A stretch of DNA of 40,008 bases from positions 1-40,008 of IMG/VR virus record IMGVR_UViG_3300043395_003425. The stretch is one strand, 5' to 3'. Positions 1 to 40,008 of this stretch are shown here, piece by piece; within the stretch, counting starts at the first letter, position 1, and each line of letters starts with the position of its first letter. The translations under genes were made by a program, and so were the position numbers. Under the pieces are notes generated by a model. The model worked only from the letters and a program-made list of their open reading frames with translations, was not told the DNA's origin and made no database searches. This DNA comes from a virus.

Positions 1-793
1 CTATATCAATTTTGAACACTCTCTTTTCAGGTGCTCTCATAATACGATGGATTAACATCGCATCTTCCATCAACGATAATTGTTTCCAAATTCTTCTTGC
101 ACCCTCAATCATTGATTTACCATAAGGAAGGAAGTTAGTATCCGATAGCATTCTGAAGTGAGCCATTTCGTATTGCTCATATTCTTTTTTACCAAAACGG
201 TCTAATTCAACCTTATACTTTACATAATCAGGATTGTTTGGGTCAGTACCCTCTAATCTTTCTACATTATATGTTGAATGTGGTGCTACGTTGATAATAC
301 CTTTACCAGGTAGGATTTCTAATGCTAAGAAAGCATCACCATATTTTACTAAGTTTCTAATCCAAGGCCATAAGTTAAACTCCACATTCATTATATCATA
401 GAATAGATTGTGAAGCATCTCTCTTACGTTCTCATTTGTGGATTTAATCTGAAGTACATCACCATATTCGTTCTTTGTTGTACTCTCATCGGCGTATATG
501 TCTAAAGCAGAACCAATGATTGGGTCCATATCCATAGCATCATAATCTCTAAAAAGTTCTCTACGAACCTGATGATATGCCATTGATTGTGCACCCTGAT
601 GAGTTTCAAAATAAGACCTCTGAAGTTTTGTATATCTATCTCTTAGATTTACAAAGTTAGTATTCATTTGTCTATCTTCAACGTCTACTACTTTACGTTT
701 ACCATCTTTATCAACGGTTACGATTGCATTAGTTGAAAATAGCTTTTTAAGTCTCCCAAAGAAACTCCTATCGTCTTGAAATTGTTCTGCCAT
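1..793 (-). CDS. gp20: Portal vertex protein, gp20-like (incomplete at its C-terminus)
   Basis: The reading frame opens at an ATG at 793 and runs off the left edge of the window; 264 codons are visible without a stop. The N-terminal part begins MAEQFQDDRSFFGRLKK, and the stretch DYDAMDMDPIIGSALDIYADE followed by ST is the pattern of T4-like portal proteins, which form the dodecameric ring at the head-tail vertex through which DNA is packaged. Later segments (residues about 125-150 WPWIRNLVKYGDAFLALEI; about 215-262 SMIEGARRIWKQLSLMEDA then RIMRAPEKRVFKI) also fit the portal core. It follows the preceding gene by only 8 nt, with no strong Shine-Dalgarno sequence. Portal and large terminase lie close together, as in T4-type genomes. 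The family call is firm; the C-terminal half is not visible. Confidence 0.88.
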   Translation of the reverse strand, partial: MAEQFQDDRSFFGRLKKLFSTNAIVTVDKDGKRKVVDVEDRQMNTNFVNLRDRYTKLQRSYFETHQGAQSMAYHQVRRELFRDYDAMDMDPIIGSALDIYADESTTKNEYGDVLQIKSTNENVREMLHNLFYDIMNVEFNLWPWIRNLVKYGDAFLALEILPGKGIINVAPHSTYNVERLEGTDPNNPDYVKYKVELDRFGKKEYEQYEMAHFRMLSDTNFLPYGKSMIEGARRIWKQLSLMEDAMLIHRIMRAPEKRVFKIDI

Positions 794-801
794 AATTTAT
801 T

Positions 802-1239
802 TTACCATTTTCTACAAGACCAATATCTTGCTTTTGTTCTTGGACCAGGATTATCACAATTATGTCTTGCTCTAAAATTAGCCCTTCTACCAGGATTATT
901 CTTTTTTATTTTAACACCTTTTTGTCCAAAGTTTACTTTGATAACTTTTCCAGTTTTAGGGTTTCTAACATAAACTTTAAATTTCTTTACATCACCCGCC
1001 ATTGGTTTACCTAACTTCACTTCTCTACCTTGATATTCAGCTTCGTAAACACAATTACAGCCAGCTTCATCTAAAGATTGAGAGTAAGATTTAAGATAGT
1101 TGATAAAATCATCCATATCTTCTTGCTCTACATCCAATTCATCATAATCATCAATTGGATTATCTGCTGGTTGGTCTCCTTTTTGGTATGCTTTATCTAC
1201 ATACTCATCTTCTTTTAGGATATTTGTTAATTTAATCAT
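802..1239 (-). CDS. Small phage protein with acidic N-terminal and basic, Cys/Arg-rich C-terminal half, possibly head-related
   Basis: This encodes a 145-aa protein from the ATG at 1239. A longer frame starts at 1266 (nine extra residues, MSKYKKETK), but I prefer 1239. It has an AGGAG Shine-Dalgarno at 1246-1250 with good spacing, and the promoter-like element at 1272-1279 lies so close to 1266 that a transcript would probably begin at or after that codon. Residues 1-60 are acidic. The C-terminal 60 residues are basic (KVYVRNPKTGKVIKVNFG, then NNPGRRANFRARHNCDNPGP and a final KARYWSCRKW). I recall this C-terminal motif from many marine T4-like phage proteins of unknown function. Its place between terminase and portal suggests a head or packaging role, such as a prohead core component; that is inference from position only. 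Confidence 0.75.
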   Translation of the reverse strand: MIKLTNILKEDEYVDKAYQKGDQPADNPIDDYDELDVEQEDMDDFINYLKSYSQSLDEAGCNCVYEAEYQGREVKLGKPMAGDVKKFKVYVRNPKTGKVIKVNFGQKGVKIKKNNPGRRANFRARHNCDNPGPRTKARYWSCRKW

Positions 1240-1245
1240 TTTGGT

Positions 1246-1250
1246 CTCCT
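1246..1250 (-). promoter_or_regulatory. Shine-Dalgarno site (AGGAG), rare in this window
   Basis: The coding strand reads AAAAAGGAGACCAAAATG before the ATG at 1239. This is the only strong Shine-Dalgarno sequence I found ahead of a start in the window, and it decides the start choice for the 145-aa protein. Other genes here have A/T-rich leaders instead. Confidence 0.6.
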
Positions 1251-1271
1251 TTTTGTATTTTGACATATACC

Positions 1272-1279
1272 ATAAATAT
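1272..1279 (-). promoter_or_regulatory. Promoter-like element ATATTTAT
   Basis: The coding-strand context is GTGATATTTATGGTATATG, 32 nt upstream of the preferred start at 1239. It is one of eight exact ATATTTAT cores found in gaps ahead of minus-strand genes. The assignment as a promoter is inference from recurrence and position. Confidence 0.45.
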
Positions 1280-1305
1280 CACTAATTATCAAAACACCTA
1301 CATTT

Positions 1306-2907
1306 TTACAACCATTGTGATAAGTCTTCAAAATCATCACCTATTCTCATTTTCCAAGGATTATCATCCCTATCAGATGGTCCATAAACTCCTTCATGTT
1401 GTTGATTTGATGAAATACCACCCAAAGCCCTTTTTGTAAGGTCAATTCCTTCTTGTCTCAAACGAAGTGCGGTATCCCTAACCCACAATCCTATTGAAAA
1501 TGCCATAGTAAGGTCATCATTATAACTTTTCATAGCTTCAGCTCTACCATTAATGAATATAAATGTAAACAATTCTTCAATCAAACGATTAGAACGAATT
1601 ATTACAGCTTTTTCTCTAAAATATTCATCCAATTTAGATATAATAAGTGGGCGGGTTTTAGAAGTGGTTGAAAATCCAGCTACCATTTGTCTTTCATCTG
1701 CACGATATTTATTTCTCATTTGGTGTTCAACATCTACATATTTTAAATCCTTACTCATATAGAATAAGTTTTTATATTGTCTATCTATACATTGTTGAAT
1801 ACACGCCCACCCAATATTTGAGTTCTCTATTACTAATAGGGCATCATTATATTCGGTTGAAAGATTTACCAAAAAGTTTCCAAAATCTTTTGTATCAATT
1901 TTTCCTTTATACTCCGCCACTTGAGTTGCATTTATTATATCAATTACATGACACGCTGAAAAGTCCGAACCATCACCTCTCGCTACGTCCGCCACAACCA
2001 TATAAGAACCATTTGCAGTTGGATATTCCCATCTCCAAAGGTTTCCATCAAATCCAGTCTTTTCAATTGGATCCTGACAATATGTTTCTTTGTAGAACAT
2101 TAAAAGTTCAGGATCAATTACGGTATCACCAGAAGATACAAAATCACAATCACATTCTTGTGCCGCTTTCTTTTGTCCTAATAATTTTTCTTGTTCATCT
2201 CTCCAACTCTGGTCTCTTTCCGGATGCACTGTCCAATGTAATTTAATTGTATTAAATGGATTTGTTCCTTCTTCTGCATCTAACCAAGTTTTATGAAACC
2301 AATTACCTACACCATTTGGAGTAGAAAGAGCTACACACGCACCACCGGTTGATAATGTAGATTGTGCCGCTACCCATATCTCATCAATACTTTCAATAAA
2401 CGCAGCCTCATCAAATATCAAAAGAGAAAGTGCTTCAGAACGGCCGGCATCAGGTGAACTTGCAATCGCTTTAATCTGAGAACCATTTTGTAAACGAAGG
2501 GAAAGTTTATTATCTTCCAATGAACCACCTTTTAACCAACTTGGTAATAGTTCATGCATAACCCTTACTTTTGTTACTAAGTTTTTTGCTACATCTTGCT
2601 TTGTTGCAATAACCAACACATTAAAATCAGAATTGAATATCATTTTCCAAAGTGAGAATCCCGCACAAAGAGTTGAGATACCAGTTTGACGTGATTTTAA
2701 AACTATATTAAAACGATTATCTTTAAATTGAGTTAATGTTTTTTCCTGAAATGGGAAAAGGTGAAAAGGTATTTTACCTCTCACCGGATGCTGAATCATA
2801 CAATATTTCTTCATAAAGTGTATGGGGTCAGTAGCACACTTTTTGTATTCTTCTGCAATAATTTCTTTAAGACTTTTCTTTTGTGTTATCCCTAAATTTT
2901 GAGCCAT
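1306..2907 (-). CDS. gp17: Terminase large subunit (gp17-like packaging ATPase/nuclease)
   Basis: A 533-aa protein with the two-domain layout of T4 gp17, the motor that pumps DNA into the prohead and cuts concatemers. ATPase domain: Walker A-type loop SRQTGIST at residues 72-79, Walker B LLIFDE at 162-167 with the catalytic Glu, and coupling motif STPNG at 195-199. Nuclease domain (RNase H fold): first acidic motif VVADVARGDGSD around 304-315 (Asp307), second VIENSN with Glu361, third YNDD with Asp464/465. Length is slightly below T4 gp17 (610 aa). The ATG at 2907 lies directly after the stop of the upstream gene (2909), so the two are probably co-transcribed and translationally coupled. All catalytic motifs are present. 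Confidence 0.96.
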   Translation of the reverse strand: MAQNLGITQKKSLKEIIAEEYKKCATDPIHFMKKYCMIQHPVRGKIPFHLFPFQEKTLTQFKDNRFNIVLKSRQTGISTLCAGFSLWKMIFNSDFNVLVIATKQDVAKNLVTKVRVMHELLPSWLKGGSLEDNKLSLRLQNGSQIKAIASSPDAGRSEALSLLIFDEAAFIESIDEIWVAAQSTLSTGGACVALSTPNGVGNWFHKTWLDAEEGTNPFNTIKLHWTVHPERDQSWRDEQEKLLGQKKAAQECDCDFVSSGDTVIDPELLMFYKETYCQDPIEKTGFDGNLWRWEYPTANGSYMVVADVARGDGSDFSACHVIDIINATQVAEYKGKIDTKDFGNFLVNLSTEYNDALLVIENSNIGWACIQQCIDRQYKNLFYMSKDLKYVDVEHQMRNKYRADERQMVAGFSTTSKTRPLIISKLDEYFREKAVIIRSNRLIEELFTFIFINGRAEAMKSYNDDLTMAFSIGLWVRDTALRLRQEGIDLTKRALGGISSNQQHEGVYGPSDRDDNPWKMRIGDDFEDLSQWL

Positions 2908-2908
2908 C

Positions 2909-3604
2909 TTAATCTACTGGTGCTTTAATAAGGTCATCATACCCTTTATCTTTCAATTTATCCCAAGCTTCGTTTCTTAATTTTTTAGCCTGTTCAATCT
3001 CACCCTCATACTTTGTAATATCGGTAAGAATTTCTGCTTTTAATTCATTTACATCTTTTTCTAAAACCCATTTTTCAATTTTACCATCTTCATGTACAAA
3101 TTCATATTCCTGTTTTGCATCATTGTATGCTTGATTAAGTTTTTCAATTAAATCTTTTCCATATGCAATCATATTAGAATATATTTTATAATCTTCATAT
3201 GCTTCCCACATTCCATCGTATTTTACTTGAGCTTCTCTTTTAGTAAGACAATGCAAACAATATCCGGTTTTTGATATTAATTTTTTATCAACTCTACCTA
3301 ACTTAATTGTTTTACAATTATCCGATTTACAGCTATTTAATTTGTCTAAATAAGCTCTAACATCTGACATTGTTTCGGAAAGTTCATTTACTCTGACCTT
3401 TCCATATTCTTTTTGTTCCCAAGTTTTACCTTCAGAATCTGTCCAAATTTCTCCTACTTCTTTTTTACGATTGTTTTCAGATGCATTTTCGGCATTTGCA
3501 AAAGATATTTGTGTATCTTTTTCGTATTCACCGCCCGTCAAAACCATATTCACCAACTTTCTACGTGTTGGATGCATATATTTTTTTTGAAATTCCTTTG
3601 ACAT
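2909..3604 (-). CDS. Zn-ribbon/coiled-coil phage protein directly upstream of terminase; unknown, small-terminase candidate by position
   Basis: This encodes 231 aa of no function I can name with certainty. A short charged N-terminus (about 1-50) leads into a segment EIWTDSEGKTWEQK, then four cysteines in a C-x4-C ... C-x2-C arrangement (Cys92, 97, 116, 119) that would suit a zinc ribbon. The rest (about 125-231) is charged and predicted largely helical. The stop abuts the start of the large terminase. In T4 the small terminase gene 16 sits at that position, so a DNA-recognition or packaging role is possible, but T4 gp16 has no zinc ribbon and the sequence similarity is not evident. It has its own upstream promoter-like 15-mer at 3624-3638. 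Confidence 0.8.
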   Translation of the reverse strand: MSKEFQKKYMHPTRRKLVNMVLTGGEYEKDTQISFANAENASENNRKKEVGEIWTDSEGKTWEQKEYGKVRVNELSETMSDVRAYLDKLNSCKSDNCKTIKLGRVDKKLISKTGYCLHCLTKREAQVKYDGMWEAYEDYKIYSNMIAYGKDLIEKLNQAYNDAKQEYEFVHEDGKIEKWVLEKDVNELKAEILTDITKYEGEIEQAKKLRNEAWDKLKDKGYDDLIKAPVD

Positions 3605-3623
3605 ATTGTTTATGATATATTTG

Positions 3624-3638
3624 TATATATAAGTATAT
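3624..3638 (-). promoter_or_regulatory. Promoter-like 15-mer ATATACTTATATATA (copy 1 of 3)
   Basis: This 15-mer lies 19 nt upstream of the ATG at 3604. Identical 15-mers occur at 7504-7518 and 11887-11901, each just upstream of a minus-strand gene. The sequence is a variant of the ATATTTATATA element seen elsewhere (T to C at one position). Confidence 0.5.
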
Positions 3639-3656
3639 CATAATTAAATAAAACAA

Positions 3657-6600
3657 CTATTTTTCGAAGAATATACCTAATATTTGATTTAGGGGAGCAA
3701 ATGCGCCAGTAAGTTTATATGTATTTCCACCATAAACGAATACAATACCTTCGTTTGGTACTATTTTATCAAATCCACCCAGAGCATTTAATCTTTCTAA
3801 TTCTAATTTAAGTTTTTGAATTTTCTTTGGGTCACCACTTGCTTTTACCTGCTTTATAGTTGATTCTAATCTAGAGACCATTTGTTTTTTAGCGGAATCT
3901 GGATTTGCTGTAAGTACTGAACTCATAAATGATAATACATCCGCACCAACTCCTAAGAATATCTCTTCAAATCTCATTAAATTTTGTTTTGATATTTTTT
4001 GTTGGTCTTGTTTATCAATTTGTTCAGCCCAAGCTCTTAATTTTGCATCTTGAATTGTTGCTATACGAAAACCTTTGTCACCAAAAGCCCATCTTTTAAC
4101 CAATCCTATTTTTTCTTGTGTATCTAATTTCTTTGCACCTTTTTCTACAAATTTAGTCCACCATGCTTGGTGATAATCAGCAACTCCATCGGAATCGGAT
4201 AATCCAAATTCAGATTGTAATTTACTAATCATTGAAATATACTTTCCTTGCAATTTAGAAAGGTGTTCCGATTTTGGTAATTTTTGTATTGGAGGTCCCT
4301 GAATTGTGTACTTAGATTGAACATGTGCATTTACTTGCTTAATCATTCCACCTAATATGGTTGCTGCGGATTGGTTTTCTCCAATTATGTTTCCTTCAGC
4401 ATCATATTCAAATGTACCATGAAATACTAATAGTGGTTGGTTATATGGAATTACATTTACGGATGTTGGATATATTACTTCCAAATTCATAAAACACGCC
4501 CCATCTTTGAATATTTTCTTTCTTTGTGGCTCTGATAGTGCAGATATTGCGGCGGATAAATCTTTCATAGCGAAATTGTATGCATCTGTCAATCCACCTC
4601 TACCAGCAAATTTATCTGCTACTTGACCTATTGTCATAGCACCAGCTCCTTTGTTCTTTAAGTGTGATTTATTACGAGCCGCAACTAATCTTCCATTTAC
4701 CCAACTAATTGCTAACGCCTGTCCATCAGTTTTTTCTCTTGCTAATTCCAAATCACCATTTAATGCTCTTACTACAATTTGTTTAAGGTCACCAAACGTT
4801 AATCCCATTTCAATATCGAATGGGTGCGCCATATGACCATACGCACCACCTTCCAAAATTAAACCTTCACTTATTGCTTTCTTTTTAAATCTATTTGTAG
4901 ATTTATCATATTTTTCCCAACCTTGCGGATTATTTAAATCTAAATTTTCATCTGAAGTTATATCAACTCCTTCTCCACCAAACATACCAGGAACATTAAA
5001 TCCTACCTGATGGTCTAAAGAACTTACTTCTTTTAATTTGTTATCTCCTTTAAGAAAATCTGCAGGGGTTTTAAGACCTGTTTTTAATATACGATTATAT
5101 TTGTGTGTTTTACCATCATTTTGGTCATCAACAGGTAGTTTTTGGTCTACCGCTCTTTTCTTTTCAAATTCGGATGGAATCTCATGATATGTATCCCATC
5201 CTTCTAAATTATCTAAATAATAACTCTCATTATCATATTCTTCCCAAGTTCCATTCCATTGAGTACCAGTTGTTGCATTACCATCATTATAAAATGCACC
5301 ATTTCCAGTATATTCCTTAATAACCTTTTCATCAACAACTGCCAAACGAGTATAATATTTTGGATGTTCGTAAAGATGGTCTAATGCAATTTCTTTTGCT
5401 ACGTTTGTATCGGATGTATGCTCTCTTTCAATTGCATACCCTTTCATAAATTCTACTTTAATATCCTGTACGTTTACTTTATGGTGTTTAGCTATATCTT
5501 TTAAACTCATGCCGTCAGCCTTACCACCTTTTAATTGATTTTCTTTTACAGGCTCATATCCTTTATCTTGCGTATCTTTTGTATCGGTTTGATGACCAAC
5601 TTCTTTTTTTCTATCATCATCAAAATCAATAGTATCCAATTCAGCCCCATGCCCATAATCCGGCGCATATGTAGAAGTTTTATGATGATGTAAAAAATTA
5701 TGTTCAGCTTCAGATTCGGGTTTATGAGTTTTAGAATTTATTTTTTCTTCAACTTTTTCATATTCTTCACTACCATCTTTATCCAATTTAGATTTTAATT
5801 TCTTAACATCTTTTGGATTTGGTGCACCATTAATATATCCACCTGGTAAACTTAATCCTACACCAGCTCCACCAGGTAATCCCATTTCATCTAATAAAGA
5901 TTCTTCTACTTCATCTATAATTTCATTAATATCTTCTTTTGAAATTATTTGTGGTTTTTCTTTTTTATCAACGTGCCAAAATCTTTTAACTTTATTAATA
6001 GGTTTTTTATCTTCTATATTTTCCCAATCTTCAGTTTTATGTGGGTCTGCTGCGGGGTTCAATGTACTATGTACAACGTTTTGGAGTTTATAGGTAACTT
6101 TTCTATATGGTCCTTCTAATTCTTTTGAAATTTTACCTTTACCCCTCATATAATCACCTTTAGGGAAATGTAATTGAGTATATCCCATTTGTTTAAACCA
6201 AGGTTCAGGTTTTGTTGAATTTAAAATTCTAGAAGAACCATCGGTATAATATCCAGTTTCCGGTTCCCCAGCATCGGCACCATATCCTCTACTAGCACTT
6301 TCTTTTAAATCTTTTTTAGGAATTCTAAATGTTACTGCTTTCTTACCATTTATAGTTGGCATTCCCCATTCATCTTTACCTATGGATTTAACAATTACTT
6401 TTTTGTTTTTAAATTTACCCATTAAGATTTCATCGCCAACTTTTACATTTAATTTAATTTCTTCATTAATACACTCTTTTAATTTTTTTAATTTAAGAGT
6501 AATCAATTTGAATATTTGGTCATCAAATTTTGGATATGCTTTTGTAAAATTCTTTTTTCTTTCTGCTTCAGAACCACTACTTAACCAATATCGTACATCA

Positions 6601-7073
6601 GTACCACTAATAGGATTTGGTTGTGCAGGTGCCGCATAAACATACCCTCTATCTAAATAACCGGTATCTATCTTTCCTTTATATGGTTTAAAATATTTAC
6701 CACTTAGACGGGATGCATCTTTTTCGCCCACCACAGTTACAAAGCCAGTTGTGTCTGAATCAAATTTATTAAGTATTTCTTCTGGAGCGTATGGGTTTCT
6801 TACATTAACAATTTTAGATGATGGAATTCCAAACATCTTTATCATTATTGCTTTCTTTTCCTTAAACCCAAATGGAGATTTTTTTGAATCGGTTACATCG
6901 GAAGTTCCTATATAAACATTATCCCTTCCGAACTTCTTAACCAAATGGTCATACGTTGCGTAGTGACCCTTATGAAAAGGTTGAAAGCGGCCAGAATAAA
7001 CAACAACTACTTTGTCTATCTTTGCCGCTTCTCCCAGTATTGTTTCTATTAAATATTGTGTTAATCCTTTCAT
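3657..7073 (-). CDS. Multidomain fusion: NMNAT/cytidylyltransferase-like domain + DUF5661-like segment + ligase-like nucleotidyltransferase domain
   Basis: A 1138-aa protein. Residues about 20-195 form a nucleotidyltransferase of the HIGH superfamily: GRFQPFHKGH at 28-37 and ISGTDVR at 155-161, the paired signatures of NadM/NMNAT-like enzymes that transfer AMP to nicotinamide mononucleotide or a related substrate. Residues about 208-255 resemble a small KOW/SH3-like barrel. Residues 255-520 are low-complexity and charged. Residues about 520-580 (GMSLKDIAKHHKV, EHTSDTNVAKEIALDHL, YYTRL) match what I recall of DUF5661. The C-terminal 400 residues carry KTDG at 781-784, NLEVIYP at 863-869, EGIVF at 1108-1112 and YKLTG at 1119-1123, the order and spacing of motifs I, III, IV and V in covalent nucleotidyltransferases (DNA/RNA ligases). 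Activity of either end is unproven. An ATATTTAT element lies 17 nt upstream. Confidence 0.85.
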   Translation of the reverse strand: MKGLTQYLIETILGEAAKIDKVVVVYSGRFQPFHKGHYATYDHLVKKFGRDNVYIGTSDVTDSKKSPFGFKEKKAIMIKMFGIPSSKIVNVRNPYAPEEILNKFDSDTTGFVTVVGEKDASRLSGKYFKPYKGKIDTGYLDRGYVYAAPAQPNPISGTDVRYWLSSGSEAERKKNFTKAYPKFDDQIFKLITLKLKKLKECINEEIKLNVKVGDEILMGKFKNKKVIVKSIGKDEWGMPTINGKKAVTFRIPKKDLKESASRGYGADAGEPETGYYTDGSSRILNSTKPEPWFKQMGYTQLHFPKGDYMRGKGKISKELEGPYRKVTYKLQNVVHSTLNPAADPHKTEDWENIEDKKPINKVKRFWHVDKKEKPQIISKEDINEIIDEVEESLLDEMGLPGGAGVGLSLPGGYINGAPNPKDVKKLKSKLDKDGSEEYEKVEEKINSKTHKPESEAEHNFLHHHKTSTYAPDYGHGAELDTIDFDDDRKKEVGHQTDTKDTQDKGYEPVKENQLKGGKADGMSLKDIAKHHKVNVQDIKVEFMKGYAIEREHTSDTNVAKEIALDHLYEHPKYYTRLAVVDEKVIKEYTGNGAFYNDGNATTGTQWNGTWEEYDNESYYLDNLEGWDTYHEIPSEFEKKRAVDQKLPVDDQNDGKTHKYNRILKTGLKTPADFLKGDNKLKEVSSLDHQVGFNVPGMFGGEGVDITSDENLDLNNPQGWEKYDKSTNRFKKKAISEGLILEGGAYGHMAHPFDIEMGLTFGDLKQIVVRALNGDLELAREKTDGQALAISWVNGRLVAARNKSHLKNKGAGAMTIGQVADKFAGRGGLTDAYNFAMKDLSAAISALSEPQRKKIFKDGACFMNLEVIYPTSVNVIPYNQPLLVFHGTFEYDAEGNIIGENQSAATILGGMIKQVNAHVQSKYTIQGPPIQKLPKSEHLSKLQGKYISMISKLQSEFGLSDSDGVADYHQAWWTKFVEKGAKKLDTQEKIGLVKRWAFGDKGFRIATIQDAKLRAWAEQIDKQDQQKISKQNLMRFEEIFLGVGADVLSFMSSVLTANPDSAKKQMVSRLESTIKQVKASGDPKKIQKLKLELERLNALGGFDKIVPNEGIVFVYGGNTYKLTGAFAPLNQILGIFFEK

Positions 7074-7090
7074 ATAGTTTTCTATACTAT

Positions 7091-7098
7091 ATAAATAT
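7091..7098 (-). promoter_or_regulatory. Promoter-like element ATATTTAT
   Basis: The coding strand reads CCTAATATTTATATAG in the 49-bp gap upstream of the 1138-aa gene, 17 nt before its ATG. It belongs to the same recurring element as the other gap sites. Confidence 0.5.
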
Positions 7099-7122
7099 TA
7101 GGATTAGTCTTTTACAACTTTA

Positions 7123-7482
7123 TTATTTCTCAATCGGTGCGTTTTGTTGCTGAAGTCTGCTAGGTGCACCTGGTTGATAAACAATAATTCCTTCTTTTAA
7201 ATCAATTTGATGTCTTGGATATTTTTCTTCCAAAGAATCAATGATAGTTTTTAATTCTTTATTCTTGTCTTTGAATGCATCTTCACCTTTTTCAAGAATT
7301 TCATCCAATCTAACAAGTTCTTCATTTAATTCTTTTTTTCTAATATAGATTTGTCCAAAATCATTAACAATCGCGTTTAAATCGTTGTTGATTTCTTTAA
7401 TCTTTTCAATAATTTCTTGCTCCAATTTTACCGTTTCCAATTCAACTGAAGTTTTTTGTGGAATTTTATCTAATTCTGCCAT
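7123..7482 (-). CDS. Coiled-coil protein, paralogue of the 94-aa gene at 11592-11876
   Basis: A 119-aa, mostly helical, charged protein with a clear heptad character over residues about 15-85. It aligns end to end with the 94-aa product at 11592-11876. Shared positions include IIE-IK, DxN, D-GQ--xR-xELN-E--RL-EI, an ED pair, KYxxxxxDLK and G. It also has a longer C-terminal tail with QPGAPSRLQQQ. The two genes share an identical 15-mer in their 5' gaps. No catalytic motif is visible. A structural, chaperone or assembly role is conceivable because other small phage coiled coils act that way, but I cannot name it. It lies between the heptose-nucleotidyltransferase-like gene and the NMNAT-like fusion. 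Confidence 0.8.
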   Translation of the reverse strand: MAELDKIPQKTSVELETVKLEQEIIEKIKEINNDLNAIVNDFGQIYIRKKELNEELVRLDEILEKGEDAFKDKNKELKTIIDSLEEKYPRHQIDLKEGIIVYQPGAPSRLQQQNAPIEK

Positions 7483-7503
7483 AAATTTATGTTTTTATTT
7501 TTG

Positions 7504-7518
7504 TATATATAAGTATAT
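7504..7518 (-). promoter_or_regulatory. Promoter-like 15-mer ATATACTTATATATA (copy 2 of 3)
   Basis: This copy is identical to 3624-3638 and 11887-11901. It starts 21 nt upstream of the coiled-coil gene's ATG at 7482 and touches the stop codon of the upstream gene. Confidence 0.5.
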
Positions 7519-7907
7519 TATTTTTGGTTTTTTAAAATGTTTGTTGTACTATATCCAGATAATTTATCAAAAAATTCTACCTTTGGGATATATTCTACAC
7601 CTATTATTTGATGATATTTATAATCATTTCCAATTACCATAACATCAGGTTCCCATTCTTTTATTCTTTCAATGAGAGAATCATCAGAATCAAATTCTAC
7701 AACACTATTAACATATTTAATACTACGCAAAAACTCCATTCTATCTTCTAAGCAATTATACGGTCTACCATCTCCTTTCTTTTTAGAAACTCTTTCATCG
7801 GTATCAATCCCCACTCTAACATTTCCAAATTTTGCAGCATGTTCTAAAAGTTTTATATGTCCTATATGTAGAATATCAAATGTACCGTTTACCCAAACTT
7901 TTTTCAT
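7518..7907 (-). CDS. HldE C-domain-like (RfaE2-like) nucleotidyltransferase, probable heptose-1-phosphate adenylyltransferase
   Basis: A 129-aa protein covering a complete small cytidylyltransferase-fold domain. It has VNGTFDILHIGH with the HIGH motif at residues 14-17, GDGRPYN-LEDRM-FL around 45-60, GNDYK around 93-97, and STTNI at 120-124. The RPxN-xExRM segment and the STTNI end match the C-terminal domain of HldE/RfaE, which converts D-glycero-beta-D-manno-heptose 1-phosphate plus ATP to ADP-heptose. TagD-type glycerol-3-phosphate cytidylyltransferases have the same length and the HxGH motif but usually lack the RPxN segment. The start codon overlaps the stop of the TibC-like heptosyltransferase gene (TAATG), so donor synthesis and use appear coupled. 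There is no kinase domain; heptose 1-phosphate would have to come from the host. Confidence 0.82.
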   Translation of the reverse strand: MKKVWVNGTFDILHIGHIKLLEHAAKFGNVRVGIDTDERVSKKKGDGRPYNCLEDRMEFLRSIKYVNSVVEFDSDDSLIERIKEWEPDVMVIGNDYKYHQIIGVEYIPKVEFFDKLSGYSTTNILKNQK

Positions 7908-9049
7908 TATAAGAATTTTTCAAGTTCTTTTATTACCATATCTCCTGTTATTGTTTTAGTACACTCAAATTGTCTTTCCGTTCCTTTATGGTCTGGACAC
8001 CAATTCCAATCACCTGGATCTAATCTTAAACGATTAAAACATCCTTCACATTTTCCTTGCGGTGAACCAATACGAATACAATCTTCCATTTCAGCCCACT
8101 TATATGAAAATCCGCTTATTAAAACCGTTGGTACATCTAAAGCCCAACTTAACCAACTTAAACCACTACCAATTCCAATAAACGCGTGTGATTTTTTCAA
8201 CTCTCTCATCACATCTTCTATTGGTCCTTGTGGGTGTCTTTCTATACCAATAGGATGTTTATTACCCATATAATCATCTTGCTCTCTAGATATTAGTTTA
8301 ACTTTATATCCTTTATTATTTAGCCAATCAACTACTTCTTGCCATCCAGTAGGATTATTCCAAAATTTAGATTGGGCTGTACCAAATGTAGCTATACAAA
8401 TTTGTTTTTCTTTGCTTACTTTTTTAATGTTTTTAATTTTTGGTTTTACCTCTTTGAATTCTAATCCTAAAATATCCGAACACATTTTTTGAAGTGTTAC
8501 CGATTTAGGGTCTACCGGATTTTTAAAACGATTTATACTATTATCTTCGTTATAAAATAAACCTATTGTGTACATAGAATATAAATCAGTTACATTAGTT
8601 CCAGGTTCAACAAATTCTATTTCAGGATATTTTTCTCTAAACATATCATTCATAAATGTAGATGTAATCATCGTACAATTATAATGTTTTCTAAATTCAT
8701 CTACATAAGGAAACCAAGCCAACGAATCTCCTAAAGCTTTAGAATCTAAAGCTATATAAATTCTTTTACCAGTTGGATTAAATAAATGTTCAAACCAAAG
8801 TTTTCCATTTTCATATATCTGTATTTTCCATTCTACAAAATATTCAATACTACATCTACACCAACAATTATTATTTATTTCAGTAGAAAAATAAACTTTA
8901 CCATTTCTATTATCAATAAAGTTTACTAAATATTTTGCAGATTTAGACCCCTTAACTTCAATAAATGGTCCTTTGACAAAATGATAATGAACTTTGTTTT
9001 GTATTTCTACTTTATTGTTATTATTTTTAACTAAATTATCGTAAATCAT
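7907..9049 (-). CDS. TibC-like protein O-heptosyltransferase (BAHT/GT9-related)
   Basis: A 380-aa protein from the ATG at 9049. A TTG nine bases upstream extends the frame, but the ATG overlaps the previous stop as TAATG. An N-terminal beta-rich segment (about 20-95) precedes a GT-B heptosyltransferase fold. KALGDSLAWFP around 104-114 contains the Asp that corresponds to the catalytic-base region in TibC. IGIGSGLSWLSWAL followed by VLISGFS around 291-315 is the donor-site signature of the bacterial autotransporter heptosyltransferases. Four cysteines follow as C-x2-C-x13-C-x11-C (Cys334, 337, 351, 363, with WCP and FEC contexts), recalling the iron-binding cysteines of TibC. Known members attach heptose from ADP-heptose to serines of autotransporter adhesins in the cytoplasm. 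The acceptor here is unknown; Ser/Thr-rich fibre proteins are encoded nearby. Confidence 0.85.
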   Translation of the reverse strand: MIYDNLVKNNNNKVEIQNKVHYHFVKGPFIEVKGSKSAKYLVNFIDNRNGKVYFSTEINNNCWCRCSIEYFVEWKIQIYENGKLWFEHLFNPTGKRIYIALDSKALGDSLAWFPYVDEFRKHYNCTMITSTFMNDMFREKYPEIEFVEPGTNVTDLYSMYTIGLFYNEDNSINRFKNPVDPKSVTLQKMCSDILGLEFKEVKPKIKNIKKVSKEKQICIATFGTAQSKFWNNPTGWQEVVDWLNNKGYKVKLISREQDDYMGNKHPIGIERHPQGPIEDVMRELKKSHAFIGIGSGLSWLSWALDVPTVLISGFSYKWAEMEDCIRIGSPQGKCEGCFNRLRLDPGDWNWCPDHKGTERQFECTKTITGDMVIKELEKFL

Positions 9050-11226
9050 TAATCCCAAGTTTTAACTGTCAAATCTAAAAGAGAAAATCCTTCCGCTTGT
9101 TTTGAATACATTTTATTTGTAGTGTATCTATTTTTTGGATGATGATAAAATACATGATTATACCAAAGGTCACCAACATCCCAACCACAATCTTTTAACC
9201 TTTCCATCCACCACCCTTTTGTTCTATTCGGTATTAGATATGCATGTGCAAGGTCTTGATTATATGCAGTTTTGGTAAATAGTTCATCTACTTTTGTTTT
9301 TTCTCTTGATGGGTTATCCGCTAATCCAATAAAGTACACATCATCTCTTTCTGAGATGAAACACGCCTTATGTACAATATCTACAAATTCTTCTAATCCG
9401 GTATAAATAAATGCATCTGCTTCAAATATTAAAGTATAATCAAAGTTTTCATCATCTATTGTTTCTAATGCGTTTCTATGTGCCAAATAACAACCATAAT
9501 GTCTACCAGTCATCCAACCTAAACCAGCACCAGGATATAATTCACCTGGCTTATTATCTTTACTTATATGCTCAGGTCTTCTACAATTTTCTGCAGGTGC
9601 CAATCCTTCATAAACTTTATTTACAATTGGTTGATATACCATACCATATTTTTCCAATTGCTTTATTGATTTAATACTAACTCTTTCTCGCATATCATCT
9701 GGTCTGGTCAACATATGTTTGATTTGAATACGAGGTTTTCTTCTTACAAATGAACGAAATCCTGTATGGAATTGACCATAAAAAAATTCATTTGCCGCTG
9801 CAGTAACTCCGCCAAATACACCATAATCATCTCCACTAATAATTCCACCTGGTTTTATTTTTTTATACCAAATATTTAAATCTTCTATTAATGCTTCATA
9901 CGAATGCCCAGCATCTATCATAATAAAATCAATACTATTATTTGAAAATGTATTTGCTGCATTTTTAGATGTATCTTTTATAGTTTTTACTGTTTCATAA
10001 TTTTCCAATAAAACCATATTGTCTATAAATTCATAAAATATATCCCCATTAAAAGCATTAACTATACTTTGATGTAATTTCTCATCATCAGTACCCTTCC
10101 ATGTATCAATTGCGGTAAAATCAATATCTTTACCAGATTCTTTTATTTTACTTGCTAAATAATTTGTTGATTTACCAAACCAAGCACCAACTTCTACAAA
10201 TGTTTCGCCACCAATAGCATTATCAATTACACTATTATACAACTCTCTATATGCAAACCATCCTGGTACTTCATTAAATTCTGGATTTAATTTTTCTAAT
10301 ATAATTCTCTTAGTTATTTTTAAATCATCATCAATATAAGTTACCAATGAGTTATTATCATATGTATCCAAATAAGTGTGTAACTTTCGGAATATAGATG
10401 GAAGTTTATAACTCAATGCTTCTTTGATTGATAATGGATTTAATTCTAATTTAGATGAGAAATAAAATAGGTCTGATGCTGCATAAAATGTATCAACATC
10501 ATTTCGTTCTCCCCATATAACACAATTGGGTGGAACGTTTTCCATAAGTGGTCTCCAATAATTTTCATAATTCATAGCCTGATTGCCTACGAAATGAAAT
10601 TTAATTTTGTATTTTTCTAATTGTCTTGCTATTGCAAATATCTCAGCTTGATTTTTTCCAGGTGAAAATAATCCAACATTTAAAACATGCTTCCAATCAG
10701 ATTCAAACCCTAATTCTTTTTGAGCTTCTTCTTTATTAAATACATAATTTTCAATTGGGTATTCCCAAAGAGTTGTTTCTACTCCCAATTCGGCATCATC
10801 AAATCTTTGTTTACTCCATTCCGATACCAAAACGTATCTATCTGGATGATATACAATATCTACTGGATTTGTGAAAGAACCATGTGTAGTTGCTAAAATA
10901 AAGTAAGGTCTATCTTTTCTAAAAATTACATCCAATACAAATTCAGATAAATCAAATTGAGGTATTTCCTGAAAATGTATAATATCCGGATTAAACTTTT
11001 CAATAATATTAAGAATTTGAGATTTATCTTCCCCTAAAGTATGTACAGGTACTAATTCTTTAATTCTATTTTTTTGAACAACAAACGCATCACCACCACT
11101 ATTGTTTATTTCAACAACTTCTATTTCGAAATCGTTTACAAAGTGTTTAACCTGTTTAAAGGTATATTGTGGTTGTCCACCGGTCGATAGGTGTGGACAT
11201 ACATAAAGTAACTTTTGTTTTGACAT
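9049..11226 (-). CDS. Three-domain enzyme: GT4-like glycosyltransferase, SAM methyltransferase, GT25-like glycosyltransferase
   Basis: A 725-aa protein from the ATG at 11226 (a TTG three codons upstream also opens the frame). Residues about 1-315 are a GT-B, GT4-like glycosyltransferase: LLYVCPHLSTGGQ at the start, NVGLFSPGKN around 183-192, and an E-x7-E motif (KLELNPLSIKEAL, Glu261/Glu269). Residues about 320-485 are a class I methyltransferase of the Methyltransf_24/TylF kind: FVEVGAWFGKST, IDTWKG, MIDAGHSYEA, IKPGGIISGDDY. Residues about 515-725 resemble GT25 enzymes: GCYLAHRNAL around 578 and LIFEADA around 599, standing in for the usual metal-binding acidic motif. It could build and methylate a short glycan on one polypeptide. 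The product and acceptor cannot be read from sequence. Its stop overlaps the start of the TibC-like gene. Confidence 0.85.
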   Translation of the reverse strand: MSKQKLLYVCPHLSTGGQPQYTFKQVKHFVNDFEIEVVEINNSGGDAFVVQKNRIKELVPVHTLGEDKSQILNIIEKFNPDIIHFQEIPQFDLSEFVLDVIFRKDRPYFILATTHGSFTNPVDIVYHPDRYVLVSEWSKQRFDDAELGVETTLWEYPIENYVFNKEEAQKELGFESDWKHVLNVGLFSPGKNQAEIFAIARQLEKYKIKFHFVGNQAMNYENYWRPLMENVPPNCVIWGERNDVDTFYAASDLFYFSSKLELNPLSIKEALSYKLPSIFRKLHTYLDTYDNNSLVTYIDDDLKITKRIILEKLNPEFNEVPGWFAYRELYNSVIDNAIGGETFVEVGAWFGKSTNYLASKIKESGKDIDFTAIDTWKGTDDEKLHQSIVNAFNGDIFYEFIDNMVLLENYETVKTIKDTSKNAANTFSNNSIDFIMIDAGHSYEALIEDLNIWYKKIKPGGIISGDDYGVFGGVTAAANEFFYGQFHTGFRSFVRRKPRIQIKHMLTRPDDMRERVSIKSIKQLEKYGMVYQPIVNKVYEGLAPAENCRRPEHISKDNKPGELYPGAGLGWMTGRHYGCYLAHRNALETIDDENFDYTLIFEADAFIYTGLEEFVDIVHKACFISERDDVYFIGLADNPSREKTKVDELFTKTAYNQDLAHAYLIPNRTKGWWMERLKDCGWDVGDLWYNHVFYHHPKNRYTTNKMYSKQAEGFSLLDLTVKTWD

Positions 11227-11232
11227 ATATAA

Positions 11233-11240
11233 CAAATATA
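11233..11240 (-). promoter_or_regulatory. Promoter-like element TATATTTG
   Basis: The coding strand reads CGTATATTTGTTATATATG ahead of the ATG at 11226. It matches the Bacteroidota -7 consensus TAnnTTTG exactly and the local ATATTTAT element apart from its last bases. It would give a very short leader. Confidence 0.4.
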
Positions 11241-11264
11241 CGAAAAAAATTCGTAAATTCCAAA

Positions 11265-11564
11265 TTAATCTACCTCAGTTTGAGATAAATGTTTTATAAT
11301 AGTGTATCCTAAAAATTCACACAGTTTTTCAGCTAAAAACTCGTTTCTTCCTGTCCAACCATTTAGAATCTCTTGTGGAACTTTCCAAATTCCAGATGTA
11401 ATAATATCATCTGGCACAGCTGGTGAATTATTTGAATCTCTAAATCTAAGTTCGTATCTTAATCTACAATCATCAGTACCCAAATCATAACTCAAAACAT
11501 TAGTTAATACTCTGTTTATTGTTTGAGTTCCAAATGTGGATTCCTGTATTTTACTCTTTAACAT
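11265..11564 (-). CDS. Hypothetical 99-aa phage protein
   Basis: I do not recognise this product. It is a 99-aa mixed alpha/beta-looking protein with a centre rich in charged residues (CRLRYELRFRDSNN), a segment GIWKVPQEILNGWTGRNEFL, and a helical end (LAEKLCEFLGYTIIKHL). No signal peptide, transmembrane segment or catalytic motif is visible. It lies between a coiled-coil gene and the glycosyltransferase genes, with an ATATTTAT element 15 nt before its ATG, so it may start a new transcript that continues into the glycosylation genes. The open frame, tight spacing and element support a real gene. Confidence 0.7.
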   Translation of the reverse strand: MLKSKIQESTFGTQTINRVLTNVLSYDLGTDDCRLRYELRFRDSNNSPAVPDDIITSGIWKVPQEILNGWTGRNEFLAEKLCEFLGYTIIKHLSQTEVD

Positions 11565-11579
11565 TGTTGTTATTTTACT

Positions 11580-11587
11580 ATAAATAT
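11580..11587 (-). promoter_or_regulatory. Promoter-like element ATATTTAT
   Basis: The coding strand reads ATTATATTTATAGTAAAAT in the 27-bp gap between the stop at 11592 and the ATG at 11564. Such a short gap holding an exact copy of the element supports function. Confidence 0.5.
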
Positions 11588-11591
11588 AATA

Positions 11592-11876
11592 TTATTCAGA
11601 TACTTCGAAACTAACCGTACCATCCTTTAAATCAACTTCTGCATTTTTATATTTTCTTTGTAAATCGGAAAGAATATTTTCCAATTGCAATCCTTTATTA
11701 TCAATTTTGTCCTCTACTTCCTTTTTAATTTCTTGCAAACGTGCAATTTCTAAGTTTAATTCTCTTGTTCTCAACGTTACTTGTCCTAAATCAAAAATTA
11801 AACTATTTACATCACCCTGTAAGGTTTTTATACTTTCTATAATATCTTCTGATAATTTTTCAGTTTTTGTTGCCAT
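11592..11876 (-). CDS. Coiled-coil protein, paralogue of the 119-aa gene at 7123-7482
   Basis: A 94-aa helical, charged protein. Nearly its whole length aligns with the 119-aa protein at 7123-7482 (DxGQ--xR-ELN-E-RLQEI, ED, KY--xxxDLKDG). It lacks the Pro/Gln-rich C-terminal tail of that protein. The ATG at 11876 is preceded at 10 nt by the same 15-mer that precedes its paralogue. Function is unknown. The pair brackets the methyltransferase/heptosyltransferase genes, so an accessory or assembly role is possible but unsupported by motifs. Confidence 0.8.
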   Translation of the reverse strand: MATKTEKLSEDIIESIKTLQGDVNSLIFDLGQVTLRTRELNLEIARLQEIKKEVEDKIDNKGLQLENILSDLQRKYKNAEVDLKDGTVSFEVSE

Positions 11877-11886
11877 AAAGTTTGTT

Positions 11887-11901
11887 TATATATAAGTATA
11901 T
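11887..11901 (-). promoter_or_regulatory. Promoter-like 15-mer ATATACTTATATATA (copy 3 of 3)
   Basis: This copy is identical to 3624-3638 and 7504-7518 and lies 10 nt before the ATG at 11876. Confidence 0.5.
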
Positions 11902-11910
11902 ATTTTTTAA

Positions 11911-13908
11911 TTATTCAAAAATAGCAGAAGCACACCCTCTACAAATGGTTTCATATGATTTTTGAACCATTTTTATATGCTCATCAGTTCCCCAAAAATC
12001 TCTTAATTCCTGTGTTTTAAAATCTCCACATTGCATTTCCATATCATAATCATTACAACAAAGGAATGCTTTACCACTTGCATTTACATGAACCCATCCG
12101 ATTGGTCTACCACCAACTTCTCTACCATTTGCACATCCAATTACTTTTTTATCGGCAACATTTCTTTTTAAATTTCTTTCAATTGCAGGTTTATTACTCA
12201 TCACCTCATCCAACAATCCCGCTCTATCAATTAGATATGGAACCGTAAAAATATTTACACCAGGAAATAATTCTTTTGCTTTTTTCTCCTGTTGAACCAA
12301 TTCCCCATTATTAACATCCAAATCCATATCTTTTGGAAACTCTGGTCCTTTTTCTAACCAACCACCTTTATCACCAAAAGATAATTCATGTGAACCATTA
12401 ATTTGAATTGAAAACGCTTTTCTTTTTACCATATCAGATAATTGTTCAGTTGCGTATTTTATATTTGATATAAGTTTATCAAATTGTTTTATATTAATAC
12501 CACTTCTTTTACTCCAAGTTTCCGCGTCAAATGCAGGTGTATTCAAACATATACCACTTAATACATCTTGATATTTTTTTAATATATCAACTCTTTCCGG
12601 TGTTAATGGTATTCCATTTGAAAGTACCATTGTTACCAATTTATACTTTCTACATATTTTTAATATTTCTTCAAAGTGTGGATATAAAAGAACTTCATTA
12701 TAATGTGCCGTATAGAATCCATTGAATGCTTTACTAACCAACCCATCTGGTCTTTCTCTTTCATCTATAAGATTTTTAATAATTTTTTCAAATAATTCTG
12801 GACTCATTATTTCTTTTCCATGATCAGGATTACCTTTATATCTTACTGGACAAAACCAACATTTTGCGTTACATACACCATATGGGTCTATTTGTAAATT
12901 TGTAATTTTGTATTTGTTAAAATCATTCTTAATTTTACTTTCAGTAGTTTGTTCAATTAAAATAGATTTATTTGCAGTTTCACAAATTTCTTTCCAATAA
13001 TAAAAAGAAGCGTATTTATCACTTATTACCAGTGGTTTATTATAAGGAAGTTTGTCAGTAAATGCTCCTTTATAAAATAATCCTTTTGCATATGAATGTA
13101 CATGATTATTATCTGCAACAACACCGGCATTATGAAGTATTGGATATTTTTCTACATCTGATATTGAGTTTGTTACCCATCCAAAATCTAACCTTTTATC
13201 TACTATGGTTTCATGTCCTGCCAACCATGCATTCCATAATAAAGACCACATTCCTGCCGTCCATTTTTGTATTGGATAATCGTGTTCATCTTTTTTAACA
13301 TGCTTATATTCATTATCACAAAACCATTTGTATAAATTTATACTATCCTTTTCAACTTTATCCCAAAATTCGTATGTAGTATTTTTAACTATATATTGTG
13401 CCCCACCTGAATTATTATTTAATATTTTTGGTATCAATGGGTCTATACCTATGATTTTACACATATTATCATAAACATAATCTCCTTTTGATTTTATATA
13501 ATCATAATTTATATAAAACTTGGTATCACTTAAATACCAAGTGTTTCCAATAATCATTTCATCAAATTTAGGAGGCTTAGTAAAAACTATATCTGAATCA
13601 TGTAAAAATAAAACATCATCTTGTATTTCAGGTCTTGCTACGATATGTTGTTTCATTAAATTGAAATAAATGGATGGCTGATAATTTTTATCAGTTCTAG
13701 TATCATTATAAAAAAAGAAACGAACACTATTATAATGCAGCATTAATTTTCTCCATTCATCTGGAATTATACCATTTTCTATCCCACAAACTATATCAAT
13801 GTAGTTTGGGTTTACTCCCATTTTTTTGAAGTTATTAATTAATACTTCAACTTGCCAAGTATAATAAGTAATTGCCGGTTGACAACAAATATATCTTAAT
13901 TTTTTCAT
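11911..13908 (-). CDS. Glycosyltransferase-like domain fused to radical SAM/SPASM enzyme
   Basis: A 665-aa protein. Residues about 1-290 look like a GT-A glycosyltransferase. LFLHDSDIVF puts a DxD-type DSD at 104-106, NNNSGGAQY falls around 164-172, and WTAGMWSLLWNAWLAG and ILHNAG follow downstream. Residues about 335-530 are a radical SAM core with C-x3-C-x2-C at Cys346/350/353 (VCNAKCWFC), which binds the 4Fe-4S cluster that cleaves S-adenosylmethionine. The end (about 590-665) is SPASM-like, with cysteines at 592, 617, 618, 627, 656 and 659 (LCCND, CGDF, CRGCAS) able to hold auxiliary clusters. SPASM enzymes often modify peptides or sugars. Together with the downstream glycosyltransferases this points to modification of a protein or glycan; the substrate is not evident. 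It starts 35 bp after the polythreonine gene. Confidence 0.85.
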   Translation of the reverse strand: MKKLRYICCQPAITYYTWQVEVLINNFKKMGVNPNYIDIVCGIENGIIPDEWRKLMLHYNSVRFFFYNDTRTDKNYQPSIYFNLMKQHIVARPEIQDDVLFLHDSDIVFTKPPKFDEMIIGNTWYLSDTKFYINYDYIKSKGDYVYDNMCKIIGIDPLIPKILNNNSGGAQYIVKNTTYEFWDKVEKDSINLYKWFCDNEYKHVKKDEHDYPIQKWTAGMWSLLWNAWLAGHETIVDKRLDFGWVTNSISDVEKYPILHNAGVVADNNHVHSYAKGLFYKGAFTDKLPYNKPLVISDKYASFYYWKEICETANKSILIEQTTESKIKNDFNKYKITNLQIDPYGVCNAKCWFCPVRYKGNPDHGKEIMSPELFEKIIKNLIDERERPDGLVSKAFNGFYTAHYNEVLLYPHFEEILKICRKYKLVTMVLSNGIPLTPERVDILKKYQDVLSGICLNTPAFDAETWSKRSGINIKQFDKLISNIKYATEQLSDMVKRKAFSIQINGSHELSFGDKGGWLEKGPEFPKDMDLDVNNGELVQQEKKAKELFPGVNIFTVPYLIDRAGLLDEVMSNKPAIERNLKRNVADKKVIGCANGREVGGRPIGWVHVNASGKAFLCCNDYDMEMQCGDFKTQELRDFWGTDEHIKMVQKSYETICRGCASAIFE

Positions 13909-13943
13909 AACATTTAAAATTAACTTTTTAATAAATTTTTATT

Positions 13944-15266
13944 TTACCAACATCCGGCACAAGAAGTTTCACTTCCGCCTGGGAATAATGCGTAATTTGC
14001 AGGTCCGTAATAACCACCCAATCCATATTGCGAATACAATTGCCCATTATATGTATAACAACCCGGAGTATATCCTTCAATAACCTCTAACGAATAAACT
14101 GGTCCAGTATATGCACTACCGCCTGTACAAGGTTCGTAATCATAATATACATATGTAGGAGCTGAGGTAGTTGTTGGTGGAGATGGACATGAAGTACAAT
14201 TTGTTCCAACAAAGCTAGAGCCATCACCCAAATCAATATCATAAGAAGGTCCAAATGTAGTTCCAGTCAATCTAACACACACATATTGGGTGGCAGTTTC
14301 AAATACACTATAAAGTGATTGGTCAACACTAAATCTCACAACCAAAGGAGTTGCAGTACCACAATATTCAGCACTATAATAGAAATAAGATGGTCCTGCA
14401 GTTGTAGTTGTAGTAGTTGTTGTGGTTGTTGTGGTTGTTGTTGGAGCTTCAGTTGTAGTTGTTGTGGTTGTTGTTGGAGCTTCAGTTGTAGTTGTTGTAG
14501 TTGTTGTTGGAGCTTCAGTTGTAGTTGTTGTAGTTGGTGCTGCCGTAGTAGTTGTTGTAGTTGGTGCTTCGGTTGTAGTTGTAGTTGTTGGAGCAGCCGT
14601 AGTAGTTGTAGTTGTTGGAGCAGCAGTAGTAGTTGTAGTTGTTGGAGCTGCAGTTGTGGTTGTTGTGGTTGTTGTAGTTGTAGTGGTTGTTGTAGTTGTA
14701 GTGGTTGTTGTAGTTGTAGTGGTTGTTGTAGTTGTAGTAGTTGTAACCGATAAACAAGTTCCCTTATCATCTAAAGTACCATTATCACTTATTATAAAAT
14801 AATATGTTCCATTTGAATAGTATCCATTAGGAGCCGGTGTTGTTAATCCACTATCCGTAAATATTTGTAGAGTATTTTGTAAAACGGTACCACCAAAAGA
14901 ATAATAAGTTGTTGGTGATGATGCAAAATCATAACAAGAATTTGCAGCTGAAGAAGCATCATATCCCAAACTAAATGATGATGGTGCTAACGTTGTTGTA
15001 GTTGTGGTTGTAGTTGGTGCCGCAGTTGTAGTTGTTGTAGTTGTAAAAGTAATAGATGACGATGAACAATCACTTGCAGAAGTACCAAAAGTTTCTACAA
15101 CAGATCCAGGAGGAACGGTATATTCTCCATCTTGTGCGGAGAATATTATTGACCCTATTTTTGAAGGTACAAATATAGTAACTTCATATCCTTCACATTC
15201 TGTCCAAGTTACATCTCCGGATGTTCCATTTGGTAAAGTTACTCTATATAGTGTTGATGCTGGCAT
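13944..15266 (-). CDS. Polythreonine, mucin-like multidomain virion/adhesin protein
   Basis: A 440-aa protein of small beta-type, cysteine-containing domains joined by Thr-rich linkers. Domain 1 spans about 1-72. A linker of T, A and P leads to domain 2 (about 95-173, with GYYSNGTYYF and paired Cys). Then comes about 30 consecutive Thr and repeated units AAP or EAP plus six to eight Thr (about 174-290), domain 3 (about 292-365) and a final Tyr/Gly-rich domain with five Cys. There is no signal peptide or transmembrane helix. Thr/Pro linkers of this kind are classic O-glycosylation substrates in other systems and occur in phage fibres. It follows the 2483-aa fibre and its chaperone-like neighbour and precedes the glycosyltransferase genes, which makes it the best candidate acceptor. 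That link is inference. Confidence 0.85.
   Translation of the reverse strand: MPASTLYRVTLPNGTSGDVTWTECEGYEVTIFVPSKIGSIIFSAQDGEYTVPPGSVVETFGTSASDCSSSSITFTTTTTTTAAPTTTTTTTTLAPSSFSLGYDASSAANSCYDFASSPTTYYSFGGTVLQNTLQIFTDSGLTTPAPNGYYSNGTYYFIISDNGTLDDKGTCLSVTTTTTTTTTTTTTTTTTTTTTTTTTTTTTTTAAPTTTTTTAAPTTTTTTAAPTTTTTTEAPTTTTTTAAPTTTTTTEAPTTTTTTTTEAPTTTTTTTTEAPTTTTTTTTTTTTTTAGPSYFYYSAEYCGTATPLVVRFSVDQSLYSVFETATQYVCVRLTGTTFGPSYDIDLGDGSSFVGTNCTSCPSPPTTTSAPTYVYYDYEPCTGGSAYTGPVYSLEVIEGYTPGCYTYNGQLYSQYGLGGYYGPANYALFPGGSETSCAGCW
14665..14736 (-). repeat. Four perfect tandem copies of an 18-bp unit inside the polythreonine run
   Basis: On the plus strand the unit is GTGGTTGTTGTAGTTGTA, at 14665-14682, 14683-14700, 14701-14718 and 14719-14736. 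Each copy encodes six Thr on the minus strand. Further imperfect 27- and 33-bp units (AAP/EAP plus Thr) continue down to about 14400. Because 18, 27 and 33 are multiples of three, copy-number change would alter linker length without a frameshift. Confidence 0.9.
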
Positions 15267-15276
15267 TTATTATTAA

Positions 15277-15735
15277 TTAAAAAGGTATTTGCCCTAATAT
15301 TTCAGTTGGCCATTTTTCTCTTATTTGAACAGAATTTGTTACATCTGAAAAATCAATATTTGTCAAATCTCTTAGTTGTTGTTTTTTTGTAACTATTTCT
15401 TGAATTAATGTTTGATTTCCAGTTTCCAATACCCTCATATATTGTAAATCTAAATCAGGAAATAATTCATTTCTTTTGTATCTCAAATAATTTAAAAATA
15501 ATTCTTTTGCCTTTTCTAAATTTAAAGATGGAATTGCAGTTGAACCATTTTCATCATTAAAATTAAAATCATAGCAAAAAGCAAATGAATAATCAATTTC
15601 GGAGTCATCGTACATAAAAACATAATTTGAATCTGATGATATTGCTTGTTTGGTTACAAAATCAATAGTTTCTTCATTTGGGGATGTCCACCTAATGTTT
15701 CCATTTTTTTCACTTATAATTAATTTTGGTTTCAT
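15277..15735 (-). CDS. Probable tail fibre assembly chaperone-like protein
   Basis: A 152-aa protein. The N-terminal half (KPKLIISEKNGNIRWTSPNE, FDFVT-like and acidic segments) is unremarkable. The C-terminal half has the layout of tail fibre assembly/tail assembly chaperone families: a helix with KRNELFPDLDLQYMRVLETG, then KKQQLRDLTNID, and a Trp-Pro near the end (REKWPTEIL). It lies between the giant fibre gene and the polythreonine gene with gaps of 10-14 bp, the usual place for a fibre chaperone. The similarity is to a short pattern only, so the call is moderate. Confidence 0.65.
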   Translation of the reverse strand: MKPKLIISEKNGNIRWTSPNEETIDFVTKQAISSDSNYVFMYDDSEIDYSFAFCYDFNFNDENGSTAIPSLNLEKAKELFLNYLRYKRNELFPDLDLQYMRVLETGNQTLIQEIVTKKQQLRDLTNIDFSDVTNSVQIREKWPTEILGQIPF

Positions 15736-15749
15736 AAATTATTTGTTTT

Positions 15750-18700
15750 TTATCTTGATAATACTACAAAATCAACAAATTCGGTTGCTGCGGTTAAGCT
15801 TAAGTTACCACCTATCCATGTTGTTACAATACCTGGATTTGTATGACTAGGTCTTTCTATTCTAAAATTAAAACCAGTAGTACTTTTTCCGGTAATTGTG
15901 GCTATATTACCAATTTCATTTGAAGCATACGTTATGTTTGATATTGTAAATAGAATGATATAATCCGTAGTATCCAAAGGATTGGTAAATGTTATAACAT
16001 ATCTATTGAATGTATCTAAACTCAATGTACTACTAATATTATAACGATTTAATATAGTATAATTTGCAGCATTATTAGAAGCCGTTCCGTCATATCTCAC
16101 AGTACCAAACGCCTTTACTGCCGGTGGGTATCCATATCCATTACTAAATTTGGATATAGCTCTATCAACCATTAAACTACCAGTAATTTCGGTTGAAAAA
16201 TTATAAGAACCACTAGTACCAGAAGTTACTCTTAAATACGCAGAATCATCTATAACCGATTGGAATCCACCTCCGTTTATTACAGTACCAGCCGATAAAG
16301 TTTTAATACTCACCGTTCTTGATGCTGAATTAGTTAATGCAGTATAAACCGTGGAATTAAATCCATAAGGTGGATAATTATTTGAATCAGATGTATCTTG
16401 CGAATGGGCGTATGCATATCCTACATATGTCAAATAATATGTTACTCCAGATTGTAATTCTGCTATTATTGTCATTTTTGCTGCCGGTAGATATGAAGTT
16501 TGTCCACTTGGATAATATGATTGTGTCCATTGAAATCCATTCCATTCCCAATAAGTGTTTACCGTACCTTGCGCATATGCCTGAACAGCATTTGAATCTG
16601 CTACATATTCGGTGAAGTTTTGTGGCCAGTATCCAGTTTTAGATAATCTTAAACGTGCGGTGATGAATCCATCCGCTGAACCATTCGCTTGAACATAATT
16701 ACCATAATCAAAAGGAAAATTCACTGTAATTATATGAACTCCTGATACCGTAGCCGTAAATGAGCCATTAGAAGAAGGTTGTATATAATAATCATATGCA
16801 ACAGTACCACCATAATATGGGTCATAAGTACCATCATTTGGTACACCATTTGTTTGTGTAGATGATGTGGTAAATGTACCAATAGTTGCATTTGAATAAC
16901 TTACACCGATTGGGTCCGGTAATGTTTTTTTAGTAGAAGCTAAAAATCTTAATTGACCTTCATCATCAAATACCGAAATAGATTCTGATGGTTCTGAATA
17001 TAATTGAATATTTTGATTAGAGGAAATGATTGATCCAGGTGAAATTGTCCATCCACCAATTTGTCCATTATTTGTATTAATTGAACCTTTTATTGATAAA
17101 TCTTCACCATTCCAAACCAAAGAACCAGATACACCAATCATAGATACTTTTGGTATAGTTTGGTCAAATCCCATAAAAATACCATTATTATTAAATCCTT
17201 GAACTTGGGATTCGGTTACCCATCCATTGAATATACTAGAACTTATCTGTCCTATTGAAATGTATGGATTTGCGTTTGAACCACTTTCATTTGCATTTAA
17301 AGTAATCAATGCGTTTCCACCCCTTGCACCAATATTAATTGTTTTATCAACATATTGTTCTACCGCAAAAAGTACATCAGTTGCTACAGAACTAAATTGA
17401 GCTCCAAATGTAGTCCAATTCGTGTTACCACCTCCAGGAAAATTCCAAAACAATCCAGAACCAGCCGTACCCGCACTTCCGTTAAGACCAGTATTATTTG
17501 TTAAATAATAGTTACTTCCATATTTTACAATATCTTTTCTTTCGGTTGTGTGAAAGTAATTATTATTACCCGCAAACAATCCTCTATAAACAACACCAGG
17601 TCCAGGCCCACCTGCAGTTCCAGTTGTGCCAGCCGTTCCAGTTGTGCCCGATGTACCAGTTGTTCCAGATGTGCCTGCCGCAGCCGAAACTGCCCAAGTA
17701 TTTGTTGCATCTGGCGGATAACCTGTATTTACGTTATTATCATTAGTTGATGTGTGTGTATTTGAATTTATATATGTTGAAACACCGTATCTTACAGTAT
17801 CATCAGGATAATAAGCTGTTGCTGGTGCCCAAATACCTCTATAACTTCCTTCAGGTATACCAGGCTCTCTTTGTCTGATTGAACCAACTATTGTTAATTG
17901 GTCACCATCCCAAAACATACCTTTACCAGATGTACCGGTTGTTTTAATTGAAAAACGTCCTGTTGTACCATTTGCACCATCCTCATATACTCCTAAGAAT
18001 ATACCAGGTCTATTATACCCAATAACACCGGCCCCACCAATCGAAACCCCAGTTCCTTGAGTACCCTGTGTTCCGGTTTGTCCGATGGCAATATATGGGT
18101 CAGTTCTACCACCTGCTAATACAATATTTGCAAAAGCACCAGTTCCATCTTTTGTACCAACGTTTAAAGTATTTTTTACATAAGATTCTTCAAATATTGC
18201 AATTTTAGCAGATACAAAAAATTCTTCTTGTCCCAAATACTGCCAATAAGCAGTATCAGCGTAAGGAACGGTACCATCTGGTTGTTGTGCCCCAACTGGT
18301 GTTCCAGGTCCACTACCCGTTATTGCCGCCCAATAGTGTGTTTCTTTATTTATAGTTGCTGGGTCTGGCCAAATTACTGCATCCCTTCTTTGATTTGCAG
18401 TTTCCGCAATATAATCCAATGTAGATTTCCAAACCCCTCTCATCACTATACCAGGACCAGTATTACCTTCATATACTACCGATAATGATAAAGTTTTATA
18501 AAGTGTTTCTCTACCCTCACAATCGATTTGGAATACAATTTCACCCGATGCAATTGTTTCAGGACTAGACCATCCAGTTATACCTGCAAATGATGCTGGT
18601 GTTCCCGAAACATGTGAACCTGCGGTTAATCCACCGGCTAAAGTTAAATGTCCCGAGTATGATAAAATACTTACTCTACATTGATTTGGATAGCCGAGAT

Positions 18701-21700
18701 TACCATAAGCATCTAACTTACCACCACTAAATGATGAAACGTTTGTTAATTCTAAATCACCTCTAAAAACTCTTATAGTTGTTGTAGATAGGTCAAATTC
18801 TAATTCGCCCGAAACTCTATACATTATTCCACCATTTTCACTAGATAAGTTTGCACTATACGGTGCCGGTGGAGTAAATTGTACTGCAATTGACTGAGTT
18901 ACATAAGAAACTTGTTTTGCGTTTTCAAAATCAATTTTATAAATAACTTGTCCAGATTTGTTAATAGCCGGTGCGTACCAACTTCTTAAATCAGGCAAAG
19001 TTGCGGGGTTAGATGGTGGAAATTTACTTCCACTCACACCCACAAATGAAGATGATGTAAATATTGATGCAGAATAGTATCCTAAGTTTCCTAAGAAAGT
19101 TCCATCCAAATAGTTATATACTTCCTGAGATGGAACATATGAGGATGTATGTTCTAATGGGTCAGGCCCTTTAAATCCTCTTATCTGAATAGAACTTCCA
19201 GAAAATTCAGTTGTCCAAAGGTCTGCTGTAATAGAAGTATTTTCATTTGTTGCATTGAATGAATATGCATCTGCTCCAGTTTTTACACCTGCAATTGAAA
19301 TTTCTGCGGCTGCTCTAATAGGTTGTGCAGCCGCATTACTACCATCCCTTATAGTAACTTTCCATGTTGCAGTTTGACCAGGCAAAGTTGCATTGTATGA
19401 TGGAACGGTATATGTGTTTGAAAGTTGAATACCCGTTTCTGGACTACCATCTTTGAAGAATTGATAATATACCGAACCGGTTGTATTAAACGCTGTAGCG
19501 GTTAGTGTAATATCATCCAATGGAGATGTAACTTGTCCATCTCTATCAAAATTTACAAGTTGAGAAGTTGCGGATAATGATACTGCTCTTGCATTTGGTG
19601 GTGCAACATTTTTAGTAAACGTTTGTGTTCTACTATATAAAGAAGATGTATATTGATGTCCCGCACCCAATGCATATGGATAAACCAATATATTGTAAAG
19701 TACACTTGCAGATACATATGGGTCATCAAATTTTCTAAACCTTAATGTTGCCGTATCAAATGAAGATGATGATAATGATTGTGTTGCTATATTACTTCCA
19801 CTTGCTAATGTAATTCTCCAAGTACCAGGAGCTGCAGATTGTGTTGTAAAAGTTAAGAAATCATTTCCTTCTCTTACTCTAATTGAAGTATCAGCACTTC
19901 TATAAGCAGATTCAGAAACATATCCTATTTCATTTGCGTTTATAGTTGCATTAAGAGGTGATATAATAATTTCAATCGGTGGAGGTCCATCCAAAACTTT
20001 TGTAAAATATTGGTAAACACTTGCAGTATAAACCGAAGATGTATAATATGGTTGTATTTCTAAAGGAAATTGAATACTTCCACTTAAATTAGTCATATTT
20101 GAAGATGCACTAAAAATAAGTGATTCAGTATAATTATTATCAAATCTTATATCACCTTTAGTAATATTATTTGCTACAATTGATGCAGTTGCAATATGGA
20201 AAGTTCCTGGAAACCTACTACCAGTAAATAAAAGATATCTTGAACCCTGTTTTAATCTTATTTCTCCGGCAGATGGTTTATAATCATTTACAATACCTCT
20301 TGAATTTGCATTTAGGTTTACATTTGCAGGAATTATCTCAAACACAATACTTTCATCTCCAGGTTTTCCTTCAGGAACTATTGTAAATGTTTTATTAACA
20401 CTTACCGATTCCGATGAGTATGGTTCGATGTAAGTCCAATTAATAGTAAGAGTTTTACTTTGAGATATTGGATTTCCTACAAATTGACCAAAAGGTTTTG
20501 ATGGAATTATAAAATTATTATCATCAGTTGCTACAACGGTAATGTCTCTATTAAAACTTTGTGTTGTGTAGTAAACCCAATATTCAGGAACATAATCTTT
20601 GTTAATTGACATTGACGGATAAACCATCACGGATCCAGATATTGGATTGATATTTGTACCTCTTCTGTAAAACGATGCAGTTGCACTAGCAGAAGGTGGT
20701 GCAAAAGTATTTGAAAGTCTTGGATTAATTGTAAATGTATCGGCATCATATGCAACAAATCCCGCATCCAAACCATCCAAAAGGTCAGTAAGAGTTAGTG
20801 TTGCGTATATTGATGCTGTTAATGATGGTTGAGATGGAGTTGGTTCAGAGCCAGAACCAATTAAATAAATTGTTCTCTGCCCATCTATTGAATCTCTATT
20901 AAAAACCGCGTTATAATCTAATTGACCAGACCCCGTTAATCCAGGATAAACCCCTTTAACAAATCCACTAGCTGATGCTTGCGTTAATGTTACATAGTAA
21001 GAACCAGATGCAACATATAATCTATTATTAGAACGCCCATATGGTAAACCACTTCGTATATTTAATTCATTAATACCATCAATTCTTACAGCCTGTACTT
21101 CTAAAGAACCAGATGGGTCATTATTTCTAATTACAGTTCCTCTATATGGTCTAATCTCATAATTTACACCACCTTTACCATCAATTACTCTTGTAATTAC
21201 AAATGAATCAGTTACACCTTCACATTCACCTGTAAATTCAATATATTGAACAATGACATCTTCTCTAGAGCCAGTAAAGTTACTAACAGTAAGAGTAACT
21301 AAATCTGTTTCTCTGTTCAATAAAAGACCTGGCATTTGTCCTCCAACATATTGGGATGAAGATAATTCATTTCCAAAAAAGTCATAAGAACGAGATGTAT
21401 ATGTTACTGAACCTGTCAAATAACTTTTAATTACATCAATAGAAATTACAGTAGGTGGTACAGGATTACCATTTCCTGAACCAGAATCAAATTGAAAATA
21501 TAGATTTGAAGGTACTAAACTTAAATTTTTATTAATAACATTCAGATTACCACCATCAAACGTTTTACTTTCTTCAACAATTACAGGTATGTAATTATTA
21601 TTTATATCATAAAATTGAAATCTGAAATCAAATGTTTCTCTTGGTAATGTTCTAGGAATTGGTTGGATAAATGTTATTTCATCCGGAGAAAATGATGTTT

Positions 21701-23201
21701 CTTGGGAAGCTCTTAGGCTGACATCGGATATATACCAATCAGTTCCTTTAACTTCAAAAACTAATTTTACATTCGATAAATCTTCTGCTTTAAAATTTGC
21801 ATTAATTTCAGATTTTTGAAGTAAACTATTATCTGAAGTTAATGTAAGAATATTTTGTGTAGTTCCTACACTTGTAATTACATTATTAAAGGTAGATTGT
21901 CTTGAACCACTTAGATAAACTTTTAAACTATCAGAAGTATTAGCCGGACTACCAACTCTCGCATTAAATGTTAAACTATATTCTGTATTTGGACTTATAT
22001 CCAAAGATTTAGATGTAAAAAATAAATTTGTTGTTGAAGTATTTAACTTTACAGAATTGTATAAATAATTTTGATTAAATTGCGTTGTGATATTATTAGA
22101 TGAAGTTAACCAGTAATTTTTATAATTAAAAAGGTCAAAACCACCATAATATTCTTCATTTTTTGTTGTAGTTTCTAAATCTCTTAAAACTTCATTAGAT
22201 TCTAATTGTATTTCCTGAATAAATTGATAATCGGAAAGGTCTGATTGTGATTTTCTAAATATCTTTACTCTAGCAACATCTCCAACAAATGTTGTTAAAT
22301 CGGATAATGTTATTTTTGCAAATGAACCTGTAAGTGCTGTTTTTAAATTATCTAATCCTTCTACATAATTAAATGATGCGGTATATCCTTGATTAGAAAA
22401 ATCAGAAACTAAACCATTAACGGTATAAGGAGTTTGTATGTATAAATCGGTTTTATTTATAACATCCGATGCAATAGAAGAAAATCCTAAATCCGCAAAT
22501 TGAATTGTTGTACCCACTACCGAACCCGTCCAAGCACCACCATCATTTATTTGAATTAAATAATTTGTTGGATTAGAAAAATCAGTTAATTTTACACCAG
22601 CTTGTGGTACCTGTGCAAATCCATCTACAGTTCCTTTCTTTGTAATATTAGAAACAATGTTCGAATAAATAGGTTTTACTATTTCGTTTATTGATACTTG
22701 TGGTCTTCTATAAAATCTTACTTTATCTTCGTTAGATAATAGTTTATTTATTTTAAATCGTTTTTCCCACTTTACATTATAAACACTTTTCCATTCATCT
22801 GGAATTGGAAGTGTATTACCACTCTCATCCACATAAGTTTTTAACTCACCTAATATTGTAATATTCGCTTCCCCAATAGGTGTATCTTCATATACATAAA
22901 CCGCTATAAGTTTTGAAGCACCTTCATAATACTCTGGAACGCCATTTCCTGGCTCATAATAAACAGGATTACCATTAACATCTAAAATTTGTATTTTTAT
23001 TTCAGTTGATTCTTTTAGATGCTCAGTACCTTCAATTAAAAATCCATTTTTACCACCTGTAAAAGTATCCTTAAATTCAGTTATTTTAAAATAAGTTGAA
23101 TTTGGATTACTGTCTATGATATATGTTTGAAAAGAACTTAATTTTACTACTTCATTAAGATTACTTTTCTGGCCATCTGCGTATTTTTTAATTCTAGGCA
23201 T
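15750..23201 (-). CDS. Giant tail fibre / receptor-binding protein (2483 aa)
   Basis: A 2483-aa beta-rich protein with many Ser/Thr/Tyr/Asn. The N-terminal 700 residues contain several Ig- or carbohydrate-binding-like units. The middle (about 900-1450) has tandem Ig-like repeats with recurring NATINANE/NVNLNANS and GTxxI patterns. Three segments (about 1580, 1780 and 1870) resemble CBM5/12-type modules (RGxW/F, then Y, then DxVxY). A Gly-X-Thr collagen-like stretch (GTSGTTGTSGTTGTAGTTG) lies near 1840. Two copies of an IxIGQ...GIFxG...GxxxWxGxxLxIxGSI module follow at about 1670-1770 and 1920-2010, then GGWTIS and a C-terminal domain typical of phage fibre tips. No peptidase, lyase or autocleavage motif is visible. 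It probably forms the long fibre that contacts the host. Its ATG at 23201 follows an ATATTTAT element. Confidence 0.88.
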   Translation of the reverse strand: MPRIKKYADGQKSNLNEVVKLSSFQTYIIDSNPNSTYFKITEFKDTFTGGKNGFLIEGTEHLKESTEIKIQILDVNGNPVYYEPGNGVPEYYEGASKLIAVYVYEDTPIGEANITILGELKTYVDESGNTLPIPDEWKSVYNVKWEKRFKINKLLSNEDKVRFYRRPQVSINEIVKPIYSNIVSNITKKGTVDGFAQVPQAGVKLTDFSNPTNYLIQINDGGAWTGSVVGTTIQFADLGFSSIASDVINKTDLYIQTPYTVNGLVSDFSNQGYTASFNYVEGLDNLKTALTGSFAKITLSDLTTFVGDVARVKIFRKSQSDLSDYQFIQEIQLESNEVLRDLETTTKNEEYYGGFDLFNYKNYWLTSSNNITTQFNQNYLYNSVKLNTSTTNLFFTSKSLDISPNTEYSLTFNARVGSPANTSDSLKVYLSGSRQSTFNNVITSVGTTQNILTLTSDNSLLQKSEINANFKAEDLSNVKLVFEVKGTDWYISDVSLRASQETSFSPDEITFIQPIPRTLPRETFDFRFQFYDINNNYIPVIVEESKTFDGGNLNVINKNLSLVPSNLYFQFDSGSGNGNPVPPTVISIDVIKSYLTGSVTYTSRSYDFFGNELSSSQYVGGQMPGLLLNRETDLVTLTVSNFTGSREDVIVQYIEFTGECEGVTDSFVITRVIDGKGGVNYEIRPYRGTVIRNNDPSGSLEVQAVRIDGINELNIRSGLPYGRSNNRLYVASGSYYVTLTQASASGFVKGVYPGLTGSGQLDYNAVFNRDSIDGQRTIYLIGSGSEPTPSQPSLTASIYATLTLTDLLDGLDAGFVAYDADTFTINPRLSNTFAPPSASATASFYRRGTNINPISGSVMVYPSMSINKDYVPEYWVYYTTQSFNRDITVVATDDNNFIIPSKPFGQFVGNPISQSKTLTINWTYIEPYSSESVSVNKTFTIVPEGKPGDESIVFEIIPANVNLNANSRGIVNDYKPSAGEIRLKQGSRYLLFTGSRFPGTFHIATASIVANNITKGDIRFDNNYTESLIFSASSNMTNLSGSIQFPLEIQPYYTSSVYTASVYQYFTKVLDGPPPIEIIISPLNATINANEIGYVSESAYRSADTSIRVREGNDFLTFTTQSAAPGTWRITLASGSNIATQSLSSSSFDTATLRFRKFDDPYVSASVLYNILVYPYALGAGHQYTSSLYSRTQTFTKNVAPPNARAVSLSATSQLVNFDRDGQVTSPLDDITLTATAFNTTGSVYYQFFKDGSPETGIQLSNTYTVPSYNATLPGQTATWKVTIRDGSNAAAQPIRAAAEISIAGVKTGADAYSFNATNENTSITADLWTTEFSGSSIQIRGFKGPDPLEHTSSYVPSQEVYNYLDGTFLGNLGYYSASIFTSSSFVGVSGSKFPPSNPATLPDLRSWYAPAINKSGQVIYKIDFENAKQVSYVTQSIAVQFTPPAPYSANLSSENGGIMYRVSGELEFDLSTTTIRVFRGDLELTNVSSFSGGKLDAYGNLGYPNQCRVSILSYSGHLTLAGGLTAGSHVSGTPASFAGITGWSSPETIASGEIVFQIDCEGRETLYKTLSLSVVYEGNTGPGIVMRGVWKSTLDYIAETANQRRDAVIWPDPATINKETHYWAAITGSGPGTPVGAQQPDGTVPYADTAYWQYLGQEEFFVSAKIAIFEESYVKNTLNVGTKDGTGAFANIVLAGGRTDPYIAIGQTGTQGTQGTGVSIGGAGVIGYNRPGIFLGVYEDGANGTTGRFSIKTTGTSGKGMFWDGDQLTIVGSIRQREPGIPEGSYRGIWAPATAYYPDDTVRYGVSTYINSNTHTSTNDNNVNTGYPPDATNTWAVSAAAGTSGTTGTSGTTGTAGTTGTAGGPGPGVVYRGLFAGNNNYFHTTERKDIVKYGSNYYLTNNTGLNGSAGTAGSGLFWNFPGGGNTNWTTFGAQFSSVATDVLFAVEQYVDKTINIGARGGNALITLNANESGSNANPYISIGQISSSIFNGWVTESQVQGFNNNGIFMGFDQTIPKVSMIGVSGSLVWNGEDLSIKGSINTNNGQIGGWTISPGSIISSNQNIQLYSEPSESISVFDDEGQLRFLASTKKTLPDPIGVSYSNATIGTFTTSSTQTNGVPNDGTYDPYYGGTVAYDYYIQPSSNGSFTATVSGVHIITVNFPFDYGNYVQANGSADGFITARLRLSKTGYWPQNFTEYVADSNAVQAYAQGTVNTYWEWNGFQWTQSYYPSGQTSYLPAAKMTIIAELQSGVTYYLTYVGYAYAHSQDTSDSNNYPPYGFNSTVYTALTNSASRTVSIKTLSAGTVINGGGFQSVIDDSAYLRVTSGTSGSYNFSTEITGSLMVDRAISKFSNGYGYPPAVKAFGTVRYDGTASNNAANYTILNRYNISSTLSLDTFNRYVITFTNPLDTTDYIILFTISNITYASNEIGNIATITGKSTTGFNFRIERPSHTNPGIVTTWIGGNLSLTAATEFVDFVVLSR

Positions 23202-23230
23202 TAAAGGGAATTATTTTCTATTGATATAAA

Positions 23231-23238
23231 ATAAATAT
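23231..23238 (-). promoter_or_regulatory. Promoter-like element ATATTTAT
   Basis: The coding strand reads ACAAATATTTATTTTATATC, 29 nt upstream of the giant fibre ATG, in the divergent gap shared with the plus-strand RHH gene. Confidence 0.45.
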
Positions 23239-23248
23239 TTGTAATAAT

Positions 23249-23254
23249 TATAAT
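23249..23254 (+). promoter_or_regulatory. Possible -10 box (TATAAT) for the plus-strand gene
   Basis: TATAAT lies 44 nt upstream of the RHH start and just ahead of the CTAAAGA repeats. No -35 box with 17-bp spacing is present (TTGATA at 23221-23226 is 22 bp away), and TATAAT is common by chance in DNA this AT-rich. Confidence 0.25.
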
Positions 23255-23266
23255 CAATATGAAAAA

Positions 23267-23293
23267 CTAAAGAATACTAAAGAAATCTAAAGA
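23267..23293 (+). promoter_or_regulatory. Three CTAAAGA direct repeats with exact 10-bp period, candidate operator
   Basis: CTAAAGA occurs at 23267-23273, 23277-23283 and 23287-23293, ending 5 nt before the RHH start codon and about 65-90 bp upstream of the fibre gene. RHH repressors (Arc, MetJ, CopG and omega types) bind short tandem half-sites on one face of the helix. The downstream position next to an RHH gene fits autoregulation; this is inferred. Confidence 0.5.
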
Positions 23294-23298
23294 TATAG

Positions 23299-23475
23299 AT
23301 GAAAAAATATGCTATGATACAAATTGATGCCGAAATTCATCAACTTTTAAAGGAGTTTTGTAAAGAGAAAGGATACAAAATAAATGGGTTGGTAGAAACC
23401 CTTATAAAAGAAAAGGTAGAAGCTTCAAAGAAACCTCTACCTAAAAATATATTACCGGTTAATCCTAAAAATTAA
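23299..23475 (+). CDS. Small ribbon-helix-helix type DNA-binding protein
   Basis: A 58-aa product, MKKYAMIQIDAEIHQLLKEF followed by CKEKGYKINGLVETLIKEKV and a Pro/Lys tail. It is the only gene on the plus strand. The pattern is a short beta strand (AMIQID), a helix (AEIHQLLKEFCKEKG), a turn (YKIN) and a second helix (GLVETLIKEKVEA), as in Arc/MetJ/CopG family regulators, which dimerise and insert the paired strand in the major groove. The 3' end overlaps the Mre11/Rad50 fusion gene tail-to-tail by 11 nt. The upstream 10-bp-phased CTAAAGA repeats are a plausible operator. A plus-strand regulator between the fibre and recombination genes may control the switch between them. The fold call comes from sequence pattern only. 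Confidence 0.75.
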   Translation: MKKYAMIQIDAEIHQLLKEFCKEKGYKINGLVETLIKEKVEASKKPLPKNILPVNPKN

Positions 23476-26400
23476 TTTTAGAGAAGCCGTTTTCTTTTTT
23501 AATTTCAATTAATCCATCCACAATATCTCTCATCTGCTCTAAGTGGGAAATTACCCATATAAAATCAAATTGAGTTTTAAGGTATTGCATCATCATAAAT
23601 AGGGATGATAGGTTATCAGCGTCCAATGTTCCAAAACCTTCATCAATTACTAAGAAGTTAGGACGAGGTAGTCCACATATATTAATTAGTGCAACTCTAA
23701 TAGCTAGTCCACTAATAAACTTCTCCATACCACTACACATCTCTAAGTTCCACTCCTGGTCCTCATAAACGATTCTAGCATTAATGTTTCTACCATCGGT
23801 ATCCATTGAAAGTGAGAAATCCACAACCTGTGCTAGAATGTTGTTTACTTCATTTTCAATTACCGGCATTGCTTTGGAAATTAATTCGTAAGGAACACCA
23901 TCTTTTTTCACAGCATCTAAATAGTAAGTGTATAGGTCATTCTTCTTCTCTAAATCTTTAACCTCTTGTATTTTAGCCTTTGTACCATTGATATATGATT
24001 CTATTGAACCAATTTCACCAGTTAGAGTTAATATCTTTTTATTCACATTAGCAATTTCAGATTCAACTCTTTTCTTATCGGTTTCTAAAATTCTTATCTC
24101 TTGGTTAATAGCAGTATTTTTGTTTATTGTTGCAATGTTTTCATTATATCTCACAATATCCGAATCAACTGCATCTAATTGTGTTTTTAGAAGTTCCGAT
24201 TGTGTTTCTAATCCTTTCAATTCTGCTTCGGTTTTCTCTTTAAGAACAACCCCTTTATGGTATTTGTTTCTCAAATCAACTAATTTAGTCCAAACATCTT
24301 CTACTTCTGAAAATGGTTCGGTTGCTTTGATTAGTGCATGTTGTGCAATATTTAGAGTTTCTAACTGAGATTCTTGTGTTTTAACAATCTCTTTGGTTTG
24401 TATAGCATCCTTAACAAATACGTTGTTCATACAAAACTTACAATTTGGGTCATACTCATGCTGCTCCAAATGTTTTAGTTTTTCCAAATTCCTTTCATAT
24501 TGGGATTCTAACTTATCTATTTGTTGTTGAACTTCTGCAAGTTTACCCTTAGCCAAATCCCATTCTTTTTTAGCATCATCAATTGGTAATCCATTCACAG
24601 TATCGTTACTACTTATAGATTGTGAAACCTCATTTAAAACCCCTATAAATTCGTTTATTTTGGTTTCTTTTGTTTTCTTATCAGAATCATTACTTTCTAT
24701 TTTCCTCTCAATGGTCCTTCTGGAATCATTCAATAAATTGATATCCAGATTCGTATCAATTGGTATAAGGGATTCCTTTAAATCAGATATTTGGTTTTGG
24801 ATTTTTTCCTTTTCGGTATTATGACTTTTAAGTGTTTTATTGAACTCATCTAACTCATCTTTTTTAACCCTTAGGTCTCCCTCTTTAGTCGCCAATTCGG
24901 AAGTAAAATCCGTCCTTTTGAAATTTTTGATTAGTACTGCCACTTCCTTAATTTCCTCACTCGCCATCTCATACAACTTATCGAATATATCCAACCCCAT
25001 AAATTGTACAAGCAAGTCCTTTCTCTCCGATTGAGATTTATCAATGAATAGTGCGTTGTTTCCTTGTAAGGATAGGGCAGTGAGTACGAAATCTTCATAC
25101 CTTCCCACATACCCTTCAATGACTTGGTTGGTATCCCTTCTTTCAGTTCCATTAAGGGATTCGCTCTGCCCATCTACCGTTCTCCAGAATTGAACATCTA
25201 CTTTAACGTTCTTTCCCTTATTCACTGTCCTCGCTTCTCTCCTTATTGAGTAAGGAACGCCCTCTACTTCAAAATCCAATTGACAATGGAAGTCCGCCTT
25301 TCTATTGTTCATAATGTGTGCCGCTTTGAATGCTCTACTACACTTATCGAACAGACAAAAGGAGATTGCATCAAACAGTGATGATTTACCACTAGCATTT
25401 GGTGCAAAGAGTCCCATCAGTCCATTTACTTTACTGAAGTTAATAACATTGTCTTCACCATAACTGAACATATTGGAGAATTCAAATCTTACCGGCTTCC
25501 ATTTTACATTTCTTGTTAATTCGTCCGCAACTATTCTACTATTAATATCTTTGTTTAAGGCTTGTATTCCCGCAATTTCTTCATCAGTCACAAATGGCAT
25601 CATTCTTTGAATGTAATCAGTTATGAGTGAGTTTTGATATGTAACATCGGTAATATCATCCAAATCTAATTGATTATCTCTATCACCTGTCTTTTTCTTT
25701 GCCAATGAATCGGTACGAATGGTTGTAAAATCCTCTACACCATATTTCATTTTAATTTCGGTAATTGCCCTTTTAGTATCTGCCGCATCGGTATCGGAAA
25801 ACCTTACCCTAAGACGTGGGTAAGTAGGTAAATCAGTAACGTCAGGTACAACTCCTGCGATAATATCCATAGTGTAGTACCCATAATCGTTTTTAATATC
25901 AACTTCTTCATATGTTAATGTATCTAAATCCCAAACTAAGAAACCATGCTTATCTAATGTCTCACCAAAGTTTTGTTGTACCAAAGAACCCGCATACACA
26001 CATTTACATCCTTTTGGTGAAATCATTTCTTGTCTTTTATGAATATCACCTAATAATGCCAAATCAAATCCATCAAACATATCAGTTGTAAAATGACGAG
26101 ATGATACCACATAACCAACATCGGTTTGAGAATGGTCAACCGGTCCATGAAATAGGGCAACCTTTAATCGGGCGGATTGTAAGCCAAAATCATCGGCCAT
26201 TACCCAATTATCTTTGTTATCAAAAATACTGAATACTGAAAATGCTACACCATCTACCCAATGAACTGAAGTATCTTTTAGATATGTAAAATTAGGTAGG
26301 TTAAGTGCTTCCACAATTGGAGAAAGAACATCTAATCGGTCTTGGTTGTTCATATTACAATCGTGATTACCAGCAATTAGAATTGTTGGACAGTGTTTAG

Positions 26401-26620
26401 AACATTCGGTAAACAACCAACTGATTTCTTTTACTAACTCAGGTGACATTTCTAATTTAGCGTGTGCAATATCACCTGCCAAATAAATAAGAGAATCTTC
26501 CGTACCTCTATTACGGATTTCCTCAAACATCTTTTCAAATACACCTCTAAATTCCTTGTGTCTTTTTACATTACGAATGTGTATATCCGCAATATGATAA
26601 ATTCTTTTTAATTTACTCAT
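23465..26620 (-). CDS. Fused Mre11-like nuclease and Rad50-like ATPase (gp47-gp46 in one polypeptide)
   Basis: A 1051-aa protein in one uninterrupted frame. Residues about 1-245 are a calcineurin-type phosphoesterase of the Mre11/SbcD/gp47 kind: ADIHIR at 11-16, AGDIAH at 48-53, AGNHD at 83-87, FHGP at 157-160, GDIHKRQ at 191-197. Residues about 375-1051 are Rad50/SbcC/gp46-like: Walker A LFAPNASGKS at 404-413, long coiled coils, a zinc hook CKFC at 727-730, signature MCSGMEKFISG at 961-971, Walker B FLVIDEGFG at 989-997 and an H-loop SH at 1025-1026. In T4 these are separate genes 47 and 46. The complex processes DNA ends for recombination-dependent replication. The ATG overlaps the primase stop as ATGA. 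Confidence 0.93.
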   Translation of the reverse strand: MSKLKRIYHIADIHIRNVKRHKEFRGVFEKMFEEIRNRGTEDSLIYLAGDIAHAKLEMSPELVKEISWLFTECSKHCPTILIAGNHDCNMNNQDRLDVLSPIVEALNLPNFTYLKDTSVHWVDGVAFSVFSIFDNKDNWVMADDFGLQSARLKVALFHGPVDHSQTDVGYVVSSRHFTTDMFDGFDLALLGDIHKRQEMISPKGCKCVYAGSLVQQNFGETLDKHGFLVWDLDTLTYEEVDIKNDYGYYTMDIIAGVVPDVTDLPTYPRLRVRFSDTDAADTKRAITEIKMKYGVEDFTTIRTDSLAKKKTGDRDNQLDLDDITDVTYQNSLITDYIQRMMPFVTDEEIAGIQALNKDINSRIVADELTRNVKWKPVRFEFSNMFSYGEDNVINFSKVNGLMGLFAPNASGKSSLFDAISFCLFDKCSRAFKAAHIMNNRKADFHCQLDFEVEGVPYSIRREARTVNKGKNVKVDVQFWRTVDGQSESLNGTERRDTNQVIEGYVGRYEDFVLTALSLQGNNALFIDKSQSERKDLLVQFMGLDIFDKLYEMASEEIKEVAVLIKNFKRTDFTSELATKEGDLRVKKDELDEFNKTLKSHNTEKEKIQNQISDLKESLIPIDTNLDINLLNDSRRTIERKIESNDSDKKTKETKINEFIGVLNEVSQSISSNDTVNGLPIDDAKKEWDLAKGKLAEVQQQIDKLESQYERNLEKLKHLEQHEYDPNCKFCMNNVFVKDAIQTKEIVKTQESQLETLNIAQHALIKATEPFSEVEDVWTKLVDLRNKYHKGVVLKEKTEAELKGLETQSELLKTQLDAVDSDIVRYNENIATINKNTAINQEIRILETDKKRVESEIANVNKKILTLTGEIGSIESYINGTKAKIQEVKDLEKKNDLYTYYLDAVKKDGVPYELISKAMPVIENEVNNILAQVVDFSLSMDTDGRNINARIVYEDQEWNLEMCSGMEKFISGLAIRVALINICGLPRPNFLVIDEGFGTLDADNLSSLFMMMQYLKTQFDFIWVISHLEQMRDIVDGLIEIKKENGFSKINF

Positions 26621-27552
26621 ATATTATTCAACTTTGCCATCACCAAATCATCCCAACTAGTTTCTTTGGCGGATTTTAATATTTCATTTACTTTTTGAAA
26701 TCCCATTTCACCGGCATCTTTATCGGTTGGTATGATATTTCTAACTTTGATTCCGTTTTTAATAAACCATTCGGTATGTTTGGTGGAATCTTCAACGGCA
26801 TCAGAATCTAACATAATAGTTACATCCTTAACACCTTTTTCCATAATTTTATTTTTGAGTTTGCTGAGCAAGAATTTACCCAACAATGGAATTACATTTC
26901 TTTTAACTGAGAATGAATCAAATACACCTTCAACTAACGTAATTGGTTCGTTCCAATTAATCATATTATCAAATACAATTACGTCTCTACTAATCGGTGG
27001 ATTCTTATATTTCATTTTTTCATCTTCATAAAAAGAACGAGCTACGAAGTAATTCAAGTCACCGTTATCATCATAAGAAGGAATGATAACCCGTCCACCA
27101 TATAACCCATCTTCACAATAACCTATGTTATACTTTACAATATCCGCTTGAGTAATACCTCTTTTGGTAAGATAGTATAGTGCTTGATTATAAGCAGGAT
27201 TAATTCCTTTTGGTTTAAAATATAATTGTTTGAATTCTTTTGGTAATTGTAATTTTGCTACAAATTCCTCTTTTGCATCGTATTCAGGTTCATCACCATA
27301 TACATCCTTTACAACCGCTATATCCCTAAGGTCTACATTTAGTTTACGAAGAAGAGATGATATACTTCTACCCTTCGAATCACATACCCAGCAGTGCCAC
27401 CTTTGAGTATCTAAGTTAATTTGTAGTTTCTTTTTATGGTGATTACAAAATGGACAATGGTGTGCCTGCTCATTGCCCTTTAGGGATGAACCCACACCCA
27501 ATGCGGAGTCTAATATTGTGATTATTTTTAATTTGTTCTTACCCGATAGCAT
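26617..27552 (-). CDS. DnaG/gp61-like DNA primase
   Basis: A 311-aa protein from the ATG at 27552; a TTG at 27591 would add 13 hydrophobic residues but lies inside the promoter-like element. An N-terminal CHC2-type zinc finger has His32/Cys33/Cys36 (HCPFC) and Cys54/Cys57 (CWVC). A DnaG-like catalytic core follows, with a Toprim domain: Glu in LVEGVFD (about 206-212) and LDSDA at 248-252. It makes RNA primers for lagging-strand synthesis. The length is close to T4 gp61 (342 aa), but the motif order is DnaG/CHC2-like. It is translationally coupled to the Mre11/Rad50 fusion, forming a small replication/recombination operon. No helicase domain is present. Confidence 0.88.
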   Translation of the reverse strand: MLSGKNKLKIITILDSALGVGSSLKGNEQAHHCPFCNHHKKKLQINLDTQRWHCWVCDSKGRSISSLLRKLNVDLRDIAVVKDVYGDEPEYDAKEEFVAKLQLPKEFKQLYFKPKGINPAYNQALYYLTKRGITQADIVKYNIGYCEDGLYGGRVIIPSYDDNGDLNYFVARSFYEDEKMKYKNPPISRDVIVFDNMINWNEPITLVEGVFDSFSVKRNVIPLLGKFLLSKLKNKIMEKGVKDVTIMLDSDAVEDSTKHTEWFIKNGIKVRNIIPTDKDAGEMGFQKVNEILKSAKETSWDDLVMAKLNNI

Positions 27553-27580
27553 ATTTTGGAGTATATCTACAAAAACTATG

Positions 27581-27588
27581 TAAATATA
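27581..27588 (-). promoter_or_regulatory. Promoter-like element TATATTTA (variant)
   Basis: The coding strand reads TGTATATTTACATAG, 28 nt upstream of the primase ATG at 27552. It matches TAnnTTTG except for its last base. Its position supports the ATG at 27552 over the upstream TTG at 27591. Confidence 0.4.
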
Positions 27589-27617
27589 CAACTTTTTTAG
27601 GATATAACCAAATTTAA

Positions 27618-27821
27618 TTAACCGAAAGTTGAATTCCTTACATCCGTAAGAAAATCAGCCAAAAATTGAAGTTTTGCGGCAACTTGCTCTCTTGGTTGGT
27701 TTTGAAGAACCATACCTTTAAGGTCTATAAGCGATGCTGCAGCAATAGAATGTGCATCATCTTTTGAGTTTAAATATGCATCTGAAATGCCGTATTTTTT
27801 ACAAATTTCATCTAAAGTCAT
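27618..27821 (-). CDS. Hypothetical 67-aa protein
   Basis: A 67-aa protein with no motif I recognise. It is predicted helical throughout (LDEICKKYGISDAYL, AHSIAAASLIDLKGMVLQ, AAKLQFLADFLTDVR). It starts 12 nt after the SegE-like gene and is probably expressed with it. Confidence 0.65.
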   Translation of the reverse strand: MTLDEICKKYGISDAYLNSKDDAHSIAAASLIDLKGMVLQNQPREQVAAKLQFLADFLTDVRNSTFG

Positions 27822-27833
27822 AACGTGTGTTTA

Positions 27834-28241
27834 TTAATATATATCCTTTCGGAAGAATTTTCCCATTAAATTTTCATTAATAGAACGTGGGTCCATCAAA
27901 ACATCCAATTTGAATTGCCACCAAACTTCCCAATATGTAAGTGATTTTTTACTAAAACAGAATTGAATAATTTCTCTTTCAAAATCTCCAGCTCTACCTT
28001 CTTTTACTTCGTTTTTAATCCAATCGTTTGATGAATAGTATTTTTCCCAATCAGAAGCCTTACGAACTACTCTTTTACGAACCTTTCCCTTTAGGGGTTT
28101 CAAACGGCGAGTTGAAGTGAGTGATTTTTTACCAATGTAGAATTTACCAGTAGGAATGTGTACAATCTTGTAGACAAAACCAATCGCACCCTCTGGAGTG
28201 TTTTCTTCTGTAACCAAATTTCCCTTAAATTTCCAAGACAT
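27834..28241 (-). CDS. SegE-like GIY-YIG domain protein
   Basis: A 135-aa protein with a GIY-YIG-like N-terminus. GFVY at residues 21-24 takes the place of GIY, followed by TGKFYIGKKS with YIG at 35-37. A basic stretch (about 45-62) leads to SDWEKYYSS, and Glu105 in YWEVWWQF and Asn122/124 in NENLMGKFF are candidate catalytic residues. This is the pattern of the SegE-like putative endonuclease family found in T4-type phages, related to homing nucleases. Whether it is a mobile nuclease or a fixed nicking/repair enzyme cannot be told. It lies in a short operon with the 83-aa and 67-aa proteins. Confidence 0.8.
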   Translation of the reverse strand: MSWKFKGNLVTEENTPEGAIGFVYKIVHIPTGKFYIGKKSLTSTRRLKPLKGKVRKRVVRKASDWEKYYSSNDWIKNEVKEGRAGDFEREIIQFCFSKKSLTYWEVWWQFKLDVLMDPRSINENLMGKFFRKDIY

Positions 28242-28244
28242 TAA

Positions 28245-28496
28245 TTATCTTTTTTGCACTTTCTTAGAATACTCGCTTTCACCAGGTCCATATCCAGGAG
28301 GTGTAAATCCTGAAGGTCCACCAGGGAAAGAACCAAATATACCACCTCTTGCATTTGTTAAATCGGTTTTTACCAAATCCTTTGAACCATCAAAAGGTTC
28401 TTTAACATCATCAATAGGTGTTTTATCCACACCTTTAGTGTTAGCCTTTGCAGTATCAGGCTTTCTTGTATTCAATAAATCTACTAATTTGGACAT
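28245..28496 (-). CDS. Hypothetical Pro/Gly-rich 83-aa protein
   Basis: An 83-aa protein. The N-terminal half is Lys/Asp-rich; the C-terminal half is Gly/Pro-rich (GGIFGSFPGGPSGFTPPGYG) and probably disordered. No cysteine, transmembrane helix or catalytic motif is visible. It is preceded by an ATATTTAT element at 28517-28524 and followed at 3 nt by the SegE-like gene. A minor structural role is possible; not assigned. Confidence 0.65.
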   Translation of the reverse strand: MSKLVDLLNTRKPDTAKANTKGVDKTPIDDVKEPFDGSKDLVKTDLTNARGGIFGSFPGGPSGFTPPGYGPGESEYSKKVQKR

Positions 28497-28516
28497 ATTC
28501 TAAATGGTTTTCTTAT

Positions 28517-28524
28517 ATAAATAT
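28517..28524 (-). promoter_or_regulatory. Promoter-like element ATATTTAT
   Basis: The coding strand reads GTTTATATTTATATAAG, 20 nt upstream of the ATG at 28496, in a 42-bp gap. Confidence 0.5.
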
Positions 28525-28538
28525 AAACTAAATTCAAT

Positions 28539-29486
28539 TTAAGTATCAAACCTTATTATAAAATTCAAAGGATAATCTGGAAGTGATTTAATTGGTTGTG
28601 GTAATTTTGCTACTGCAACCATATTTAGTTCATCATCGTATAACCCTATTGTTGTAATATATGGTGCTAAAAATGAACCAGTTGGGTCCAAAGAACTACT
28701 AATTAAATAATCATCAAAACTACCTAATTTACTTGCATCTATATTTGATTGATATGGATATTTATTTCCCCTAACCCATTTTACACCAGAAGCATAAAAC
28801 GATGAGGTTACTAAATCATCTATTTTTCTAGATCCAGGTCTTTGAATTATTGTTGTTATTTTACTTCCACCATCTTCATAAACTGCTGATGGATTTTGTG
28901 AATAATTAAATTCATTTTCTAATACTGAAATAAAAATTTCGTTTTCATAAATTGTCTTTGTAGAACGAAATTCTAAATTATATGTACTTAATGTTGTACC
29001 ATCGGTAACGTCTTTAGTTAATACAATAAGTCCTCTATCATAAAAAATATTACCCTTTATATTACTTCCAGAATCAATAAGATTTGAATATCCGTCATCG
29101 GTATAAACCGTACTTGCACCAGTTGGGTCATCGGTTAAAATTACCGAACCAACTTTTATTCCCTCTCCATAAAATACTTGCGGTATTGATACTAAAACAA
29201 TATTATCTTCTAAAACTCTCTCATCTTTTGATGCATATGATTTTCTCCTACCAACTTCATAAAAAACCGATGCAGTATCTGCGTTTCTATAAAATTGAGA
29301 TTCAATCGTTGAATATAAAACTTTTTTAACAATACCTTGAGATTTTGGGTCACTATCCACATCTATAAAAGTATTATTTGGATTTGTAGCATACATTGGT
29401 GCTACATCATTTTGGTCTAATAACCATTCCTTATAAACTTTTAACGGTCTAGTGATAATATCTGCTTTAGGAATCTCTTTTAACAT
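28539..29486 (-). CDS. Virion structural protein, paralogue of the 404-aa protein at 29567-30781
   Basis: A 315-aa protein from the ATG at 29486; the frame also opens at a TTG at 29516, which lies inside the terminator/promoter region. It shares with the 404-aa neighbour FYDRGLIVLTKDV (compare FYPDRGVIVLNAK), NEFNYSQNPSAVY (compare REFNYSNNPTYV) and YITTIGLYDDELNMVAVAKLP with QPIK near the C-terminus (compare YITTIGLYNDANECVAVAKTS). I recall similar C-termini in structural proteins of marine T4-like phages. It probably arose by duplication of the upstream gene. The role within tail, neck or baseplate is not resolved. Confidence 0.8.
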   Translation of the reverse strand: MLKEIPKADIITRPLKVYKEWLLDQNDVAPMYATNPNNTFIDVDSDPKSQGIVKKVLYSTIESQFYRNADTASVFYEVGRRKSYASKDERVLEDNIVLVSIPQVFYGEGIKVGSVILTDDPTGASTVYTDDGYSNLIDSGSNIKGNIFYDRGLIVLTKDVTDGTTLSTYNLEFRSTKTIYENEIFISVLENEFNYSQNPSAVYEDGGSKITTIIQRPGSRKIDDLVTSSFYASGVKWVRGNKYPYQSNIDASKLGSFDDYLISSSLDPTGSFLAPYITTIGLYDDELNMVAVAKLPQPIKSLPDYPLNFIIRFDT

Positions 29487-29501
29487 TAATTTTGATTTTA
29501 T

Positions 29502-29509
29502 ATAAATAT
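29502..29509 (-). promoter_or_regulatory. Promoter-like element ATATTTAT
   Basis: The coding strand reads GGAATATTTATATAAAATC, 15 nt upstream of the ATG at 29486 and immediately after the terminator, so it would restart transcription for the paralogue. Confidence 0.5.
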
Positions 29510-29518
29510 TCCGCAAAC

Positions 29519-29541
29519 AAAAATCCCCCTTTAAAGGGGGA
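29519..29541 (-). terminator. Intrinsic terminator for the minus-strand structural gene block
   Basis: A perfect 18-bp palindrome TCCCCCTTTAAAGGGGGA lies at 29524-29541. On the minus strand it is followed by TTTTT. It sits 25 nt after the stop of the 404-aa protein. It is the only GC-rich hairpin with a T-tract noticed in the window. Confidence 0.85.
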
Positions 29542-29566
29542 CTTCGTATTATTTTATTATTCTAAA

Positions 29567-30781
29567 TTAGAATGATAATTTAACTTTAACCAATACTTCT
29601 TTATCAAATGATTTTACAATCGGTTGAGAAGTTTTTGCCACAGCAACACATTCATTTGCATCGTTATACAAACCAATGGTTGTTATATATGTTTGTGGGT
29701 CAGTTTCAAATGTTGTTTCTGTAAAATATCCATTTGTATCAACATAGGTTGGATTATTAGAGTAGTTAAATTCTCTATTTGTTGCTCTTACAAAGAAATG
29801 TTGTGTTGAAATGTTTTCAGTTCTACGAGCTTCAAAATCTTTACCATTCTTAATTGCGTAGTATATTCTCTTATGATTATACATATCAGCCGCAGTAGAA
29901 TCTGAAGGTATTAAACTTCCTTGACTTTGGAAAGCTTCATTCCAAACGTTACCAACCACAGTACCAACTGCTTTTGCGTTAAGAACAATTACACCTCTAT
30001 CTGGATAGAATAAACCATATCCTTCACCGGTTGATGGGTCAGCGGTATTTTTAATAGTAGCTTCAGATTGAGTTCCTAAATTAAGAGAACCAGAAACAAC
30101 TTTAAATACTCTACCACTTAATCCTAAATCATCTCCAAATTTCTTACCACTATTATCAATAAATGTAAATTTACCATTTGATCCAGAAAGAGTTAAAGAC
30201 CAGTTACCCGCATCCATTTTTTCTCTAAATCTATTTCTAGCTACATTAATGATATAAATTCCATTACAATCTGTTGCTATTCCAGAAGAATTTTCAAATG
30301 AGAATTTATTATCGGTTGGGTCTAACAACATTGAACGATATTGTGCGTAAGTTGCTTTTGTTGGAAGAAGTGCGTTATCATCAGTTGCCAAATCAACCGA
30401 ACCACTACCATCAACGTGTCCATAAGCAACAGCGTATTGAACTTCTTCAACATCACTTGTTGTTGGATTTAAATCATAAACATTATAGTAATATTTTCCA
30501 CTTGTTGAATTAGCTTGTACGGAAGATGTAAAGAAAGCAGTTAATGAACCAGAATCATTAGTCCACAATCCTGTTGTAACAACTTCTATTTTTGCATTAA
30601 CTTTATCAAAATCTCCAAATCTTTTGTAGATTCCAGTACTTATACTACCACCTGCTGATATTTGTTGTCCGGCCGGTAAAACGGTATTTAATATAGCTAC
30701 AATTTGGTTTGTATCTACCGTTCCAGTGTTTGCTAATGCTGCAATTTGGGCCGTTACATTAGGGTCATTTATTAGTGCCAT
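29567..30781 (-). CDS. Virion structural protein (404 aa), probably abundant
   Basis: A 404-aa beta-rich protein without cysteine-rich or enzymatic motifs. Its C-terminal third matches the 315-aa paralogue encoded just downstream, with shared FYxDRGxIVL, xEFNYSxNP and YITTIGLYxDxxxxVAVAKxxQPI. A dedicated terminator follows the gene, which suggests strong, separately limited expression, as for a main structural component; that is inference. The ATG at 30781 is preceded by the A-rich leader AAAGAAATAAAAA. It could be a tail or neck component. Confidence 0.82.
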   Translation of the reverse strand: MALINDPNVTAQIAALANTGTVDTNQIVAILNTVLPAGQQISAGGSISTGIYKRFGDFDKVNAKIEVVTTGLWTNDSGSLTAFFTSSVQANSTSGKYYYNVYDLNPTTSDVEEVQYAVAYGHVDGSGSVDLATDDNALLPTKATYAQYRSMLLDPTDNKFSFENSSGIATDCNGIYIINVARNRFREKMDAGNWSLTLSGSNGKFTFIDNSGKKFGDDLGLSGRVFKVVSGSLNLGTQSEATIKNTADPSTGEGYGLFYPDRGVIVLNAKAVGTVVGNVWNEAFQSQGSLIPSDSTAADMYNHKRIYYAIKNGKDFEARRTENISTQHFFVRATNREFNYSNNPTYVDTNGYFTETTFETDPQTYITTIGLYNDANECVAVAKTSQPIVKSFDKEVLVKVKLSF

Positions 30782-30794
30782 TTTTTATTTCTTT

Positions 30795-31421
30795 TTATGC
30801 TTTATAAGTTACAGTTACAGGTATAGTTTGAGAACCACCAGTTTCATTACCATACACAGTAAGAGTTGTTGCAATATCAATTGTCAAGTTTGGATTAGGT
30901 GTGAATCTAAATTCCGTACCACTCACCACTTGTGCAGTTGTTGTGATTTCTTCACCTAAAAATACTGGAACAGTTCCAGTACCAGTTGCACCTTTTACCA
31001 CTGTCAAAGTACCTGCTCTTTGGTCTGCTAAAACAAGTGTATAGCCAGCATTTCCATTTCCAGCTGGATTTGTACCTGGAGTAATTCCAGTACCACCATC
31101 GGTTTGATTTGCCGAAATAGCGGTTAAACCACCCATTTTTACGGTTGGGATTTGAGTTGTTCCTTTTGGAAGTGTTACTAATTTATATCTCAATACTTGA
31201 GTTTCATCAGGTGATGCTTCGGTAATAGGAATTGCTCTAATTGCCGAATCATAATAAGCCGAACCCTTTGGGTGTGCTGGCTCATATAATGTGTAATCTA
31301 TTTCATCATCTCCCAAAGCAAATTTGGTGATGTTTAATGATTGACCGGATGCTAATTTTTGTCTACCTTTTTTGGTTAGGATAGCATCTACGGTGATTTC
31401 TGTATTATCTAAATATGCCAT
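30795..31421 (-). CDS. Virion structural protein, tail/fibre-associated (208 aa)
   Basis: A 208-aa protein. The N-terminal pattern (MAYLDNTEITVDAILTKKGR, then LNITKFALGDDEIDYTLY) recurs in many phage structural proteins of unresolved function. The C-terminal half (about 100-208) is Gly/Thr-rich and Ig-like. It forms a two-gene unit with the 404-aa protein (13-bp gap) and has its own ATATTTAT element 30 nt upstream. Confidence 0.78.
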   Translation of the reverse strand: MAYLDNTEITVDAILTKKGRQKLASGQSLNITKFALGDDEIDYTLYEPAHPKGSAYYDSAIRAIPITEASPDETQVLRYKLVTLPKGTTQIPTVKMGGLTAISANQTDGGTGITPGTNPAGNGNAGYTLVLADQRAGTLTVVKGATGTGTVPVFLGEEITTTAQVVSGTEFRFTPNPNLTIDIATTLTVYGNETGGSQTIPVTVTYKA

Positions 31422-31451
31422 TTGATATTGTTTTTATTCTTTATTTCTAAA

Positions 31452-31459
31452 ATAAATAT
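31452..31459 (-). promoter_or_regulatory. Promoter-like element ATATTTAT
   Basis: The coding strand reads GGTTATATTTATTTTAG in the 59-bp gap, 30 nt upstream of the ATG at 31421; the leader is A-rich. Confidence 0.45.
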
Positions 31460-31480
31460 AACCATTTATTATTTTCAATC

Positions 31481-34400
31481 TTAATCAACCTCAAGTATTG
31501 GTTCACCACTACCTCTACCAGTCTTAGCCACTCTAAGAATGTTAGGATTAGTTGTAAATGTTTCCACAGGTGATAAACCATCCGGTGTTGTTGCAGCTGT
31601 TTGTTGAGAACCTTTAAAATAAGAACGTTTTAATCCTTCAGGTAAAAATTTAAATTTATAGTGTGTTGGTAAATATCCACAAATTGGTTTTACTTCTACC
31701 ACCTCATTTCCAACTGTTATAGTTTGACCTAATGGTAAAATAGAAACTTTATATTCATAGTAAGGTTCACTTATATCTTCATAAACTACTTTATCACCAG
31801 GTTGAGCTCCATTTACTGGCCATCCAGAAACTTGAGTTTTTATTTTTTTATATTTTAATTCTTTAACCAAATACACACTTTTTCTACTACCAGTAGTTTC
31901 GGTGTTACCAAATAATCCATCCCATGTTCTATAAACACTATCGCCAGGACATTTTCCATACAAACCAAATCCTAAATTTTCTAATGAATCTTTATTCATT
32001 CCAATTTGAGTTGAATTAAATGAATCAACTTCTGCCATAATATTACTACCAGTATAAACTGCCTGAACAAAGGTTTCATAAAAAGGTGCGTTAGCTTCAA
32101 TCAATTCATAACCATTATAATCTATTAAAGATTCATAGTTAGGATTTGTTCCTTCTAAATTATAAATCTCATCTGCATTTATGCTACTATCATAATTGTT
32201 GTAATCATAATCAAATACTGTTACATCCTGATTATTTATTTCGCCATCTTTAACTTCATAAGAACTTTCAACTTGATTAGTTTCGGTTAAAGTTATTAAT
32301 GTTTCGTGGTCATTTTTTTCAGATGATGGTTTTGTCCATTTTGTTTTACTTCTTTCTAAAAAGTGAGGTTCTATTAATAATCCTTTAGAAACTTTTGCTC
32401 TTCCAGGTGCTAAATCCGCTAATACATCAAATAATGATTTATCAATATATCTTACAAGCTGAATATACTCATAAATGTTTCTTTCCATTCGTTGGAAATA
32501 ATATCCTCTTAGTTTAGAAAGTGTTTTATATTCATCTTTATATTCATCGGAATAATCTCCAATATAATTATCAATATTAAAATCACCAAAAGATTTAAGT
32601 ATATCCATATTCAACTCTTTAATTGGAGAAAAGAATAATCCTAAACGATTTGAATCTATTGGAGCTCTATCAAATGCCTTTTGAGTTGCTCTTGTTTTAT
32701 ATGAAAGGTCAGTTACCAATGATGCAGATTCAAAACGAATTTTATTAGAATACCCAAATCCCAAAGAAGGAATTGTAGCAGTTACAGTTCTATCGTATGG
32801 AGTATATTGGTATGGATATGATGGAGATGCATATGTAAAACTTGCAGTTGCAGATGAGTGGCCGTAAGTATCACTTATTGCAACGTTTTTAATATATGGG
32901 TCTATTGTTCTATCTTTTGGATATTCAAAATCCAAACGGAATAATAAATCTTCAGAAGATGCAGTATATGAATTTCCATTAATTGCGTCTGGGAATAAAG
33001 TATGATTATTGAATTTACTTCTTTGTAAAGGTACTGTCCATAAACGCAATTCATCTATATTTCCCTGATATCCATTTCCACCAATTTGAACATAAGAACC
33101 AGTACTCCATTGTGTATCCAAACACAATATAGACATGCTTACCGAAGTAATAATTCTATTTCCATTTGATGTACCTAACCAAACTTCAAATAGTGAAGCA
33201 GAATCAGGATAATTATATCTATTAATTGCTATATTTGAATAATATTCAGTAGATATAGGGAAATCTAAAGAACCTGTTTTGTAATCCGGTCCATATGCGT
33301 ATAGTATATCAAAATATGTGTTTACAATATATTCTGACAACGCTTGGTCACCACCAAAGTTTAATTCTAATTTTCCAAAAGAACCCGTTGTTTGTACTAA
33401 ATCTAATGTCCATTCGCTACCAGAAATTAATGTATATATTGTGTTTGGTAACTTATCTGGTTTTATTCGTAATTCGATACAATTTGGATAATCGTTTGTT
33501 AAAGATGAACTTACCCAAGGTACTTTTACAGATGAACTACCGCTTAAATAATATGCTGCAGTTCTATCATCAAATGTGAATGTAGAACTATTTCCGTTTG
33601 AAGGATCCTGTGGTCCTCCAAACTCCATTATAGTCAACATAGATTGAGGTACACCATAACAAGCCATAACAGCTTTCATTGCTCTAGCAGTACCTTTGTT
33701 TTTAAGAATATATGGTAAATTATTTATTATTCTTCTCCATACTTCTTCATTTGCAGATTTTAATGATTTTGAATATTTTTGATTTCCATCTGCATATGTA
33801 CCAAAAATATATTCCCATAAAAATCTAGTATCAAAGGCTCTTTTGGTATCCCAACCTAAAGATTCCAACATATTTGAAACCAAAGAATTTGGTATTCCAA
33901 AATTTGGGTTTTCATAGAATTCTTTAGTATTAGATAAACCTTTTATATACATCCATAGAACATCAAAATGCTGTCCTAACATATTCATAAAAACTACAAA
34001 CTCATCGTTTTCTCCTTCTTCGATTATGTATGCAGGAATGTGATTAACTAAATAATTTGGATTGTATTTATCAAAATTTTCAGACTCACTCAATAAATTA
34101 TCATACCAAGTTGTAACTAAAGATGCAGTTGTATTTAAAAGTATTGAAGAAGATGGATTTGTTTTTGGATATGCTAAATTATTACTGTTTTCATTTGTTT
34201 CATAATATAAAAATTTTTCATATCCATCAAAATTACTTTTTATCTCATTAATTGATGTTTGTAATTTTTTAGCCTCATTAGATTGAAAAATAGAAGAAGA
34301 TAATAATAATTCTTGCTTTTTACTTTCATAATATTCTATAAGTTTTACCTTATAAACAAAGTTTTCAATTCTTTCTGTAGCAGAACTAAAATTTACAAAA

Positions 34401-36490
34401 TTTTTAAATTGATATTCTGAACCTGATACATATTCTATTGTTATTAATGATGTATCAATACCATTAGAAGTTAAATAATTTGTTACTAAATTATTTGATG
34501 TTACCGAACCACTACTTATTAACGTATCATAAATTTGAAAATCAATTCCATTATCGGGTAAAATTGAAAAGTTAGGTCCTTTCAATTGGTTACAAGCCAA
34601 TTCCTGTTCACCTACTAAAGTAATCGTTTCTATAATTGGATTGGAAATAACTTTAGATATCCAAACTTCTTGATTATTTTGTATATCTATTGGTAAGGGT
34701 TCGTATAATTTATAAATTACAGTTCCCCTATCTCCCAACCAAGTTGTAATAACTTTATTATTAGCATTTCCTAAATGAAGAAGATGTGTTAAATATTTTG
34801 AATTTTCTTCTTCTAAAATGGATGTATCTATTTGTGAAAGAAATCCTTCTGCAAATCTATTTATAGCAACATTTCTTGGAATTTCTAAATTACTTTTTTT
34901 GAAATTAATATTAAGTAATTCTTCTTTTCCTGCTATTGTTTCATCACCACTAATATTATATGGAATGAGTTTAAGTATAATTGAAATAGTATCTTTATCA
35001 GATGAAACATTATAATTTGCATATTCTAATAATGTTTTAAAATTTAAAGAAACATCACCATTTGCTTTTTGTTGAAAATACCCTTTTGAATCGTTTACAT
35101 AAATTCTTACAAAATCAGTATCAACGGATTCATATGATATTGTAAAATCAACATCAACTCCTACATAATCTGGACCAACAATCTCTTTAGGATAAACAAT
35201 ATTTTTTAAGTCTGGAACACCTACGAAATATTCATCAACAACCGAAACCAATATATCCAATGGGTCACCTTCTATATCTACATTAATAGGTATTAACCTT
35301 AATTTATATGCTCCTAAAGTATTAAAAGTCTCACCTGGAATATTTACAATTGTTTCTGAATTAGCTGTTAATTTTGTAAAATTAAAACTTTTATCTTTTA
35401 CTAATACTTTAATACTCGTTACAGGTCCACTTTTTAATAAAGCTATTGGATAATCCGTTTTAGAATTTATATTGTATTTTAAAACTTCATTAACTGCTAA
35501 TTTTAATTCTGGTTTCTGAATTTGTTGTTGAGTAATTTCTTCAACCGTTACGTTTAATACCGAATTGGCAGATATAGTAAATCTATAAATTAAACTTTCA
35601 TTATTTTCAGCTAAAACAGGCGCAGTTCTTGCACCTTCTGGAATATAATGTACACTTTTAATTTTGTAAAGCTTAGTATTTTTTGTTGATAAAACTAATT
35701 CCGAACCATTATCTACAAATAAAGTTGTATTACCTGTTGTGAGTACAGTTTTACCATCACCATCCGTTCTTTCAATATTTATAGAATTTTGTGGACCGTC
35801 TACATTGACAGTTAAATTAAATACCTGAGATTGAAGTATTTCATCCTGTTTTGGAATTTTTTTCGTATTATCTATTACAAAATTAAATTGTATTTCTTTA
35901 ATTTCTTGTACATCTAACGTTGCATCAGTTTTTTGTAAAACATTATTTAAATAGTGTTCAATTTTAAATGAATAAGCAGGTGTTTTTGTAAAAATTTTAT
36001 TATTCACATCCTGCTCAAATGTTGGTATTCCGTCTACATTTTTTATTATTGGATTATAATCTCTAAATGCAATATCATCAAAGTTTGGATTTTGAACAAT
36101 ACTGATTACATAATAATCAGTTGAAATAAATCCTTCTTTTTCTGCAGTTATTATTTTATTACCACTCTTAAGAACATCACCAATTGTAAACGATAATTTA
36201 TTTGGTGTAGTTTTAAATGTGTTTTCTCCATTTATAGAAATAACAGCATTGGATTGGTTAGAAGTTACTGTTAAAAATAAATTTCCATCCTGATTTATAG
36301 TACCAAAAGATTCTTGCCCACCAATCGGTATAACTTTATTTTCATTTGTAATTATGGCAGGTTTTCCATCAGGCAAGATAACGGAATCAACCGGATTCAA
36401 ATCTTGTATTTGTTCCATAAGATTTTCATCGGATTGCTTTTTAAAGCTACCATCTAATTGTTCTAATCTATCGTCAAATAATCTTGGCAT
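31481..36490 (-). CDS. Very large baseplate/tail protein with PEGA-like, tail-protein-I-like and LamG-like parts
   Basis: A 1669-aa protein. Residues about 85-150 resemble a PEGA domain (LTVTSNQSNAVISINGE, TTPNKL, EKEGF). Further Ig-like units fill about 150-560. Around 800-950 there is a helical region ending in RIINNLPYILKNKGTARAMK, then CYGVPQSML and EFGG, which recalls the P2 I-type baseplate wedge fold. Residues about 965-1190 look like a LamG/concanavalin-type lectin domain (SVKVPW, ELRIKPDKLP, GYQGNIDELRLWT). The C-terminal 400 residues hold a helical segment (YIQLVRYIDKSLFDVLADLAP) and a beta-rich end. It could combine baseplate attachment with surface sugar binding. An ATATTTAT element lies only 5 nt before the ATG. 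Confidence 0.8.
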   Translation of the reverse strand: MPRLFDDRLEQLDGSFKKQSDENLMEQIQDLNPVDSVILPDGKPAIITNENKVIPIGGQESFGTINQDGNLFLTVTSNQSNAVISINGENTFKTTPNKLSFTIGDVLKSGNKIITAEKEGFISTDYYVISIVQNPNFDDIAFRDYNPIIKNVDGIPTFEQDVNNKIFTKTPAYSFKIEHYLNNVLQKTDATLDVQEIKEIQFNFVIDNTKKIPKQDEILQSQVFNLTVNVDGPQNSINIERTDGDGKTVLTTGNTTLFVDNGSELVLSTKNTKLYKIKSVHYIPEGARTAPVLAENNESLIYRFTISANSVLNVTVEEITQQQIQKPELKLAVNEVLKYNINSKTDYPIALLKSGPVTSIKVLVKDKSFNFTKLTANSETIVNIPGETFNTLGAYKLRLIPINVDIEGDPLDILVSVVDEYFVGVPDLKNIVYPKEIVGPDYVGVDVDFTISYESVDTDFVRIYVNDSKGYFQQKANGDVSLNFKTLLEYANYNVSSDKDTISIILKLIPYNISGDETIAGKEELLNINFKKSNLEIPRNVAINRFAEGFLSQIDTSILEEENSKYLTHLLHLGNANNKVITTWLGDRGTVIYKLYEPLPIDIQNNQEVWISKVISNPIIETITLVGEQELACNQLKGPNFSILPDNGIDFQIYDTLISSGSVTSNNLVTNYLTSNGIDTSLITIEYVSGSEYQFKNFVNFSSATERIENFVYKVKLIEYYESKKQELLLSSSIFQSNEAKKLQTSINEIKSNFDGYEKFLYYETNENSNNLAYPKTNPSSSILLNTTASLVTTWYDNLLSESENFDKYNPNYLVNHIPAYIIEEGENDEFVVFMNMLGQHFDVLWMYIKGLSNTKEFYENPNFGIPNSLVSNMLESLGWDTKRAFDTRFLWEYIFGTYADGNQKYSKSLKSANEEVWRRIINNLPYILKNKGTARAMKAVMACYGVPQSMLTIMEFGGPQDPSNGNSSTFTFDDRTAAYYLSGSSSVKVPWVSSSLTNDYPNCIELRIKPDKLPNTIYTLISGSEWTLDLVQTTGSFGKLELNFGGDQALSEYIVNTYFDILYAYGPDYKTGSLDFPISTEYYSNIAINRYNYPDSASLFEVWLGTSNGNRIITSVSMSILCLDTQWSTGSYVQIGGNGYQGNIDELRLWTVPLQRSKFNNHTLFPDAINGNSYTASSEDLLFRLDFEYPKDRTIDPYIKNVAISDTYGHSSATASFTYASPSYPYQYTPYDRTVTATIPSLGFGYSNKIRFESASLVTDLSYKTRATQKAFDRAPIDSNRLGLFFSPIKELNMDILKSFGDFNIDNYIGDYSDEYKDEYKTLSKLRGYYFQRMERNIYEYIQLVRYIDKSLFDVLADLAPGRAKVSKGLLIEPHFLERSKTKWTKPSSEKNDHETLITLTETNQVESSYEVKDGEINNQDVTVFDYDYNNYDSSINADEIYNLEGTNPNYESLIDYNGYELIEANAPFYETFVQAVYTGSNIMAEVDSFNSTQIGMNKDSLENLGFGLYGKCPGDSVYRTWDGLFGNTETTGSRKSVYLVKELKYKKIKTQVSGWPVNGAQPGDKVVYEDISEPYYEYKVSILPLGQTITVGNEVVEVKPICGYLPTHYKFKFLPEGLKRSYFKGSQQTAATTPDGLSPVETFTTNPNILRVAKTGRGSGEPILEVD

Positions 36491-36495
36491 TCTTT

Positions 36496-36503
36496 ATAAA
36501 TAT
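36496..36503 (-). promoter_or_regulatory. Promoter-like element ATATTTAT very close to the start codon
   Basis: The coding strand reads AATAATATTTATAAAGAATG. The element is 5 nt from the ATG at 36490 and touches the upstream stop. If it is a promoter the mRNA would be leaderless or nearly so; it may equally be chance. Confidence 0.3.
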
Positions 36504-37765
36504 TATTCCATTGGTTGATTTCTAATTGATTCATCAAAAAATCCAGCACCCATTCTATCATCGAAAGAGTTTATTCTTCTATCTACAACTTTTCTATTAA
36601 ATCCTAATGGTCTTCTTGGTGTTTCAATTATTTTTTCCGTTTCTACAACTGGTTTTCTAATTGGAAACCCGTCAGGTTCTATAATGTCATCCGGTTTTAT
36701 ATCCAATCCTAAATTTATCAATTGTTTTGTTTTTTCTTTAATAACCGATTCTTTTATTATTTCTTCTTTTGGAATTTCAACCGCTTTTACAACAGCCATT
36801 TTAGTTTCAGGCGGTGCTATATCAATAATTAAATCTTGTGTTTTTGATTTTGTTATTTTTTGAACTTCATCTATACTTTCAACTTTGTCAATAATTTTTG
36901 AACCATAATTTACATTTGGTATAGGTAAATACTTATTAATTATATTAACAACAATTGTTTCTAAAATTTTTCTAATATCATTTCTAGATAAAGTAATCGA
37001 TTCTTTATATGGCTTTGGTTTTCCAAAATTTAAATCGTTTACATCAGAAATTCTACCAGTAAACTCATTAATAGAAGCTTCAATAAATTTATTATAAATT
37101 TGTGTAGAAAATATGTCTAAATCTTTTAATTTATATTCTTCAACAAATTTTTTAACCCATCTATCCGAATATTTACTTTTTAAATATTCATCTATAACCG
37201 ATGGATTTATTTTTTCTATAATTTCAAAAGTATATCGTACTGTATCATCTCTAAAATCTAAATCATTTACAAATGCATTATATTTTTGTGCAATTTCAGG
37301 ATAAAGTTCTAATCCTTTTTTATGAGGCAAAACTCTTATCTCAGTTCTAGATGGTGATATTTCTTGAATCCAAACTTTATCAAATTGGTTTTCACTTCCT
37401 AATCTTTTATTCAAAAGTGTAATTTGCGTTTTAAATATCCCAGCATCATATCCAGCCTCTTTAATTAGTCTATTTACATCTACAAAATATTCGGATGGAA
37501 ATTTATACTTTTGAAAAATAGTTCCTTCTGCAATTAAAAAATAATCGTTTATATTTTCAGATGTCAAAGGAATATATCTTACTAATCCAAAATTTTTTTG
37601 TGGAAGTTGATTATCGTTTACATCATATAGAACAAATTCAATTAAATCATTTGAACTAATACCAAAAAAAGATTGAATATCCGAATCTTCGAATATTTTT
37701 CTATCTTGAGCATTTATTCTATACCCCTGGTTATCAATAATATCTTTAAATGTTTTTATTGCCAT
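36503..37765 (-). CDS. Virion-associated protein, probably baseplate or tail (420 aa)
   Basis: A 420-aa protein I cannot assign to a named family. Residues about 1-140 are mixed alpha/beta (YRINAQDRKIFEDSDIQSFFG; IRVLPHKKGLELYPE). Residues 150-300 are helical. The C-terminal 120 residues are Pro/Lys/Glu-rich with ETPRRPLGFNRKVVDRR and may be a flexible tail. The ATG overlaps the upstream stop (TAATG). Its position between the coiled-coil and the 1669-aa protein in an unbroken tail gene run supports a structural role. Confidence 0.75.
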   Translation of the reverse strand: MAIKTFKDIIDNQGYRINAQDRKIFEDSDIQSFFGISSNDLIEFVLYDVNDNQLPQKNFGLVRYIPLTSENINDYFLIAEGTIFQKYKFPSEYFVDVNRLIKEAGYDAGIFKTQITLLNKRLGSENQFDKVWIQEISPSRTEIRVLPHKKGLELYPEIAQKYNAFVNDLDFRDDTVRYTFEIIEKINPSVIDEYLKSKYSDRWVKKFVEEYKLKDLDIFSTQIYNKFIEASINEFTGRISDVNDLNFGKPKPYKESITLSRNDIRKILETIVVNIINKYLPIPNVNYGSKIIDKVESIDEVQKITKSKTQDLIIDIAPPETKMAVVKAVEIPKEEIIKESVIKEKTKQLINLGLDIKPDDIIEPDGFPIRKPVVETEKIIETPRRPLGFNRKVVDRRINSFDDRMGAGFFDESIRNQPME

Positions 37766-38781
37766 TATCCTTCAAATTTATTACCTCTTTGTTTTTGCAA
37801 TCCAACGGTTAGTGTTACTGTAGATGCTTTTGTTTTTGCTATAAAAGAACCTCTATATAGTTTATCTCTACTCGTTCCAACTGCGTTTGCTGGAACTTTA
37901 TCTTTAACTGCTCCTTTATTTTGCGAAAGTACTATTGTTTTCTTTGCTTTAGACTCTAATGTTATATTAGCTACTTTTTGTATCGTATCACCGGTTTCTC
38001 CAGTTGATTCAAATGATACATCAACTGCTTCTGAGCCGAAGTTGTAAACTTCAATATCCGGACCATTAATCCATGTAACTTCACCTTTTGCATTTGCTCT
38101 TGAATTAAATAATATGTCTTCTCCACCTTCTTGTCCTTTTTTAAGAACCTTCAATGAAATATCCATACCTACTTTTGAACCTTCTGCCAATTTAGCATCT
38201 TTACCATCAAGTATTTCTTTGTATTGTCTATTTTGTTCTTCCAATGAAGCAATCCTAGATGCTAAAGAAACTCTTTGTATAGCTTCCAATGTTGCTTTTT
38301 GAATTGCGTTTGAAAGGTCTACAACCGATGTTTGTATTTTTAATCCAACCTGAGATGCGTTATTTTGCGCTTCAGCCGTATAAATAGATTGTGCATCCAC
38401 CTCAACTCTAAGACTTTCAGAAACTATTTCTAATTCAGTAACTTTTGCTGTCAAATCTAATACCTGCTCATTTAATCTAGTAACTTCTTCAGTTAAATCT
38501 ATTATTGATTGCGTTGCTTCATTATATATTGGTCTAGGAACAGTATCATCTAATGGTGGAGGAGCTATTGGAAGTAACTCAATAATGGTTGTATCTATTG
38601 ATTTTAGAACTTCATTTTCATCATATTTGGCATTTTTTAATTTACCAGAAATAATACCAGCTTCCGTATTTTTTTCTTCAAATAAATGAATACCCGATTC
38701 GTTCTTTGTTTTTATAGCCAAAGAACCACTCAGTAATAATTCACTTACTTTCTTTTCGTTTTTAAGACCGCTGAATATCAT
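37765..38781 (-). CDS. Coiled-coil structural protein (338 aa)
   Basis: A 338-aa protein. Residues about 85-135 form a long heptad-repeat coiled coil (IIDLTEEVTRLNEQVLDLTA), with a second helical stretch about 145-200. A beta-sandwich-like C-terminal domain (about 205-338) has repeated Val/Thr strands. A trimeric fibre or baseplate spike is a reasonable guess. Its stop overlaps the downstream start (TAATG), and it begins one base after the stop of the DNRLRE-like gene. Confidence 0.78.
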   Translation of the reverse strand: MIFSGLKNEKKVSELLLSGSLAIKTKNESGIHLFEEKNTEAGIISGKLKNAKYDENEVLKSIDTTIIELLPIAPPPLDDTVPRPIYNEATQSIIDLTEEVTRLNEQVLDLTAKVTELEIVSESLRVEVDAQSIYTAEAQNNASQVGLKIQTSVVDLSNAIQKATLEAIQRVSLASRIASLEEQNRQYKEILDGKDAKLAEGSKVGMDISLKVLKKGQEGGEDILFNSRANAKGEVTWINGPDIEVYNFGSEAVDVSFESTGETGDTIQKVANITLESKAKKTIVLSQNKGAVKDKVPANAVGTSRDKLYRGSFIAKTKASTVTLTVGLQKQRGNKFEG

Positions 38782-38782
38782 A

Positions 38783-39856
38783 TTAATCTTTTTGCACAGT
38801 AAATGTTACATCTTCATCAAAATATTGAACATCACCATTACCTTTATCTATCTTAAATTCAATTTTATAAACTCTATTTGGCTCCCAATTGGACAAATTA
38901 AGTTTAAAATAATTCCCATTTCCATCACAGCTCAATTTTGAAAAATCACTAAATGGAACGATTACATCATCCGAATGAAAATCTTTAATTTGATAATATG
39001 AAGATTTTGGTAAATATTTTATATTAGTATATGCAAATTGATTAGTAAAAGTTTTTACAGGATATAATTCTCTACCAAAAACTCTTATTTTAGGAGTAGT
39101 TCCTAATTTATATTCTTTTTTAAAATTCTTTACATTTACAAAAATGTCTTCCGCAGTTAATTCTGAAAGTGAACCAGTTTCAAATGATTGGTCATCCCAT
39201 CCTATTCTGATTTTAGGTTGATAGATGGTATTAGTTTCTTTACTAAAAACTTTTACAATTCCATAATCTTCAGTATCATTTTCTACTTCCGATGAATGTT
39301 TAATAATAAGCCCTTCGTTTTTAATTGAACCACTATTCCAGGCTCTAATCAAAGAAGTAACATCCATATAGATGTCTGCGGTTGTATAATTAAAAGATTG
39401 ATTAGATGAAGGAGTTGAATACCATACACCACCCTGTCCTTGAGCCGAACCGGTAGAGTTTCCTGTAAAAGAACCGATAGGTAACCAATCTAAGTTTGAA
39501 TCACCCTCTCTATAATTCCATGTTACACCTTGAGTTGTTACAGCATCAAATCTAGTTCCCACACCCATTTGCCAACTTTGAGAAATAGGGTATGCATATA
39601 AAGTATATTCCAATGGTATTTCTTCTGATTCGGTTTCTCTTAATATCAAAGTTGCTTCACTTAATTTCATTGAACCGTTTGATAAAGATTTAGATACATA
39701 TCCATTTTCAAATTTTAAAAGTGCTCTTGAAATATCTTTTATATTCCCATAGTACACTTTACTAATTTCTAATATCTCATCCAAACCAGTATTTTGATTT
39801 GGTTGTTGAAGATATACCGATGCATCTTTTGATGCTGTTAAAAAATAGTATGCCAT
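38783..39856 (-). CDS. DNRLRE-like virion structural protein (357 aa)
   Basis: A 357-aa protein. Residues about 1-220 fit the DNRLRE/beta-jelly-roll pattern of surface proteins: DASVYLQQPNQNTGLDEILE at the start, RALLKFE, then DVTSLIRAWNSGSIKNEGLI followed by IKHS and a closing YQPKIRI. The C-terminal 130 residues form another beta domain (VNVKNFKKEYKLG, VYKIEFKID). Such domains often bind carbohydrate or lie on particle surfaces. The start overlaps the stop of the preceding partial gene (TAATG). The name reflects a pattern match only. Confidence 0.75.
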   Translation of the reverse strand: MAYYFLTASKDASVYLQQPNQNTGLDEILEISKVYYGNIKDISRALLKFENGYVSKSLSNGSMKLSEATLILRETESEEIPLEYTLYAYPISQSWQMGVGTRFDAVTTQGVTWNYREGDSNLDWLPIGSFTGNSTGSAQGQGGVWYSTPSSNQSFNYTTADIYMDVTSLIRAWNSGSIKNEGLIIKHSSEVENDTEDYGIVKVFSKETNTIYQPKIRIGWDDQSFETGSLSELTAEDIFVNVKNFKKEYKLGTTPKIRVFGRELYPVKTFTNQFAYTNIKYLPKSSYYQIKDFHSDDVIVPFSDFSKLSCDGNGNYFKLNLSNWEPNRVYKIEFKIDKGNGDVQYFDEDVTFTVQKD

Positions 39857-40008
39857 TATCTTACTCTACCTTTAATGTCTTTATCTGGAAACTTAATTTC
39901 AAAAACCGATGGGTCTAAAGAAGGATATACAATTTTATCTTTAGTTGCTGCATCAATGTTATAAGAATTTGGTGTGTATAAACCACCACATTTATTTGTT
40001 ACTTTACA
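39856..40008 (-). CDS. C-terminal end of an unidentified phage structural gene (incomplete at its N-terminus)
   Basis: Fifty codons and a TAA stop are visible at the right edge; the start lies outside the window. The visible residues begin CKVTNKCGGLYTPNSYNIDA and end FEIKFPDKDIKGRVR. The stop overlaps the ATG at 39856. There is too little to assign a family. Its place at the head of the tail gene run suggests a structural protein. Confidence 0.7.
   Translation of the reverse strand, partial: CKVTNKCGGLYTPNSYNIDAATKDKIVYPSLDPSVFEIKFPDKDIKGRVR

Follow-up and report, generated by a model that had tools for sequence, protein, structure and literature searches.

Two predicted protein O-glycosylation modules, a poly-threonine protein with a phrog_4417 glycosyltransferase and a TibC-family enzyme with its partners, encoded side by side in a freshwater phage

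Organization of the Locus

The window, i.e., the whole analyzed stretch of 40,008 nucleotides, comes from a freshwater phage. It includes a cassette of five genes which are real and correctly read, and all of which are located on the minus strand (Table 1). We denote as module A the poly-Thr protein and the N-terminal phrog_4417 domain of the glycosyltransferase (GT)-radical SAM protein, and as module B the GT4-methyltransferase-GT25 protein and the TibC-family enzyme, with an optional HldC-like adenylyltransferase. Two small ORFs located between the radical SAM gene and the gene for the three-domain protein (11265–11564 and 11592–11876) had been omitted from the first-pass annotation; the small coiled-coil-like protein encoded by the second of these is found, by synteny, beside module B in almost all relatives, and the large fiber gene is the 5′ neighbor of the cassette across the lineage. 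The TAATG overlaps that had been described as coupling the last three genes are present at both junctions, and therefore the true start of the TibC-family gene is probably the ATG at 9049, for a protein of 380 aa.

Table 1. Features of the cassette and its surroundings in the window.
Feature	Coordinates	Strand	Evidence and predicted role
Fiber-like protein, 2483 aa	15750..23201	-	phrog_5073 (tail fiber) 1.5e-5, synteny; candidate module B acceptor
Collagen-like Ser/Thr-rich triplets GTSGTTGTSGTTGTAGTTGTAGGPGPG in the fiber	17595..17675	-	Speculative module B acceptor
Poly-Thr protein, 440 aa	13944..15266	-	Globular domains and Thr runs of up to 31; predicted module A acceptor
GT4417 domain, fusion residues 1–320	12949..13908	-	phrog_4417, GT-A model; predicted poly-Thr O-glycosyltransferase
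Radical SAM/SPASM part of the GT fusion	11911..12948	-	PF04055 and PF13186 above cutoffs
Coiled-coil-like small protein, 94 aa	11592..11876	-	Paralog of 7123–7482; phmmer cross-matches, synteny
GT4-methyltransferase-GT25-like three-domain protein	9049..11235	-	Module B; Pfam, fold, lineage core
TibC/BAHT-family O-glycosyltransferase	7907..9058	-	Module B; TIGR04414; likely start ATG 9049
HldC/HldE-C-like sugar-1-phosphate nucleotidyltransferase	7518..7907	-	Optional donor synthesis; TIGR02199 best family, phrog_7878
Coiled-coil-like small protein, 119 aa	7123..7482	-	Paralog of 11592–11876

The Poly-Thr Protein and the phrog_4417 Glycosyltransferase

The protein that had been singled out as Thr-rich indeed consists of 33% Thr over its 440 aa, with 106 residues in runs of at least five and a longest run of 31. 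Its Thr codons (54 ACA, 39 ACT, 10 ACC, and 3 ACG) are mixed as in the remainder of the genome, so this is no mere DNA repeat, and an artifact of that kind can be dismissed. Both in the relatives of the window and in phages without TibC, the poly-Thr gene is located directly upstream of the phrog_4417 glycosyltransferase.

The predicted GT-radical SAM fusion (11911–13908) is confirmed by profile matches to phrog_4417 (8.3e-60, residues 5–310), a family that carries no functional annotation, to the radical SAM domain (PF04055, 41.4 bits vs. a cutoff of 29.5, with CxxxCxxC at residue 346) and to SPASM (PF13186, 28.2 bits vs. 21.5). The AF2 model of the phrog_4417 domain (hereinafter GT4417; pLDDT 88.1, pTM 0.89) has a GT-A glycosyltransferase fold, with Foldseek matches to UGGT/GT24, GT8, and LARGE1, and D104, D106, and H259, including the DxD motif, are invariant in all 15 sequences. 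GT4417 resembles UGGT (GT24), glycogenin, and other GT8-type GT-A enzymes in fold and DxD but differs from them in the lack of detectable sequence similarity, including to the GT8 and GT24 CAZy families (no Pfam or PDB sequence match), and in a TM-score of only about 0.5. Judging by the modeled fold and the invariant DxD, GT4417 appears to be a GT-A glycosyltransferase. Several relatives encode the radical SAM/SPASM domain as a separate gene, and it is present in 7 of 80 GT4417 viral loci; a PDB search yielded a weak match to BtrN, and the domain may be involved in sugar or peptide tailoring.

With the association defined as a poly-Thr tract no more than 1.5 kb upstream of GT4417 on the same strand, such tracts accompany GT4417 in 55 of 69 viral contigs, 21 of 34 bacterial genomes, and all 7 isolates; six further phage isolates with GT4417 are all positive as well, for a total of 13/13. 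Among the controls, poly-Thr was found at none of the 76 TibC-anchored and 123 TerL-anchored loci and at 8 of 57 loci with radical SAM without GT4417 (together 8/256; Fisher 4e-40 and 6e-17). In Firmicutes phages, major head, tail, and connector proteins carry the tracts as C-terminal tails, which form the exact C-termini of the major head and major tail proteins identified by PHROG and of a protein in the connector position; the tail protein Orf50 of Lactococcus phage bIL285 is one example. Homologous major tail proteins have both the tail and the GT in 7 cases and neither in 23 (p 5e-7), and for homologous major head proteins, which belong to another family, the respective numbers are 7 and 14 (p 9e-6); over both families, there are 14 proteins with tail and GT, 37 with neither, and no discordant ones.

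These observations make it very improbable that the poly-Thr tails are flexible, unmodified linkers, with the adjoining GT acting elsewhere, on DNA or the cell wall. Poly-Thr tracts do occur without GT4417, which was found at only 12 of 120 poly-Thr loci in a pattern-anchored sample, so that a different partner, or no partner, must be assumed for many poly-Thr proteins. Nevertheless, tail and GT are gained and lost together perfectly in two protein families, the GT4417 gene is located immediately downstream of the tailed gene, and phage 1706 has an identical tail, TTTTTTTTTHHD, on two proteins that are unrelated to each other and adjoin the GT. We infer that phrog_4417 is a poly-Thr O-glycosyltransferase that decorates virions.

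The TibC-Family Enzyme, Its Partners, and Its Candidate Acceptors

The TibC-like enzyme of the first-pass annotation is recovered by TIGR04414 (Aah/TibC) with 290.9 bits, vs. an equivalog cutoff of 200, and matches PDB entries 4rap/4rb4 at 1e-57. The phage enzymes share with the TibC/Aah bacterial autotransporter heptosyltransferases (BAHT; Yao et al., 2014; PMC4358343), dodecamers that use ADP-D,D-heptose for transfer to Ser, the catalytic D110, T226, K230, and W305 as well as the four Fe-finger Cys, all kept in 77 of 77 sequences. They differ in Arg286, the adenine contact required for the activity of TibC, which is replaced by Val in 75 sequences and Ile in one, and retained in one of the 77. 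Given this replacement, ADP-heptose is a likely rather than established donor, and the sugar added would most likely be heptose. Module B is near-universal in the lineage and was found in 18 of 19 TerL-anchored relatives, and GT4-TibC fusions recur in unrelated large phages.

The adjoining three-domain protein, which belongs to the lineage core, contains GT4 (PF00534, 41.3 bits) and Methyltransf_24 (PF13578, 69.1 bits) domains that exceed the Pfam cutoffs, whereas GT25 (PF01755, 19.4 bits) falls below its cutoff of 24. The GT25 part of the earlier description is supported by fold: COLGALT1 is the top named Foldseek match of the C-terminal domain (E ~1e-5; a moderate model, pLDDT 71) and is among its best structural matches, albeit with 14% identity and EAD in place of the EDD-type motif. 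The HldE-C-like protein scores best against TIGR02199 (HldE domain II), although its 101.8 bits are below the equivalog cutoff of 181.5; the match to phrog_7878 is 4e-37. HldC is absent in nearly half of the lineage. In 27 relatives, it is followed by an HldA-like (heptose-7-phosphate-kinase-like) gene, which is absent from the window and scores below the equivalog cutoff; this arrangement supports a putative role in donor synthesis, in agreement with the ADP-heptose-type donor step that had been proposed. The coupling of TibC to GT4-methyltransferase-GT25 and to HldC/HldA-like genes is another difference from the TibC/Aah systems.

The HldE, GT4, GT9, and GT25 families are also involved in LPS synthesis, and HldE domain II is encoded in Bacteroidota MAGs with related contigs, which would fit the modification of host LPS or another surface glycan, for superinfection exclusion, rather than of a phage protein. 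This explanation is unlikely, if less so than unmodified linkers in module A, given that TIGR04414, a protein O-heptosyltransferase model, scores 290.9 bits vs. 31.3 for LPS heptosyltransferases, that the Fe-finger motif specific to the protein O-heptosyltransferase family is present, and that module B is located between the fiber and terminase genes.

The most likely candidate acceptor of module B is the neighboring fiber. The NCBIfam scan, which includes the TibC acceptor-repeat model, detected no match in the fiber; among four other large proteins, three had no match and the fourth matched only NMN-adenylyltransferase models. Thus, unlike the TibC/Aah systems, the phage side yields neither an acceptor-repeat match nor, in these five proteins, a partner autotransporter with strand-loop-strand repeats. 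More speculatively, the collagen-like Ser/Thr-rich repeats could be the acceptor. Such triplets are found in 16 of 21 clusters of distant TibC phages vs. 9 of 127 controls, a significant difference, and in 10/120 vs. 0/120 of pattern-anchored samples; in the lineage fibers, there are 0–11 per relative, and because they are absent from 9 of 33, we consider their role as TibC acceptor to be hypothetical only.

Two Modules Rather than One Pathway

The five genes represent two separable modules, not the single glycosylation system that had been proposed originally. In phages without TibC (L170–L181, Chryseobacterium MA9V-3, and Firmicutes phages), poly-Thr proteins still accompany the GT domain that is found here in the radical SAM fusion, and conversely, about 60 relatives encode TibC and GT4-methyltransferase-GT25 without any poly-Thr protein. 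Among the pattern-anchored poly-Thr loci, TibC was found at 0/120, as opposed to 12/120 for GT4417. Therefore, the enzyme acting on poly-Thr is most probably the phrog_4417 GT and not, as previously suggested, the heptosyltransferase. A single pathway, in which TibC would heptosylate the poly-Thr linkers and the glycan would be extended by the remaining enzymes, accounts for the adjacency of the module A and B genes in the window and about ten relatives; with the modules assorting independently, we reject it as improbable.

Accordingly, we favor, with a probability of roughly two in three, two cytoplasmic, phage-encoded O-glycosylation modules located side by side, one comprised of poly-Thr and GT4417 and the other predicted to carry out TibC heptosylation of a second virion protein. 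The gene identities, the fold, the catalytic residues, and the association and covariation statistics are the basis of this explanation, from which glycosyl transfer, the identity of the sugars and acceptors, incorporation into virions, and a role in adsorption or shielding are predicted. The original proposal of phage-encoded glycosylation aimed at virion proteins is supported.

Comparison with Known Systems

In mycobacteriophages (Che8 gp108-110, Corndog, Myrna), phage glycosyltransferases have been reported to modify the C-termini of capsid and tail-tube proteins (Freeman et al., 2023, as cited in PMC12619734 and PMC12363180). The similarity lies in phage-encoded GTs that target the C-termini of such proteins; unlike the present case, the secondhand accounts of that system report no poly-Thr/GT4417 pairing or TibC. 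Against the GT4417 and TibC models, the profile scores of Che8 gp108-110 are near or below 0 bits, which rules out the relationship of GT4417 to the mycobacteriophage GTs that we considered; gp110 has a weak 6.7-bit match to the GT25 profile. Virion glycosylation as such is already known from these mycobacteriophages. The earlier statement that no phage system is known to have been described concerned this particular set of genes, and the GT4417-poly-Thr enzyme-acceptor pair is not described in the open-access literature searched; searches for poly-threonine and for TibC or heptosyltransferase in phages returned nothing relevant there.

The moraphages, large freshwater phages with predicted Bacteroidota hosts and four core glycosyltransferase groups (PMC12619734), are similar, by description only, in being large freshwater phages with glycosyltransferases. 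HSP70 (PF00012) was not found in six related large records (266–299 kb), so that an identification of the lineage with moraphages via DnaK is not supported.

Proposed Mechanism and Implications

We propose that the GT-A enzyme of the phrog_4417 family, a radical SAM/SPASM fusion in this phage, would add sugars to the threonines of poly-Thr: here, those of the 440-aa protein encoded immediately upstream, a putative virion member, and in other phages, those in which the major head, tail-tube, and connector proteins end. Virions glycosylated in this manner could carry sugar brushes. In module B, the TibC-family enzyme would initiate a glycan on Ser/Thr residues of another virion protein, with the neighboring fiber as the likeliest target. 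The first sugar would most likely be heptose, drawn from an ADP-heptose-type donor whose synthesis the HldC-like adenylyltransferase would complete, and the GT4-methyltransferase-GT25 protein might then extend and methylate the glycan.

A broader generalization, which we advance tentatively and at slightly less than even odds, is that phages evolved low-complexity glycosylation tags with dedicated enzymes, namely poly-Thr with the phrog_4417 GT-A enzyme and Ser/Thr-rich, collagen-like Gly-Thr-Ser repeats with TibC-type/GT4 enzymes. The tags would be transferable among virion proteins that are otherwise unrelated (capsid, tail tube, connector, and fiber), some probably attached by translational frameshifting, which would make virion glycosylation a widespread modular trait, from jumbo phages of Bacteroidota to siphophages of Firmicutes.

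The phrog_4417 family is represented in 74 deposited phage genomes, mostly as a ‘hypothetical protein’ or unnamed, and in more than 500 viral contigs. That an unannotated enzyme family is encoded almost everywhere beside poly-Thr virion proteins suggests that dedicated threonine tails serve as attachment sites for a sugar coat on the particles of many phages. The family thereby gains a proposed function and acceptor sequence, and TibC-type protein heptosyltransferases, hitherto associated with adhesins, are extended to large phages. Virion glycosylation, known mainly from mycobacteriophages, would become predictable from a poly-Thr tail and an adjoining phrog_4417 gene, which, if true, bears on phage surfaces, adsorption, and the recognition of phage particles.

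Genome Context and Two Distinct Modules

The main genes of the window, an IMG/VR virus record of 40,008 bp, all lie on the minus strand. The large terminase (TerL) is nearest to those of Flavobacterium phage immuto (57%) and Microcystis phage Mel-JY01 (54%). Since its close relatives reach 266–274 kb, the window is likely to be part of a jumbo phage genome, with Bacteroidota as the inferred host. The 1051-aa protein matches SbcD-like (N-terminal) and SbcC-like (C-terminal) PHROGs and is apparently a fusion of these nuclease subunits; scans of the 1669-aa protein against PHROG and NCBIfam gave zero matches.

Features of the window
Feature	Position	Strand
Portal and terminase genes	left part	-
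Small coiled-coil-like paralogue	7123-7482	
HldC-like gene	7518-7907	-
TibC homologue	7907-9058	-
GT4/methyltransferase (MT)/GT25 protein	9049-11235	-
Small coiled-coil-like paralogue	11592-11876	
Glycosyltransferase-radical SAM fusion	11911-13908	-
Poly-Thr protein	13944-15266	-
Fibre-like protein, 2483 aa	15750-23201 (right part)	-
1051-aa protein	23465-26620	
1669-aa protein	31481-36490	
Replication genes	right part	-

The first-pass annotation described a single O-heptosylation system of five genes. The genes, their domain content and the TAATG overlaps at both claimed junctions were borne out, but the synteny of loci anchored on TibC, TerL and radical SAM divides the set into two modules, not one pathway. 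Across 80 viral contigs encoding a close TibC homologue, the order is fixed: fibre, small coiled coil, GT4/MT/GT25, TibC, (HldC), small coiled coil, a protein of the 1138-aa type, TerL and portal. Only about 10 of them also contain the radical SAM fusion and the poly-Thr protein. GT4/MT/GT25 (or GT4/GT25) and TibC accompany TerL in 17 of the 19 TerL-anchored loci with sufficient upstream DNA, and in the 18th TibC lies just beyond the flank. The fusion, in turn, is directly preceded by a poly-Thr ORF in every locus anchored on it that has the N-terminal domain and upstream DNA, including phages that lack TibC and those where the glycosyltransferase and radical SAM domains are separate genes. 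Nearly all relatives have one of the small coiled-coil-like paralogues on each side of the GT4/MT/GT25-TibC-HldC block.

The TibC Module

The TibC homologue scores 290.9 bits against an equivalog cutoff of 200 for Aah/TibC protein O-heptosyltransferases. Structure and mutagenesis of TibC identified D110 as the catalytic base and R286 as a required residue contacting adenine (PMC4358343). All 77 phage sequences keep D110, T226, K230, W305 and the four iron-finger cysteines, whereas R286 is replaced by Val or Ile in 76 of them, so that ADP is the likely but not certain donor nucleotide; some distant phage homologues retain R286. The best family of the HldC-like gene is HldE domain II, with a score below cutoff. 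In 27 of 76 lineage loci, HldC is directly followed by a 247–253-aa kinase, for which the HldE heptose-7-phosphate kinase domain was the best family in 6/6 tested (E 1e-24 to 1e-30, below cutoff); one kinase compared with PDB matched 4e84. The kinase never occurs without HldC, which stands alone in 15 loci (the type of the window), and 34 have neither. This pairing argues for donor synthesis in which the host provides the other steps. The third domain of the GT4/MT/GT25 protein has a fold like COLGALT1/GT25. The GT4/TibC pairing is old, given the GT4-TibC fusions in Mel-JY01, LR756501 (735 kb) and two further contigs; relatives are encoded by at least 535 viral contigs.

This module is consistently adjoined by the fibre, whose NCBIfam scan gave zero acceptor-repeat matches. 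Ser/Thr-rich collagen-like (Gly-Thr-Ser)n ORFs occur in 16/21 clusters of distant TibC phages vs. 9/127 control loci. Loci anchored on the Gly-Thr-Ser DNA pattern contained TibC in 10/120 cases and GT4417 (the phrog_4417 domain of the fusion) in 1/120, against 0/120 and 12/120 for the poly-Thr pattern (p 0.0016 and 0.0027). We propose Gly-Thr-Ser repeats only as a candidate acceptor because the fibres of the window lineage have just 0–11 such triplets, and none in 9/33. In Mel-JY01 (L082 2-3050), annotated minus-strand genes overlap a plus-strand 1016-aa ORF that contains long Gly-Thr-Ser repeats, and the wrong strand may have been annotated.

GT4417 and Poly-Thr Tracts

The first 320 residues of the fusion fall in phrog_4417, a PHROG family without a function label. 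A sequence search of solved structures gave no match; the AlphaFold model (12-sequence input; pLDDT 88.1, pTM 0.89) has a GT-A fold, with the UGGT (GT24) catalytic domain as the top Foldseek match, followed by WbbM, XXT1, LARGE1 and glycogenin, and viral structure models are concordant. H259 and the DxD residues D104 and D106 do not vary in phages ranging from Bacteroidota to Firmicutes. Only 7/80 GT4417 viral loci carry the radical SAM/SPASM partner, whose putative tailoring step would thus be optional. Relatives of this C-terminal half stand alone in many phages (L182-L243), sometimes in tandem copies. The 254-kb contig CAIWBA010000291.1 (L333/L690), from a MAG binned as a Bacteroidetes genome, also has a phrog_4417 gene, and this contig may be a jumbo phage; in the same MAG, a 924-aa frame on C291, perhaps the identical contig, contains a TibC domain.

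Virion glycosylation encoded by phages is established in mycobacteriophages (cited in passages of PMC12619734 and PMC12363180), with enzymes that our comparison found unrelated to GT4417 and TibC. Moraphages, which are large freshwater phages, have four unexplained core glycosyltransferases (PMC12619734); identity of the window lineage with them was not borne out. The open-access literature searched yielded no description of poly-Thr/phrog_4417 pairs or of phage TibC.

Poly-Thr tracts (at least 9 Thr in a 15-residue window, same strand, within 1.5 kb upstream) accompany GT4417 in 55/69 viral contigs, 21/34 bacterial genomes and 7/7 isolated phages, and control loci without GT4417 in 0/76 (TibC-anchored), 0/123 (TerL-anchored) and 8/57 cases (radical SAM-anchored, among L182-L243); the Fisher p values (4e-40 and 6e-17) overstate independence, the loci being mutually related. 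A tract that lies on a virion gene or overlaps one was likewise present in the region retrieved from each of six more isolates (VPE25, bIL285, TPWB06, 1706, PT94, 4995_1). The tracts of Firmicutes phages form the exact C-terminus, as tails, of proteins that PHROGs name major head (phrog_10, 840, 29) or major tail or tube protein (phrog_88, 2645, 238, 6686), and of a small protein of unassigned function in connector position (phrog_749). Three proteins carry tails in one Virgibacillus prophage, and in phage 1706 a near-identical tail, TTTTTTTTTHHD, ends both the capsid/protease and the major structural (tail) protein. Adjacent to phrog_4417 genes, out-of-frame poly-Thr ORFs overlap the 3' ends of genes for major head or tail proteins (L246 3117-3930, L724 2164-2926, L722 ~2740, L249 ~3766), which suggests that programmed frameshifting appends the tails to some subunits.

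The strongest test of the pairing is natural presence and absence. Among major tail protein homologues from 159 genomes of one bacterial family, all 7 with a poly-Thr tail have the glycosyltransferase immediately downstream, and all 23 without a tail lack it (p 5e-7), other small ORFs filling its slot in those inspected. An unrelated major head protein (398 genomes of another family) gave 7 cases with both, 14 with neither and none discordant (p 9e-6); in three homologues without the enzyme (L734, L735, L737), the place of the tail is taken by a C-terminal extension that looks Ig-like. On the basis of sequence, fold and covariation, from which all functional statements here are drawn, we infer that GT4417 glycosylates poly-Thr tracts.
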